IMG/VR virus record: IMGVR_UViG_3300033153_010157
Span: 1 to 41,931 of that record
Length of the DNA stretch: 41,931 nt
From: a virus
Strand: one strand, 5' to 3'
Positions 1 through 41,931 of this stretch are shown here, piece by piece. A program made the position numbers and the translations under genes. How positions within the stretch are numbered: the first letter of the stretch is position 1; the number at the start of each line of letters is the position of its first letter. The notes under the pieces were generated by a model that was given only the letters and a program-made list of their open reading frames with translations, made no database searches and was not told the origin of the DNA.

Positions 1-114
1 GACCGGAGTCACGATCGTCGACTTACGGTTACGACGCTGCCACCCAGATATCATATTGACGACACGCCTTATACGATTGAAATTGAACTGTCGACGACGA
101 TTGTTCGGTATGAG
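1..114. repeat. Terminal direct repeat, left copy (contig overlap)
   Basis: Bases 1-114 are identical to bases 41818-41931. The repeat lies inside the portal gene, and joining the two copies restores one uninterrupted reading frame. This is what an assembled circular or circularly permuted genome gives. It is therefore more likely an assembly overlap than a true physical terminal repeat, and it implies a unit length near 41,817 bp. Confidence 0.95.
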
Positions 115-291
115 ACCGTACATGTCAGTCCACAGCGATTGGTCACCAGCTTCAAACCTTGTGTCTATGTCAGCCTCTTCCCAAAAAGACTGGTTAATCG
201 TGATGGTATCTTTGTAGAAGGTAGACATTCTCGCAAGAATCGTATTATCATTCTCCTCGTAAAATTGAGGCCCTAATTCAGGAAAGAGCAT
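1..291 (-). CDS. Portal protein, N-terminal part (gene continues at the right end of the window)
   Basis: This is the first 97 codons of the portal gene. The frame is open through base 1 and continues without a break in the right-end copy. The start chosen is ATG at 291, preceded by GAGGG at a suitable distance; an out-of-frame ATG lies just upstream. The complete protein is 690 residues, close to P22 gp1 (725). The arginine-rich stretch NNRRRQFNFNRIRR leading into the MISGWQRRNRKS region is typical of P22-type portals. The portal forms the dodecameric ring through which DNA is packaged and ejected. The gene follows the large terminase and the two envelope-type proteins on the same strand. 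Confidence 0.88.
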   Translation of the reverse strand, partial: MLFPELGPQFYEENDNTILARMSTFYKDTITINQSFWEEADIDTRFEAGDQSLWTDMYGLIPNNRRRQFNFNRIRRVVNMISGWQRRNRKSTIVTPV

Positions 292-369
292 TTCGCTACC
301 CTCATTTTAAAATTTTATTACTTCACCATTATCTACTTTATGATACACAACGAAATTGCTCTTTGTACA

Positions 370-732
370 TCAACGACGCTTTTCTTTTGGAAACTTCTGC
401 TTCGCCTTTCTGAAAAGCAGCCTGTCTATCCTGTCTAAAGCACCAGTAGCTGTGTTTACAATGACACGACCTATCTTTGAGCCAGCAACAAGCAGCGTTT
501 CTTTTTCACGATTCGTTGCCAAGAATATTACAGGAACACAGATGACCACAAAGGCAATGAAGGCTATGCGTACCATCGACCACGTATCATTAAGCATTAC
601 GCGTCCAAAGCGCTTGAAGGATGGCAGCCTGCCCAGCCGAAAGTAACGACCAAGCGACTTAATGCGCCTTACATAACGACGAGATCGGTGAGCGTTTCTA
701 CTGTTTCTATGATCACGTCTTCGAAGAGGCAT
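370..732 (-). CDS. Small basic membrane protein, unknown function
   Basis: A 120-residue protein with a strongly basic N-terminal third rich in Arg, Ser and His, one clear hydrophobic segment at about residues 55-72 (IAFIAFVVICVPVIFLA), and a basic C-terminus ending KEKRR. This suggests a single-span inner-membrane protein with basic flanks. It overlaps the end of the upstream lipoprotein gene by 20 bases, so the two are probably co-translated. The start at 732 lacks a strong Shine-Dalgarno sequence, which fits translational coupling. I recognise no family. A lysis or DNA-entry role is possible from its position beside a lipoprotein but is only a guess. Confidence 0.6.
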   Translation of the reverse strand: MPLRRRDHRNSRNAHRSRRYVRRIKSLGRYFRLGRLPSFKRFGRVMLNDTWSMVRIAFIAFVVICVPVIFLATNREKETLLVAGSKIGRVIVNTATGALDRIDRLLFRKAKQKFPKEKRR

Positions 733-1213
733 TCACTTGTCTTTTTTTTTTACGAAGAAGCCGCTTCATAAACCTAAATCCCTCTTTGACCAGAACAGTC
801 ATGCACGGAGCTGCTGCCTTGACAATCTGTAGCCCAAGCTTAGCAGTCGGAGGTAGAACCGAACCGAGTACTTTCTTGGTAACCATAAAGACAGGAATAA
901 CCGATACAGCTGCTACTTTCTTGATGATGCCAGACGTTCTCTTAGCAGCACCCTTGGCGACACCAGCGGTAACCTTCGCAGCAGGCTTAACTGTAGCACC
1001 TGCTACACCCTTAACAACAGCAACAACCGGCTTATAGACCAGAGAAGCAACGCCCTTAGCCGTAGAAACAGCCGTCTTGGCAGTAAACGATATAACCTTG
1101 CCTGCTGAGTCAAACACAGGACCCGCAAAGCCAGTGATCGCCTCCTTTGCGCAGCCACTAAACATCAACGGCGATGCAAACATAAACGCCATCAAAACAA
1201 TCCTTTTCTTCAC
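713..1213 (-). CDS. Lipoprotein with long amphipathic Ala/Val/Lys repeats
   Basis: A 166-residue protein. It begins with a signal peptide and a lipobox (MFSGC, Cys at about residue 21), so it should be lipidated and held in a bacterial membrane. The mature part is a low-complexity run of Ala, Val, Lys and Thr in which short units such as TAKTAV, KGVAS, KPVVAVV, KGVAGATV, KPAAKV and KGAAKR recur about every 11 residues, as in lipid-surface amphipathic helices. The C-terminus is very basic. The start is GTG at 1213, with AAGGAGG upstream. It sits between the terminase and the portal genes, an unusual place for a lipoprotein. Candidate roles are outer spanin, superinfection exclusion or membrane remodelling; none is shown by the sequence. 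Confidence 0.75.
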   Translation of the reverse strand: MKKRIVLMAFMFASPLMFSGCAKEAITGFAGPVFDSAGKVISFTAKTAVSTAKGVASLVYKPVVAVVKGVAGATVKPAAKVTAGVAKGAAKRTSGIIKKVAAVSVIPVFMVTKKVLGSVLPPTAKLGLQIVKAAAPCMTVLVKEGFRFMKRLLRKKKRQVNASSKT

Positions 1214-1217
1214 AGTA

Positions 1218-1643
1218 CTATTCCTCCTTATTGCAGTTACAATTAAACTTATACTTATTAAACAAAAGGCATCTCAAGTTACAATAGCACTCCAGCAACC
1301 TCCAATCGGTACGAAATATAGCCTCAGGCAGGCACTTTTCATCAAGACTATACAACTTTGTTGGCTCCCTTAATATATCAGTACTGTCCATCTCTTCACC
1401 AAGACAACTTGCAGATACGCTTAACTCATAATGCCTGTCCTCTTGAGCAACTTTAACCATTTCTGCAAACACAGACATAGGAACATGCTTAAGATCTCCG
1501 TACTCAGCTGTTTGGTAGCAGCGCAAATGACTGCTATTGAATCTAGGATTATGATCTATAAACTCAACCGGTGCGCATACACGGACGCATTCTGTCCATT
1601 CATATGAATATCCATCAGCAACCTCTTCATACTCAGGTCCCAT
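1218..1643 (-). CDS. Cysteine-rich protein, unknown function
   Basis: A 141-residue protein starting at ATG 1643, just after the terminase stop, with GCGAGG immediately upstream. The frame is open further upstream, but that part lies inside the terminase gene and is a shadow. The sequence is mostly hydrophilic, with nine or more cysteines, several of them clustered at the C-terminus (CYCNLRCLLF ... CNCNKEE). This suggests metal binding or a compact disulphide-free knuckle in the cytoplasm; no signal peptide is seen. Its last codons (NKEE, stop) contain the Shine-Dalgarno sequence of the lipoprotein gene that follows. I do not recognise the family. Confidence 0.7.
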   Translation of the reverse strand: MGPEYEEVADGYSYEWTECVRVCAPVEFIDHNPRFNSSHLRCYQTAEYGDLKHVPMSVFAEMVKVAQEDRHYELSVSASCLGEEMDSTDILREPTKLYSLDEKCLPEAIFRTDWRLLECYCNLRCLLFNKYKFNCNCNKEE

Positions 1644-1656
1644 CCTCGCTTTGTTG

Positions 1657-3030
1657 TTAATACTTAATCCGACCAGTCTGCCCGTCAGTATTGAAAAAGT
1701 CCGGCAGCTTCGACTCTCCGCCATAAACAGACTCATAACGAAGCTTTTCAAGCTCTTCTGCTGACAGATCATCTCTCGTTTTTGGTAGCGATACACACAT
1801 GTAACGTAAGGCATCACAGGCGTGACTGTATCTATCATGAAGTGGAACATTCTTGTATACCTGCCTCTTGTCATCATACTCCTGCCTGTAATTTTCTATT
1901 GCTCTTATAAGCTTTGCACAACGCTCCTCATCAATCCATATTTTACTTAAAGCTGAACGAACCGACTCAATGCCATCCATTATCGGAAGCTTTGGCGCAA
2001 TAATGAAATCAATGCCGAGATTCTTCGCCTTTTCAATGCGTGTCATGCCAGAACCAAACTCTTTAACCGCTATGTCATGAGGCGCTATGTGCTTGCCGTA
2101 GGTGTACTCCTTTGATAACACATGCTTGACGTAGTGCTCAAGGCCCTCCTTGCTCTTCTCGTAGTAATCAATAATACGAACAGTTTGACCTATGGTCTGA
2201 AAAAAGATGATGGAAGTAGAATCACGTACGCCGATGTCAAAAGCTGTGTGGACACTAAAGCCCGCCTCCCATGGAACAACGCTGACCTGGTTGTTGAGCC
2301 TCATCCTGTCCAGGTACTTGCAGTAGTACGAACCCTCAACTCCTGCATCAAACGAGACATAATATTCCTGCTGAACCAGATCGGGCGACATCAGTCCCTC
2401 GTGTATCTCTCGATCTATTTCAGCAGGATCTATGTGCCTGGTCTCATTAAGACCAAGCTTACAAGTCCACCATTCCGGTGAATTCAATGCTAATTGATAA
2501 ATATCCCAAAAGTGATTACGACCACGTGGCGTACTCTGGAATATCGCCCAACCCTTATTGGCAGCTAGTATTGGTGACATTAGGGCATAGATACGTGGGT
2601 TCTGCAGAGCATATTCAGAAAAAACAACGCCGCGAGGGTTAGTGCCCACGATTCTATCTGGATTATCAGACCCAATGATTTGAATAATGGATCCATTTGT
2701 AAACACTACCTTCATGTCTTGAGAGTTCATCGCCTCAACGGCCTGCTTGGGTATGTAGTCCAAGAAGCGATCGCCCTGTATGGTTACTGAGCTCCATAAG
2801 ATCTTCTTGCCCTGCGCGTACGTAGGATACACGAGGTAGTAGACCCCCGGATTGACGAGCGCTTCTCGGATGACGATGTTCCAGGTGCAAAGGTCCTTGC
2901 CAGCACGACGACACATGACAATCACCATCCTTCTGAAACGATCCTTGAAGAACGCCTCAAAGATTGGACGCTGGTAGTCACGCGGCTTGAACTTGTTAAG
3001 GTGTATCTTCACCTCCACTGGATATTGCAC
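1657..3030 (-). CDS. terL: Terminase large subunit
   Basis: A 457-residue packaging motor. It shows an ATPase Walker A variant (CRRAGKD, residues 40-46), a Walker B with a following acidic residue (GVVFSEY, 134-140) and a coupling motif QSTPRG (165-170). The nuclease domain follows, with FDIG at 264-267, a middle PHDI and a C-terminal HDRYSHACDALRY. The enzyme translocates phage DNA into the prohead and cuts it at the end of a packaging round. The start is GTG at 3030 preceded by AAGGAGAATA; it overlaps the end of the upstream 50-residue gene by 35 bases. All catalytic motifs expected for a working terminase are present. It lies about 4.5 kb from the probable small subunit, separated by a run of small genes. 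Confidence 0.97.
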   Translation of the reverse strand: MQYPVEVKIHLNKFKPRDYQRPIFEAFFKDRFRRMVIVMCRRAGKDLCTWNIVIREALVNPGVYYLVYPTYAQGKKILWSSVTIQGDRFLDYIPKQAVEAMNSQDMKVVFTNGSIIQIIGSDNPDRIVGTNPRGVVFSEYALQNPRIYALMSPILAANKGWAIFQSTPRGRNHFWDIYQLALNSPEWWTCKLGLNETRHIDPAEIDREIHEGLMSPDLVQQEYYVSFDAGVEGSYYCKYLDRMRLNNQVSVVPWEAGFSVHTAFDIGVRDSTSIIFFQTIGQTVRIIDYYEKSKEGLEHYVKHVLSKEYTYGKHIAPHDIAVKEFGSGMTRIEKAKNLGIDFIIAPKLPIMDGIESVRSALSKIWIDEERCAKLIRAIENYRQEYDDKRQVYKNVPLHDRYSHACDALRYMCVSLPKTRDDLSAEELEKLRYESVYGGESKLPDFFNTDGQTGRIKY

Positions 3031-3148
3031 TATTCTCCTTTTTATCTAACCTTTGCTCCAACGCTTCAACCTTATCCGCTAATTCCTCAAGGGCCGCATA
3101 GACCTCCTTATTAAATCCGGCTTCTCTAATCCCATAATTATCACTCAT
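2996..3148 (-). CDS. Short coiled-coil protein, unknown
   Basis: A 50-residue protein starting at ATG 3148. The preceding GAGGAGGAGCTGC supplies a good ribosome-binding site and is also the end of the upstream gene (EEELHE). The middle (EVYAALEELADKVEALEQRLDKKE) is a clear heptad-type helix and the C-terminus is a flexible Gly/Ser/Glu tail. It overlaps the terminase start by 35 bases. It may be an oligomeric helper, but it is too short to be a normal small terminase and I assign no function. Confidence 0.65.
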   Translation of the reverse strand: MSDNYGIREAGFNKEVYAALEELADKVEALEQRLDKKENSAISSGGEDTP

Positions 3149-3419
3149 GCAGCTCCTCCTCAAACTTCTTCTGTAACGCCTTGCGCACCTCATCCTTGGG
3201 TATATGCTCCAGAAACGACTCCATACGCTCCAACCTTGTCTCTGCTAGCATCAACTTGCGCTCAAACTTGTTGCACCTGTCCATGTAATCAAGCACATGA
3301 TCAGAGTACACGTCAATCCGCTTCCTGTGATAGTCAATTCTGTCCTCGAGGCAAGCCGCACGCTCATCAATGTCCTCTCTGATCTCCCTGATCTTCGCCA
3401 ACATCTCTTCACTTTTCAC
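3141..3419 (-). CDS. Coiled-coil protein, unknown
   Basis: A 92-residue protein, almost wholly charged helix (EEMLAKIREIREDIDERAACLEDRIDYHRKR and onward), with a predicted coiled coil through most of its length. The start is GTG at 3419 in the context GGAG-CTCAA-GTGA, so start and upstream stop overlap by four bases. This spacing is the same as at the repeated boundaries further along the strand. No transmembrane segment or known domain is seen. It belongs to the small-gene run between the two terminase genes. Confidence 0.7.
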   Translation of the reverse strand: MKSEEMLAKIREIREDIDERAACLEDRIDYHRKRIDVYSDHVLDYMDRCNKFERKLMLAETRLERMESFLEHIPKDEVRKALQKKFEEELHE

Positions 3420-3802
3420 TTGAGCTCCTTCTCGAAGCTCGCCTTAGTTGCCTCCTTAAACGACCGCACAACCTCTTTATGCATATCAAAGGACGTCTTG
3501 TCCTTAACAGTGATAAACTCCTCGTACGTCACTATCTCGTCCGCTATAGCCATAAACTTGTTCACATCATCAAGCGTTGGCGCTCCATCCCATATCTTCC
3601 TGTAAATACGCCACGCCTTGTCACTGTAATTCTTCACCAGACGACCAACCTCAGACCTTAAAAGGATAAGATTCTTGGCCTCTATCGAGTTAGCCAGCTT
3701 ATCCGGTGGCTTACCCTTGAGCTCCTTGCTCTTGCGAACGTACTCCTTCTCAGCATCCTTGTACTTCTTGTAAAACGCCGGTAACTTTCTATTCCTTCCC
3801 AT
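3416..3802 (-). CDS. Hypothetical protein, basic helical
   Basis: A 128-residue protein beginning MGRNRKLPAFYKKYK, rich in Lys and predicted helix, with no recognised domain. The start is ATG 3802, taken because AAGGAGAAGTG gives five bases between GGAG and ATG; the frame could also start at the overlapping GTG three bases earlier. The region IWDGAPTLDDVNKFMAIADEIV may form a small helical bundle. The upstream boundary carries the repeated AAGGAGAAGTGATG unit, but the upstream gene here already stops before it. Function unknown. Confidence 0.7.
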   Translation of the reverse strand: MGRNRKLPAFYKKYKDAEKEYVRKSKELKGKPPDKLANSIEAKNLILLRSEVGRLVKNYSDKAWRIYRKIWDGAPTLDDVNKFMAIADEIVTYEEFITVKDKTSFDMHKEVVRSFKEATKASFEKELK

Positions 3803-3811
3803 CACTTCTCC

Positions 3812-3982
3812 TTACAAATGCTTTAATCCCTGCTTCCTTCTATCATCCACGCTTTTCTTACGCTCCTTCTCGCGATGCCTATCCAGCCAACTCAGTTCTC
3901 GCCACACGGACACCTCATGCGCTATTAACCAAACCGCGCTAGCAAGTCCAAAGCTTAACATTAACCCAGCCAGCTCACTCAT
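3812..3982 (-). CDS. Small membrane-anchored protein (56 aa)
   Basis: A 56-residue reading frame starting at ATG 3982 after AAGGAGAAGTG. Residues 2-20 (SELAGLMLSFGLASAVWLIA) form a hydrophobic N-terminal helix. The rest is a charged, basic helix (REKERKKSVDDRRKQ). This layout suggests a single-span membrane protein with a cytoplasmic tail. It fills the gap between two neighbours and has proper start and stop signals on both sides. No family recognised. Confidence 0.6.
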   Translation of the reverse strand: MSELAGLMLSFGLASAVWLIAHEVSVWRELSWLDRHREKERKKSVDDRRKQGLKHL

Positions 3983-3992
3983 CACTTCTCCT

Positions 3993-4229
3993 TCAGTATC
4001 TTGGCAGCATTCTTAATAACGCCATTACTGCCTCTGCAGGCGCAACAACCATTATAAGAAACAGCACTACGTGACCAGCAATCCTAACAGCAGCGCCATA
4101 AAACATATATAAAACACCGCCTACGAACGTATCACATTTTATCTTATCAAGATGGTTTGAAACGAAATCTAGTAAACTAATGCAACCCATGACAGCGCAC
4201 AAAACAACATAAACATTAAGCCTATACAT
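3993..4229 (-). CDS. Small two-span membrane protein
   Basis: A 78-residue protein with two hydrophobic segments: near the N-terminus (LNVYVVLCAVMGCISLLDFV) and near the C-terminus (IAGHVVLFLIMVVAPAEAVMALL). Holin-like size and layout are possible, but the gene lies in a run of unknown small genes and no holin family is recognised. The start is ATG 4229 at the AAGGAGAAGTGATG boundary. At its end the gene runs into a second copy of the same boundary DNA (AAGATACTGAAGGAGAAG) in a shifted frame and stops early, ending RY instead of KILKEK. Confidence 0.65.
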   Translation of the reverse strand: MYRLNVYVVLCAVMGCISLLDFVSNHLDKIKCDTFVGGVLYMFYGAAVRIAGHVVLFLIMVVAPAEAVMALLRMLPRY

Positions 4230-4750
4230 CACTTCTCCTTTAGTATCTTGTCCTCAATCTCAAATACACGGTCAACGTAGGCTATACCCTTCTCAACACT
4301 CACCTTGCCATCACTGCCCTTCTCACACTTCTTGATCTTTAAGCGAGCCATCTCCTTCCTGACCGCCTCATCCATCACTGAGCGGTACGCATCGTTCGCC
4401 TCTGTACTACGCTTAGCAGACTCCATGCACACCTCAAATGCCTTATCTTGCTCATGATCTAGAAGTACGTATGCTTTGTACTTAGCGCCATACTCACTAT
4501 CTGCTGAGTGTGGCGGCGGGATGTCACCGATTCGTGCTGCTTCAATGAGATGCGTACTTGCACTACCGTACTCAATATTACACATCACCTCTGAAATGCC
4601 GTGTGCCTCAAAAGCAAAATCCGCAAAGTCACTACGGGCAAGAATGCTCTTATCCCTTAAGTACTGGTGCTTACGGCATAAAGTGTGATACTCATCCCTT
4701 GCATCATCAGACACCTTCTTTAACTCGCGACACCTCTTCCACTCTTCCAT
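4229..4750 (-). CDS. Hypothetical protein, 173 aa, ends DKILKEK
   Basis: A 173-residue hydrophilic protein that starts MEEWKRCRELKK and ends DKILKEK. The longer open frame upstream is rejected because ATG 4750 has AAGGAG five bases before it and the upstream frame overlaps another gene. The protein is helical at both ends, with four scattered cysteines, and carries a Pro/His motif IPPPHSADSEYG near the middle. No known domain was recognised. Its last codons overlap the repeated boundary unit that serves as ribosome-binding site for the next gene. Confidence 0.7.
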   Translation of the reverse strand: MEEWKRCRELKKVSDDARDEYHTLCRKHQYLRDKSILARSDFADFAFEAHGISEVMCNIEYGSASTHLIEAARIGDIPPPHSADSEYGAKYKAYVLLDHEQDKAFEVCMESAKRSTEANDAYRSVMDEAVRKEMARLKIKKCEKGSDGKVSVEKGIAYVDRVFEIEDKILKEK

Positions 4751-4872
4751 CACTTCTCCTTGTCCTCCTCGTACTGCCGCTTGGCCTCCTTGATCAGGTC
4801 CTCTAACGTTGCACACAAGCTGTCGAGGCTGTCTGCTATGCGTACCAGTGGGTCAATTGCCTTCTTGCTCAT
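4750..4872 (-). CDS. Tiny helical protein (40 aa)
   Basis: A 40-residue frame with start ATG 4872 preceded by AAGGAGCAAG. It is a single amphipathic helix (VRIADSLDSLCATLEDLIKEAKRQYEEDKEK). Its last codons GACAAGGAGAAGTGA hold the Shine-Dalgarno of the following gene, giving the end KEK. The start overlaps the end of the upstream gene by 20 bases. It may work as an oligomerising peptide; function unknown. Confidence 0.55.
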   Translation of the reverse strand: MSKKAIDPLVRIADSLDSLCATLEDLIKEAKRQYEEDKEK

Positions 4873-5062
4873 CTTGCTCCTTAAGGGTTATAACCCATTT
4901 TTCATTAGCTATCTTCGGAGATCCGGAACGTTGTTCAGCAGGCTCAGGGGGAGTATACTCAAAGACAGCATCATAGCTTTCCTGGAATATCATCTCTGTG
5001 CCGCCCGCGTGATCTAATTCTATAAAATAACCCTTCTTCCCGTCAGTTTGCTTCTTTGGCAT
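4853..5062 (-). CDS. Small acidic hypothetical protein (69 aa)
   Basis: A 69-residue protein. ATG 5062 was chosen because GAGAGGAGGCAG precedes it; the open frame extends further upstream but would cover the neighbouring gene. The sequence (GYFIELDHAGGTEMIFQESYDAVFEY, then a Pro/Glu linker, then EKWVITLKEQDEQ) suggests a small beta-rich fold. It overlaps both neighbours by about 20 bases, typical of this tightly packed run. No family recognised. Confidence 0.6.
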   Translation of the reverse strand: MPKKQTDGKKGYFIELDHAGGTEMIFQESYDAVFEYTPPEPAEQRSGSPKIANEKWVITLKEQDEQEGN

Positions 5063-5204
5063 CTGCCTCCTCTCTAACGATGGCGTCGTATTCCTTCTTG
5101 ACCTCTGGGTCCTTGATGACTTCTTCCCAAAAGGCCTTGAACGTTGGTCTTTTAGACTCAATGGCCTTGTCGAGTGCGTTGCATACGTCTTGCTCCTTAC
5201 TCAC
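5043..5204 (-). CDS. Small hypothetical protein (53 aa)
   Basis: A 53-residue frame starting at GTG 5204 in the repeated boundary GAGGAGACCAAGTGAG, where the upstream stop TGA and the start GTG overlap by four bases. The protein MSKEQDVCNALDKAIESKRP and onward is helical and hydrophilic. The N-terminal MSK recurs at other starts in this array (6562, 7516) because the boundary unit extends into the first codons. Function unknown. Confidence 0.6.
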   Translation of the reverse strand: MSKEQDVCNALDKAIESKRPTFKAFWEEVIKDPEVKKEYDAIVREEADAKEAN

Positions 5205-5551
5205 TTGGTCTCCTCGGGGTTGTCCTCTTTGTAAAAGCGCTCAATTTGCTGCTCTAGCGCGTCTCCGATACGGAACAAGCCTTCATATACAACCTGATGA
5301 CCAGAGTGATCGCTTCGGCGCACCTGTATAACTTCGGATATATAAAAGTCTCGAACAGTCACGCTTACTCTTGCTTTCTTGGTCTTTCCTACCTCAACAA
5401 CGCTATTAACGTCTTCATATGAGAATTTGCTATTGAACTCATCATAGGCCCTGCGCGCTAGCTCATCTCCCAGCTTTGTTGCGGGCGCGTAAGTCTTCCA
5501 CTTGAGCTCCTTACCGTCTGCGCTTACGCAGTACTCTACTGGTTCTCTCAC
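5201..5551 (-). CDS. Hypothetical protein of the PEETK array (116 aa)
   Basis: A 116-residue protein starting at GTG 5551 inside the type I boundary. It seems to be a mixed alpha/beta fold: an N-terminal beta part (VEYCVSADGKELKWKTYAP), a helix (LGDELARRAYDEFNSKF), strands (RVSVTVRDFYISEVIQVRR) and a C-terminal helix (LEQQIERFYKED). It ends NPEETK, from the boundary unit. I recognise no family. It is the last of the consecutive genes with this tail. Confidence 0.7.
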   Translation of the reverse strand: MREPVEYCVSADGKELKWKTYAPATKLGDELARRAYDEFNSKFSYEDVNSVVEVGKTKKARVSVTVRDFYISEVIQVRRSDHSGHQVVYEGLFRIGDALEQQIERFYKEDNPEETK

Positions 5552-5958
5552 TTGGTCTCCTCTGGTAAATAGTCTTTGACCCTTATGTGGACGTATTTCG
5601 TATCGCTGTCATCGCGGTAACCTATGTCATACGCGTGAAGAAGAAACGCATACTCTTCATAACGGCATATCGCTACATCCTTGTCCACAGATTCTCTTTG
5701 ATCGTCAGATATTACAAGCACGCACCACCAACCTATCTTCCCTAGCTCTCCACCAAGCGCGTGCTCTGGTTCTTCGTAAGTTAATATCGAAACGAACTCT
5801 GGCATCTCTGTAAAGACACGGGCTAAGTCTGGGTGACAGGCTATGATGAAATCGTGAATATAGTCGTCGGCATACGGTGCGTCCCTGACCTTTTCTGGGT
5901 CGCCTCCGGCCAGCTCCCAGGCTACTTTGTTTAGCTTTTCAAGCAGCTCGTTACTCAC
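5548..5958 (-). CDS. Coat-protein-segment paralogue A (136 aa)
   Basis: A 136-residue protein starting at GTG 5958 in the type I boundary. Residues 34-85 align without a gap to coat protein residues 186-237. Matching features are the His followed by x-Asp-Leu (CHPDL against AHSDL), the F at position 22 of the segment, Y-x-x-P, E-x-G-x-IG, and a closing L..S. The C-terminal 45 residues (AICRYEEYAFLLHAYDIGYR) also recall the coat protein's following FCVGMEAYACV stretch. It is closest to the 7124-7516 protein. It lacks the N-terminal half of a coat protein, so it cannot build a shell alone. It may bind capsids, modulate assembly or act as a decoy; this is inference. Confidence 0.75.
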   Translation of the reverse strand: MSNELLEKLNKVAWELAGGDPEKVRDAPYADDYIHDFIIACHPDLARVFTEMPEFVSILTYEEPEHALGGELGKIGWWCVLVISDDQRESVDKDVAICRYEEYAFLLHAYDIGYRDDSDTKYVHIRVKDYLPEETK

Positions 5959-6263
5959 TTGGTCTCCTCGTCTTTCCATCGTTTATCGCACACAAATAAT
6001 CTTACCTCACCTATTGATCCTATCTCGCCCTGCATTTTTTTTAACGCCAGTGGGTAGCTACCTGCTCCGATAAATCCATGTGCGCTTTCGATGTCGTCTA
6101 CCGCGCTCGCCGCACATGCTACAAACACGGCATACTTGCGGGGCTCATCGCTAAATATGGTTCCCATAAATCCACTATCTCCTGGAAGGGCACCGATAAG
6201 ATCAAACGTTGCGCCTCTTAGTTCGTTTGGTTTAAATACTTTCTCTTCCTCTTCAAGTCTCAC
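5955..6263 (-). CDS. Coat-protein-segment paralogue B (102 aa)
   Basis: A 102-residue protein starting at GTG 6263 in the type I boundary. Residues 43-94 align without a gap to coat residues 186-237, sharing GFI, YP, and the E-G-IG-R signature (GEIGSIGEVRLF). The conserved His of the other copies is Ala here. The protein ends soon after the signature (DKRWKDEETK), so it lacks the C-terminal strands present in copies A, C and D. Its N-terminal 40 residues (KPNELRGATFDLIGALPGDSGF) are unique. Start and stop are both set by boundary repeats. Confidence 0.7.
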   Translation of the reverse strand: MRLEEEEKVFKPNELRGATFDLIGALPGDSGFMGTIFSDEPRKYAVFVACAASAVDDIESAHGFIGAGSYPLALKKMQGEIGSIGEVRLFVCDKRWKDEETK

Positions 6264-6562
6264 TTGGTCTCCTCGGGCGCTCTCATCTTCCTGTATGCGT
6301 TGTACGAGTCAAGATCACCATAAAGTGATTCGCGCAGTTCTTGCTGCATTTTCATGTCTCTTTCTGCCTCTTTCTCGAAAGACCTATCGCACTCCTCTGT
6401 CACCCCGTATTTTTCTATTATAAGTTCGTCGATGGCGGCACTGCATTCATCGCACACTGCGCAATGCACCTTCATTGCAACGCCTATTGCAAGAACTGAG
6501 TCGTTTCTCTTCCTGTACAGCACTCGACATTTAGCAAATAGTTCGTCGTATTTCTTACTCAC
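6260..6562 (-). CDS. Cys-containing helical protein (100 aa), PEETK tail
   Basis: A 100-residue protein, GTG start at 6562 in a variant boundary. It is mostly helical and charged. A short cysteine cluster (HCAVCDEC) near residue 35 could bind a metal ion, with another Cys after a GVTEECDRSF stretch. It ends APEETK from the boundary unit. No recognised family. Its size and organisation match the other cassette genes. Confidence 0.65.
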   Translation of the reverse strand: MSKKYDELFAKCRVLYRKRNDSVLAIGVAMKVHCAVCDECSAAIDELIIEKYGVTEECDRSFEKEAERDMKMQQELRESLYGDLDSYNAYRKMRAPEETK

Positions 6563-6834
6563 TTGACCTCCTCTGGCAGGTTGATTGTTACTGTGTTGTT
6601 ACGGCACTTCTTGCATTCGCACAGCACAACTCTCTCTCCAATCTCTTCTCCTGGGGGCGGCTCTTCAAACCAGCACCCACCAACAACTCTTGGTTCGAGG
6701 TTGTACTGTTCCGTGCCATCTTCATCTGTCCACTTTACGACCGTCATGGCGCCGACAACGCCATCGTCGCCTTTAAATGCCTTGCGCATCGACTCAAGCG
6801 CTGCCTGTTTTTCTTCTTCTGTCTTTACGAACAC
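6559..6834 (-). CDS. Possible zinc-ribbon-like small protein (91 aa)
   Basis: A 91-residue protein starting at GTG 6834. The C-terminal half contains CECKKC preceded by a beta-type stretch (GERVVLCE) and an earlier Cys (GGCWFEEPPPGEE). This is suggestive of a small zinc-binding knuckle. It ends TINLPEEVK, and the last codons (ACAATCAACCTGCC then GAGGAG) match the end of the small terminase gene over a longer stretch than the boundary core. Its start overlaps the upstream gene, which reads through the usual stop position (ETKCS). Confidence 0.65.
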   Translation of the reverse strand: MFVKTEEEKQAALESMRKAFKGDDGVVGAMTVVKWTDEDGTEQYNLEPRVVGGCWFEEPPPGEEIGERVVLCECKKCRNNTVTINLPEEVK

Positions 6835-7127
6835 TTGGTCTCCTCTGGCAGGTTGCGTGTCTTTGAAAACTCCCGATAAGTGGCTGATCCAAGTATCTGC
6901 CAGCCGAGGTCGCTGGAGAGTCTCAGTGTGTCGTTGCCCTTCAGGTCTTTGAACTCCTCCGTTTTAAGCATCTTTTCAACGAGGTAGTCGAGTGCGCCTC
7001 TGTAATTCTTTGAGTACATCTTATGTTTGTCGGCTAACTGCATGTACTGAACGTAAGTATCATCTGTCTGTATCTTCATGGTGCAGCATTGTTCATAAAG
7101 GTGCTGGAGGTGTTTTGGTATTGTCAC
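6825..7127 (-). CDS. Hypothetical helical protein (100 aa), LPEETKCS end
   Basis: A 100-residue protein starting at GTG 7127 in the type I boundary. It is helical and rich in Lys, Tyr and Met, with the middle part YRGALDYLVEKMLKTEEF. The boundary unit at its end lacks the A that would complete TGA, so the frame goes two codons further and ends LPEETKCS. This shows the boundary DNA can be carried even when it no longer supplies the stop. Function unknown. Confidence 0.65.
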   Translation of the reverse strand: MTIPKHLQHLYEQCCTMKIQTDDTYVQYMQLADKHKMYSKNYRGALDYLVEKMLKTEEFKDLKGNDTLRLSSDLGWQILGSATYREFSKTRNLPEETKCS

Positions 7128-7516
7128 TTGGTCTCCTCGGGCAGATAGTCTTTGACCCTTATGCGGATACAGGTCGTGCCAGAACGATTGATATAATCGA
7201 TGTCATACGCATGATAAAAACACGGGTCAAACTCATAGCGGCATATTGCTATTTCCCTGTCTTTGCAGCGTCTTATTGCGTCAGATGTTGCCAATAGTAT
7301 AAATGGGCCAATTCTACCTAGCTCTCCACCATACAGGTTCTCTGGCTCCTCTTCAGCCAAACTAGAAACAAACTCTTTCATTCCCATAAAGACAGGGGTC
7401 AAATCAGCATGACAGGCTATAATCAACTCGTAACAGGGATTCTTCGCAATCCCCTCAAGGTTAACGCCTGCTAGCTCCTTAGCTACGCTATTTAACTTGT
7501 CAAAAAGCTTACTCAC
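7124..7516 (-). CDS. Coat-protein-segment paralogue C (130 aa)
   Basis: A 130-residue protein starting at GTG 7516. Residues 28-79 align without a gap with coat protein residues 186-237: H-x-D-L, F, E-P, E-x-G-x-IG and L-L-x-x-S are shared. It closely resembles the 5548-5958 protein along its whole length, including the N-terminal KLN-VA-ELAG and the C-terminal IRVKDYLPEETK, so the two are recent duplicates. It sits directly after the probable small terminase gene, joined by a type I boundary. Role unknown; capsid binding or modulation is the natural hypothesis. Confidence 0.75.
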   Translation of the reverse strand: MSKLFDKLNSVAKELAGVNLEGIAKNPCYELIIACHADLTPVFMGMKEFVSSLAEEEPENLYGGELGRIGPFILLATSDAIRRCKDREIAICRYEFDPCFYHAYDIDYINRSGTTCIRIRVKDYLPEETK

Positions 7517-8022
7517 TTGGTCTCCTCAGGCAGGTTGATTGTTTTTGTGTCGTCTTTTTTGGAGAAGTCTTCGAGTACGAAGGTGTATCGGGTGTCGGTT
7601 GGAGCGTTGACTTGAGTACGTGCTTTGAGTTCGGCTCTCCATACTTCGAGGTCTTTCCATGATTTGTCGTATTTGGCCATTTGGTTCATGACCAGTGATG
7701 CGTTGAGTTTATTTTTGAGTGCGCCTATTTCGCGTCGATTGCCTATAAGCTCTAGGGCTGTGTCTTTGACGAGTTTTAGTGTTTCGTATTTATTGACCCA
7801 TCGGTAGAAGGTCATACTGGGAATGCCCTTTGAGAAGATGAACTGAGTGAGTTTGAGAGCTGTGTCGTCTTTCATGGCCCATTCGATTAATTCGAGGGCT
7901 AATCTGTCTATAAAAGCATCGCTTATTGGCTTCTGCCGAAGCGTGAAAAGGTCCTTGTAGACCTCCGCAACGGACATGGTAGGATTATACTCTTTTGTGT
8001 TATTGTTAAGAGTTTTGGACAT
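7513..8022 (-). CDS. Probable terminase small subunit
   Basis: A 169-residue protein from ATG 8022 (preceded by CAGGAG). The N-terminal part includes a helix-turn-helix-like stretch (GIPSMTFYRWVNKYE, about residues 66-80). A helical region typical of terminase small subunits follows (ELIGNRREIGALKNK ... KYDKSWKDLEVWRAELK). Such proteins form rings that recognise the packaging site and load DNA to TerL. The tail TINLPEETK belongs to the boundary repeat and not to the family. It is separated from terL by a run of small genes, which is unusual because the two subunits are normally adjacent. The assignment rests on sequence character and context, so other DNA-binding roles remain possible. Confidence 0.65.
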   Translation of the reverse strand: MSKTLNNNTKEYNPTMSVAEVYKDLFTLRQKPISDAFIDRLALELIEWAMKDDTALKLTQFIFSKGIPSMTFYRWVNKYETLKLVKDTALELIGNRREIGALKNKLNASLVMNQMAKYDKSWKDLEVWRAELKARTQVNAPTDTRYTFVLEDFSKKDDTKTINLPEETK

Positions 8023-8362
8023 TATCAGACTCCTGTGTCTGGCAGCATGTTTCGATGCCGTGTTCTATTGCGTCGACGATTAGGCTTCTGCGTGCGGCTG
8101 GTTTTCGGTACACGTTTGTTACGATTTCGTGGCCGCTCTCTTTGGTTGTCACGCCTAGCCTTATTGCTTGATACAGTCCTTCGTCGACGTCTTTAATTCC
8201 TTTGCTTACAAGTTCAATAAGTTCCTGTTCGCCCATTGACTTTATGAGCCTGAGGTAGGCCTTCTCGGTTGTCTTGCGTACGGATCTTTCGGTTTCTGAA
8301 CACCACTCTACTTGCGTGTCTCCGACAAACAGTCGGAAGCCTATTCTTTTGTCTTTACTCAT
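8006..8362 (-). CDS. Hypothetical protein (118 aa)
   Basis: A 118-residue protein starting at ATG 8362. It overlaps RusA upstream by 8 bases and the small terminase downstream by 17 bases. The sequence begins with strands (RIGFRLFVGDTQVEWCSE), then helical stretches (KTTEKAYLRLIKSMGEQELIELVSKGI). No signal peptide or known domain is recognised. The tight overlaps indicate it is expressed together with DNA-processing and packaging genes. Confidence 0.7.
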   Translation of the reverse strand: MSKDKRIGFRLFVGDTQVEWCSETERSVRKTTEKAYLRLIKSMGEQELIELVSKGIKDVDEGLYQAIRLGVTTKESGHEIVTNVYRKPAARRSLIVDAIEHGIETCCQTQESDNVQNS

Positions 8363-8783
8363 TGTGCTCTCCTGGCTGGGTTATTATGATTTCGGTTCTT
8401 GGATTGTGTGAGTAGGTCTTGGTTGCCTTAAGAGTATATACTTGAGCGTCGTCGTAGTATATGGTTCCGCTGCAAGTGTCGAGGTAGAATTTGGCTAGGT
8501 TGTCGATATCGGGTCGTGTGTGGTGGGGTTGGTTGAGTCGTTGGGTTTGTTTTTTTTTGGATAGAGACGGAGCAATAGGCATGTAGAAGTGTAGCGTTAT
8601 TCCTATTGCTCCGGATAAGGGGACAGGAGGGAAGGTGAGCGCCTTTCCCCACTGCTCATGTATGATCCAGGAGATGTCTTCTTTGATTTCGGCTTGAGGG
8701 TCGTAGGTGTGTCCTTTGGTGTGTCGGTGTCTGACCATGGCGATTGGTTTACCAGGTATGGTTATTATTATTTCTGGCTTCAC
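8355..8783 (-). CDS. rusA: RusA-family Holliday junction resolvase
   Basis: A 142-residue protein of normal RusA length. The catalytic region RPDIDNLAKFYLD (about residues 90-102) gives the family's Asp pair, followed by IYYDDAQV with the further Asp residues and the basic K-T-Y stretch. The N-terminal IIITIPGKPIAMVRHRHTK is the usual first strand and basic loop. RusA dimers cut four-way junctions symmetrically. In phages they resolve branched DNA before packaging, and its place two genes before a probable small terminase fits this. All expected acidic residues are present, so it should be active. Confidence 0.92.
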   Translation of the reverse strand: MKPEIIITIPGKPIAMVRHRHTKGHTYDPQAEIKEDISWIIHEQWGKALTFPPVPLSGAIGITLHFYMPIAPSLSKKKQTQRLNQPHHTRPDIDNLAKFYLDTCSGTIYYDDAQVYTLKATKTYSHNPRTEIIITQPGEHNE

Positions 8784-8784
8784 G

Positions 8785-9702
8785 TTATCCTTCGTTTAGG
8801 AGTGCTTCCAAAAAGCGGAAGTATTCTGTTTCGGTTAGCAGAGTTCCTCGCTTGACTGACTCTGGTGGTTGCAGTTGAAAGATATTGTATTCGATGTAGT
8901 CGTCGGTCTTTTTTGGGCCACAGTGTTCTCTGTATAGTTCTATGTGTCGCATGATGGTTCTAAGCATCATGCCTTTGGCTGAGTTGGCCATTTCTTCTTT
9001 TATGGTGGTCATGACTTCGCCGATGTGTCGCGGGCCATTGGTCGCTATTTTTGGTGTGCATTTGGTATCTCCGAGTTGTTTTTCTACGGCATTGCCCCAG
9101 TTGTCGCATATTTCGTGGAGGCTGAGTTTAGCTTCTCTGTCTGGGTCTGGTTCGGTGTATGATCCGCTTTGTTCGTTTGAGCTTGATTTTAAAAACTTGT
9201 AATCTGTGCCGTGTATTCGTCTATGATATTCGTTGACCTGGTCCTTAGTAATTGGATCTCCGTGCTTGGGCTTATCGTAATTATAGCTGCATTCTGTGTA
9301 CTGGTTTTGTATTTTGCGTGCTTTTTTTGCGAGGGCGCTTTGATCATAGGTTCCCGGCGCGTGATGTTCTTCGTCTTCACCCTCTAAGTCAAGAATGATT
9401 GGGTCGTCTGTTGTTGCTCTTTCATCTTGTGAGAAGTTGTATTTCGCAGCAAGCTTGTTGAATGTCTCTAGATTTGGCTTGAATCCTCTTTCTTTGGCTA
9501 TGTTTTCGGCAGTTCTATGTAGGTACCTGTAGGGGTTATCGATCACCCCCTCCCTTTTAAGGAATCTTCTCAGGGCGATATGCGCATCGCGGATCGCTTC
9601 CGCAGGGTAGAATGTGAGCTTCGCTTTCCCAAAAGTGGTAAGTCTGAGGGTTTGTGTATCTATTGCTTCAATCTCTTTCTTAGCTGCTTTACCTTGGTCC
9701 AT
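8785..9702 (-). CDS. Hypothetical protein, possible replication partner (305 aa)
   Basis: A 305-residue hydrophilic protein whose start at ATG 9702 follows AGGAGGAC and overlaps the upstream gene by 14 bases. The N-terminal 90 residues are helical and basic (AHIALRRFLKREGVIDNPYRYLHRTAENIAKERGF). An acidic linker follows (LDLEGEDEEHH), then a helical C-terminus (GEVMTTIKEEMANSAKGMMLRTIMRHIELYREHCG). I see no Walker motif or nuclease motif. Coupling to the HTH protein suggests a role in replication, for example a loader, but this is context only. Confidence 0.7.
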   Translation of the reverse strand: MDQGKAAKKEIEAIDTQTLRLTTFGKAKLTFYPAEAIRDAHIALRRFLKREGVIDNPYRYLHRTAENIAKERGFKPNLETFNKLAAKYNFSQDERATTDDPIILDLEGEDEEHHAPGTYDQSALAKKARKIQNQYTECSYNYDKPKHGDPITKDQVNEYHRRIHGTDYKFLKSSSNEQSGSYTEPDPDREAKLSLHEICDNWGNAVEKQLGDTKCTPKIATNGPRHIGEVMTTIKEEMANSAKGMMLRTIMRHIELYREHCGPKKTDDYIEYNIFQLQPPESVKRGTLLTETEYFRFLEALLNEG

Positions 9703-10474
9703 GTCGTCCTCCTGGATTGTAACGAGGTGTTAATGTGTTGTCTTCTCTAAAGAGCGGGTATTTCTCGATTATTGTCTTAATTCCTACGGCATTGCGCAAG
9801 TTTTTTTCTTTTTCGCTTAAAAACCGTTGTTTACGGGGCGGTGGTGGCTTGTCATGTGCAATTAGCCACGAATCTTCCGGTTTTGTGAGGCCGAGCTCCC
9901 AGTATTCTTCATCAGTGAGGTCCCACCACTTTCGACATCGGTTTATGGACCATAGTTCTTCAACATTCACGTATTTATTACCATTAAAGAAGCTACGAAG
10001 GAAGTGATTGATATATTGTCGGTACGGCAACTTTACCAGGAGTAGGAGCTGAGGTACGTATTCTGCGAGTGCTGCGGCTACGTTGGGAGTCATGAATATT
10101 TTGGCGATGCGATAATTACGACACGTGTGGAAATGTTTGTAGGAATGATCGGTGAGACCCCACGCCCTAAGGCGACGAATGGACTTTACGGCCTGTCGTT
10201 CGCATATGCCGAGGGAGTCAGCGATGGTGGCCTGGGACATGAACACGTTGCCTTTGTGCTCTACCTGCTTGGCTGCAATGTACGAAAACACTGACCTGTC
10301 GCACTGTGTCATGTATGTCTTAAAGAAATGGGCTGGGTCTTCTCGGAGGTACCACACGGGACTTGGGTGGTAGTGATCCTGAAAGAGAGAACGGCTGGCT
10401 TGATAAGATGCAACAAGTTCCTGGAGCTTTCTTTGGGGCTTCTTGGTTTTTACTTGCTTTTTCGGGGCTTTCAC
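9689..10474 (-). CDS. Helix-turn-helix replication-initiator-like protein
   Basis: A 261-residue basic protein. GTG 10474 was chosen because GGAG-TCTAGA precedes it; a TTG four codons upstream is also in frame. At about residues 75-110 it has a winged helix of the type FMSQATIADSLGICERQAVKSIRRLRAWGL, as found in phage replication initiators and RepA-type proteins. The C-terminal part is basic (PPPPRKQRFLSEKEKNLRNAVG). It is the first gene of the long leftward operon and faces the rightward early region, so the intergenic stretch beside it is a candidate origin or control region. A transcription regulator role cannot be excluded. Confidence 0.7.
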   Translation of the reverse strand: MKAPKKQVKTKKPQRKLQELVASYQASRSLFQDHYHPSPVWYLREDPAHFFKTYMTQCDRSVFSYIAAKQVEHKGNVFMSQATIADSLGICERQAVKSIRRLRAWGLTDHSYKHFHTCRNYRIAKIFMTPNVAAALAEYVPQLLLLVKLPYRQYINHFLRSFFNGNKYVNVEELWSINRCRKWWDLTDEEYWELGLTKPEDSWLIAHDKPPPPRKQRFLSEKEKNLRNAVGIKTIIEKYPLFREDNTLTPRYNPGGRHGPR

Positions 10475-10727
10475 TCTAGACTCCAACTAGTTAAAAGATC
10501 TGTGGGTTTTGTTATACTTTTGGTAGTAGCTAAAGCATACAAAATCCATTTTTCTTTTAACAGCTTTTTTTTATTTTGACTCACTTCGATACAAAAATTG
10601 GGCTGTAGCTTAACGTGAACAAGTCGTAGCTAGACTTGGGCAAAGCGTCCTCTTCTGGTGGGGGAGAATGTGAGCACAGAATCTCGCCGGCCCAAACATC
10701 TATACACATCAACATCGAGGAGTAGCG
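10475..10727. other. Divergent intergenic region: candidate control region or origin
   Basis: A 253-base non-coding stretch between leftward and rightward operons. It is AT-rich on the left (10500-10580, with T-runs and TTATTTTGAC) and GC-richer on the right, where TTGGGC (10636-10641) pairs with GCCCAA (10690-10695) around an internal GAGA/TCTC stem. The string GATACAAAAATT occurs here near 10590 and again near 10924 before the next small gene. It must hold promoters for both directions; I see no perfect sigma-70 site. Confidence 0.5.
10636..10695 (+). other. Potential structured leader before the first MKDDIKS gene
   Basis: An outer TTGGGC/GCCCAA stem encloses about 48 bases, which contain a second stem formed by GGGGAGA and TCTCGCC. 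The element ends about 33 bases before the start of the 62-residue gene. It may be a 5' leader structure. No known riboswitch class was recognised. Confidence 0.35.
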
Positions 10728-10916
10728 ATGAAAGACGACATCAAATCAGAGAAAAAGACATTTATAGACACATTAGACAAGTTTGACCAGAAAGTTATCG
10801 AGCTTGCAGCAAAAGAAGCAGGAATACCATTCGAAAAAGCTAAAGATGCTATGATAACGTCTGACGAGTGGGTGGAGCTGACCAACGCAGCTGCGCGCAT
10901 ATCAGAGCTTAACTAA
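10728..10916 (+). CDS. Small protein with MKDDIKS leader (62 aa)
   Basis: A 62-residue helical protein starting at ATG 10728 after GAGGAGTAGCG. Its first codons are nearly identical at the DNA level to those of the 11057-11308 gene (both encode MKDDIKS-x-KKT). After that the two proteins are unrelated. The body (FDQKVIELAAKEAGIPFEKAKDAM ... DEWVELTNAAARISELN) is a compact three-helix pattern. It stands alone behind a structured leader and is probably an early, strongly expressed gene. Function unknown. Confidence 0.7.
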   Translation: MKDDIKSEKKTFIDTLDKFDQKVIELAAKEAGIPFEKAKDAMITSDEWVELTNAAARISELN

Positions 10917-10985
10917 CGCCCCTTGATACAAAAATTCTGCTGGGTTGTACGTACCTAACATCACCGGTTGACCTGGCAGTTGACA

Positions 10986-11013
10986 CCTGAGGGGGCTCTA
11001 GAAACCCCTCAGG
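10986..11013 (+). other. Strong hairpin in leader of second MKDDIKS gene
   Basis: CCTGAGGGG (10986-10994) and CCCCTCAGG (11005-11013) form a perfect nine-pair stem with a ten-base loop. No T-run follows, so it is more likely an RNA-stabilising or regulatory leader structure than a terminator, although it could end transcription of the preceding gene. Confidence 0.6.
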
Positions 11014-11056
11014 ATAAATCAGAACATTCACACACGTCTAACACCAAGGAGACTCA

Positions 11057-11308
11057 GTGAAAGACGACATCAAATCAGATAAAAAGACATACATGATCAG
11101 GACATACAGTGAAGCTACTTTCACAGAAAAAGAATATACCCTTAAAGAGAAAAGGGTAGATGAAGACGGCATGCTCACATTCGTCGACAAAGACGGCAAC
11201 GAGATGAAAAAGTGCCATGGATGCTTCAAGGCCAAAGAATATGATGAAGAAGACGAATACAACGAAAAGATGTTCAACGAACTAGTCAACGACATTCGCG
11301 GATACTAG
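11057..11308 (+). CDS. Small acidic protein with MKDDIKS leader and CHGC motif (83 aa)
   Basis: An 83-residue protein starting at GTG 11057 after AAGGAGACTCA. Its first eleven residues match the start of the 10728 gene. The following part is different: a beta-rich region (YTLKEKRVDEDGMLTFVDKDGNE), a CHGC pair that could bind metal, and a very acidic tail (EYDEEDEYNEKMFNELV). The strong negative charge would suit a DNA-mimic or host-protein inhibitor, but this is not shown. It ends just before the hairpins that precede the tRNA genes. Confidence 0.7.
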   Translation: MKDDIKSDKKTYMIRTYSEATFTEKEYTLKEKRVDEDGMLTFVDKDGNEMKKCHGCFKAKEYDEEDEYNEKMFNELVNDIRGY

Positions 11309-11320
11309 CCTTTTTGAACA

Positions 11321-11381
11321 CGGGTGGCACTAACCGCACCCGCTGAGAACCAGGGGCCTTTACCCATTCGTGAGGCCCCTG
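11321..11381 (+). other. Two adjacent hairpins immediately before tRNA-Glu
   Basis: CGGGTG (11321-11326) pairs with CACCCG (11337-11342). CAGGGGCCT (11351-11359) pairs perfectly with AGGCCCCTG (11373-11381). The second stem ends two bases before the tRNA-Glu acceptor. It could be a processing signal for host RNases or an attenuator; no T-run follows. Confidence 0.55.
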
Positions 11382-11382
11382 T

Positions 11383-11459
11383 GGGGCAGTAGCTTAATAG
11401 GTTTGAGCATCGGCCTTTCACGCCGGAGGTTGCGGGTTCGAATCCCGTCTGCCCTTCCA
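11383..11459 (+). tRNA. tRNA-Glu (anticodon UUC)
   Basis: A full cloverleaf can be drawn. The acceptor GGGGCAG pairs with CTGCCCT, the D stem is GCTT/GAGC, and the anticodon stem is TCGGC/GCCGG with loop CTTTCAC, so the anticodon is TTC. The T arm has loop TTCGAAT. The CCA end is encoded (11457-11459). The first acceptor pair is G-T. It reads GAA and GAG, codons that are frequent in the acidic early proteins. Confidence 0.95.
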
Positions 11460-11473
11460 CTAGACAGACAAAT

Positions 11474-11550
11474 GGGCCAGTAGTTTAAATGGTACAGAAC
11501 AGTGGACTCCAAATCCACAGGAGGGGGTTCGATTCCCTCCTGGCCTGCCA
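11474..11550 (+). tRNA. tRNA-Trp (anticodon CCA)
   Basis: The cloverleaf has acceptor GGGCCAG/CTGGCCT, D stem GTTT/GAAC, and anticodon stem GTGGA/TCCAC with loop CTCCAAA, giving anticodon CCA. The T-arm loop is TTCGATT. The discriminator base is G and the CCA end is encoded. It is an ordinary UGG decoder and not a stop suppressor. It follows tRNA-Glu by 14 bases in the same transcript. Confidence 0.95.
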
Positions 11551-11565
11551 CTTTGACCTTTTTTG

Positions 11566-11593
11566 TCCGTTCTCGACGCAGAGAACGGATTTT
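11566..11593 (+). terminator. Rho-independent terminator after the tRNA genes
   Basis: TCCGTTCTC (11566-11574) pairs perfectly with GAGAACGGA (11581-11589) around a six-base loop, followed by TTTT. It ends the small-gene and tRNA transcript just upstream of the next promoter. A second GC-rich inverted pair (GCCCC ... GGGGC) lies immediately after it. Confidence 0.85.
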
Positions 11594-11708
11594 CTCGCCC
11601 CTGTTGGTCTACTCTCCGGCGGGGGCAAGCTTTTAAACCCCCTCTTTACATAGAAATACACACCCCTTGTGACAGATAGCCAGATATAAATAAATATGCA
11701 TTACCCCC

Positions 11709-11737
11709 TTGACATTGGGGCCAAGTTCTTGTATTCT
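11709..11737 (+). promoter_or_regulatory. Sigma-70-like promoter for the early operon
   Basis: TTGACA (11709-11714), a 17-base spacer and TATTCT (11732-11737). This matches all six -35 positions and is close to the -10 consensus. It lies between a terminator and the ATG at 11784, so it should drive the rightward operon. Confidence 0.85.
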
Positions 11738-11783
11738 TGGGGTAGTGAAAGAAACGAGTAAACCAAAGACCGAGGAGACCAAG

Positions 11784-12209
11784 ATGGAAATGAAAGTAAC
11801 GAGGGCACTTAGCACTCTAGCCGTGACGTTCAACAATGCAATCATTGCGTTCCTGTATGACGACAATAGGGACGCCATAGACAAGTTTGACGCCTTCTTC
11901 GATGCAGCAAGTGATTTTGCTTTTGTTGCAGAAGAGGAAGAAAACCTGTTGGAGATCATGGATGATCGCATGGCAAAGCGAACGTTTTATTGGAATTTTG
12001 ATAAACAACTCAAAGAAAAAACTGGAAACCTGCAAGAAGAATACGATGAAGCGAACGCAGAAGTCGAGCGTGCCTATTACAACTCAGATAAATATGGCGA
12101 CACAACATACGAGATGGAAAGGATCGCAACAATGCTAAACCTACTGGAAAAAGTAGTCGTTTCAAAAAAAGAAGATGAAGAAGCATGGAAGGTTACATTT
12201 AAAAACTGA
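11784..12209 (+). CDS. Early hypothetical protein (141 aa)
   Basis: A 141-residue protein starting at ATG 11784, preceded by GAGGAGACCAAG, a copy of the type I boundary without the stop. The open frame runs further upstream through the promoter, which is not coding. The protein is helical, with an N-terminal hydrophobic helix (ALSTLAVTFNNAIIAFLY) and a long acidic coiled-coil C-terminal part (EEYDEANAEVERAYYN). It is the first gene after the strong promoter. No family recognised. Confidence 0.75.
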   Translation: MEMKVTRALSTLAVTFNNAIIAFLYDDNRDAIDKFDAFFDAASDFAFVAEEEENLLEIMDDRMAKRTFYWNFDKQLKEKTGNLQEEYDEANAEVERAYYNSDKYGDTTYEMERIATMLNLLEKVVVSKKEDEEAWKVTFKN

Positions 12210-12279
12210 AAAGTTCGTGATAGGTTCGTGAATTTTGTCAAGCGTATGGAAACCAGATGGAAACTTTTAGGAGACCAAG

Positions 12280-12453
12280 ATGATATTAATAATTGCGCTG
12301 ATTATTTTCGTCAGTATGTACTTTAGCGCCGAAAGCAATGCCAAAAGCAGCGCCAAATGCAGTGACAAAAGAATTGAAATTATGCGCCTAGAGATACACG
12401 ACCTTGAGGACGAGAAGAAGAAACTTGAAGAAAAGATAAAGGAGTTATCATGA
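12280..12453 (+). CDS. Small membrane-anchored coiled-coil protein (57 aa)
   Basis: A 57-residue protein starting at ATG 12280 after GGAGACCAAG, another boundary-unit copy. The N-terminus is hydrophobic (MILIIALIIFVSMYFSA), followed by a short Ser/Ala stretch with one Cys and a charged coiled coil (EIHDLEDEKKKLEEKIKELS). It resembles very small inner-spanin-like or signal-anchored proteins, but its early location argues against lysis. The stop overlaps the next start (ATGA). Confidence 0.7.
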   Translation: MILIIALIIFVSMYFSAESNAKSSAKCSDKRIEIMRLEIHDLEDEKKKLEEKIKELS

Positions 12454-12728
12454 AAGAGAAATTTACAGAAACAGCCAAGCAGCTGCGTGAGCTGCAAGCA
12501 AAGATAAGATTCCTTAAAAAGAAGGCGGACGAAACGGCCGTTCGCCTTAAGGAACTCTGCAGTAACGAGACAACGTCGCTAAATGGCTACACATACAAAC
12601 GTATTGAGCGCGTAGGCAACGTTGACTACTATCTAATACCAGAACTCCAAGGCGTCGATCTCGATCAATACAGGAAAGATATAGTCGTGTCATGGAAACT
12701 TACGTACGAAGAACAATTCAACATTTGA
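12450..12728 (+). CDS. Coiled-coil early protein (92 aa)
   Basis: A 92-residue protein starting at ATG 12450 after AAGGAGTTATC, overlapping the previous stop by four bases. Residues 1-40 form a basic coiled coil (AKQLRELQAKIRFLKKKADETAVRLKEL). The C-terminal half is probably beta-rich (YTYKRIERVGNVDYYLIPELQG). No family recognised. It belongs to the same operon as its neighbours. Confidence 0.7.
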   Translation: MKEKFTETAKQLRELQAKIRFLKKKADETAVRLKELCSNETTSLNGYTYKRIERVGNVDYYLIPELQGVDLDQYRKDIVVSWKLTYEEQFNI

Positions 12729-12737
12729 GGAGAAACG

Positions 12738-12917
12738 ATGAGCAAAGAGAAACCTATGTTCAAAAAAGGTGATGCAGCAGCCCTAGGTCGAGAGTTAGAT
12801 GCTATTCGAGAAAAGCTTGGACTTGAGATCCCTACTCGCCTAGAAAACGGAGACCTAGACCTATCGTGTCCAAAGTTTATTGAAATGTGTAAACGTTTTG
12901 ATGAAAAGGAGAAATAA
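12738..12917 (+). CDS. Small early protein (59 aa)
   Basis: A 59-residue frame starting at ATG 12738 after GAGGAGAAACG. The protein MSKEKPMFKKGDAAALGREL and onward is helical, with two Cys near the end (LDLSCPKFIEMCKRF). Its stop TAA overlaps the start of the next gene (TAATG). It is short but has good start and stop context in the operon. Function unknown. Confidence 0.65.
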   Translation: MSKEKPMFKKGDAAALGRELDAIREKLGLEIPTRLENGDLDLSCPKFIEMCKRFDEKEK

Positions 12918-13141
12918 TGACGCAGACATTTTACTTAACATTCTCACTTGTATTAATAACAATCAGCAGCTGCCAGCTGATATACAAGGGATACATGCAC
13001 CAAGACTTGGCCCTGGTATTGATAGCAATGGCACTCCTAATAGGGATCAATGCATTCGCAAAGGCAATGAGAATGCGCGTGAAGGCAATGAAAGACATAG
13101 CCCTAAAAAGCATAGAAAGAGCAAAGAATAGGAAAGAATAG
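12917..13141 (+). CDS. Small two-span membrane protein (74 aa)
   Basis: A 74-residue protein starting at ATG 12917 after AAAAGGAGAAATA. Two hydrophobic helices (FYLTFSLVLITISSCQLIY and LALVLIAMALLIGINAFA) are followed by a strongly basic tail (MRMRVKAMKDIALKSIERAKN). The layout resembles holins or early superinfection-exclusion proteins. Its place in the early operon favours the second, but neither is shown. The end of the gene runs into a 10-bp tandem repeat. Confidence 0.65.
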   Translation: MTQTFYLTFSLVLITISSCQLIYKGYMHQDLALVLIAMALLIGINAFAKAMRMRVKAMKDIALKSIERAKNRKE

Positions 13142-13152
13142 GAAAGAATAGG
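13123..13152 (+). repeat. Three tandem copies of AAAGAATAGG
   Basis: A ten-base unit is repeated three times exactly, across the last codons and stop of the two-span membrane protein. The unit includes TAG, so changes in copy number would move the C-terminus. A short stem (GCTGTTT/AAACAGC, near 13160-13180) follows. Confidence 0.85.
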
Positions 13153-13194
13153 AAAAATTGCTGTTTCTCAGAAAACAGCCTACAGGAGGTTATC

Positions 13195-13311
13195 ATGTTG
13201 ACACTTTTACAAGATCGTGGTAAATTGGCTTATTGGCACATAAAAACAAGGAGAAAGTATGAGCGACAAGCTAAGAAAGTTTACCGTCCACATTCCACAG
13301 GAATATTATGA
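13195..13311 (+). CDS. Possible 38-aa leader peptide overlapping a promoter
   Basis: A short frame from ATG 13195, preceded by a very good Shine-Dalgarno (CAGGAGGTTATC). It encodes a basic 38-residue peptide (MLTLLQDRGKLAYWHIKTRR and onward) and ends inside the RHH gene in another frame. It also overlaps a promoter. Either the peptide is a real leader of the upstream transcript, or the Shine-Dalgarno is a relic of a lost gene. I cannot decide which. Confidence 0.3.
   Translation: MLTLLQDRGKLAYWHIKTRRKYERQAKKVYRPHSTGIL
13198..13226 (+). promoter_or_regulatory. Sigma-70-like promoter for the regulator and recombination genes
   Basis: TTGACA (13198-13203), a 17-base spacer and TAAATT (13221-13226). 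It lies just upstream of the RHH gene start at 13259. An internal promoter here would let the RHH, capsid-paralogue and ERF genes be expressed separately from the upstream small genes. Confidence 0.75.
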
Positions 13312-13471
13312 CAAGATCAAAGTACTGACCATCGTGCACAACAAACCAATACGAGATATCGTCATGGAGGCAATCGACATATTCTCAGACCAGCCAGGCG
13401 AAAAAAGAGAGATAGCCAAGCTGAAGCACCATGTAGACAAGATGAAACACGACGCCAACCAGAAGGAATAA
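13259..13471 (+). CDS. Ribbon-helix-helix DNA-binding regulator (70 aa)
   Basis: A 70-residue protein starting at ATG 13259 after AAGGAGAAAGT. The pattern KFTVHIPQEYYDKIKVLTIV followed by NKPIRDIVMEAIDIF is a typical ribbon-helix-helix fold: one strand that enters the major groove and two helices. A short basic coiled tail follows (KLKHHVDKMKH). Such proteins act as dimers or higher oligomers on operators in phages and plasmids. It is likely the transcription regulator of this operon and could bind near the promoter at 13198. Confidence 0.8.
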   Translation: MSDKLRKFTVHIPQEYYDKIKVLTIVHNKPIRDIVMEAIDIFSDQPGEKREIAKLKHHVDKMKHDANQKE

Positions 13472-13472
13472 G

Positions 13473-13865
13473 GTGAACCGAGAAAAGCTAGACGAAGCCA
13501 CCATAAAACTAATGAAATACTGCACCACTCGCGAAAGTGATGCTGACTCTCGCGAGTGGTTCCTATCTGTTTGTCATCCCAAATCTGCCGCCGTCCTCAG
13601 GGACGTAAAAGGGTTTATACCGATTTGCAAATATGAATACCCAGAAGATGGCTTCGAAGGAGAGATAGGATCAATAGGAAACCTCAGGATACTGTTAGCG
13701 TCATATCATCGAGAACCAGAAGGCGACCACCATTACGTTACATCCTACCTGGTAAGCCATCAAGCCAGAATAAAAGGTACCCGCTTTGAACGTACATTCG
13801 ATATAGATGTAATGTCAGATATAAAAGTAATCGCAGCACTAGCCGCCAACCAAAAGGAAGACTAA
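13473..13865 (+). CDS. Coat-protein-segment paralogue D (130 aa), early operon
   Basis: A 130-residue protein; the frame starts 2 bases after the RHH stop (GTG, AAGG upstream). Residues 27-78 align without a gap to coat protein residues 186-237 with 20 of 52 identical. Shared positions include RE-x-F, the His, GFI, Y-x-x-P, and E-x-G-x-IGNLR-x-LL-x-S. This is the closest of the four paralogues to the coat protein. Unlike the others it lies on the opposite strand, in the early recombination operon, and lacks the PEETK end. Coat-derived proteins made early could prepare, regulate or mimic the capsid; no function is shown. Confidence 0.75.
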   Translation: MNREKLDEATIKLMKYCTTRESDADSREWFLSVCHPKSAAVLRDVKGFIPICKYEYPEDGFEGEIGSIGNLRILLASYHREPEGDHHYVTSYLVSHQARIKGTRFERTFDIDVMSDIKVIAALAANQKED

Positions 13866-14425
13866 TGCCAACAGATAAGGCCCCTAAAGCAGAAGTGAGA
13901 GGCGTACAAGAACAAATCAACGACCTGTCGGCACTCCAAAGATATGCACGAGAGATCGCGAAAAAAGACTTCTTCTACAACGTAACGTCACCTCAAACCA
14001 ACGAGATCGTAGCCGCACTAGCAAAGTTCAAAGAAGGCATGGGCGAAATGAAAACAGATAAGACCGCAGGCGGACGATACAAGTACCAGAGCCTACCGGG
14101 CCTGCTCAACGCCATCTCGCCAGGACTGGCCAAAAATGGCTGCGTATGCATGCAACCCGTCCAGTCACTAGGCGACACAACATACGTCATAACCATGATC
14201 ATGCACTCCAGCGGACAGTACGTACGATCCATCACCGCAATACCCGCACAATACCTCATGGCAGGTAAAATCGTAACAACCAAAGAAAATCTACAAGCAA
14301 TGGGCGGCGCAATAACATACACCAAACGACACTCACTTAAATCAATACTCGGCATAGACGCAGACGAAGATACCGACGGCGGTGGCGCAACATACACACC
14401 ACGGAGCAACTATGGAAACAACTGA
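13865..14425 (+). CDS. erf: ERF-family single-strand annealing protein 1
   Basis: A 186-residue protein starting at ATG 13865, overlapping the preceding TAA by one base. The ERF pattern is clear: YKYQSLPGLLNAISPGLAKNG near residues 75-95, a hydrophobic beta region (TYVITMIMHSSGQYVRS), and the characteristic MGGAITYTKRHSLKSILGID followed by an acidic DEDTDGGG. ERF proteins form rings that anneal complementary single strands and drive phage recombination and genome circularisation. It is slightly short, lacking a long C-terminal extension. A second, diverged ERF gene lies 2 kb downstream. Confidence 0.9.
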   Translation: MPTDKAPKAEVRGVQEQINDLSALQRYAREIAKKDFFYNVTSPQTNEIVAALAKFKEGMGEMKTDKTAGGRYKYQSLPGLLNAISPGLAKNGCVCMQPVQSLGDTTYVITMIMHSSGQYVRSITAIPAQYLMAGKIVTTKENLQAMGGAITYTKRHSLKSILGIDADEDTDGGGATYTPRSNYGNN

Positions 14426-14852
14426 GAAAGTATACAAACTCAACAACGCTGAAATAATTGATATCGTTGAAATGAACGAATCATACAAGCCAGTCGGAAA
14501 AAAAGAAGAGGACCTACTCATATACGGCGAATCAGTTCCTTCCATTGGATACAAAATAATACTCAAAGAAGAATCTTGGTATTTTATCATGAGTAACGAT
14601 AGGAACTGCTGCGAAGAATGGGGATACTCATCTTCCAACGACAACCCAAAAGACTTTGTAGGCGCCAAGATACGAGAAATCGCAGTAACCCAAAAAGCAG
14701 GCCGAGACGATAATAACAACGTTGGCGGATACAAAGACACAGAATTCGTAACAACTAAAACAGATCGCGGCGACTTCCAAATAGCTTACTACACAGCGTC
14801 CTGGAGCGGATACTACGGACATGACGTAGCAATCAAAAGAATGGCCAACTAA
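14412..14852 (+). CDS. Hypothetical protein with CCEEWG motif (146 aa)
   Basis: A 146-residue protein starting at ATG 14412 (CGGAGCAACT upstream), overlapping the ERF stop by 14 bases. The central part IMSNDRNCCEEWGYSSSND, followed by FVGAKIREI, resembles a small domain found in phage and bacterial proteins of unknown role; I recall the CCE-WG pattern but not its function. The start METTEKVYK resembles the starts MEAEKV of two later genes in the operon at protein and DNA level. Probably cytoplasmic. Confidence 0.7.
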   Translation: METTEKVYKLNNAEIIDIVEMNESYKPVGKKEEDLLIYGESVPSIGYKIILKEESWYFIMSNDRNCCEEWGYSSSNDNPKDFVGAKIREIAVTQKAGRDDNNNVGGYKDTEFVTTKTDRGDFQIAYYTASWSGYYGHDVAIKRMAN

Positions 14853-14859
14853 GGAAACA

Positions 14860-16107
14860 ATGAGAAAGATAGACATAGAATACGCAACGATACCAACGCT
14901 TTGCTCTGTAGAAGATCTTGTACAACTCAGAATTTTTGACACAAAAGATAGCTTCTATATAGCAAGAGCCGCCGGAAAATCACCCATAGCAACAAGAATA
15001 AAAGGCGCAAAAGGCCTCTTCTTCAAAAAAAAAGAAGTCATCTCATTCATAAAAAACCACAACGCAAACGAGTCATTCACCTTTTCAGCTGATTACGCAC
15101 ACGCTATGCCAGAAGCAAAAACGAACCTCCCACCAAAGGCCAGCTATAAAGAGTGGCGACGAACACCCATCAACGTCAAAATCGAAGACGGCAATAAATA
15201 CTCACGTCTAGACCTCATCAGAATTGGCGTATTCACATCAGATAAAACATATTATACAGCAAAAAACAAACACAACCACTACATAAACAACAGAGTGACA
15301 ATAGGCAAGCCAGGAGGCGGATACGGACACTTCTACCATTCTGACGATGTAAAAGTATTCATCGAAAGACACAACGAAATAGCGGCCAAATCATACGTCC
15401 GCGGTATAACAGCAAAAACAAAGCCGCAAAAAACTAGCCAGAGAAAACTATCAATCGAAGAAGAAGCCAAATCCTTAAAACCAAGATCCTGGAGACACTG
15501 CGGCCTAACGTACAGAGACTGGATCAGGACCCCAATAACGAAAACACTAGAAGAAAGCAATAAGCGCTACACAATACGAGAACTATGCGGATTGGACATA
15601 TTCCCACAAGGCGCATCTCTGGCATACGCCAAGTGCAAGGTCGACTACTTCCCAGAACCCACAGACACATCGCAGATATCAAATCTCGGAGCCAGAATTC
15701 ACAAATTTAGTACTCAAGTTATTAATAACTTCATCAAAACTCACAACGAAAAACTCAAGGTCCGTAACCCTAACAGGACTCGAACTCCCAAACAGCCCAC
15801 AGAGACACCCAAACAGCAACAAATAGAGGTGCCAATGGACACACCTAACAGGACTCGAACTCCTGAACCAAAACCGCGGTTCCTTCCTGCTGACAGAGAA
15901 TTCGAAGAAGCTCTCGAAGAAAGAAGACTCGAACTAGTAAAACAACAAAAAGCGGAACAAGCGGAACAAATGCCCACCCTCTTAGACCAAAAAGTCGCAC
16001 AGCCTGTGCGACAACCCGAAACATCGTCAGACAACCCAAAAGTAGTCGTCTCTGTAGGAAATTACATAGTGACCGTCAACATAGAAAGGATCGACGATGG
16101 AAGCTGA
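14860..16107 (+). CDS. Protein with three tandem winged-helix-like modules (415 aa)
   Basis: A 415-residue basic protein starting at ATG 14860 after AAGGAAACA. Three repeats of about 60-90 residues each run from a helix (SVEDLVQLRIF, SRLDLIRIGVF, TIRELCGLDIF) through a variable basic wing to a helix ending FIKNHN, FIERHN or FIKTHN. Modules 2 and 3 are each preceded by a Y-x-x-W-x-RTPI stretch. This looks like triplicated MerR/excisionase-type DNA-binding domains. A Pro/Thr linker with NRTRTP twice, a charged helix (EEALEERRLELVKQQK) and a small beta end (VVVSVGNYIVTVNIERIDD) follow. It may bind an array of sites. No named family recognised. Confidence 0.65.
   Translation: MRKIDIEYATIPTLCSVEDLVQLRIFDTKDSFYIARAAGKSPIATRIKGAKGLFFKKKEVISFIKNHNANESFTFSADYAHAMPEAKTNLPPKASYKEWRRTPINVKIEDGNKYSRLDLIRIGVFTSDKTYYTAKNKHNHYINNRVTIGKPGGGYGHFYHSDDVKVFIERHNEIAAKSYVRGITAKTKPQKTSQRKLSIEEEAKSLKPRSWRHCGLTYRDWIRTPITKTLEESNKRYTIRELCGLDIFPQGASLAYAKCKVDYFPEPTDTSQISNLGARIHKFSTQVINNFIKTHNEKLKVRNPNRTRTPKQPTETPKQQQIEVPMDTPNRTRTPEPKPRFLPADREFEEALEERRLELVKQQKAEQAEQMPTLLDQKVAQPVRQPETSSDNPKVVVSVGNYIVTVNIERIDDGS
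15769..15863 (+). repeat. 20-base direct repeat within the 415-aa gene
   Basis: CCTAACAGGACTCGAACTCC occurs at 15769-15788 and 15844-15863, 75 bases apart, encoding PNRTRTP twice in frame. The string includes an inverted pair (CAGGA/TCCTG) in the second copy and resembles the antisense of a tRNA T arm. The surrounding 55 bases are not repeated. Confidence 0.8.
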
Positions 16108-16514
16108 AAAAGTGTACCGAGATGAGAATTTTGTAGGAAGGCTTGAGCTACTCCTTTCCAACGGTCCTGAGGCGTCTGTTCACCTTTACATATGGAACAA
16201 TGGCGAGCATGGATACGACGAATTCACGGCCCGTGAAATTATAGAAAAGCTAAAAGACATACTTAGCGATGCGGGCCTAACGCACTTCTTAGACACAGAA
16301 GAGCTTATGAGGATAAGATTAAGATTCTCCACACTTCAGTGCCCACGTAAAGACATATACAGAAACGCCATAGAGTGCGAAGACGATGAATTCTACATAA
16401 AAAAAGAAGAGAATGCAGTTTGCGCCATTGAAAGGCGACTACATATCATACTGGAAGATTACGGGTTGCTACCATACGAGGAGGATGATGACGATGGAAG
16501 CTGAGAAAGTGCCC
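16093..16514 (+). repeat. Type III gene-boundary repeat (DDGS end / MEAEKV start)
   Basis: GACGATGGAAGCTGA followed by R-AAAGTG occurs at 16093-16114 and again at 16490-16511. Each copy ends one protein with DDGS and starts the next with MEAEKV, the two frames overlapping. The junction at 14412 (ATGGAA...CTGAGAAAGT) is a weaker third copy. The genes joined are unrelated. Confidence 0.85.
16097..16504 (+). CDS. Hypothetical protein between two type III boundaries (135 aa)
   Basis: A 135-residue acidic protein starting at ATG 16097 (GAAAGGATCGACG upstream) and overlapping the previous gene by 11 bases. It has a beta-rich start (SVHLYIWNNGEHGYDEF) and a helical remainder (AREIIEKLKDILSDAGL). 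It ends in an acidic stretch and DDGS from the boundary repeat. No family recognised. It sits as a cassette between the three-module DNA-binding protein and the second ERF. Confidence 0.7.
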   Translation: MEAEKVYRDENFVGRLELLLSNGPEASVHLYIWNNGEHGYDEFTAREIIEKLKDILSDAGLTHFLDTEELMRIRLRFSTLQCPRKDIYRNAIECEDDEFYIKKEENAVCAIERRLHIILEDYGLLPYEEDDDDGS

Positions 16515-17261
16515 CAAAACGATACACATATGCTTTCCCGCCTTGAGGAACTTGAGGCATATGTTGAAAAGAAGATCCAGCAGCGACTCAAGAAAGAAAA
16601 GCCCGCGCCATACGAATCCGAAAAGACCGACCAGATAGCAACTGCACTCGCCAAGGCACAGGGCGAGTTCCCAGTAATCAACACCAACAGAGCCAACAAC
16701 TTCCTGTTCAACCAGTACTCCGACCTCGACATCATCATGCGAACAATACGACCCGCTCTTTCAGTGAACGGCCTTTCAGTGACACAACAAACCAAATTGA
16801 TAGACGATAAGATCATTCTCGTCACTAGATTGCGACACAAGTCGTCACAGTTCATCGAGACCAGGACCAGGATCATCCCCTCAAAGAACGATCTGCAGTC
16901 TTACTCGTCCGCGATGGATAAGATGAGACGTGGTGACATCAAGAGCCTCTTGAACATCACAATCGTTGATGATTACGACGACGACGATGGCGAACACGAC
17001 ATGAAAGAGGTACGGAAGGAGCGGAACAAAGGAACAGGTATAAATACCAGGTACGAAGCAAGAAGGGAGTCTTTCGAGCCCATCACTCAACACCAAGAAA
17101 GCGAACTGCAGTACATGCTCGGAGACTACCCCGATATCGCAGAAAACATCCTGGAAACCCTCAAAGTGCAAACACTAGCCGATATACCCAAGTCCAAGTT
17201 CGGACCCGTTAGGGATCAAGCTCAAAAGATTATCAACGCCAGGGAAGGCCGTAACAAATAA
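16494..17261 (+). CDS. ERF-family single-strand annealing protein 2
   Basis: A 255-residue protein starting at ATG 16494 (GAGGAGGATGATGACG upstream); the longer frame upstream lies in the previous gene. The ERF core is recognisable: ATALAKAQGEFP, YSDLDIIMRTIRPALSVNGL, VTRLRHKSSQFIETRT, then SYSSAMDKMRRGDIKSLLNI and an acidic DDYDDDDGE. The family's GSAITYARRY-type motif is altered to SYSSAMDKMRR. The C-terminal extension (EPITQHQESELQYMLGDYPDIAENIL) resembles a small helical domain seen after other annealases. It is diverged from the first ERF, so this is an old duplication or a second acquisition and not a recent copy. Confidence 0.85.
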   Translation: MEAEKVPQNDTHMLSRLEELEAYVEKKIQQRLKKEKPAPYESEKTDQIATALAKAQGEFPVINTNRANNFLFNQYSDLDIIMRTIRPALSVNGLSVTQQTKLIDDKIILVTRLRHKSSQFIETRTRIIPSKNDLQSYSSAMDKMRRGDIKSLLNITIVDDYDDDDGEHDMKEVRKERNKGTGINTRYEARRESFEPITQHQESELQYMLGDYPDIAENILETLKVQTLADIPKSKFGPVRDQAQKIINAREGRNK

Positions 17262-17476
17262 GTTCACACAAAGTATGCGGTGCCATGTTTTGACACAGCT
17301 TTATGTGGCACCGTGTACAAAAAAGAGAGTGGCATTGTGGCCCTCTAGGTGGAGGGAGCGTTGACTTTTGACATACCCACGTCCACCAGCGCTCCCTCTC
17401 GAAAAAAACCGCCCTCGAAGCAACAACAACCAGGGCGGCACCCAAAAGGAGAGGGGAAAGAAGTAAGTTTTAAAAC
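17262..17476. other. Convergent intergenic region with several hairpins
   Basis: 215 bases between converging operons, with no gene seen. CGGTGCCA (17278-17285) pairs with TGGCACCG (17306-17313), just after the ERF stop, and may end the rightward transcript. GGAGGGAGCG near 17351 pairs with CGCTCCCTC near 17391-17399. The last hairpin is the leftward terminator listed separately. Confidence 0.7.
17402..17438 (-). terminator. Rho-independent terminator of the fibre operon
   Basis: On the minus strand, CCGCCCT and AGGGCGG (17432-17438 and 17409-17415) form a seven-pair stem with a 16-base loop, followed by seven T (17402-17408). It lies 40 bases after the stop of the last fibre gene. Confidence 0.9.
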
Positions 17477-19309
17477 TTATGTAATCTGCGAGTAACTCAA
17501 TAGTCCTGCCGTAGACGATCCCGTAAATACCATGCCAGAGCCATCGGTAGTTATGTAACCGCTGTTGTTACTAGAAAGAACGTTTGACTCATTAAACCAA
17601 TGCACGCCATCCTTCGATATGACACACTTAGACGTGGCCCCACCACCCGCGGGATCAACGATAATGTATCCAATGGTACCATCCCAAATAATCTTATTCG
17701 CACCAGCTGCAATTTCTGGTTGTGCGACCTGAGTCCAGGTTATACCGTCAGGAGACGTTGCAAGCGTAGGATACCTTGGGTCTGCACCAGTAACTGCAGT
17801 TGCAGTAAACAAGGTGAGCCCTGGAGAATAGCCAACACAAACCGTCCGAGCCGGATCAAAAGGAGTAGCCCTGCTAGTCCACGTAGCCGCAGGATCGGTA
17901 GCAGTAAATATGTGTCCATTTTCTGCTCCTAAAACCCAAATGCCATTGCCATAAGTAATGTGCCATGGAATCTCTGTTATTCCAGTAGTATTTACTACGA
18001 AAGTCTCTGCAGTTGGGTCGGTCCCAACAAAAACAGCCGCCGTATTAGCTGGTGCCGCAGTCTTTCCCGCAATAACCCAATTCGTAGTCCCATCATAAAA
18101 GATATCAGAGTTCGTCATAGCGGTATGACCAGCATCAACATTATAGCGAGTCCATGCACCAGTTGCATCGGCGGAGACGTCTAGGAAGGCAGTGTGAATC
18201 ATAAATACATTAACTCCACCTCCTCTCATAAATCCTACCGCTGGTTCTCCTCCTCCACCCCCATCAGTATCTCTTAGAGTCCATGCACCATCAATAGTAG
18301 CCGCCGTATAGATCTTATAGGAAGGAACGCCATCTAAGCCTCTTATTACATATACGCTAGCTCCATCATCATATCCAACAACTAATGCCCCGGTGATTGT
18401 TCCAACAGGAGTGAGGGTACGCCTGATATACGGACTATACAGCGTAGCAAACAAGTTGGTCTCATTAACCCCAACATCAAGTGTATTTGTACCCTCTGTA
18501 ATATCTACAGTGCCATCAGCAGACGTTAAATTAGCCCACTGAGCACGAACTCCAGTCCCACCAATGATAAGCTGACCATCGGTACCCTGTGAGGTGACAA
18601 ACTTGCCAGTTGCATCTATCTCAACAAAGCCCTGGATAAGATCATCAAGCTGAACATTATCAAACACCGGAAAAACATCCGTGTTGATCGTAACAACATT
18701 TGTAGCGCCATGAGTGTTTATGTTAAGACCACCCGCCATGACTATCGTCTGACCAGCCACAACAGCAACACCAACATCACAGTCAAAGATACGAGCACCA
18801 AGCGTGCCTGCCGCAACCTCAATGTTCAGTGTGTTAGCGCCCTCCGTAACCGTAATCGTTGCACCAAGCGACGTCAGGTTGCCCCAGTCAGGTAACCCAG
18901 CCGTCTGACCAATGATAATCTGCCCGTCCGTGCTGAGAACATTGCCAGCACCCGTTGTGTAAAGGACACCCTCACCAGGCATGTCAATCTCAAAGTTTGC
19001 ATCCGGAGCCGCCTGACCAACGTTGCCATTAATCGTAAGATCTTCAATGCCACCCATTCGAGTCCAGGTTGCGATCATTGCATCAAGATTAGTCAGCATC
19101 CATATACGATTCAAGTCAACATTAACCCATAAAGAGCCGATGAGAAACTTGTTATAACCATAGTCAGGCGCAACAGTGCCACTAACAGGATCCCTGTCTT
19201 TGTCCTGAACAAGCTGCGGCGGCTGTGAGGCCTCAACACCAAGATACGCTAACGGCTGCAGGCCAGATGTCCTCTTAGCCTTGCCGCCAAACCCTCTACT
19301 TCTTGCCAT
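17477..19309 (-). CDS. Tail fibre with one C-terminal seven-bladed propeller (610 aa)
   Basis: A 610-residue protein starting at ATG 19309 after AAGGAGAGATA. Residues 1-90 (FLIGSLWVNVDLNRIWMLTNLD, ATWTRMGG) resemble the N-terminal attachment part of the 879-residue fibre. A Gly/Thr/Asn-rich beta-helical shaft follows (LTINGNVGQAAPDANFEID and similar). From about residue 300 I count seven repeats of about 42 residues, each with a hydrophobic strand pair and ending in -GAW, -ATW, DGITW or DGVHW. This suggests a single seven-bladed propeller at the tip. Such domains bind glycans or other receptors, so it is a receptor-binding candidate. It is last in the operon. Confidence 0.8.
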   Translation of the reverse strand: MARSRGFGGKAKRTSGLQPLAYLGVEASQPPQLVQDKDRDPVSGTVAPDYGYNKFLIGSLWVNVDLNRIWMLTNLDAMIATWTRMGGIEDLTINGNVGQAAPDANFEIDMPGEGVLYTTGAGNVLSTDGQIIIGQTAGLPDWGNLTSLGATITVTEGANTLNIEVAAGTLGARIFDCDVGVAVVAGQTIVMAGGLNINTHGATNVVTINTDVFPVFDNVQLDDLIQGFVEIDATGKFVTSQGTDGQLIIGGTGVRAQWANLTSADGTVDITEGTNTLDVGVNETNLFATLYSPYIRRTLTPVGTITGALVVGYDDGASVYVIRGLDGVPSYKIYTAATIDGAWTLRDTDGGGGGEPAVGFMRGGGVNVFMIHTAFLDVSADATGAWTRYNVDAGHTAMTNSDIFYDGTTNWVIAGKTAAPANTAAVFVGTDPTAETFVVNTTGITEIPWHITYGNGIWVLGAENGHIFTATDPAATWTSRATPFDPARTVCVGYSPGLTLFTATAVTGADPRYPTLATSPDGITWTQVAQPEIAAGANKIIWDGTIGYIIVDPAGGGATSKCVISKDGVHWFNESNVLSSNNSGYITTDGSGMVFTGSSTAGLLSYSQIT

Positions 19310-19324
19310 TATCTCTCCTTAAAT

Positions 19325-21121
19325 TTAATATTCTCCAGTTCCAAGCTCGCCAGCCGCACCAACGCAAATAGAAAATCCAGCACCGTCAGAATCAATATTG
19401 TAATTGTCAGTGATAAACGGCTCCGCCATTAATGCCCACGTACCAGTAGGATCTACAGCCCAACCGACCTCATCGTTATGAGCAACGGCTATCCACTTTG
19501 TTCCATCGTAAACAACGCCACGCATAAGAGACGCACCAAACGGAGATGACGCGACCTGCGTCCAAGAGATTCCATCTGTTGAATAAGCTAGCTTGCCAGC
19601 TGCGCCACAAGCAACCCAGTATCCATTTCCATAGTAGATGCCAAAAATATTATCTGCTCCAAAAGACGATGTGCGCTGCGTCCAGGTACCGCTAGCTGAT
19701 GTAGCCGTTGCTAGCTTGCCTGCATACCCAACCATTACCCATAAACTATTTGCATAATGCAGACCACGTATGTTAGTAACGCCGAAAGATGACGTCCTAG
19801 ACGTCCACGTTGTAGTTGGATCTGGCGCACTCGCAAGCTCACCTCCGTCTCCAGCAACTGCCCAAAGCGAACCATCATAGCCAACAGCATGAACAACGTC
19901 AGCATTCGGATTGGTCCTCTGGGTCCACGTTCCGGTGGGGTCGGTCGCAGTCGCTATCTTGCCTCCAGCCCCTGACGCAACATACATAGATGTTCCATCG
20001 GTCATAACATCCCAAATGAGATCCGCTCCAAACGAAGACGTTCTTTGTGTCCAGTTAACCCCGTCTGGGGAAGTCGCCAGCTTTCCAGCAGCCCCAACGG
20101 CTGTCCAGTATGTCGATCCATCGTAACGAACACTGTAAATAGCGTCCGCGGTGAAAGATGAAACTCGAAGCGTAAACGTTGGCAAATCAATGCTTGTCTG
20201 ACCATCATTCCCACCTGATGCTGATGTAGTTACTATGAACCCATTACCATAAGCAGCGCCCCATACGGCATCCTTATTAGACGATGACGCATGCCATGTT
20301 ATTCCATCTGCCGAAATAGCTATATCGGTTGTTGCGTTCGCAAAAGCAACAAACAAATTCTCAGTGTCATCCCATACAACAGACGGTATAAACTCAGCTC
20401 CTCCGAAATCATTTGACCTCTGGGTCCACGTTCCGGTGGGGTCACTAGCAGTCGCAATTTTTCCAGTAGTAGCCGTTGCAACCCATAAAGATAAATGAGC
20501 AGAATAAGTTGCCGCCAAAATACGTGTAGCACCAAAAGATGAGGTTCTGGCCGTCCAAGCTCCGGTAGGGTCTGGTGCTGTACTGAGCTTGCCACTGTGA
20601 CCAGCTATAACCCAATACGTACCATCCCACCAAACTGCTCTGATTCCATCTGCTCCATGCCCACTTGTACGCTGGGTCCAAGTCCCAGTGGGATCAGTAG
20701 CCGTTGCTATCTTGCCAGCCTCGGCAACCGCAACCCATATACCATTTGCGTAATGAAGACCCCGTATATTAGTAGCACCAAAAGACGACGTTCTAGACGT
20801 CCAAGCCCCTGTAGGATCTGTAGCTGTCACCATGTAACCATTAATCCCAGCGGCACACCAATAGGTTCCATCCCAGTACACACCATAAAGAGTCTGGGCC
20901 ATTGCATTTTCTTGATTTGTCCACGTAATGCCATCCGTAGACGTAGCAATATCCGTTGCTCCTGCTCCATCTTGTGATGTAGCTACCCAATATTCGCTAC
21001 CATCGTAAGCAACAGAAATAGGCCCATTACCACAATTAAGAGTTCTGTTCGTCCAATCATAAGGACTAGTAAACGACCTCCTCCTAGCAGAGCCCAATAT
21101 AGCGGGCATTGACATGATCAT
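19325..21121 (-). CDS. Fourteen-repeat double beta-propeller protein (598 aa)
   Basis: A 598-residue protein starting at ATG 21121 (GGAGGTGACTTAGC upstream), overlapping the upstream stop by four bases. After about 17 residues the whole sequence is made of repeats of about 40 residues, of the form SFGA-x-x-I-x-x-x-x-YxNGxWVAx-x-x-GK-x-ATATDPTGTW-T-x-RT. I count fourteen, the last shortened. Fourteen is two sets of seven, so a double seven-bladed propeller is predicted. Asp-box-like turns (TDGITW, PDGVNW) occur in some blades. No fibre shaft or enzyme active site is visible. It is probably exported on the virion as a receptor-binding or fibre-tip protein assembled with its neighbours. Confidence 0.8.
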   Translation of the reverse strand: MIMSMPAILGSARRRSFTSPYDWTNRTLNCGNGPISVAYDGSEYWVATSQDGAGATDIATSTDGITWTNQENAMAQTLYGVYWDGTYWCAAGINGYMVTATDPTGAWTSRTSSFGATNIRGLHYANGIWVAVAEAGKIATATDPTGTWTQRTSGHGADGIRAVWWDGTYWVIAGHSGKLSTAPDPTGAWTARTSSFGATRILAATYSAHLSLWVATATTGKIATASDPTGTWTQRSNDFGGAEFIPSVVWDDTENLFVAFANATTDIAISADGITWHASSSNKDAVWGAAYGNGFIVTTSASGGNDGQTSIDLPTFTLRVSSFTADAIYSVRYDGSTYWTAVGAAGKLATSPDGVNWTQRTSSFGADLIWDVMTDGTSMYVASGAGGKIATATDPTGTWTQRTNPNADVVHAVGYDGSLWAVAGDGGELASAPDPTTTWTSRTSSFGVTNIRGLHYANSLWVMVGYAGKLATATSASGTWTQRTSSFGADNIFGIYYGNGYWVACGAAGKLAYSTDGISWTQVASSPFGASLMRGVVYDGTKWIAVAHNDEVGWAVDPTGTWALMAEPFITDNYNIDSDGAGFSICVGAAGELGTGEY

Positions 21122-23556
21122 GCTAAGTCACCTCCGCAAACCCATTCGTTCGTCAGGATCTTCGTAACCGACACAACGGCATACTGTCCAGCCGTATCTA
21201 ACAACGCACCCCTAGACCTTAAGGTCACACCACCCTCAGGAGCCAGTGTCACTACACCAGCGCCAAGTTGCGTTATAAGAACGTTTGTACCGATATCCAT
21301 TGCAACATCACCATTAACTGGAATCGTCACTGTGATAGCCGCTCCGTTCGTACAGGTCACTATCTTTCCACGATCCCCTTGAACAAGCTCATACGTCACG
21401 CCCACCTGATTATTTACACCGATTGTTCCAGTCGAACTCAAGTCGATCGTGCCCGCACCGCCCGTAACCTCTACCGAACTGTCAGCAGAAGCAACCGTCG
21501 CGAAGACAGGGTCTGCGCCCGTGCTGCCCACCAGCAATTGACCATTCGTACCCACCGCTAGGGCCGTAATAGCACCAGTACCAGAACCAACAAGAGCACC
21601 GTGATCAGTAAACGTTGAAGCTCCCGTACCACCATATTGTACCTCAAGGTCAGCCGTTAACTGTAAATCGTCTATGATGACCTGACCTGTTCCCTTTGCT
21701 GTAATGTTTATGTTTATATTTCCATCTGACCCGTCTGCAATAAGAGATGTGCCCGCAAGAGTCACACCCGCCGCCGCAACGTTAGTATCAAATGTCGTTG
21801 CAAGGACAGTTGTACTCCAGGTGGGGTCTCCTGCCGTGTTGCCTACGATGACTTCGCCCGTGGCGCCTACTGCAAGTGAGCCGATAGCGCTTCCGGTTCC
21901 GTTCCCAATAAGAACTGCATGGTCTGTCGTTGATGCTCCCCAGTCGTCTATAGTGTCTAGTGCGACCTGGACAGTAGTATCAGCCCCAGAAAGTATCCCA
22001 TCAAAGTTCGTAACATCCGTTAGCACTAATGAGGCCTGGTTCGTTCCACCACCCCCAGAAATAGTGCCGATAAGGGTAGACTTGGCTATGATGACGTCGA
22101 CGATCGTGTCAGTAGATTGCTTGTAAATTATGTACCCGAGCTGTGCGAACTCCAACTTAGCAAGCTCAGCAGTAGCGATAGCAACCGTACCAGCCGCCAC
22201 TGCGACCTGAGCAGTCACTAAGTTATTATACTCCTGATCATCCAGAACAGCCCAATAAGTAGGAGTAGCAGCAGTGATGTTGTCCTTAGAAACATAAAGC
22301 GTATAAATACTATACTTAGTACCAGTAGGAGCAGTAGCTGTGCCTGCGCTATTCCAGAATCCATTAAATGTATCCGATGATTGATACGTTATCCATTTTC
22401 CAGCTCCATTTGTTAGCATCTGGTTCCACGACTCCGCTGTAGCGCCACCATCCGGTATGTCCGTATAGAGACCATGGTCAGCAAGCTCGTCCGCACCAAC
22501 TATCTCTATCTTCTGCGTCCCATTAAGTGTAATGTTGGCACCCTGATCATTGTTCTCAATAACCGTGCCGATAACTTCATGAAGGTACCACGATATGCAT
22601 GAACAGAATCGATATGGATGATTCTCTTTTACCGTATACTGAATATTAGTGCCACTTGAATCACGTAAACACTCAAAAAGAACGATATAGTCATCAAATG
22701 TCGCCTCAGCAAACGAGGTGGTCTTTCCAATTGTACCAGTGTCATCCATGTAGATCAGGTATGTATTACCAGCTGTCATGCCAGTGACTGTTTGGGCACC
22801 TGCCCATGTAACAAGAACACTGTTTATGTACCCCGTTCCACCACGCAACACCTCAAAGCTACCAAGAACCGTGTCGTCAAAGTAAGCACCTGCTCCGGTC
22901 CATGTTGCAAACCCAGTTGAGTGCGCAATGGCACCCGAAATGGAAAGGAACCCACTGCCGTCTGCGATGAGTCCGCCGCTTACATAATCCTGGAACCGAA
23001 CCGTACCTACAATATCAAGATTAGCACCAGCAACAAGTGCGCCTGCCGTTGCCTCTATGTTTCCGAGTACCGCCTGAACGCCGCCGTTGGTTGCGATGAC
23101 ACCGTTGCCTGCAGTACATGAGCCAGAGACATTCAAGTTTCCTGCTGATGCAATGAAGTCACCCGTTGTGGTTGTAATGTTTGTCCCCGCTACAATCGTT
23201 GTTGTAGACGAAATGCTGTTAGCAGCAAGTGCACCCGCAAGCGTCACATTATCATCCAGTACTGCCGTAACAGTAGAACCTGCACCAGTGGTACTTATGT
23301 TCGTTCCACCCAGGACGTTTAATTCGCCCGCAGCTGCTACGGCAGTACCAGCGTCAGTGATAAAAGAGTCTGCTATCGCTCCACTATGCGTAATTGTTAA
23401 TGTACTTGTTCCTGGATTGCCAGTAACAGTAATTCCCGTACCTCCCAAAAAGTCGATATTACCAGTTGTCGGGCCGACCGCACCTCCGGCGTCCCCAGTA
23501 ATGGTCTGTACGACCGAAGAAGATATTAATGTTAAATATTGACCCGCCTGGCTCAT
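21118..23556 (-). CDS. Large tail fibre (812 aa)
   Basis: An 812-residue protein starting at ATG 23556 after AAAGGAGAATCGAG. It is rich in Gly, Thr, Ala, Val and Asn, with beta-helix-type repeats (NITTTTGDFIASAGNLNVSG, GGTGASTFTDHGALVGSGTG, VGTNGQLLVGSTGADPVF). A central, more globular part lies at about 270-470 (NTYLIYMDDTGTIG, ENHPYRFCSCISWYLHEVIG). The C-terminus (TYELVQGDRGKIVTCTNGAA and onward) resembles small trimeric fibre tips in environmental phages. It probably forms a trimeric fibre. No depolymerase active site is recognised. Confidence 0.8.
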   Translation of the reverse strand: MSQAGQYLTLISSSVVQTITGDAGGAVGPTTGNIDFLGGTGITVTGNPGTSTLTITHSGAIADSFITDAGTAVAAAGELNVLGGTNISTTGAGSTVTAVLDDNVTLAGALAANSISSTTTIVAGTNITTTTGDFIASAGNLNVSGSCTAGNGVIATNGGVQAVLGNIEATAGALVAGANLDIVGTVRFQDYVSGGLIADGSGFLSISGAIAHSTGFATWTGAGAYFDDTVLGSFEVLRGGTGYINSVLVTWAGAQTVTGMTAGNTYLIYMDDTGTIGKTTSFAEATFDDYIVLFECLRDSSGTNIQYTVKENHPYRFCSCISWYLHEVIGTVIENNDQGANITLNGTQKIEIVGADELADHGLYTDIPDGGATAESWNQMLTNGAGKWITYQSSDTFNGFWNSAGTATAPTGTKYSIYTLYVSKDNITAATPTYWAVLDDQEYNNLVTAQVAVAAGTVAIATAELAKLEFAQLGYIIYKQSTDTIVDVIIAKSTLIGTISGGGGTNQASLVLTDVTNFDGILSGADTTVQVALDTIDDWGASTTDHAVLIGNGTGSAIGSLAVGATGEVIVGNTAGDPTWSTTVLATTFDTNVAAAGVTLAGTSLIADGSDGNININITAKGTGQVIIDDLQLTADLEVQYGGTGASTFTDHGALVGSGTGAITALAVGTNGQLLVGSTGADPVFATVASADSSVEVTGGAGTIDLSSTGTIGVNNQVGVTYELVQGDRGKIVTCTNGAAITVTIPVNGDVAMDIGTNVLITQLGAGVVTLAPEGGVTLRSRGALLDTAGQYAVVSVTKILTNEWVCGGDLA

Positions 23557-23568
23557 CTCGATTCTCCT

Positions 23569-23910
23569 TTATCTTGTTGCCGTATAAGCAGTTACATAAA
23601 CATCGCCACTTGTCGGTGTCTCATTGCGCTTGGCATAAATTCTCGTTCCATCTGGAAGATAACAACCATCTTCACGAGCCTTATTTGCCGTTACATCCAA
23701 CAAGAGAAAAGAATTAGAAGCCATTGCCTCATGATTATTTACCCCGTCAAACGAGATCCACAAAAGTGCATCTGTTAAATTTTGAATCCTTAAAATACGT
23801 ACTGGATCCGAAAACGCTGTGCCGACACCGGTGTAGTTTGCAACGATAGCCCCAAACGCTAAAGAGCGAACAGGATCCGGAAAGAGCCTTATTGCTCGTG
23901 AATTTGCCAT
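23569..23910 (-). CDS. Small virion-associated protein, paralogue of 24263-24598 (113 aa)
   Basis: A 113-residue protein starting at ATG 23910 after TGAGGAGAGATA. The core LRIQNLTDALLWISFDGVNNHE, then GTRIYAKRN and GDVYVTAY, is shared with the 111-residue protein two genes upstream (LRIN-NTSD, SFDGV--HE, GTKIYAR, GDIYLSGY). The ISFDG(V)-HE pattern is common in small beta-sandwich proteins placed beside fibre genes in phages. It may cap or link fibres. Located directly before the 812-residue fibre. Confidence 0.75.
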   Translation of the reverse strand: MANSRAIRLFPDPVRSLAFGAIVANYTGVGTAFSDPVRILRIQNLTDALLWISFDGVNNHEAMASNSFLLLDVTANKAREDGCYLPDGTRIYAKRNETPTSGDVYVTAYTATR

Positions 23911-23929
23911 TATCTCTCCTCAGTTTAAG

Positions 23930-23972
23930 CTTGCTGCGCAGGCGAAAATATCTAAAACTCCTGCGCAGCAAG
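23930..23972 (-). other. Perfect 13-pair intergenic hairpin
   Basis: CTTGCTGCGCAGG (23930-23942) and CCTGCGCAGCAAG (23960-23972) form a perfect 13-pair stem with a 17-base loop between two genes of the fibre operon. No T-run follows in either direction. It could be an RNase III site, an mRNA stabiliser or a protein-binding palindrome. Confidence 0.85.
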
Positions 23973-23985
23973 ATGAATGTAGTCG

Positions 23986-24246
23986 TTATTTTTCTACAGT
24001 TTCTTCTTCGTCTGCTTTCGCCGCCTCCTTTGCCTTCACCTTCTCTACCTCTTCATTGAAAATACGCGCTATCTCATTAGCTGCGTTAACCGCAGCATTA
24101 TAGCACTCAGGAAGAGGAGAATTAAAAGGCATAATAAACTGGTACTTCCTATCACCTGTTCCCTCAACCGTAATCACCATGCTGTGACCAGTCTTCGCTT
24201 CCAACTTCACAAATCCGTTCTCTTCTTTCTTCTTCTCTTCGCTCAT
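23986..24246 (-). CDS. Small charged protein in fibre operon (86 aa)
   Basis: An 86-residue protein starting at ATG 24246 after GGGGAGAAAG. It has charged ends (SEEKKKEENG, EKVKAKEAAKADEEETVEK) around a compact middle (HSMVITVEGTGDRKYQFIMPFNSPLPECYNAAVNAANEIARIF). This resembles small alpha/beta proteins often found near phage fibres, possibly chaperones, but I cannot name the family. It sits between two related small beta proteins. Confidence 0.7.
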   Translation of the reverse strand: MSEEKKKEENGFVKLEAKTGHSMVITVEGTGDRKYQFIMPFNSPLPECYNAAVNAANEIARIFNEEVEKVKAKEAAKADEEETVEK

Positions 24247-24262
24247 CTTTCTCCCCGTTGGG

Positions 24263-24598
24263 TTAAAATGTTAACTGATAATATCCACTAAGATATATGT
24301 CACCCTTAAGCTGGAACCCGCCCCTAGCGTATATCTTAGTTCCTTTTGCAAAGTTAGACCTATTGCTCGTTTGTGGCTCTCTTGCCCGTATCTGAAGCGT
24401 TTCCCCGGTGCGAACAAACTCGTGATCCGTTACACCATCAAAACTGACTATAATATTGCCATCCGACGTGTTGTTTATTCGCAATAGATAGCATGGATAG
24501 GGTAATCCATTAGTATTGATAACAACGAAACCATCGCCGATCTCTCCCGAATCAAGAGACGTCATCTCAATCGGCCAACAACCGTTCTTCGATTTCAT
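24263..24598 (-). CDS. Small virion-associated protein, paralogue of 23569-23910 (111 aa)
   Basis: A 111-residue protein starting at ATG 24598 after GAAAGGAAGTTA. It shares the LRI-N-T, SFDGV-HE, G-T-IYA and GD-Y patterns with the 113-residue protein, so the two are duplicates. It begins with a distinct 40-residue part (SKNGCWPIEMTSLDSGEIGD). It lies just after the 879-residue fibre gene, as its paralogue lies before the 812-residue one. Pairing of one such protein with each fibre is suggestive. Confidence 0.75.
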   Translation of the reverse strand: MKSKNGCWPIEMTSLDSGEIGDGFVVINTNGLPYPCYLLRINNTSDGNIIVSFDGVTDHEFVRTGETLQIRAREPQTSNRSNFAKGTKIYARGGFQLKGDIYLSGYYQLTF

Positions 24599-24651
24599 TA
24601 ACTTCCTTTCTTTTTAAGTGTAGCACCTTCACTTGCCGTCACACCAGACTT

Positions 24652-24685
24652 TAGGGGAGCGGACCTGTGTTTAACCGCCCCCCTA
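24652..24685 (-). terminator. GC-rich hairpin after the 879-aa fibre (terminator-like)
   Basis: TAGGGG-A-GCGG (24652-24662) pairs with CCGC-C-CCCCTA (24675-24685), with one A/C mismatch. It lies 20 bases after the fibre stop on the minus strand. There is no clear T-run, so attenuation or mRNA protection is as likely as full termination. Confidence 0.5.
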
Positions 24686-24704
24686 GGCTTATGTGTTGTC
24701 AGAT

Positions 24705-27344
24705 CTAAGCGGCAAACAGCCAGAAGCTTATGACAACGTTGCCATTCAAAGCAGCTGCACCATTATTAGTGAGCGTAACCTCAAACGAACCAGCTTTAGG
24801 TTCAACTCTCGTTACCGACATTTGGGCATCATTCGCGCCAAGATTCGACGCTGTTACAAGCATAGCGGAGGTCGTTGTACATAGACCGTTAGTCACTGTA
24901 AACACCTGCTCTGCAGCAGAAGCGGTTACTTGCCCAGTGTAAGTCCCCACTCCAACGTTAGCGTTGATCGTGAGAGATACACCAGCCACACTTGCCGTTG
25001 CAGGAACCATGGTCATAATACCCAAAGTTGGGGTCAGTGTAATTCCTGCTGATCCACCTGTTATCTCAACTTCAGTAGCTCCAGTTGCGTTTCCGATCTG
25101 GATGACCCGAGCGGCTGCACCCGTGCCGATGTTCATATTCTGAGCGACGTTGTCATCACCGATGTTTATTACGCCAGCTGATGAGTTGATCGATAGAGCA
25201 TCTACAGCATCAATGTCTATAACGCCACCACCGTTCACCGTTAGCGCACCTGTGCCCGCTTGAACCGTCGTTGCGCCAGCACCCGTCACTGTACCCACAT
25301 TCACCGCGTGAGCGACCGCATTTACGCCCAGATCCAAATTACCAGTACCACAGTTTAGAACCACAGAGGTGGCAGCGGTTGCGTTTCCTACGGTGATTAT
25401 TCTTGCAGCAGCTCCTATTCCCACGTTTATATTTTGAGCGACTGCGTCTACGCCGATACCAATTGTGCCGGCCGAGGATTCAATCGTAAGAGCATCAACT
25501 GCATCAATGGTAACAACTCCGCCACCATTTACAGCCAAGGCTCCAGTTCCACATTGAACCGTTGTTGCGGCAGCACCCGTCGTCGAGCCCACATTCACCG
25601 CGTGAGCGATTGCGTTAACGCCCAGATCCAACGCCCCAGTACCTACTTCAAGCGCTATTGCCGTGGCTCCCGTCGAATTTCCTACGGTGATTACCCGAGC
25701 CGCCGCTCCGACGCCGATCGAAATATTCTGGGCGACTGCATCGACGCCAATGCCGATTGTTCCAGCCGAAGATTCAATTGTAAGAGCATCAACGGCATCA
25801 ATAGCAACTGTTCCGCCACCATTTACAATCATAGCGCCAGTGCCACATTGCACAGTCGATGCCGCAGCGCCAGTCGTCGAGCCCACTGTGACTTGGTGCG
25901 CAATGGCATTAGTTCCGACATTCAACGCACCCGTTCCAGTGTTAAGCGCTATCGAGGTAGTGCCAGTCGAGTTCCCGAAAACCAGATCTCGCTGAGCCGC
26001 ACCTGTTCCGACATTAATTCCTTGAGCGACCGCATCTAGTCCTATTCCGATTGTACTTGTTGAACTTTCAATAGCTATTGCACCAACGGCATCAATGGTC
26101 AAAGCACCACCAGCATTAAGCCCCAGCGCACCTGTACCCGTCTGGATGATTGTATTGGAGGTTGTGTTTGTCGATCCGACGGTTGTCGTGTGGGCGGTTG
26201 CATTAGCCCCAAGTGTCACATCGCCAGTTCCACAATTGATGTCAACCGCTGTCGCCCCGGTTCCATTTCCGATCGTCACCGTTCTTACGCCAGCCGTGCC
26301 AACATTCACTGCAAATGCATCTGCATCTGTACCGACTCCAATAGCTGCACCCGATGAGTTGAGCTCAAGGACACCTACAGCATCAGCTGTAATGGCGTCA
26401 GTCGATGTAACAGCAACATCACCCGTTCCTGATTGAATAACCGTTGCTGCAGTTGTATTTGTGGATCCGACGGTCACCGTGTGAGCGGCCGCATCTGTTC
26501 CTACATTTATAGCAGCTGTTCCAGAAATAAGAGCTATTACTCCGTTTGCTGTGGTTACAGCGATACCGCCCGTACCAGCGTCAATGTCTATACCACCAGC
26601 TGCATCTGAAGCATCAATGATAACTGCGTTAGCAGCTGCTATTCCACCATCTATTGTTATACCGCCATCATCTGATTCGAGATGGACCGAGTCGACACCT
26701 GTTCCCTGATCAGCATAAAGGTGTATTGTTTCCGCAGCACCACCATTAGCATGAAGATAAATATCATCTCCAGCATTATCGGTAGCTGTAATTACGCAGG
26801 TTCCAGCCGTCATCGTGAAGTCAATAGCTGCAGTAAGAGAACCAGCAACCGATGGACTATTGTCCAGGTTAACCGTCATATTCTGTCCGGCACCCACAGT
26901 ATTTACGTTCAATCCGCCAACAATATTAATCACACCTGCAACTGGAGTCGCTGTGCCCGCATCACCATCAAGAGAGGTAAGAGCGGCTACGCCTGCTGCC
27001 TCAAGGTTAATAGCATTTGCGGCATTTGTGATCGTTACAGATCCACCTGTCGATGTAAGGTTGGCCCAGGCTGCATCTGCACCCGTTGCACCAATCCACA
27101 ATTGCCCGTCAGTGCCAACTGCTGTAGCACCCGTAAGATTTGTCCATGTTGCCGCATTATTGGCCATGTTCGTTATGATATAAACTTCACTATCATCTTG
27201 ATCGATCCAGATAGTGCCTAGCTCAGCCATATCAGTGGTTTGCGGCGCTCCAGTAGCCGAAACTATTGGTGCCTGATATATACCGGTAAGCTGATCCGGA
27301 TTGAAAACGTTATACTTAAGATTCCTCTTTTTATATACCGCCAT
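24705..27344 (-). CDS. Repetitive tail fibre (879 aa)
   Basis: An 879-residue protein starting at ATG 27344 after GAGGAGTGTGTA. Residues 1-75 (KRNLKYNVFNPDQLTGIYQA, TIWIDQDDSEVYIITNMANNAATWTNL) form a probable virion-attachment part similar to the start of the 610-residue fibre. The shaft is made of Gly/Ala/Thr/Val repeats with a 98-residue period, at least four copies, each with a VNVGSTTGAA, TVQCGTGAL, VNGGG, IDAVDALTIESSAGTIGIG pattern. The last 110 residues (LTINANVGVGTYTGQVTASAAEQ) are non-repetitive and probably the trimeric tip. It is first in the operon. Confidence 0.85.
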   Translation of the reverse strand: MAVYKKRNLKYNVFNPDQLTGIYQAPIVSATGAPQTTDMAELGTIWIDQDDSEVYIITNMANNAATWTNLTGATAVGTDGQLWIGATGADAAWANLTSTGGSVTITNAANAINLEAAGVAALTSLDGDAGTATPVAGVINIVGGLNVNTVGAGQNMTVNLDNSPSVAGSLTAAIDFTMTAGTCVITATDNAGDDIYLHANGGAAETIHLYADQGTGVDSVHLESDDGGITIDGGIAAANAVIIDASDAAGGIDIDAGTGGIAVTTANGVIALISGTAAINVGTDAAAHTVTVGSTNTTAATVIQSGTGDVAVTSTDAITADAVGVLELNSSGAAIGVGTDADAFAVNVGTAGVRTVTIGNGTGATAVDINCGTGDVTLGANATAHTTTVGSTNTTSNTIIQTGTGALGLNAGGALTIDAVGAIAIESSTSTIGIGLDAVAQGINVGTGAAQRDLVFGNSTGTTSIALNTGTGALNVGTNAIAHQVTVGSTTGAAASTVQCGTGAMIVNGGGTVAIDAVDALTIESSAGTIGIGVDAVAQNISIGVGAAARVITVGNSTGATAIALEVGTGALDLGVNAIAHAVNVGSTTGAAATTVQCGTGALAVNGGGVVTIDAVDALTIESSAGTIGIGVDAVAQNINVGIGAAARIITVGNATAATSVVLNCGTGNLDLGVNAVAHAVNVGTVTGAGATTVQAGTGALTVNGGGVIDIDAVDALSINSSAGVINIGDDNVAQNMNIGTGAAARVIQIGNATGATEVEITGGSAGITLTPTLGIMTMVPATASVAGVSLTINANVGVGTYTGQVTASAAEQVFTVTNGLCTTTSAMLVTASNLGANDAQMSVTRVEPKAGSFEVTLTNNGAAALNGNVVISFWLFAA
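25140..26325 (-). repeat. 294-bp tandem repeats in the fibre shaft, four units
   Basis: The codons for AVAQ or its variant recur near 25140, 25434, 25728, 26022 and 26316, always 294 bases apart. Units 2 and 3 from the right end of the coding order are most alike. The repeat encodes a 98-residue block, so units can be gained or lost in frame. The long open frames on the other strand here are a by-product of the repeats. Confidence 0.9.
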
Positions 27345-27432
27345 TACACACTCCTCGTTTTTGATGAAAAATTATTATCAGTATCAGCTTAACAGCGCTC
27401 TGAGAGGCATTACTAGCACTTTAAAAGGTTTG

Positions 27433-27461
27433 TTGACACACGATATAAGTAATGCTAGAGT
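27433..27461 (+). promoter_or_regulatory. Sigma-70-like promoter for the 27.5-28.6 kb island
   Basis: TTGACA (27433-27438), a 17-base spacer and TAGAGT (27456-27461), 70 bases before the first gene of the rightward three-gene island. The island points against the late genes on both sides, so its own promoter is required. Confidence 0.75.
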
Positions 27462-27530
27462 TATGCCAATTGAAATCAGAGTTATTGGCACCTTCGGTAA
27501 ATGTTTTTTCACTTTAAAAGGAGAGAGAGT

Positions 27531-27869
27531 ATGCACTTTGTATCTAAAACTGTTTGTTTGTTGGGTTTATTTTGCTTGGTTGGGGGGGCGGTGACGCCTG
27601 GGACACTCATCTTTGAAAGCAAGAAGTCGCATTTCGAAAGACACATAAGGCCGGTCCATGTAACGAGCGTCGATGACAAAACGGGTAAAAAGGCAGCAGG
27701 AGTTAAGACGACTGTACCTAGCAATGCAGCCCTTAAGGGTATGACGTTCTCTGACAGCAAGCTTGACTACAGCAAGAAGAAAACGATAAGAGTCATCAAG
27801 ACATCCATCGGCGCAGTATTCTTTGTTGCAGGATGCCTTCTTGGCGTTGGAATCGCCCGCTCGAGGTGA
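27531..27869 (+). CDS. Two-span membrane protein of the rightward island (112 aa)
   Basis: A 112-residue protein starting at ATG 27531 after AAAAGGAGAGAGAGT; an upstream in-frame ATG at 27501 lacks a good site. There is an N-terminal hydrophobic segment (VCLLGLFCLVGGAV), a hydrophilic middle (residues 30-85) and a C-terminal hydrophobic segment (TSIGAVFFVAGCLLGVGIA). The N-terminus could be a signal peptide or anchor. This suits an envelope protein made independently of the late operon, such as superinfection exclusion, but the family is not recognised. Confidence 0.7.
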   Translation: MHFVSKTVCLLGLFCLVGGAVTPGTLIFESKKSHFERHIRPVHVTSVDDKTGKKAAGVKTTVPSNAALKGMTFSDSKLDYSKKKTIRVIKTSIGAVFFVAGCLLGVGIARSR

Positions 27870-28351
27870 ACGTAACGAAACGCATCCGCGACAAAATCTT
27901 AAGCAAACTCAATAAGTACAGAATTATACAAGAAGATGACCCGGTAAGCGGCTGCTTTGGGTGGAGTGGCAAGTGGAACACGGAAAACGCTACGCCAACA
28001 ATTATGCTGGAAGGGCGGCCGATACTCATCAGTAGAGCTGCATGGATGGTGGAGCACGGAAAAATACCAGACCGCTATTTAATCAAAAGAACATGTAAGA
28101 ACTTTAAGTGCTCTAATCCAAGACATATATACAAAGTCCTTAAGATCGACACAAGAGAGGATACAGCGCGAAAGAAGGGCTACAGAAGGGGGAGAACAAG
28201 GCTAGGCTTAGATCTTCCAACGCAGCTCGTAAGCGAAATCAAAAAGCTGGCCGTGAGATACGATCTGACAATCACAAGATATCTTATTAAAAGACTCTCA
28301 GAGGTTGTTGCGTACGAGAAGTCACAAGCCAAAAATGAGGAGGAAGGGTGA
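27866..28351 (+). CDS. Degenerate HNH domain fused to a ribbon-helix-helix domain (161 aa)
   Basis: The start chosen is GTG 27866, overlapping the previous stop by four bases; ATG 27833 is possible. Residues about 28-92 match an HNH homing-type nuclease frame: GCFGWSG, a beta hairpin, SRAAWMVEHGKIP, then IKRTCKNFKCSNPRHI. In active relatives the two His-bearing positions read AHR and DH-x-C; here they are ISR and KRTC, so two key His are gone while the C-x4-C knuckle and NP-x-H remain. The C-terminus (LDLPTQLVSEIKKLAVRYDLTITRYLIKRLSEVV) has a ribbon-helix-helix pattern. I infer a DNA-binding regulator built from a dead nuclease. Confidence 0.75.
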   Translation: MNVTKRIRDKILSKLNKYRIIQEDDPVSGCFGWSGKWNTENATPTIMLEGRPILISRAAWMVEHGKIPDRYLIKRTCKNFKCSNPRHIYKVLKIDTREDTARKKGYRRGRTRLGLDLPTQLVSEIKKLAVRYDLTITRYLIKRLSEVVAYEKSQAKNEEEG

Positions 28352-28644
28352 AGTCACTGATTTTGATACTATTTTGTGTAGTGGCAATCCCAGGATTACT
28401 TTATACCATGGATAAGCGCATCAGAGAGCTTGTGCTGACCGAAGAAGAGTGCACACCTAAAGAAGAACTGTTATCTACGGACGCTGAGGAAGCATGGTGC
28501 AGAGAGCAGGCGTATTATCACTATCATCGGATGCGACGCATCGAAAGATGTTATAACATCAGAAAGCTAGCTAGAGACGCCAAAAGGAAAGAAAAAGAGG
28601 ATCGTAAGAAAGCCGCAAAAGACAGGCCGTCCAAGAATGAGTAG
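28348..28644 (+). CDS. Membrane-anchored coiled-coil protein (98 aa)
   Basis: A 98-residue protein starting at GTG 28348, overlapping the previous stop by four bases, after GAGGAGGAAGG. The N-terminal hydrophobic anchor (LILILFCVVAIPGLLY) is followed by an acidic part with two Cys and a very basic helix (RKLARDAKRKEKEDRKKAAKDR). This layout resembles an inner spanin, but no partner or endolysin is adjacent. It ends 35 bases before the convergent late gene; no strong terminator is seen between them. Confidence 0.65.
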   Translation: MKSLILILFCVVAIPGLLYTMDKRIRELVLTEEECTPKEELLSTDAEEAWCREQAYYHYHRMRRIERCYNIRKLARDAKRKEKEDRKKAAKDRPSKNE

Positions 28645-28679
28645 TAAGTCCCTGGACGACCTGGTCGTGTAAAAATCTG

Positions 28680-29999
28680 TTATTCAAATGCGCTTGAAGG
28701 AAATACGGCATCTCCTACGTCCATAAGTCCACCTACTATCTGCCTAATGAGCCTAAGTGGCGCTATCTGCTTTTTGCTTTTCGCACCTGGATTCACTGCA
28801 AAATCATTGGCTATCTTATCAAGTTCTGGACCAACTTTTTTCTCAACAAGAGCTTCAAGATTTAGAGGTCTCTCGCCGCCGTTCATATCCATAATCTCGA
28901 GCATAGCCTTTTTGCGCAGCTCTCCTCCCTTGTTAAGCATCGTCATGTTCCTGATTATTCTTCTTCGACCCTCTTGCGTTTGCGAAAGCGTAGGAACAGT
29001 CTTTAGAAATAGCTTAATTTCACCTTCAGTGACGCGTGATCCGAATATAGCCTTAGCGCCTTTCAGAAAGTCCTTAGAAAGCTTATCAAACTCTTGTGCG
29101 TCAGCTGACATCAGCGAGCTTAAATTAATCACCTTTCCTGCAGTGTCTAACACTGACGCAAATCCAGCCGATGGAAGATCGCCCTTTTCGTTAAGTTCCT
29201 TCATCCTCGAAAGTCTCATCCTGGTTTCGCGAGAACTTTTACCAAGCTTCATCGCTTCCTTATGATATTCTGCTGTATTTTTATCATATCGGCTTTGTTT
29301 TGTTTCTTGCAGTTTCGCTTGCTTCATAAGCATATCTTCTGCTCTCTTTTTATCTGCTGCCGAAGGTCGTGGTGTTGCAAGAAGCTCCTGGAACGTTTTC
29401 TTTCTTGTTGGCCTTGCCTGTAATCTATATCCTGGCCTAGCTTCTCTGCTCGCATTAGCAGGTATCGAAAGTTCTTCTTTCTGGCGATCAGGCGGCAAAG
29501 CATTTATGCGTCCCATCTCTCCGATCTCGACCTTCAGCTGCTTCTTTTCTTCGGGTGAAAGCGCATCTGCTCGTTGTTGAACTTGGTTCTGCAGTGCTTG
29601 ATAATCTGCATCGGCACCTTGACCAACCTGTTGCTGCTGACCGCCTAGCAACTGCCCTAGTCCCTGCTGTTGTTCGACTGGCTGCTGTTGCTGTTGACCA
29701 CCAAGCATCTGTCCAAGTCCTGCCTGCTGCTGAGGAGCACCAAACGCCTCAGATCCTAAAAGCTGTTGCATGAAGAGTGCTTGTTGCTTTTCTGGCAGCC
29801 TTGAAACACCTTGTGCCATTTCAGCTGGTACTCCTAAAGACTGCAAACCTTCTGATATTTCACCAAACCGCTGCTTCCTTTGCTGTTGCTGCATCTTGCG
29901 CTGTGTAAGCATGTTTAATGTCTGAGCAAGACTCTTGCCTATCGACTCCCCCATAGCACCGGCACCTGTCGCTGCATGCGGGCTGAAATAAATTGCCAT
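28680..29999 (-). CDS. Q-rich candidate ejection protein (439 aa)
   Basis: A 439-residue protein starting at ATG 29999 after AAGGAGTAGGAA. Residues 35-140 are rich in Gln and Gly (MQQQQRKQ, GQMLGGQQQQQ, GQLLGGQQQQ), and the rest is a helical, charged region (KKRAEDMLMKQAKLQETKQS, MRLSRMKELNEKG). In podoviruses, helical Gln/Ala-rich proteins after the tail genes are usually internal virion or ejection proteins (compare P22 gp7, gp16 and gp20), which are injected with the DNA. I infer the same here from position and composition. It is the last gene of the head and tail operon. Confidence 0.6.
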   Translation of the reverse strand: MAIYFSPHAATGAGAMGESIGKSLAQTLNMLTQRKMQQQQRKQRFGEISEGLQSLGVPAEMAQGVSRLPEKQQALFMQQLLGSEAFGAPQQQAGLGQMLGGQQQQQPVEQQQGLGQLLGGQQQQVGQGADADYQALQNQVQQRADALSPEEKKQLKVEIGEMGRINALPPDRQKEELSIPANASREARPGYRLQARPTRKKTFQELLATPRPSAADKKRAEDMLMKQAKLQETKQSRYDKNTAEYHKEAMKLGKSSRETRMRLSRMKELNEKGDLPSAGFASVLDTAGKVINLSSLMSADAQEFDKLSKDFLKGAKAIFGSRVTEGEIKLFLKTVPTLSQTQEGRRRIIRNMTMLNKGGELRKKAMLEIMDMNGGERPLNLEALVEKKVGPELDKIANDFAVNPGAKSKKQIAPLRLIRQIVGGLMDVGDAVFPSSAFE

Positions 30000-30009
30000 T
30001 TCCTACTCC

Positions 30010-30741
30010 TTAAAATTTTATGCCTTGCATGAGACGCATCATCATTTGATTCTGGGTACTTCCCATACCTATAGGCTGACCCGGCATATATTGCTCCTGT
30101 ATCTGCTGACCTCTTGTAGCCGCACCAAGCAACCCACCAAGTCCTTGACCCAGCAATCCAGCAAGCTCGCCCTGTGGCTGTTGAGCAACTGCTTGTTCCG
30201 GAGCCGCTTGTTGTTGAGGTATAGGCATTGGTTGAGCCTGCATCATTTGTGGCTGCTGCTGTTGGCCTCCGCCACGCCTTCCCATTGCACCAGCAAGCCC
30301 CATAGCAGCTCCTCCTAAGCCACCAGTCGCCAATCCTAACCCTGCTCCCAATAGTGGCCCAAGCATACCCTGGCTACCAGGCTCCTGCATGTAATCAAAA
30401 CGAGGCTGTAAACCAAAGCCAAGACTCTGCATGCCCGAACGATGCCGCAAGTTGGCCAGCTGCTCCGAAAGATCAAGGCCGCCACGTCTAAGCGATTCCT
30501 GAAAACCACTCGACCTCTGGCCGCCACCCATAGACGTAAATCTTTGTGCCATACCAGGAACAGTATCGCGCTCATACAACCTTCTGTATCTTTGCTCAAG
30601 CCCAGTAACGTCAGTGTCTGACATGCCGCGCTGCAATAACGTATCCAATGCTCCAGTCTGACCCTCTGTAAACCGCGGCATACGTCTAGTGCGACCACGG
30701 CTCCCTGTAAGAAAACGCCCTAACGAGCTGAAAAGTGACAT
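30010..30741 (-). CDS. Gly/Gln-rich candidate ejection protein (243 aa)
   Basis: A 243-residue protein starting at ATG 30741 after AAGGAGATAGG. A basic start (SLGRFLTGSRGRTRRMP) leads to a glycine-rich hydrophobic stretch at about 125-155 (LLGAGLGLATGGLGGAAMGLAGAMG) that could insert into membranes, then a Gln/Pro-rich region (QQQQPQMMQAQPMPIPQQQ). Repeated LLGQGLGGLLGA occurs near the end. This suits an injected protein that helps make the DNA channel. No sequence family was recognised. Confidence 0.6.
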   Translation of the reverse strand: MSLFSSLGRFLTGSRGRTRRMPRFTEGQTGALDTLLQRGMSDTDVTGLEQRYRRLYERDTVPGMAQRFTSMGGGQRSSGFQESLRRGGLDLSEQLANLRHRSGMQSLGFGLQPRFDYMQEPGSQGMLGPLLGAGLGLATGGLGGAAMGLAGAMGRRGGGQQQQPQMMQAQPMPIPQQQAAPEQAVAQQPQGELAGLLGQGLGGLLGAATRGQQIQEQYMPGQPIGMGSTQNQMMMRLMQGIKF

Positions 30742-30753
30742 CCTATCTCCTTC

Positions 30754-31275
30754 TTAGTATTTCAAATATTCTAGTATCACGTACGTCGTCTCGTATGCTG
30801 AATAATTCGCCGACGTGGTTATCACTACATTAGTCGCATCAACATGCATGTGTATAGCAGGATTTGAGTTTGGTATCGGTACGTACAGCAAATTCGTTGT
30901 GTCTGACGCCGCTCCGTATATCCTAGTAAAGTTGTAGCCTCCAGTGATATCTATGCCGTGAGCCACGCTTGTCGTCCCAGTATTGGGCAATGTACCAAAA
31001 TCAACAACCTTGCGAAACACCTGCCGCCTGTTCGTAGCGTTTGTCGGAGTAGTGCTCGGCGTAGCATAAAAAGACTGGCCGTTAACAAACTCATTTTGGT
31101 CATAGTACGCAGAGTCTTTTATATTGAGCGACATCTGCATGACATTAAGATTTTCATAAAGCCGAACGAGCAGGTCTTTAAACTTTTCGCTCTTTACATC
31201 TGTCTCTTTAAGCTCTGAAGCATCAAAAAGAAACGTATTCGGTACAAATGCACCCTTGTCGTGACTGCTTGACAT
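30754..31275 (-). CDS. Tail or fibre-connector protein (173 aa)
   Basis: A 173-residue protein starting at ATG 31275, overlapping the previous TAA by one base. The N-terminal half is helical (KSEKFKDLLVRLYENLNVM). The C-terminal half is a beta domain (VVDFGTLPNTGTTSVAHGIDITGGYNFTRIYG ... VVITTSANYSAYETTYVILEY). The FG-LPN-TTSVAHGI pattern is common in small receptor-facing or collar domains of phage fibres. It may be a tail tip or a connector. Context: just after the tail hub gene. Confidence 0.65.
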   Translation of the reverse strand: MSSSHDKGAFVPNTFLFDASELKETDVKSEKFKDLLVRLYENLNVMQMSLNIKDSAYYDQNEFVNGQSFYATPSTTPTNATNRRQVFRKVVDFGTLPNTGTTSVAHGIDITGGYNFTRIYGAASDTTNLLYVPIPNSNPAIHMHVDATNVVITTSANYSAYETTYVILEYLKY

Positions 31276-33503
31276 TACTGCAACCTTTCAGAAGTTTGTC
31301 GAGCGTGTACAACCATGCCCTCAAGCTGAAAATCAGACAGTACGATATCACTATCCTTCATCTGTGTCTCACTGTGGTATATCCGGATCTGAACGCACTC
31401 ACCCTCCGTCTGAAAGTACACTGGATGCCATATCCGCTCCTGAGAGTTCTCAAGTGGATACATCGTAAACGGATACGTCTGTAAAATATTATCTCCCATT
31501 ATCGACCCGTTAGTCACACCGCTCTCTATCATCGACAGTTGCGTTGAAGAAGGATAATAGTCGACCGTCACCTCACCGTAGGTTGTACCCTTAACCGCAA
31601 ATGCTATCTTGGCCAGGTAAAAGTTCTTGCCCTTATCGATGTAAAAGTTCCATTGCTTCGAAAGCATATCCATCCTGGACACGCGAGACGCCGTACCACC
31701 ACCTTCGTAAGTTCCAGTTAACGTTGTATCCAAAAGCTCAAGCGTGTCCGAATCAATAACAGACACCTTGTATATCCCAGAACCCGTAAGAGTTGCACCA
31801 GAAAGGTTGAAAACCTCTATAAACTCATTGTCGTTATGCGTATGATCTACTATCGTGCAATGAACATCACCAGCAACTGTTTCAATATTTGTTATCTGCA
31901 TTGCAGCTGCATTTACCGTGACATCAGTGTCACAAACGAAAACAAAGCCATGTTGGTTGCCCGCCACAACCTGCTTGTACTTTATCTGCGACACCTCATC
32001 TTCTTGATCGTAATACCCAAAAGCCGTAATGGTATCAGTAGCCGTTCCCCATGAGTCACCAAGGTAGTTGTAAATAAACACCTGGTTAGGAAACGTACGA
32101 GAGTCTGCGTGGGCCGAGTCTGTTGGATGGGACCAGTACACTAGTTCAGCAAAATAGTCCCGTATGCCACAAACTCGTTGCATCCCTTCGTCTGTCTTTC
32201 TTATTTCAAACAGCTGGTCCGATATCTCTTCATTGATCTTGGTAACGCTGGTACCAGTACAACCATGTATTGCTGTCGTACCAACGGTCAGGACTGCCTT
32301 ATCAAACGGAACTGGCGACTTTAACGACTTGGAACCCAACTCTGTATTAATCTTTTGCCACCTGAACGGCATGATGTTGTTGCCTGTATCTACTATTTCC
32401 CACGTACTGTTCTCAAAGTAGACAATCAGTCGATCTCTTATGAATTCTGCAGACTGAATCTCTTCAGTTGTAGATGCATCAATCCAGCCAGCGTCAGTAG
32501 AACGCTCAGTCGTTGCGCCAATATTCCACGGGTTTGATCCAGTAAGCCACGCACTCGAGACAGCTGCCTCAACATTGTCAGGCACATCTGCTGGAAACGG
32601 GGAGCCGTTATGCGAATACCGACACCTATTTGTGTACGCTGCATTTGTAACACCAGCAACATCTCTCTCTATTGTGCTCAAGAGAAGCAATCGATCCTTA
32701 AACGGGATGATGATCTTTGCTGTCTGTACGTATGTTTCAGGAAGGTTCGCGTCAACTGTACATACCGGCCTAAACTCGTTCCAGGTTCCACCACGGTAGA
32801 CATACATCGGATCATCGTTGGGACCAGGCGCTCCAATGGTAGCGTTGTAATTTGTTATAAAAACCGCTGTAAGGTCGTCACTGACCCCAGTCCAGTTCGT
32901 CGCCCATACAAAATCAGAATCGTCACCTTGAAGAACAACGGTCCCGTCTCGTTCCCATGCGTTTACTGTGCTGTCAAAGTAATAAATGAACTGTGTATCA
33001 AAGGCGTATGTAATATTGGCCGCTTCACCATCTTCTTCATCTTGAACAAAACCCATGACTGGTTCAGCCGGGTAGAAATAGACATCCGTTGCTGCAGCCG
33101 CTCCTGCAAAAACATACGCACCCGTTGTCGTGTTATATGTCATCGTTGTGGCGCCGCCGGTTGTTAACATCACTGCAGGCGCTCCAGTATCAACAACAGT
33201 AAATATTTCAGCACCTATAGAAAAGAGTTGGCCGATATAAAAGGCTGCACCAGGAACAGTGCCTGCTGCGGCACCTGCTCCATCCGTTGTGTCTACCTCG
33301 ATGCGTAGCCTTGAAGTTAACTGCCTCTCCACAGGAGTAGCACCAGCAGCACCCGTAAGTGTCGAACCAAATCGCTTCCTAACAACACCTTTATGTACAT
33401 AGGCATTGTTCAGACGAGAAAACGCATCCTCCGGCACTTGCCATGCTTTTATGTCTGTTACAAGGCCCGTCTTGATAGGCGCTATAAGAAACCGATCATA
33501 CAT
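31275..33503 (-). CDS. Large tail hub or tail-stabilising protein (742 aa)
   Basis: A 742-residue protein starting at ATG 33503 after GTGGGAGCTTAAA. It begins MYDRFLIAPIKTGLVTDIKAW, then VPEDAFSRLNNAYVHKGVVRKRFG, as do podoviral tail-hub or P22-gp10-like proteins that sit below the portal. The rest is beta-rich with Tyr/Trp/Asp-containing blades (YSHNGSPFPADVPDN, AFGYYDQEDEVSQI). It follows the adaptor gene, which supports a place in the short tail. Function assigned by position and N-terminal resemblance only. Confidence 0.7.
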   Translation of the reverse strand: MYDRFLIAPIKTGLVTDIKAWQVPEDAFSRLNNAYVHKGVVRKRFGSTLTGAAGATPVERQLTSRLRIEVDTTDGAGAAAGTVPGAAFYIGQLFSIGAEIFTVVDTGAPAVMLTTGGATTMTYNTTTGAYVFAGAAAATDVYFYPAEPVMGFVQDEEDGEAANITYAFDTQFIYYFDSTVNAWERDGTVVLQGDDSDFVWATNWTGVSDDLTAVFITNYNATIGAPGPNDDPMYVYRGGTWNEFRPVCTVDANLPETYVQTAKIIIPFKDRLLLLSTIERDVAGVTNAAYTNRCRYSHNGSPFPADVPDNVEAAVSSAWLTGSNPWNIGATTERSTDAGWIDASTTEEIQSAEFIRDRLIVYFENSTWEIVDTGNNIMPFRWQKINTELGSKSLKSPVPFDKAVLTVGTTAIHGCTGTSVTKINEEISDQLFEIRKTDEGMQRVCGIRDYFAELVYWSHPTDSAHADSRTFPNQVFIYNYLGDSWGTATDTITAFGYYDQEDEVSQIKYKQVVAGNQHGFVFVCDTDVTVNAAAMQITNIETVAGDVHCTIVDHTHNDNEFIEVFNLSGATLTGSGIYKVSVIDSDTLELLDTTLTGTYEGGGTASRVSRMDMLSKQWNFYIDKGKNFYLAKIAFAVKGTTYGEVTVDYYPSSTQLSMIESGVTNGSIMGDNILQTYPFTMYPLENSQERIWHPVYFQTEGECVQIRIYHSETQMKDSDIVLSDFQLEGMVVHARQTSERLQ

Positions 33504-33515
33504 TTTAAGCTCCCA

Positions 33516-33632
33516 CTACTTTGGATTATCGTTCTTAAATTTCCATAAAATAGCCACTATTATTGCCACCCCTAGTGACGCCGACACAAACAGCACCGCA
33601 AAGCACTTCAGAATACCGCAAAGTTCCATCAT
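33516..33632 (-). CDS. Tiny membrane protein (38 aa)
   Basis: A 38-residue frame starting at ATG 33632 with AAGGAGAAT directly upstream. Nearly all of it is a hydrophobic helix (GILKCFAVLFVSASLGVAIIVAILW), then a short charged tail (KFKNDNPK). It fills the gap between the adaptor and hub genes. Size and form suit a small holin-like or accessory membrane peptide, but this is not established. Confidence 0.55.
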   Translation of the reverse strand: MMELCGILKCFAVLFVSASLGVAIIVAILWKFKNDNPK

Positions 33633-33639
33633 ATTCTCC

Positions 33640-34641
33640 TTAATATATGTCTATATCAGTAAAACCCGCATGACCACTGCTGTAAATTGTTGCTGTTCTC
33701 TCACTAGATTGCTGGATGGTAAGCCGCTGTAACACAATCGATCTCTGCCGAGAAAACTCAAACAATATAGCCTTTATGCTCTCAACATCCATCCTGTCCT
33801 CAAAGACCTTTTTGGCCGCACCGTAGGCTATATACTGCCACCATTGTGCAAGGTCTGGCTGATCTGCCGCATTCAACAGCTCAGTTGGCCGCTTAAACGC
33901 ATCAATCTCAACACGGTAGGTTTTATCAGGAACAGGCCTAAAGGTGAACACGTTGTTCTCATACATCACAGACTTCGGTATGCCTGCACTGTACGCGTAA
34001 CCCTGAGCAACAACACTCTCACCGTTGCCAGGAGCTACAGGAAACGTAAGAGAGTACACTCCAGTAAGATAATTTATCGTACCAACACTCGCCACAGCGT
34101 CAGGCTCAACAAGGTCACCTGTCTGCAATTGTATTCCAGTAGTAACATCGTACTCAGGAAGATCCTTAAGAACGATAGCGCTCCCGTTGGCATCGATCGA
34201 ACTGAACGTAACGCTGTTGGCTAGAACCGGAATGTTTGAAAGAGTGCCCGCAAACAAAACCGTTACACCATCGCCAGTATCAACCGTCTTTTCAACCTGG
34301 ACCTTTGGATACACCCTGTAAAAGTAGTCTCTGGACTGTGAAAACTCTATCTGATTGCCCATGACGTATGCCGGTCCATGCACGCTCTCATAAATATTCT
34401 TGAAGTTGTAGAGTGGATCATCGGCGTTAACAGTGTTCGTTGGGTATACGTCAACGTTGGGTGATAAGAAGAACACCAGCTTGTTGTCTACCGTGAACTC
34501 AGGAAAGTCATAAAGGACAAACGTGTTAACGTATGCGTCGATCTGCGCGTCCGTTAGTTGCGATGCTGATGGACTGCGGGTTAGCCTGCGTATCTTAGTT
34601 CTTATCTGTGCTAGCGTCGAAAGTGTCGCATCTGGCGCCAT
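33640..34641 (-). CDS. Head-to-tail adaptor, P22 gp4-like (333 aa)
   Basis: A 333-residue protein starting at ATG 34641 after TAGGAGCAGACA. The N-terminus TLAQIRTKIRRLTRSPSASQ, then LTDAQIDAYVNTFVLYDFPE, is the helical pattern of phage adaptor proteins that dock under the portal. A beta-rich insertion is in the middle (VTVLFAGTLSNIPV) and the C-terminus is helical (WWQYIAYGAAKKVFEDRMDVESI). P22 gp4 is 166 residues, so this is about twice as long; the extra beta part is an insertion. Position between head and tail genes agrees. Confidence 0.7.
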   Translation of the reverse strand: MAPDATLSTLAQIRTKIRRLTRSPSASQLTDAQIDAYVNTFVLYDFPEFTVDNKLVFFLSPNVDVYPTNTVNADDPLYNFKNIYESVHGPAYVMGNQIEFSQSRDYFYRVYPKVQVEKTVDTGDGVTVLFAGTLSNIPVLANSVTFSSIDANGSAIVLKDLPEYDVTTGIQLQTGDLVEPDAVASVGTINYLTGVYSLTFPVAPGNGESVVAQGYAYSAGIPKSVMYENNVFTFRPVPDKTYRVEIDAFKRPTELLNAADQPDLAQWWQYIAYGAAKKVFEDRMDVESIKAILFEFSRQRSIVLQRLTIQQSSERTATIYSSGHAGFTDIDIY

Positions 34642-34685
34642 TGTCTGCTCCTAGTTTTAATTTTTAAAATACACAGGCTATCAAC

Positions 34686-35081
34686 CTAGACGTTCTCTAT
34701 TGTGATAATTCCAGGGTCAACAGTAGCGAAGTCCGCAGGATCAATAAATTCTAAGCTCTGGAAGCTGTATCGCTGCTTCTTCTGTCCCATCTTATAAATA
34801 CTTGCTCCGTCACTGTTTACAGCGTGTGCGTGAACTGGATACCAGCCACTGCTGTTCAAGTGCTTTGCTACGCCAAGCGGTATCGTACATACCTCACCAT
34901 CAACAAGCTTGTATATCGTTGGTGATTCACCAGGATACAGCCTTAGTGGGAATTTCAATGTTCCACCAGGTACCTCATGAAAGTGAAAGATACCCTTCAC
35001 CTTCTCCTTGTCCTTCTCCATCTGATAATGCACGTTTTGAGGCGGCGCCTTACTTACTGTCGTTTGCTTCTTCTTTTCCAT
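34686..35081 (-). CDS. Conserved structural-region protein (131 aa)
   Basis: A 131-residue protein starting at ATG 35081 after AAAGGAAGCAG; the longer upstream frame has no good site. The N-terminus is basic. The core (IFHFHEVPGGTLKFPLRLYP, then KLVDGEVCTIPLGVAKHLNSSGWYPVHAH) is a compact beta-rich pattern that I associate with proteins between coat and adaptor genes in metagenomic podoviruses. Its role is probably head completion, but it is not proven. One Cys and four His could bind metal. Confidence 0.65.
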   Translation of the reverse strand: MEKKKQTTVSKAPPQNVHYQMEKDKEKVKGIFHFHEVPGGTLKFPLRLYPGESPTIYKLVDGEVCTIPLGVAKHLNSSGWYPVHAHAVNSDGASIYKMGQKKQRYSFQSLEFIDPADFATVDPGIITIENV

Positions 35082-35141
35082 CTGCTTCCTTTCAAGTAGG
35101 GGGAGGATAGCCTCCCCCAATCAAACTAGTCTCGTGTCACT

Positions 35142-36155
35142 CTATGGTATGTCTGTAACAAGCGATTTGCCCGCTACCCATTTAATGACATCGCCAGAGG
35201 TTCCACCAGGACTTCCAGCTGCAATACCAGCAGTTGCACTCGTTCCAAGCACAAGAGCGATAAACATGCTGTCTACCAGTGCTCCCTCTGTTCCTCCAAC
35301 AGCAGGATCCTCACCAACAGGCATAACCTGTGCAGGTGTAAACGGATATGCTGCAGGAAGTGGGAAGGTGAACGCTGTGTAACCAGTAGTATCAACGTCT
35401 ATAGAGAACGTTGACGCATTGATGTTGGTTACCGTTACAAGCTGTCCGTCCAACTCAATCATTGTTGAATCAGCCGGTATGCGCATGCGAACCAATTGAC
35501 CTGTTGTGTAGCCGTGATCTACCAATGTCGTAACAACAGCAGCAGCCGCCTGCGTGATGTTTGCAATGTTACGCTTCCTTGGATAGAACATGTCGTAGAT
35601 CGTTCTGTTTTGAGCAATCAAACGGTATGTTCCATTAGCACCAGCAACAACACCAGGGGCCTGCTGAAGGGCATTGCCAAGCGTGAAGTCAGTATCTACA
35701 GTCACCGCACTAACCGTAAAGTCCATACCATTAAGGTCCGTATGGTCAGTACCCTGGACTCTTACGATACTTCCAATGATCATGTCGCCAGTGTCGCCAG
35801 TGTCATAAACAGGCTGCGCTGCATTTGTTCCAGCCGTTACAGCAACTGCTCCACCAGGAGTAGAGTCAGAAGAATCGATTCGCGAAATACCTCTGTAAGT
35901 CGCACCATTAAATCCGATTAACGATGTAGATCTCGAGATGATTTGAGATGCTGTAGCGTGAAAGTCGATGACAGAGTCATCTTGAGCCATCTCTTGCTGC
36001 CAGAAAAAGTTGGTAGCATCCCACTGCGTCGAAGCCGCAATGTTAGTCAGATTAGTAACATACACCCAGTCAAAGTCAGACCTCAACGGGATGATCTTGT
36101 CCGTGCCATCAGAAGTAAATTCGCCTTGCTGAATTATTGTTCCATATGTAGCCAT
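35142..36155 (-). CDS. Probable capsid decoration or head structural protein (337 aa)
   Basis: A 337-residue protein starting at ATG 36155 after AAAGGAGTAAATC, directly following the coat gene. It is beta-rich throughout, with a small repeated type of domain such as TTLVDHGYTTGQLVRMRIP and TDHTDLNGMDFTVSAV, often seen in virion surface proteins. No enzymatic motif is present. Its place next to the coat suggests decoration or head-vertex binding. The exact family is not recognised. Confidence 0.65.
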   Translation of the reverse strand: MATYGTIIQQGEFTSDGTDKIIPLRSDFDWVYVTNLTNIAASTQWDATNFFWQQEMAQDDSVIDFHATASQIISRSTSLIGFNGATYRGISRIDSSDSTPGGAVAVTAGTNAAQPVYDTGDTGDMIIGSIVRVQGTDHTDLNGMDFTVSAVTVDTDFTLGNALQQAPGVVAGANGTYRLIAQNRTIYDMFYPRKRNIANITQAAAAVVTTLVDHGYTTGQLVRMRIPADSTMIELDGQLVTVTNINASTFSIDVDTTGYTAFTFPLPAAYPFTPAQVMPVGEDPAVGGTEGALVDSMFIALVLGTSATAGIAAGSPGGTSGDVIKWVAGKSLVTDIP

Positions 36156-36169
36156 GATTTACTCCTTTC

Positions 36170-37120
36170 TTATGGTGCTAGGGTTGTACGTAAGTTGATG
36201 ATCCACTCATCGTTCAAGATGCGAGGAACCTCAGCAAACTTATATCCAACAGAAGCATTGAGTGCGAGTGGCCCGTCATAAATAGGCGGACGATAGATGA
36301 ACTGAGCAGAATATTGATCTTGTTCAACACACGCATAAGCTTCCATCCCAACACAAAAGATATTGTATCTCATCGCACCAAGCGCCGAAGCCCCAATTTC
36401 ACGAGAGCCGACCGAGGACAACAAGAATCTTAGATTCCCAATTGCTCCCCACTCCGATCTCGTAGCATTCATAGGCGACGGATACTGCGCTTTGGCAATA
36501 AAGCCAGCGGTAGCATCAAGCTCGCCAATGAGGTCTGAGTGCGCCAATGCGAAAAAAGATTCTCTAACTGGAGCAGTTCCGAACTTATCTTCACCTTCAA
36601 TATTGTCCATTATAGTATAAGCGTCTGCTCCAACAAGAGTTCTAACAACGGTGTCAATATCACCAATTGTAACTTCTGTTGGGTTATCGCCGTTGACACC
36701 ACCGACGCAGTTGATAGCAGCCGCACCTGCAGCAAGCATCTCACGTGTCAGTTGATCTTCGGTCTGTCTTAGAGAAACACCCAATCGCTTAGCTGCTTCA
36801 TTCAATACAGGATCTTGGTTCTGGAGGGTAACCTGCTCGTTCAGTTGAACGTAGGTACCATAAAACGAAATCTCTGCATCGATGTCGATAGCTGTGAGCA
36901 ATTGTGATGGTGGATGAACCCCGCCGTTCCCCAATGGAACCATAGCGGTTTCTAACGGATTATATCTCCTCATCCTAAGCGTTGTTCCACCTTTAGCAGG
37001 CATAGTCTTTTTGACAGCCGCTATCTTGTGGATCAAGTTAGGAACCGGAACACTGAGTAATTTCATGGAGAATGAATGTTGGACCGGTGCTGGGAGATTC
37101 GCCGTAGTTGTAATAGGCAT
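36170..37120 (-). CDS. Major capsid (coat) protein, N4-gp56-like
   Basis: A 316-residue protein starting at ATG 37120 (TTAGGATAATT upstream). The N-terminal half is helical with a typical coat N-arm and E-loop region (KTMPAKGGTTLRMRRYNPLETA). Residues 186-237 contain the coat-family segment: AHSDL, GFI, YPSP, and EWGAIGNLRFLLSS. HK97-fold coats of the N4-gp56 group carry a Glu-x-Gly-x-Ile-Gly signature at the same place. The gene follows the scaffold and precedes decoration-type genes. A late-type promoter and a three-copy repeat lie in its leader. Four small proteins elsewhere in the window share its 186-237 segment. Confidence 0.88.
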   Translation of the reverse strand: MPITTTANLPAPVQHSFSMKLLSVPVPNLIHKIAAVKKTMPAKGGTTLRMRRYNPLETAMVPLGNGGVHPPSQLLTAIDIDAEISFYGTYVQLNEQVTLQNQDPVLNEAAKRLGVSLRQTEDQLTREMLAAGAAAINCVGGVNGDNPTEVTIGDIDTVVRTLVGADAYTIMDNIEGEDKFGTAPVRESFFALAHSDLIGELDATAGFIAKAQYPSPMNATRSEWGAIGNLRFLLSSVGSREIGASALGAMRYNIFCVGMEAYACVEQDQYSAQFIYRPPIYDGPLALNASVGYKFAEVPRILNDEWIINLRTTLAP

Positions 37121-37183
37121 AATTATCCTAAGTATTTAGAATTAATCTTTTTGCACATACACAGTGCAAAACAACTACTGTTA

Positions 37184-37260
37184 GGTGACGAACCCCTTAC
37201 GTCAGAATGGGTTGACGAATCCCTTACGTCGAATACGGGTTGGCGAGTCCCTTACGCCCG
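37184..37260 (-). repeat. Three direct repeats in the coat gene leader
   Basis: The core CGAAYCCCTTACGTC occurs at 37189-37203, 37215-37229 and, with three changes, 37244-37258, spaced 26 and 29 bases apart and each preceded by GGGTT or GGT. They lie between the promoter and the coat start, so they would be transcribed. They may be binding sites on RNA or DNA for a regulator. Confidence 0.8.
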
Positions 37261-37269
37261 ATCATTTTC

Positions 37270-37299
37270 AGTATAAACAGAGAGATTAAGTATGTGCAA
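37270..37299 (-). promoter_or_regulatory. Promoter upstream of the coat gene
   Basis: On the minus strand, TTGCAC (37294-37299), an 18-base spacer and TATACT (37270-37275). The -10 matches five of six consensus bases; the -35 is weaker. It would start a transcript carrying the three repeats and then the coat gene. Confidence 0.65.
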
Positions 37300-37340
37300 T
37301 TGATTTGAAAAAAATGAGTATGGGGAGTATCTATAATAGA

Positions 37341-37380
37341 CGCGAGGCAGAGAAGAGGAGAAGCTCATAACTGCCTCGCG
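37341..37380 (-). other. 10-pair hairpin between scaffold and coat genes
   Basis: CGCGAGGCAG (37341-37350) and CTGCCTCGCG (37371-37380) form a perfect stem with a 20-base loop, 33 bases after the scaffold stop on the minus strand. No T-run follows directly. It may terminate part of the upstream transcript or protect RNA ends, so that coat is made in larger amounts. Confidence 0.75.
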
Positions 37381-37412
37381 AACACACCTAAAAAAAGATG
37401 TAGTAGTCAGAA

Positions 37413-38111
37413 TTAACTTTTGTTGGACGCGTCTCTCATCTCTTTCCATAGCTGACGCTTAAGATCAGGCGTGAGGCCGTCAGAAAAAGCATTCGCCATA
37501 GACAGTGGGCTATCACCCTGCTGCGGAGAAACGCTGTTCATCGTTCGTGGCTTAGAAGCATTTTCTTGCGTACGCGCCCTTCCCTTTTCATGCTTATCTT
37601 CAAGATCAAGCTCCTTGATGCGACGATAGGCTGCTACGCCCTTGGCATAATAGGACGCACTTGAAGATACTATCAAATCTGTCGTGTCTGGATCCAATGA
37701 CTTGAGACGATCAACATTTTCAGCACTAACAACGGAGTCGAAGTCAGCATACTGCTGCTTTAATCGAGAATGATCTGCAACCTGTGCTTGCTCGCTCTTA
37801 TACTCATTCATTTGCCGCCTAAGGCCTTCCATCTCTTTCTTGAGGTGCTTACCCTCAACAAAGTCTTCGTCGCCGTACGTTGGCTGCTGCGCCTTATCCT
37901 GCATCTCCTTGAGCTGCGCCTCTAAACGAGCCTTCTCGCGCAACGCCTCCGCTTTCTCCTCACGAATGCGAGCCATGTTTACATCAGGCGAGTTCTCTTG
38001 GTGCGCCTGTGCGGGCTCTTTAGTAGTAATATCACCAAGAACAACGTCGCCCGATGGTGTTGGTGACTCTTGTGCCGTTTCTTCTAATTTATTATCAACT
38101 GCTTCTTCCAT
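37413..38111 (-). CDS. Scaffold protein
   Basis: A 232-residue protein starting at ATG 38111 after AAGGAGAGAGGT; the longer frame upstream is out of context. It is acidic and Gln/Glu/Lys-rich, with a coiled coil at about 50-120 (REEKAEALREKARLEAQLKE, KKEMEGLRRQMNEYK) and a C-terminal helix (LTPDLKRQLWKEMRD) that could dock to the coat shell. Scaffold proteins help build proheads and leave before packaging. Its place between portal and coat genes agrees with P22-like order. Confidence 0.8.
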   Translation of the reverse strand: MEEAVDNKLEETAQESPTPSGDVVLGDITTKEPAQAHQENSPDVNMARIREEKAEALREKARLEAQLKEMQDKAQQPTYGDEDFVEGKHLKKEMEGLRRQMNEYKSEQAQVADHSRLKQQYADFDSVVSAENVDRLKSLDPDTTDLIVSSSASYYAKGVAAYRRIKELDLEDKHEKGRARTQENASKPRTMNSVSPQQGDSPLSMANAFSDGLTPDLKRQLWKEMRDASNKS

Positions 38112-38121
38112 ACCTCTCTCC

Positions 38122-38604
38122 TTACGATAGTATATTCGAATCCCTTCTTTCTCCATTAAGCTTCTTTGACAGCCTCAAAAGGGTGCCATCATCAAATTTT
38201 AACACAAAATCTAAAAGTGAGTACTGATCTGTTGGAACCAATAGTGCGTTCTCCTTCATGCGCTCAACCGCATCTTTGGCCGGAACAACCCACATGAACT
38301 CTAAATTGTCTCCATCACGATGATACTTGTACACGACCTGATCGTAGTCCGGTGTCGGGCACGAACGCCTGGCAAAGAACAAGTTTCTAATAACGTTCTT
38401 CATCGTACGCTCTTTTTTTGTAAGAACAACAACGTAAAAATCACCATTAAAATCAGCCTTGTTCGTAGCCACGCACTCATGAATGCTCTGCTCGTACTCA
38501 GATAGCTGCTCACGCATCTGATCATGCGCTGAGTGCTTGACCGGACCCTGTCTCTGAAGATCTGCCGCTACAGCCCCCACCGTCTTTCTTGGCGCTTCAC
38601 CCAT
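38122..38604 (-). CDS. Conserved head-region protein (160 aa)
   Basis: A 160-residue protein starting at ATG 38604 after GTAGGAGAAAC. The middle is beta-rich (FYVVVLTKKERTMKNVIRNL, FFARRSCPTPDYDQVVYKY, EFMWVVPAKDAVERM) and the end is helical. I associate this pattern with conserved proteins between portal and scaffold genes in podoviruses of environmental origin, with no established role. Nothing suggests an enzyme. Confidence 0.7.
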   Translation of the reverse strand: MGEAPRKTVGAVAADLQRQGPVKHSAHDQMREQLSEYEQSIHECVATNKADFNGDFYVVVLTKKERTMKNVIRNLFFARRSCPTPDYDQVVYKYHRDGDNLEFMWVVPAKDAVERMKENALLVPTDQYSLLDFVLKFDDGTLLRLSKKLNGERRDSNILS

Positions 38605-38611
38605 GTTTCTC

Positions 38612-38821
38612 CTACTTCTTCCCTTCGATCCGCCTTGTCAGCCGCTTGGTTCGGTGCTTAATAAGTTGCTTACCTAAAAGACTCAATATTGCCTTTACAG
38701 CCTTGATGAGCATCATTAAAATCCTTTCTCTTTTACCAGGAAGCGACATCGCTAACGGGCTTTGGATCTCCTTTTTTGCTACTTCATCAGCTAGCTTTTT
38801 AGCCTTTTTTGGGTTTCCCAT
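38612..38821 (-). CDS. Small basic protein (69 aa)
   Basis: A 69-residue, very basic protein (pattern NPKKAKKLADEVAKKE, then LMMLIKAVKAILSLLGKQL, then KHRTKRLTRRIEGKK) starting at ATG 38821. The middle helix is amphipathic and could contact membranes or nucleic acid. It overlaps the upstream gene by 23 bases. The charge suits DNA or RNA binding in the head, but no family is recognised. Confidence 0.6.
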   Translation of the reverse strand: MGNPKKAKKLADEVAKKEIQSPLAMSLPGKRERILMMLIKAVKAILSLLGKQLIKHRTKRLTRRIEGKK

Positions 38822-39104
38822 GCTTCTTTAACACTTTCTTCTTCTTTTTTCGTTTCTTTACAGATTTAACAACAACCTTCTCAATAGGCCTATGAACGAC
38901 ATGCTTAATGATTGGCTTCTTTGGATCTAACTCAGGATATCTCTTGTAAATCTCAGCCTCAACCGCTTTAGCATTGGGCGAAAGGTGAGCATTGGACAGC
39001 GCATACTTCGCATCCTTAAGGCTTTCGATAGGAAGGCTATGCATACCAGACGGATCCCAAACAGATTTCCTGGAAACGATTAGCCTTACATTCTTCTTCG
39101 GCAT
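38799..39104 (-). CDS. Lys-rich tail protein of the head region (101 aa)
   Basis: A 101-residue protein starting at ATG 39104 after GGGGAGAGCTAG. A folded first part (RLIVSRKSVWDPSGMHSLPI ... ALSNAHLSPNAKAVEAEIYKRYPEL) is followed by a very lysine-rich end (VKSVKKRKKKKKVLKKHGKPKKG). The polylysine part should bind nucleic acid. It could be an internal head or packaging-site factor. Sequence family not recognised. Confidence 0.65.
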   Translation of the reverse strand: MPKKNVRLIVSRKSVWDPSGMHSLPIESLKDAKYALSNAHLSPNAKAVEAEIYKRYPELDPKKPIIKHVVHRPIEKVVVKSVKKRKKKKKVLKKHGKPKKG

Positions 39105-39548
39105 CTAGCTCTCCCCTCTAAGCCCAATGTCTCTAACTGCGTCATTAATGCATTCGATAACAGCCTCTTTCACCATGTTGAGCCTGTCCAAATCATGGCG
39201 CATCGGCCTCTCGGCAAGTATCTCTCTCTCATGCTTTCCTACTATATCACGCCCAAAGTTCTCATTGACGTCGCGAGTAATAGCAGTAATGTTTATGTCA
39301 ATAGAGTAATCGCAGGAATTATCAAGGTAGCACCATATGGCATGGCTGAATAAAGTATCAATTATAAAATCTTTAAACGCGCCAATCGAATCTGCATCAT
39401 ACTTTACACGCCATATCAGACCTAAATCTGTAACCGTTTCGCAGTCAAGCAGCAGACCCTCTATTTCTAAGTCTATGTATGTTTCGTTATTTTTAACGGT
39501 AACCGATCTCTTCGAACCGATTGATGCTGTTACCTTCTTCTTCGGCAT
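39105..39548 (-). CDS. Hypothetical head-region protein (147 aa)
   Basis: A 147-residue protein starting at ATG 39548 after GAAGGAGAAGCTCG. The frame continues upstream but overlaps the next gene. The N-terminus MPKKKVTASIGSK resembles that of its neighbours. The body has strands (ETYIDLEIEGLLLDCETVTD) and helices (FKDFIIDTLFSHAIWCYL, HDLDRLNMVKEAVIECINDA). No known domain recognised. Confidence 0.65.
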   Translation of the reverse strand: MPKKKVTASIGSKRSVTVKNNETYIDLEIEGLLLDCETVTDLGLIWRVKYDADSIGAFKDFIIDTLFSHAIWCYLDNSCDYSIDINITAITRDVNENFGRDIVGKHEREILAERPMRHDLDRLNMVKEAVIECINDAVRDIGLRGES

Positions 39549-39678
39549 CGAGCTTCTCCTTCTTCCGAACAAAGCGTTTTTTGTTTCCAAAAGCATCAAC
39601 CAGGCCGCAAGCAGGTGGGCCTAGGATGTCCAGCGCTATCCGTTTGGCCTTACCATCTCTTCGTATGTTAACTGGCAT
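39493..39678 (-). CDS. Small basic protein (61 aa)
   Basis: A 61-residue protein starting at ATG 39678 after AACAGGAGAATAG. It is basic at the N-terminus (NIRRDGKAKRIALDILGPPACG) and mixed in charge afterwards. It overlaps the next gene by 56 bases, which is long for this genome, but its Shine-Dalgarno is strong. Function unknown. Confidence 0.55.
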   Translation of the reverse strand: MPVNIRRDGKAKRIALDILGPPACGLVDAFGNKKRFVRKKEKLDAEEEGNSINRFEEIGYR

Positions 39679-39754
39679 CTATTCTCCTGTTAAAGTGGGA
39701 GGCGGGGAACAAAGTAACCGAACAACCCGCCTCCCGTATAGTAATGAAGCAATG

Positions 39755-39982
39755 TTAGTACTTCGTTGAGGCTTTCTCTCTCATCGCTGTATTGTGCTCA
39801 GACTTCTTCTGCTGGTCAATGCCACTCATCCCATCGTTAAGATTTTCAGGAAGGTACGAACCGTCCTTAGGATAATATGACATTACAAGCTGAGTCGGCA
39901 TAAGCGCGATACCTCGTGCGCCCGAGATCATCTCACCGTCTTTCTTTGCCATCTTCTTATCGTAGTATCTCTTCTTTGGCAT
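39755..39982 (-). CDS. Small conserved protein after the portal (75 aa)
   Basis: A 75-residue protein starting at ATG 39982 (GGGCATGTT upstream). The pattern KKRYYDKKMAKKDGEMISG, then ALMPTQLVMSYYPK, YLPENLNDGMSGIDQQ is one I associate with small proteins placed after portals in metagenomic podovirus genomes. It is basic at the start and has no hydrophobic span. Role unknown; perhaps portal or scaffold assembly. Confidence 0.65.
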   Translation of the reverse strand: MPKKRYYDKKMAKKDGEMISGARGIALMPTQLVMSYYPKDGSYLPENLNDGMSGIDQQKKSEHNTAMREKASTKY

Positions 39983-40035
39983 AACATGCCCTTTCTTGGA
40001 AACTGATGCCCGTGCATCAAGGTTGAAAAATACCT

Positions 40036-41931
40036 CTATCCTGGCCCAGCTAAGTCAGTAGCCGCGCTCTTTGCCTGCTGCATCGAGGTAGCCACCGCTG
40101 CGGGCTTTGCAATATCAACTCTTTGCTCTTCCGCACTCTCCTGTGCCGCTAGCAACCGTGAGAGCTGAACAAGCTTTTCAAGCTGCTGTATGTCTATCGT
40201 CTCTATCTCTTGCAGCGCCTTAACGATGTTCAGTACGCCTTGAGTTCTATCCTTTTCGGCCTCTGCGCGACGTTCAACGGCAAGTGCCTCGTTCTCTTGA
40301 ACCCTGCTGAACCGCTCAACACCAAGACCCTGATCTGCAACCGTGCGCGCCTTGGAAAGCTCAATCTCTGCATGCGCCTTGGCCATCTCGGTCTGCAACT
40401 GCATCTTCTCAAGCTCTGCCTCTTCCTGCTGCTGCTGCATAACAGACTCAACAAGCTCCTTCTTGTTCTGTAACGTGGTGGCCTCAAGTATAACATCGTC
40501 CGGTATCGCAACTCCAACTTCCTTAAGGTGAAGCAATTGTGCAAACTGCATCTGTCGTTGCGTAGTTGTATTAATGCCCTCTTCAACCGCTGCGTCATAC
40601 TTGCCAAACGCTTTGTTATAGAACTGATCAGTTGGCTGCTGCTCTATAATGTTCTCTACCTTGCCCGGAGTAAAGTTGCTTTGAATAACGTCGAGCATGA
40701 GGCCGCCAAGCAACTTCTGCGACCTATCAAGCTGGTCAAACAGGATCTGCAAGGTGGTCAGGCCAGCACCTTGACGCAGCATGGATAGTATTCCGGCCTT
40801 CTCATCGGTTGCACTACCTAGAAGCTCTTCATTAACACCCGATATCTCTTGTATCTCACGTCCTAGGAGCTCCGAAAGCTGGATCATCGAAGGCGGGATC
40901 TGAGGAGGCATGATCTGCTCAACATCTGTCATGAGCGCAGTCTGCTTAAGTGCAAGACCTCGACCTTGACCAGACAAGAACACATCTTTGGGATTGACCA
41001 GCGAGTCGATCTTGTACTTGAATCCTGAGTTTATCTGACTCTCAAGGATATCAAGCTCGATCACCTTTCTGCGATTGTAAAGATACTGGGAATCGCGGAG
41101 ACCTCGTACGATCCCCTGTATCCTCCAAGGATATTCCGACATCTGAGGGTTGTAATACCCAAAAACGGGAACAAATGGATACTTATCTGTGCCCATCGTG
41201 TTAGGTCCGTCATACATAACCGCTCCCTGAACAACAACAGCCATCCTTACAGTGGGAACTTCACTTTCTATGACAGACACACGTGGGTAGAACTTTAAAT
41301 ACTCTTTAAGCGCATCCTCATCGTCGCTGCGCCACTCCATTGTTTCGCCAGTAACTGTATCAACCAGCATCTTTTGTGATCGATAGTCCCTGTAGTAGAA
41401 CTCATCGTACGCTAGAAGGTTCTTTGGACCAGCGTTATAACTTTCAGGCATGTAGTTGAACTTGCCGTCACGGTCATCCTTGGCAGGTAACGCCATGACG
41501 CGATCGTAGTGATCGGGAAGCAGTGATAAGACCTCGCGCCTGTTGAGATACGAGCGCCGCCATATGCCATTGCAGTCGGATAAATCCTTTTTCCTAAAAT
41601 AGGGATCAATCAGAAATGCGTTGTGCGCGCAATTGTCCACCCGTATAGAGCCGGATACTGGATCGGCCCGATAGTCGACCCAGACCTGTAGTAGATTCAT
41701 CCCAGTAACAAGAGACCCATGGAACGCCTCCGATACTGTATCGAGCACACCCTCCTTCTGATTGATCCACATTAGAATCTTTGTAAACTGATCCGAAGTG
41801 TCAGCATCACCGTTCTCGACCGGAGTCACGATCGTCGACTTACGGTTACGACGCTGCCACCCAGATATCATATTGACGACACGCCTTATACGATTGAAAT
41901 TGAACTGTCGACGACGATTGTTCGGTATGAG
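40036..41931 (-). CDS. Portal protein, residues 60 to the end (gene begins at the left end of the window)
   Basis: An open frame of 631 codons and a stop that continues across the contig end into 1..291, giving a 690-residue portal. After the MISGWQRRNRKS region come mixed alpha/beta domains typical of P22-like portals (DNCAHNAFLIDPYFRKKDLS, DEFYYRDYRSQK) and the long helical C-terminal part. The last 150 residues form a Gln/Glu-rich coiled coil (VMQQQQEEAELEKMQLQTEMAKAH), similar to the barrel helices of P22 gp1. It should form the packaging and ejection channel and bind the gp4-like adaptor. An ATG at 41871 is internal and is not the start. Confidence 0.9.
   Translation of the reverse strand, partial: LIPNNRRRQFNFNRIRRVVNMISGWQRRNRKSTIVTPVENGDADTSDQFTKILMWINQKEGVLDTVSEAFHGSLVTGMNLLQVWVDYRADPVSGSIRVDNCAHNAFLIDPYFRKKDLSDCNGIWRRSYLNRREVLSLLPDHYDRVMALPAKDDRDGKFNYMPESYNAGPKNLLAYDEFYYRDYRSQKMLVDTVTGETMEWRSDDEDALKEYLKFYPRVSVIESEVPTVRMAVVVQGAVMYDGPNTMGTDKYPFVPVFGYYNPQMSEYPWRIQGIVRGLRDSQYLYNRRKVIELDILESQINSGFKYKIDSLVNPKDVFLSGQGRGLALKQTALMTDVEQIMPPQIPPSMIQLSELLGREIQEISGVNEELLGSATDEKAGILSMLRQGAGLTTLQILFDQLDRSQKLLGGLMLDVIQSNFTPGKVENIIEQQPTDQFYNKAFGKYDAAVEEGINTTTQRQMQFAQLLHLKEVGVAIPDDVILEATTLQNKKELVESVMQQQQEEAELEKMQLQTEMAKAHAEIELSKARTVADQGLGVERFSRVQENEALAVERRAEAEKDRTQGVLNIVKALQEIETIDIQQLEKLVQLSRLLAAQESAEEQRVDIAKPAAVATSMQQAKSAATDLAGPG
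41818..41931. repeat. Terminal direct repeat, right copy
   Basis: Identical to bases 1-114. See the left copy: the overlap places the portal gene across the join. Confidence 0.95.

Follow-up and report, generated by a model that had tools for sequence, protein, structure and literature searches.

Why the same boundary DNA stands at the ends of neighbouring small genes of one phage, and is read there in different frames, is the question raised by this locus. The window analysed here was the whole virus record of 41,931 bp, with a gene set that included a large terminase, a portal, a major head protein, RusA and two Erf-like annealing proteins. The gap between the terS-like gene and terL was 4483 bp in the window; at 29 other loci it ranged between -25 and 3621 bp. 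The terS protein gave 0 matches against the phage collection. No relatives were found for gene 4229-4750, and none were found by tblastn for genes 3993-4232 and 3812-3985 in the first 28 loci and a later set of about 110.

Anatomy of the repeated junctions

The sequence-only reading had placed the same boundary DNA at 3980 and 4227, and this was borne out. The 14-mer AAGGAGAAGTGATG was exact at both positions (3980-3993 and 4227-4240) and in two further copies (3800-3813 and 4748-4761), all on the minus strand and only at four consecutive gene junctions on the terL side of the terS-terL interval. When up to three mismatches were allowed, 16 matches were counted against 4.2 expected, a number reached in 0 of 100 shuffles. 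The longer upstream part noticed at 3980 and 4227 was also recovered: CAAGATACT-R-AAGGAGAAGTGATG was common to the two copies with 23 of 24 bases identical, and a repeat finder extended a weaker likeness over 37 nt (84%). Each junction of this family (family A) contained the Shine-Dalgarno sequence AAGGAG, a two-base AA spacer and a GTGATG start with an overlapping TGA. In two of the four copies the upstream gene ends at this TGA. Copies 1 and 2 had the overlapping stop and start with the Shine-Dalgarno sequence in the upstream gene (a TGA/ATG overlap in copy 1), whereas in copies 3 and 4 the upstream gene stopped at the Shine-Dalgarno sequence instead, by a TGA within CTGAAG immediately 5' of it in gene 3993-4232 and by a TAA inside it in copy 4. 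The earlier reading had missed the Shine-Dalgarno sequence and the overlapping stop/start, which account in an ordinary way for some of the conservation. Among the IMG/VR matches listed, almost all stretches held one copy of the 14-mer (single in 79 of 80, double in 1 of 80), so that four copies within 1 kb are exceptional.

A second sequence, GAGGAGACCAAGTGA, followed terS and ended eight consecutive genes (terS and seven more) as EETK, with GAGGAG as the Shine-Dalgarno sequence and a GTG start for the next gene. The exceptions in this family (family B) were one EEVK ending and one gene reading on by two codons. Stop and start overlapped in all B copies, the overlap being longer in copy 3. 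The core GGAGACCAAG occurred exactly nine times in the whole window, seven times on the minus strand and twice on the plus strand, and all nine copies were located at gene starts; the two on the plus strand preceded an ATG and ended no gene. A search of viral_contigs with the B sequence returned one isolated, single-copy match on an unrelated contig.

Judged from their sequence and from the placement of 4/4 A copies and 9/9 exact cores at gene starts, the A and B boundaries are almost certainly translation-start junctions. The translation of each gene is probably coupled to that of the gene before it, as suggested by the overlap and by published tests of other pairs, in which 13 of 14 tested pairs with overlapping stop and start were coupled (H. 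volcanii and E. coli; PMC6728339).

Table 1. Junction copies and neighbouring genes in the window (peptides in brackets are the last residues before the stop codon)
Feature	Position	Strand	Context
A copy 1, AAGGAGAAGTGATG, frame 0	4748..4761	-	end of 4750-4872 (..YEEDKEK), start of 4229-4750
A copy 2, extended CAAGATACTAAAGGAGAAGTGATG, frame 0	4227..4250	-	end of 4229-4750 (..DKILKEK), start of 3993-4232
A copy 3, extended CAAGATACTGAAGGAGAAGTGATG, frame 2	3980..4003	-	end of 3993-4232 (..MLPRY), start of 3812-3985
A copy 4, frame 1	3800..3813	-	end of 3812-3985 (..LKHL), start of 3416-3805
B copy 1, GAGGAGACCAAGTGA	7513..7527	-	terS 3' end (INLPEETK), GTG start of 7124-7516
B copy 2	7124..7138	-	(DYLPEETK)
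B copy 3	6831..6845	-	(NLPEETKCS); TGA to TGT, upstream gene two codons longer
B copy 4	6559..6573	-	(INLPEEVK)
B copy 5	6260..6274	-	(APEETK)
B copy 6	5955..5969	-	(KDEETK)
B copy 7	5548..5562	-	(YLPEETK)
B copy 8	5201..5215	-	(NPEETK)
B core on other strand, GAGGAGACCAAG	11772..11786	+	ATG start of 11784-12209; no upstream gene ending there
B core on other strand, GGAGACCAAG	12270..12282	+	ATG start of 12280-12453
terL, large terminase	1657..3030	-	
terS-like gene	7513..8022	-	assigned by position and synteny; in close relatives, the orthologues upstream of terL have 41-49% identity to it
terS-terL interval	3031..7512	-	small, mostly orphan genes; longer here than at any other of the 30 loci
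Erf-like single-strand annealing protein 1	13865..14425	+	candidate recombination engine
Erf-like single-strand annealing protein 2	16479..17261	+	

Conservation of the DNA and of the encoded peptide

The reading of one boundary in two frames was confirmed, gene 4229-4750 ending in EDKILKEK and gene 3993-4232 in MLPRY, and it extended to all four copies. The 14-mer was read in frames 0, 0, 2 and 1 of the upstream genes, so that all three frames were used, and the stop fell at the junction every time although the endings (YEEDKEK, DKILKEK, MLPRY and LKHL) differed. Since the 14-mer is read in all three frames, the peptide is not what is kept, and a peptide tag was rejected for family A. A sequencing or assembly indel in 3993-4232 could hide a KILKEK ending and make the two-frame reading an artefact, and the alternative KILKEK frame is indeed open for about 31 codons with a plausible tail, GVIKNAAKILKEK. 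Such an error is unlikely to be the explanation. At 3800 the KEK frame of the copy meets a TAA four codons upstream, so this copy is out of frame in its own right, and the point about frames stands in either case.

Family B offers more to the idea that a C-terminal peptide tag (KEK or LPEETK) was retained on many proteins. Eight genes ended in LPEETK or a near version of it, the EETK peptide and its DNA were kept together in 8/8 copies bar one T-to-V change, and the C-terminus of TerS carried an NLPEE-type tail in the window and in relatives L001 and L031 (NLPE in L005). The tag is nevertheless highly improbable, given the three frames of the A copies, the presence of GGAGACCAAG before plus-strand starts where it ends no gene, and the EETK codons, which were GAG GAG ACC AAG with zero synonymous variation. 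The preceding Leu and Pro codons varied (CTG/TTA and CCT/CCC/CCA). If the tails were independent, the probability that all seven further EETK tails would be GAG GAG ACC AAG was about 1e-10 to 1e-11 under the phage codon usage, a value calculated as if all were identical while one of the eight actually has GTC. In the paralogue pair 5548/7124, codons differed at 29 of 59 identical residues in the body and at 2 of 12 in the tail; the contrast runs in the direction expected but is weak alone.

The frames of the A copies, the plus-strand cores and the invariant codons together uphold the earlier claim that the DNA rather than the peptide is kept, but the conservation holds within this genome only. 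Both sequences were absent from the first 28 TerL relatives, including those with 81-84% identical TerL, and the spacer at the orthologous terS junction was ACCAA in the window, ATGAA in L031, AAATA in L001 and TAGAG in L005.

Origin of the shared junction DNA

Within-genome pairs of starts sharing at least 10 upstream nt numbered 23, against 0.76 expected from between-genome pairs. In 233 loci, a non-random sample made up of terminase relatives and a scan for the A 14-mer, the top multiplicity of one pre-start 10-mer was 1 in 208 loci, 2 in 23, 5 in one unrelated contig (L147) and 7 in the window phage. The five minus-strand starts of the unrelated contig had GAGAAAGTAA in common, and this contig may hold a further set of repeated start junctions. 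The likeness could simply reflect convergence of ordinary strong ribosome-binding sites with overlapping stop/start on a good Shine-Dalgarno sequence, as AAGGAG followed by TGATG makes a good start and, among the matches listed, many other phages have a single copy of the 14-mer. Convergence is quite unlikely, however, because spacers varied at the other Shine-Dalgarno starts of the same genome, because such sharing among the 233 loci was confined to the window phage and the one unrelated contig, and because the flanks are identical beyond the ribosome site. The end of terS matched the end of the non-homologous gene 6559-6834 with a score of 31 (null maximum 14), and at B copy 4 a 41-nt stretch agreed with the terS end at 36 of 41 positions, in spite of the difference between the genes themselves. 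The junctions lay inside coding DNA, with little intergenic space.

The reading that we favour, with a probability of about 0.6, is that these are translationally coupled starts, which recombination at the DNA level duplicated while small genes were accumulating. Within a tightly packed operon, each junction combines a Shine-Dalgarno sequence, either AAGGAG or GAGGAG, with a short spacer and with a GTG or ATG that overlaps the upstream stop or comes directly after it. Small genes would have been acquired between terS and terL by gains, duplications or short-homology exchanges, in which the Erf-type annealing proteins of the phage were probably used, and at each new gene the event would have left behind duplicated DNA, taken from the terS 3' end or from an adjacent junction; the terS-like gene is the likely source of the NLPEE/Shine-Dalgarno tail. 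Since the stop/start design tolerates any frame, a copied junction would function regardless of how the new upstream gene runs into it, which would explain why two successive genes end differently, one in KILKEK and the other in PRY. Copying of the junction DNA is proposed as the reason why the copies are alike beyond the needs of a ribosome site, and it is the best account of the flank identity, the genome-specific versions and the arrangement in blocks. In effect the junction resembles a handle by which further small genes could be slotted into the operon. In keeping with an Erf-type annealing route, the Erf of phage D3 is roughly as efficient as lambda Red at recombination between diverged DNAs (PMC3945230). 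The two Erf-like proteins of the window, both in one phage, were related to each other (E 4e-13).

By sequence comparison, several relatives have repeated junctions of their own sequence, with TerS-end or TerL-start DNA duplicated within their intervals. In L001 the interval held a terS-end copy (score 21, null maximum 12) and a terL-start copy (22, null maximum 13); a terL-start copy was also found in L031 (17, null maximum 14) and a junction copy in L240 (22, null maximum 15), while those in L236 (15, null maximum 13) and L235 (13, null maximum 12) were weak. Most of the differences between the terL-start copies in L001 and L031 and the resident terL were synonymous, the pattern to be expected had the copies been acquired from a diverged relative.

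Some observations count against copying. Exact shared runs at most junctions were 14-16 nt, shorter than the 23-27 bp quoted as the minimal pairing length of Red-beta (PMC3945230). The two opposite-strand B cores lie in another operon and are not explained by simple tandem duplication. The interval genes of many close relatives had no clear terS-end copy, and none scored above the null in L002, L004, L005, L006, L033, L034 and L237, in which interval genes are present. No empty-site relative was found among the relatives, so that no insertion event was directly seen. A bolder form of the copying reading, which we regard as doubtful, is a frame-tolerant cassette port: an incoming small gene with one junction copy would anneal at an existing junction and be translated at once by coupling, the array would grow without an integrase, each lineage would homogenise its own port, and some genes would apparently derive from pieces of the capsid gene.

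Several small proteins and gene starts of the window showed other likenesses. The proteins of 5548-5958(-), 7124-7516(-), 5955-6263(-) and 13473-13865(+) had a segment of 50-120 aa in common with the major head protein (36170-37120), with pairwise E values of 4e-9 to 4e-4 and a probability of 96% in profile comparison, and 13473-13865 matched phrog_1357 (4.4e-6). These four proteins are possible capsid-fragment paralogues; AlphaFold predictions for them had a mean pLDDT of 50 and were set aside. The unrelated small genes at 10728 and 11057 (+) had almost identical first 34 nt (MKDDIKS[E/D]KKT), a copy on the start side that runs downstream of the start codon, and the two genes at 16097 and 16494 (+) both began with GACGATGGAAGCTGA(A/G)AAAGTG (MEAEKV), the second being an Erf-like gene. 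In L001, the small gene 4907-5221 of the terS-terL interval resembled a GroES-type co-chaperonin, as judged by eye. A known structured RNA was rejected for the junctions, as the whole window contained only two tRNAs, the adjoining tRNA-Glu and tRNA-Trp genes at 11383-11550 (+).

Relation to known phage repeats

We know of no ordinary coupled gene pairs in which the same spacer and flanks recur across many junctions. Lambdoid phages have conserved boundary sequences, short common DNA at gene borders proposed to serve as recombination homology; those are common to different phages at matching borders, whereas the junctions here stand at different borders of one phage. The overlapping stop/start and the Shine-Dalgarno sequence inside the upstream gene are as in coupled pairs with ATGA/TGATG overlaps (PMC6728339).

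The nearest precedents are the Start-Associated Sequences (SAS) of cluster K mycobacteriophages and the PeSL cassettes of T4-like phages, and the junctions belong to neither. SAS are short repeats with an AGGAG-type core, located a few bases before the starts of unrelated, mostly small non-structural genes; they are conserved beyond anti-Shine-Dalgarno pairing, the upstream stop can fall inside them, and about half are accompanied by 17-bp inverted repeats (ESAS) (PMC3203893, PMC7302621). Their consensus is GGGATAGGAGCCC in cluster K mycobacteriophages and GGGAAAGGACCCC in cluster EF Microbacterium phages (PMC3203893, PMC7302621). The junctions resemble SAS in their many asymmetric copies directly upstream of starts (9/9 for GGAGACCAAG, 4/4 for A). 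They are set apart by their sequences, AAGGAGAAGTGATG and GAGGAGACCAAGTGA, and by being genome-specific, whereas SAS are shared across related phages; they also lie mostly in coding DNA, have overlapping stop/start and are clustered at adjoining junctions.

Selection for a favoured start, as was considered for SAS (PMC3203893), is the main rival to copying, and the two plus-strand B copies favour it somewhat. With no more than about 2-5 nt of neutral spacer, such selection could account for part of the identity. As an SAS-like functional motif, the Shine-Dalgarno sequence and spacer would be selected together, recognised by a phage or host factor or by a particular ribosome interaction, and the identity would be kept by selection; the location of all copies at gene starts on both strands, the spacer, which was identical in 4/4 A and 7/8 B junctions, and the known examples in phages of clusters K and EF (PMC3203893, PMC7302621) agree with this. 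We consider it rather unlikely, because the terS-junction spacer was different in every relative checked, because the relatives with 81-84% identical TerL lack both motifs while the cluster K SAS is common to three subclusters (PMC3203893), and because the identity runs into flanks with no ribosome-site role.

In T4-like phages, PeSL (promoter early stem-loop) cassettes are described as repeated intergenic DNA thought to shuffle small genes, each with an early promoter and a stem-loop terminator (PMC4503421). On that description the proposed effect is alike, the shuffling of small genes, but the repeat here is a ribosome site. Between 3000 and 11000, promoter-like sites numbered 7 against 9.3 expected, and the one terminator-like match on the minus strand (4637-4621) lay away from the A and B junctions; the lack of promoter and stem-loop separates the junctions from PeSL, and a promoter or terminator element was rejected because promoter-like sites were not in excess in the region.

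Copied junctions would provide a concrete, testable route by which phages gather runs of small orphan genes. If every gene brings along a copy of a junction that loads ribosomes whatever the frame, the new arrival would be expressed at once. With one 14-base sequence read in three frames, conservation at the DNA level can be cleanly separated here from conservation at the peptide level.

Follow-up and report, generated by a model that had tools for sequence, protein, structure and literature searches.

Among described phage proteins, the N4-gp56 coats (TIGR04387 / phrog_1357) come closest to the small proteins analysed here, with which they share the pattern F-x(5)-Y-x(9)-E-x-G-x-IG and an order of elements extending over about 130 residues. 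In HK97-type coats, the elements that run in this order from the spine helix to the last P-domain strand form the axial (A) domain, which lines the capsomer axis in shells of this type. Unlike an N4-gp56 coat of about 316 residues, the small proteins (102-136 aa) appear to consist of the axial segment only, and in the phage studied here they occur as four divergent copies outside the head gene cluster.

Coat paralogues have been described before. The vertex protein gp24 of phage T4 is a paralogue of the coat gp23, and most dsDNA phage genomes are without paralogues (PMC5694885). As with gp24, the small proteins represent a second coat-derived protein within one phage. However, gp24 is a shell subunit that forms the vertices, whereas the small proteins are single domains present in multiple copies; the complete coat fold of a gp24-like vertex paralogue would be absent from them, judging by their single-domain length. 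Known phage coat paralogues are whole shell subunits. A set of four stand-alone coat axial domains in a single 42-kb genome, placed in accessory and early-type operons, would thus be an exaptation without precedent in the open-access literature searched, which yielded no description of a free-standing coat axial-domain family under truncated coat genes, decoys or paralogues.

The CapRel and Thoeris systems show that host sensors read coats, parts near the A-domain among them, so that copies of a coat domain could matter in such immunity (PMC9712102, PMC11312562). The contrast is that the window copies do not retain the surface of the coat. Should the targets of the small proteins be coat sensors, the coat or rival coats, the proteins could serve directly as tools for studying how shell assembly is protected or policed by phages.

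Genome setting of the small genes

The window, i.e. the whole stretch of DNA analysed, comprises a 41,931-bp virus record. A direct repeat of 114 bp at its termini makes it very likely a complete genome. Its relevant features are collected in Table 1, and the small genes are named below by their first coordinate. The leftward genes begin with a replication/RusA block (8.4-10.5 kb), followed by the putative TerS gene, many small genes and the TerL gene; beyond the junction, the portal (40036-41871), coat and tail genes continue in the same direction. The putative TerS is conserved in 18 loci (29-53%) and has no strong family match. The gap between TerS and TerL measures 70 to 3018 bp in the 18 relatives' loci versus 4482 bp in the window, and the array genes at 3993-7127 have no counterpart in the fetched relatives' loci, the coat-derived signal aside.

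Table 1. Coordinates of the coat, the small coat-derived genes and their neighbours
Feature	Position	Strand	Remarks
Terminase large subunit (TerL)	1657..3030	-	phrog_2, E 2.5e-23
Hypervariable small-gene island holding three of the four copies	3031..7512	-	between putative TerS and TerL genes
Putative free-standing coat A-domain paralogue, 136 aa	5548..5958	-	GTG start in GAGGAGACCAAGTGA
Putative shortened free-standing coat A-domain paralogue, 102 aa, ending after the G-x-I-G strand	5955..6263	-	
Putative free-standing coat A-domain paralogue, 130 aa	7124..7516	-	directly behind the putative small terminase gene
Putative small terminase subunit (TerS)	7513..8022	-	inferred from position before TerL and helix-turn-helix-like N-terminal part
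Putative free-standing coat A-domain paralogue in rightward early-type operon	13473..13865	+	phrog_1357, E 4.4e-6
Coat segment aligned by the small proteins (residues ~151-284)	36270..36670	-	alignments, profile comparison
Major coat protein, N4-gp56 family	36170..37120	-	TIGR04387, E 5e-39; phrog_1357, E 2.8e-33
Fifth member, free-standing, 121 aa	L018:7400-7765		TTG start behind AAAGGAG

The three leftward ORFs are joined to their neighbours by GTGA stop/start overlaps, with GAGGAG ahead of each. The fourth copy, 13473, lies between a gene encoding 70 aa and one that is Erf-like, among rightward genes at 13.2-17.3 kb that include two Erf-like annealing genes. A promoter-like site lies upstream of it at 13198-13226, although the count of such sites does not exceed chance. 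The two Erf-like ssDNA annealing proteins (13865-14425 and 16413-17261, +) belong to one operon and are 25% identical over 122 aa.

Kinship to the coat protein

The earlier note had described the three leftward ORFs and the early copy as four coat paralogues that align without gaps to one and the same coat segment. Both statements are borne out. The best alignments to the coat are gap-free, span 54-88 residues and all fall within coat residues 180-276: residues 37-124 of 5548 pair with 189-276, residues 37-91 of 5955 with 180-234, residues 36-94 of 7124 with 194-252 and residues 24-77 of 13473 with 183-236. Shuffled sequences aligned as well in 1 of 300 cases for 7124 and in none of 300 for each of the others. 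In blastp searches of a small set, the E values to the coat were 6e-5 (5548), 9e-6 (5955), 0.01 (7124) and 9e-8 (13473); 7124 is weak against the coat alone and is linked through its match to 5548 (E 6e-42).

Family models point the same way. TIGR04387, the N4-gp56 major capsid model, matches all five free-standing proteins (the fifth is described below) at profile positions 154-240 of 324, with E values from 5e-8 to 0.02. The scores of 14-33 bits lie under the curated cut-off of 60 bits, which the coat passes with 134.5; in score as in missing parts, the small proteins are not full N4-gp56 major capsid proteins. PHROG 1357 (major head protein) is matched by 13473 (Table 1) and weakly by two other small proteins.

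Failure of the reverse comparison, recovery of coats by a profile of the small proteins, had been named in the earlier note as what would refute its claim; coats were indeed found, and the claim stood. Built from the four small proteins without the coat, the profile picked up the coat in 50 of 50 relatives' records. Once the fifth member had been included, it did so in all of 23 and 25 further records of the clade; among records with distant coats the coat was found in 42 of 50, and among phage-database records in 9 of 10, a Schitoviridae phage of Vibrio being one of the nine. Profile-profile comparison (hhalign) reached 98% for coats (E 2.8e-13) and 0.1% for a portal control; the shortened 5955 gave 87.6% (E 3.5e-6). 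The best PDB matches of the profile were phage coats, at the homologous place. An apparent likeness of the five-protein profile to the anti-CRISPR AcrIIC2, over 29 residues at GELGxIG (7124, 5548), is at chance level (E 1.5), and AcrIIC2 is absent from the match lists of the other two profiles.

The coat of the window can be regarded as the parent fold of the small proteins, which are almost certainly stand-alone descendants of the A domain of an N4-gp56/HK97-fold coat.

The segment copied

According to the alignment, the small proteins begin at a helix D-V/I-x-x-V-V-R-x-L that corresponds to about coat residue 153. It is followed, in this order, by the H-x-D-L helix, G-F-I, Y-P-x-P and E-x-G-x-I-G-N-L-R-F-L, and all but 5955 reach the strands Y-N-I-F-C-V-G-M-E-A-Y-A. 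Only coat residues ~151-280 are covered; the N-arm, the E-loop and the last P-domain strand are missing, and the small proteins would therefore be unable to build a shell alone.

From fold knowledge, the copied segment is taken to be the axial (A) domain of the coat. The assignment rests on this knowledge because the structure models are weak: AlphaFold reached a pLDDT of 51 with coat rows and 57 without them, and a Foldseek search of these models against PDB and BFVD returned no significant fold match. In a second structure look at a weak model, residues 195-290 of the phage B2 capsid ranked third (Z 3.1), which is suggestive only.

A check by column found F, E-x-G and I-G conserved in all five proteins. 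The residues listed in the earlier note largely stood: besides F and E-x-G-x-IG, the Tyr column holds Tyr in every protein but 7124, which has Glu, and H-x-D-L is found in 5548, 7124 and the coat. The proline was stated imprecisely, as that of 5955 pairs with the first Pro of the coat (Y-P) and that of the others with the second (Y-x-x-P). The description of 5955 as lacking the conserved His and the C-terminal strands agrees with the columns; its sequence stops right after the strand.

Age, selection and origin

The claim that two of the copies are recent duplicates did not hold. The pair concerned, 5548 and 7124, is 51-54% identical in amino acids and 65% in nucleotides, with dN 0.36 and dS 1.14 by NG86 and dN 0.40 and dS 0.96 by YN00. 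The pair is not recent, with dS about 1, and it is under purifying selection (dN/dS 0.32-0.41), in keeping with the selection that the earlier note had deduced from repeated duplication. The four small genes are best read as old and diverged copies of a single middle domain of the coat, each standing alone.

The segment tree places the small proteins with their own coat clade against distant coats (98/97), on long branches. Neither one nor several origins, nor descent from the phage's own coat, was rejected (AU p 0.19-0.24). The second Pro of Y-P-x-P, the Gly of I-G and a Ser after the strand are common to the own clade and most small proteins and are not found in most distant coats; these shared residues support descent from the own coat lineage. 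What the small proteins have retained appears to be the fold core (F, Y, E-x-G-x-IG). At 67 near-invariant positions of the coat clade, they keep 20-38% of the residues and the coats of unrelated phages 24-36%. As clade-invariant residues are thus kept no better than in unrelated coats, a faithful capsid subunit or an exact mimic becomes less likely.

Distribution and the fifth copy

Free-standing copies are rare. Among 98 records with close coats (phages or fragments) besides the window, only IMGVR 3300033388_005411 (G010, or L018 in Table 1) carries one, and none was found in the other 97, of which 28 are at least 30 kb long. Collection-wide scans with small-protein patterns gave no member beyond this one, DNA searches of phages and a search of plasmids gave no match to the small genes, and a search of genome contigs gave one coat-bearing contig, from a Parachlamydiaceae MAG, without a small copy. 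The expectation that such proteins occur only in phages of this coat type agrees with the finding that both carriers have such a coat; it applies to a search made mostly in coat-bearing records, together with the collection-wide pattern scans.

The G010 copy is inserted cleanly behind the coat cluster, 1.1 kb behind the coat gene, where the gap measures 409 bp versus a median of 39 bp over 122 loci. Its G+C content is 31.7% versus 42.2% for its coat, and a hairpin-like sequence precedes it, as is also seen in the relatives displayed. The insertion looks moron-like.

Other candidates were set aside. A 159-aa frame in G118 lies within a 1287-bp coat match and is read as an interrupted coat and not as a free-standing copy. 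In L244 and L233, the coat is followed by a long gap that contains no coat domain but a tandem second copy of the neighbouring 337-aa gene (L244, about 8273-9271; L233, about 11308-12475).

What the small proteins may do

We favour, with a probability of roughly 0.4, the reading that the small proteins are domesticated A-domains that have left the capsid and bind in trans. The small alpha/beta domain would have persisted as a scaffold whose surface could mostly vary, and would act as a protein binder. The family may have grown through duplication and divergence; the accessory island holds three of its members and the early-type operon the fourth. The likeliest class of target would be a host factor, in defence or takeover, and the timing of expression is one that we infer. 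Domesticated A-domains acting in trans agree with the placement of the copies in an early-type operon and an accessory island, with the moron-like insertion in G010, with their multiplication within one genome and with the purifying selection. Further, 13473 shares its operon with a recombination gene and not with virion genes. However, the G010 copy stands inside a structural cluster, right behind the coat, which suits a role in the virion or its assembly equally well.

Such a role would make the small proteins capsid-assembly factors: free A-domains could bind the capsomer centre or unassembled coat and serve as plug, cap, chaperone or size control. Derivation from the domain at the capsomer axis, and the short distance between the G010 copy and its coat gene, speak for it. 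We nevertheless consider it unlikely, though a serious candidate, since the early-type operon holds one copy and the other three also lie away from the head cluster, the 28 long records of close-coat relatives do without any copy, and contacts of the own coat are kept no better than in unrelated coats. A reading in which the small proteins act against the coats of others, as dominant-negative inhibitors of rival phages with related coats (superinfection exclusion or mutual exclusion at assembly), seems quite improbable. The two carriers fall within one environmental coat clade, and Tab provides a precedent, in another form, of a phage-borne protein that blocks virion assembly (PMC10884400). 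But the phage's own coat, which is about as similar to the small proteins as other coats of the clade or more so, would have to be spared, and the window proteins scanned include no lysogeny gene.

The coat axial domain may instead have been turned into an early and accessory protein family that shields the phage, as decoys or inhibitors of CapRel/Thoeris-like sensors. Made before the coat, such proteins would occupy host capsid sensors without triggering them, and they would be the phage counterpart of capsid-derived interference factors. CapRel-SJ46 binds a coat via the spine helix and P-domain, and contacts to A-domain loops are predicted as well (PMC9712102); for the staphylococcal Thoeris protein ThsB1, the prediction is contact with the middle of the coat hexamer (PMC11312562). 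These predicted contacts near the A domain or hexamer centre, the divergence of the copies and the early-type location of one of them are in favour. Sensor shielding is, however, rather unlikely, because the recognised surface should persist in a decoy and only the 20-38% of clade-invariant residues given above do, because the sites of escape from CapRel map to the P-domain region that is mostly missing from the copies, and because a bound coat fragment might trigger the sensor instead of blocking it. That the genes are non-functional relics of coat duplication, as the truncation of 5955 might suggest, is very improbable in view of four intact frames in compact operons and the dN/dS between 5548 and 7124 at their degree of divergence.

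Further features of the island and neighbouring genes

All-against-all blastp of the array gave the coat signal only, so that the other array genes are not read as fragments of virion proteins. Seven junctions (5215-7527, -) carry GAGGAG(A/G)(C/T)CAAGTGA, which combines a Shine-Dalgarno sequence, a stop and an overlapping GTG start. Because this motif spans stop and start, unrelated proteins share the C-terminus (LP)EETK. The seven shared junctions are possible recombination joints for gene shuffling.

Around the terminase genes of the relatives, the TerL frames of L082:1404-2654, L239:608-2080 and L058:1568-3274 are interrupted in frame by intein-like stretches at three different sites, with Cys at the start and HN or GN at the end before Ser/Cys. 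A different small-protein family, next to the putative TerS (window 8006-8362), is apparently duplicated, by eye, in L006 (1084-1437 and 1447-1791). In the window, large tail-fibre-like proteins (17477-27344, -) share repeated modules; for instance, 17477-19309 and 19325-21121 show 30% over 251 aa.

Follow-up and report, generated by a model that had tools for sequence, protein, structure and literature searches.

Why would a tailed phage encode, apart from its coat gene, a small protein that resembles part of the coat? The gene that raises this question lies on the plus strand of the window, by which we mean the whole 41,931-nucleotide stretch of viral DNA analysed here. A first-pass annotation had described its product, P0001, as carrying a 52-residue segment of the phage's own coat protein. 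The features concerned are these.

13473-13865, plus strand: P0001, a free-standing A-domain of the coat, 130 aa, with AGAAGGA ahead of its GTG start
13551-13706, plus strand: segment matching coat residues 186-237, 52 codons, 20/52 identical, gap-free
36170-37120, minus strand: major coat protein of the N4-gp56 family, 316 aa, TIGR04387 E 5e-39

Positions 1-114 and 41818-41931 of the window form an exact 114-bp terminal direct repeat, and a minus-strand portal gene (start near 299) crosses the window ends; the genome is therefore circular or terminally redundant, and complete or nearly so. Two adjacent tRNA genes lie at 11383-11547, and the host is not settled by the window's tRNAs.

P0001 matches the axial domain of an N4-type coat

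The likeness between P0001 and the coat is real. Ungapped alignment of P0001 residues 27-78 with coat residues 186-237 gives exactly the 20 identities in 52 positions that had been counted, and 13551-13706 is the correct DNA. A single BLASTP comparison extends this to 21/54 identities (E 4e-9), and the alignment score of 84 was reached by none of 5000 shuffles of P0001, the highest of which scored 56. P0001 also matches the NCBIfam model TIGR04387 (N4-gp56 major capsid; E 5.2e-8, residues 6-75 against model positions 155-231 of 324) and PHROG 1357 (major head protein; E 4e-6), and a Pfam search with it returned no match. When five free-standing proteins, with no coat included, were compared as a profile with 49 coats, hhalign gave a probability of 97.4% (E 1e-11) over coat residues 150-264. 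The profile check against HK97-fold coats that the first-pass annotation had proposed was thus positive, and the 52 residues it had delimited proved to be the core of a longer homology that reaches coat ~150-264. On the combined evidence of BLASTP, TIGR04387, shuffling and profile-profile comparison, we reject a chance likeness.

The reused part of the coat can be placed on the known structure of N4 gp56. Through the coat profile, coat residues 84-234 align to N4 gp56 128-293. The A-domain of N4 gp56 carries two extended loops at 184-203 and 300-328 (PMC11768535), and because the aligned region falls inside the A-domain, the reused part is, as judged from sequence, the axial (A) domain of an N4-type HK97-fold coat, ~150-264. 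P0001 lacks the N-arm, the E-loop and most of the P-domain, in keeping with the earlier observation that the N-terminal half of the coat is missing. An extra loop of N4 gp56, residues 223-242, runs along inter-A-domain interfaces (PMC11768535); the matching coat loop, DNIEGEDKFGT, is shortened or replaced in the free-standing proteins. Most pieces retain the E-x-G-x-I-G motif and the coat strands.

Structure prediction is consistent with this assignment. The P0001 model reaches a pLDDT of ~90 over residues 41-70, and its secondary-structure elements, helices as well as strands, line up at a constant offset of 159 residues with those of the coat model, which is itself of low confidence (pLDDT 49.8). 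All of the top 13 PDB fold matches to the P0001 model are N4-type major capsid proteins (best E 5e-3, probability 1.00), as the proposed structural superposition had anticipated; the model was built from an alignment containing coats, which makes the fold match a consistency test that is not independent of the sequence match. The model also matches three small phage proteins in BFVD, UPI001CE5850F (127 aa), A0A8D9CCE8 (130 aa) and A0A6J5LGY3 (198 aa), with Foldseek probabilities of 0.85-0.93 and low TM-scores; these may be further free-standing A-domains.

The window carries several free-standing coat pieces

Searching the window with P0001 (phmmer) returned the coat and three other small genes, all on the minus strand. 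A weaker candidate lies close by.

5548-5958, minus strand: free-standing coat A-domain protein; the likelier GTG start, which lies in a linker, gives 136 aa, and an upstream ATG at 5979 gives 143 aa
5955-6263, minus strand: free-standing coat A-domain protein, 102 aa, short C-terminus
7124-7516, minus strand: free-standing coat A-domain protein, 130 aa
4853-5161, minus strand: candidate coat C-terminus piece (coat 266-311), start codon uncertain, weaker than the others

The phmmer matches to P0001 have E values of 9e-8 (5548), 1.7e-3 (5955) and 3e-4 (7124), and those to TIGR04387 of 2e-4, 6e-4 and 0.02, respectively; 5955 also matches the coat HMM (E 2e-6). The 5548 and 7124 proteins are paralogues (54.6% identical; phmmer 1e-36) that carry the match on through a coat strand around residues 251-262, and their C-termini differ from that of P0001 and from the coat, as does that of P0001. 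All of these proteins fall below the 60-bit TIGR04387 family cut-off (P0001 32.5, 5548 20.6, 5955 19.1 and 7124 14.2 bits, with 23.4 bits for a piece from a relative, L020, described below). Such a shortfall is to be expected of a piece like P0001: a full family member has N-arm, E-loop, P-domain and A-domain, and the pieces cover coat ~150-264.

By these matches the window carries at least four predicted free-standing A-domain genes besides a normal coat gene. P0001 is accordingly not the single coat-derived protein that it had been taken for, and its reported position beside a recombination gene is correct. The 4853-5161 product resembles the coat C-terminus (QxxYxAxFxYxPP ... PxIxNxxWxIxL); its score of 55 was reached by 0 of 5000 shuffles (top shuffle 54), and its best BLAST match to coats has an E of 3e-4. 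It is likely a coat C-terminal piece, and we hold it as a candidate only, because the coat HMM gave no significant match (E 0.4) despite the shuffles. A search of PADLOC-DB with six proteins gave zero matches at E<=1 to described defence families.

Minus-strand coat pieces lie in a gene run joined by repeated linkers

The pieces occupy two distinct neighbourhoods, with the following landmarks.

1657-3030, minus strand: terminase large subunit (TerL), beside the portal gene in relatives; Pfam GpA_ATPase E 0.006, below cut-off
7513-8022, minus strand: conserved 169-aa gene, probably the terminase small subunit, a name taken from gene order in relatives
13865-14425, plus strand: ERF-family recombinase gene, directly downstream of P0001; Pfam PF04404 E 5e-15
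13453-13468, plus strand: left copy of a 16-bp direct repeat (15/16), spanning the P0001 ribosome-binding site
13844-13859, plus strand: right copy of the repeat, which with the left copy flanks the P0001 gene

The three minus-strand A-domain genes sit between the 7513-8022 gene and TerL, which lies downstream of them. P0001 adjoins the ERF gene, and the same gene run holds a second ERF-family recombinase gene at 16413-17261 (Pfam ERF E 6e-11). In two relatives (L165 and L172) the ERF gene adjoins the homologue of 13259, the gene on the other flank of P0001 in the window, with no P0001 between them. The repeat that flanks P0001 is matched in score by only 1 in 500 random pairs of 40-nt stretches. 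Between 5201 and 7530 on the minus strand, successive small genes are joined by an 18-bp linker, CCNGAGGAGACCAAGTGA, which holds a ribosome-binding site and an overlapping stop and start; it occurs at 8 sites against 0.12 expected. Because this linker recurs at the junctions, many of the small 5201-7530 proteins end in PEETK. The simplest reading of this arrangement is that cassettes are exchanged through recombination at the linkers.

Related phages carry other pieces at other sites

We looked for further pieces among IMG/VR relatives, for which coat matches numbered 378 confirmed for the window coat, at least 589 for a related clade-1 coat and 158 for a second clade. Whole records were searched for 141 of these, 48 of them of at least 30 kb and most of them fragments, and the ORFs of about 230 loci were scanned with the coat profile. 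Recognisable pieces turned up in only a few of these relatives.

L020, 7400-7765: free-standing piece in the head operon, between conserved 335-aa and 136-aa genes
L007, 933-1409: free-standing piece between the homologue of 370-732 and the portal gene, just upstream of the latter
L156/L158, 22-489: free-standing piece directly upstream of TerL
L028, 5549-6175; L025, 1273-1899; L029, 3708-4241: chimera of coat pieces in shuffled order with a portal-like stretch

L007 is nearly identical to the window: the two coats are the same, and the phages are 82-99% identical over the compared stretches. The L007 piece is a clean ~490-bp insertion, a stretch that the window lacks, and an independent assembly (L266) encodes the same protein at 100% identity. 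The chimeras carry PTxITRDDI (coat ~146-166), followed by the coat N-arm/E-loop region (~20-88; E 5e-12 against the window coat); their 23-residue portal-like stretch, with GxNDELLG, resembles portal GVNEELLGSA (E 0.005). The L028 and L029 chimeras are 80% identical.

Apart from that 23-residue stretch, TerL, portal, scaffold and other gene families yielded no such set of dispersed pieces when scanned in the same way. A ~125-aa head-operon protein (L030, 4475-4849; L079, 4512-4880; about 60 others) repeats ~177-287 of a 337-aa protein encoded downstream of the coat; it is common in relatives and was not found in the window. Here one domain is common to the 337-aa protein and a small head gene next to it, a situation unlike that of the dispersed coat pieces. 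Peptide-pattern scans of IMG/VR found zero intact orthologues of P0001, 5548 or 7124, so this family is fast-evolving or rare, and among isolated phages in GenBank the only credible matches were coats.

Two sets of candidates were set aside. An antisense coat fragment in L225 (the 81-codon match in G359) is probably an assembly artefact, or else fresh debris. Short coat ORFs in L117 and L150-L153 are instead parts of coat genes split by intervening sequence. These coat genes, in L117, L150, L151, L152 and L153, lie on contigs binned with Chlamydiota genomes; L117 has an antisense LAGLIDADG-like ORF at 4438-5337 (minus strand) with its interrupted gene, and Rfam at the gathering threshold found no known intron family in the interrupted coat genes. 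Coats of the window's family (L117, L147, L148 and L156) occur on contigs of 9 of the 234 Chlamydiota genomes searched, where misbinning is possible; the L117 coat is 75% identical to the window coat.

Purifying selection in two pairs, and the case against fresh copies

Purifying selection acts in both pairs tested. For 5548 against 7124, dN/dS was 0.36/1.14, with dS near saturation, and for the L028 and L029 chimeras it was 0.12/0.83. A specific link of P0001 to the phage's own coat, as first proposed, is not supported by comparison with other coats: P0001 scores 40.0 bits against its own coat, with a clade median of 39.7 and 43.1 for the best other coat, and we reject a recent self-copy on these scores. 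For 5955 the own coat gives 33.5 bits against a median of 38.7, and own-coat scores are near or under the clade median for P0001, 5955 and the L020, L007 and L156 pieces. The L156 piece is closest to clade-1 coats (median 64.7 bits, against 47.0 for a coat on another contig of the same bin, although the two contigs may be different phages). The coat closest to 5548 is the window's own, at 31.6 bits. For most pieces, then, related coats are at least as near as the coat of the carrier, and we conclude that the pieces did not arise by recent self-copying. In a tree, P0001, 5548 and 7124 form one group (91/88), but long branches meet there, and the other pieces are unplaced.

What free A-domains may do

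Judged by its sequence, P0001 is a free-standing A-domain, and its gene belongs to a set of such genes scattered through this phage and its relatives. We tentatively favour the reading, to which we give rather less than an even chance, that free A-domains are trans-acting capsid-interference proteins directed against the shells of other phages. The A-domain would have been cut from coat genes and put to new use as a small soluble protein that has kept its recognition of capsid subunits. As the A-domain is the source of contacts round the centre of each capsomer, a lone copy could capture the free coat subunits or the capsomers of a co-infecting phage, and shell assembly would be poisoned or redirected. 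The carrier's coat may be spared because the pieces have drifted from it and have lost the loop that in N4 lies between A-domains, and the piece genes would behave as exchangeable cassettes joined at ribosome-binding-site linkers. That the pieces are diverged, multiple, and gained and lost counts for interference, as does the precedent of SaPIbov5 Ccm, discussed below. Against it, the pieces may just as well have given up capsid contact along with the inter-A-domain loop, the place of the L020 copy in its own phage's head operon is equally suited to a role in assembly, the coat nearest to 5548 is the window's own, and recognisable pieces occur in few relatives.

The main rival, which we consider unlikely, turns the same proteins against the host: free A-domains would bind coat-sensing immunity of the CapRel, Thoeris or Lit type without triggering it, or occupy the sensors before the coat appears. 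Capsid sensing is well documented (CapRel, PMC9712102; Thoeris, PMC11312562; list, PMC10884400), several diverged copies would suit an arms race, and, of the structural proteins, only the coat turned up repeatedly in pieces. The place of P0001 among recombination genes would also suit production before the coat, a timing read from gene position only; three copies, however, lie beside terminase genes and one in a head operon, where early expression is not obvious. CapRel and Thoeris are moreover activated by coat binding, such that a mimic risks triggering them, and Sau-Thoeris is described as sensing the hexameric form (PMC11312562), which a lone A-domain lacks. The positions of other copies would fit a role in the phage's own head. 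By taking a place in capsomer centres, at the portal vertex or in a scaffold complex, an A-domain might tune assembly or shell size, as would befit the L020 copy within the head operon, the L007 copy just upstream of the portal gene, and the L028/L029 chimera with its coat N-arm/E-loop segment and portal-like stretch. Such a factor would not be essential, because it is missing from most relatives with the same head module; a near-identical phage gained its copy through insertion, and P0001 is distant, on the other strand and among ERF genes. We regard this role as unlikely too.

A task unrelated to capsids, such as inhibition of a host enzyme, for which the A-domain would serve merely as a stable fold, is improbable. 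It would account for a core fold that is kept while capsid-facing loops change and for the dissimilar C-termini of P0001 and 5548/7124, but not readily for the persistence of the E-x-G-x-I-G motif and coat strands in most pieces, or for the other coat parts that also stand free (the N-arm/E-loop region in L028/L029 and the candidate C-terminus in the window). That the pieces are functionless duplicated coat fragments, open by chance, seems very improbable. Phage genomes do recombine at linkers, and the L225 fragment may be an example of such debris; every piece, however, is an intact ORF, most of the genes have a ribosome-binding site and are closely spaced within their operons, dN is below dS in both tested pairs, and pieces recur in several records.

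A broader form of the interference reading, which we put forward as doubtful, is that these phages keep a shuffling repertoire of A-domains, and of mosaics of coat N-arm/E-loop and portal-like segments, as linker-swapped cassettes against competitor shells or capsid-sensing immunity; the cassettes would be to phages what Gag-derived restriction factors are to retroelements. Coat proteins are among the triggers that bacterial immunity favours, and phage satellites target them as well. A set of phages that repeatedly re-encodes one coat domain as small mobile genes, and hardly any terminase or portal, offers reagents for probing how assembly is sabotaged or sensors are fooled.

Comparison with known systems

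The pieces share the sequence and fold of the A-domain (coat ~150-264) of N4-gp56 major capsid proteins (TIGR04387), including the conserved E-G motif. Solved coats of this family include those of N4 (gp56, 9e99), Shigella phages B2 (9d82) and Moo19 (9d7z), and phage DEV (gp77, 9bgn). Unlike these coats, the pieces consist of the A-domain only, in separate genes beside an intact coat gene. The open-access literature that we searched yielded no account of phage proteins made of the A-domain alone and no direct precedent for free-standing capsid pieces or capsid decoys. Interference by coat homologues is already known; isolated, multi-copy A-domains beside the phage's own coat were not found in that literature.

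Tab and anti-Tab exemplify phage-encoded meddling with virion assembly, in which Tab targets the tape measure protein (PMC10884400). Anti-Tab lies between terminase genes (PMC10884400), as do the three minus-strand copies in the window. Tab, by contrast, is not reported to be a coat piece, the comparison being one of descriptions and not of sequences, and we found nothing to mark the carrier as a prophage, which is where the Tab system occurs. The Ty1 restriction factor p22/p18 is a C-terminal part of the capsid protein made without the rest (PMC4599808, PMC8458377). It resembles the phage pieces in that part of a capsid protein is made alone, and differs in being identical to Gag and produced from an internal start in the same gene, whereas the phage pieces are diverged, separate genes with a different fold.

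The Ccm protein of SaPIbov5, an HK97 coat homologue, lowers the titre of phi12 by 10^3-10^4-fold, and escape mutations map to the coat gene (PMC5052747). Like the pieces described here, Ccm is homologous to the HK97-fold coat of a phage and has its own gene, separate from that of the coat (PMC5052747). Unlike them, it is nearly full-length and resides on a satellite that blocks its helper, whereas the pieces are single domains, present in several copies, in a complete phage with a coat of its own. If the interference reading is true, capsid-derived restriction factors, known from retroelements and staphylococcal islands, would extend to complete tailed phages.
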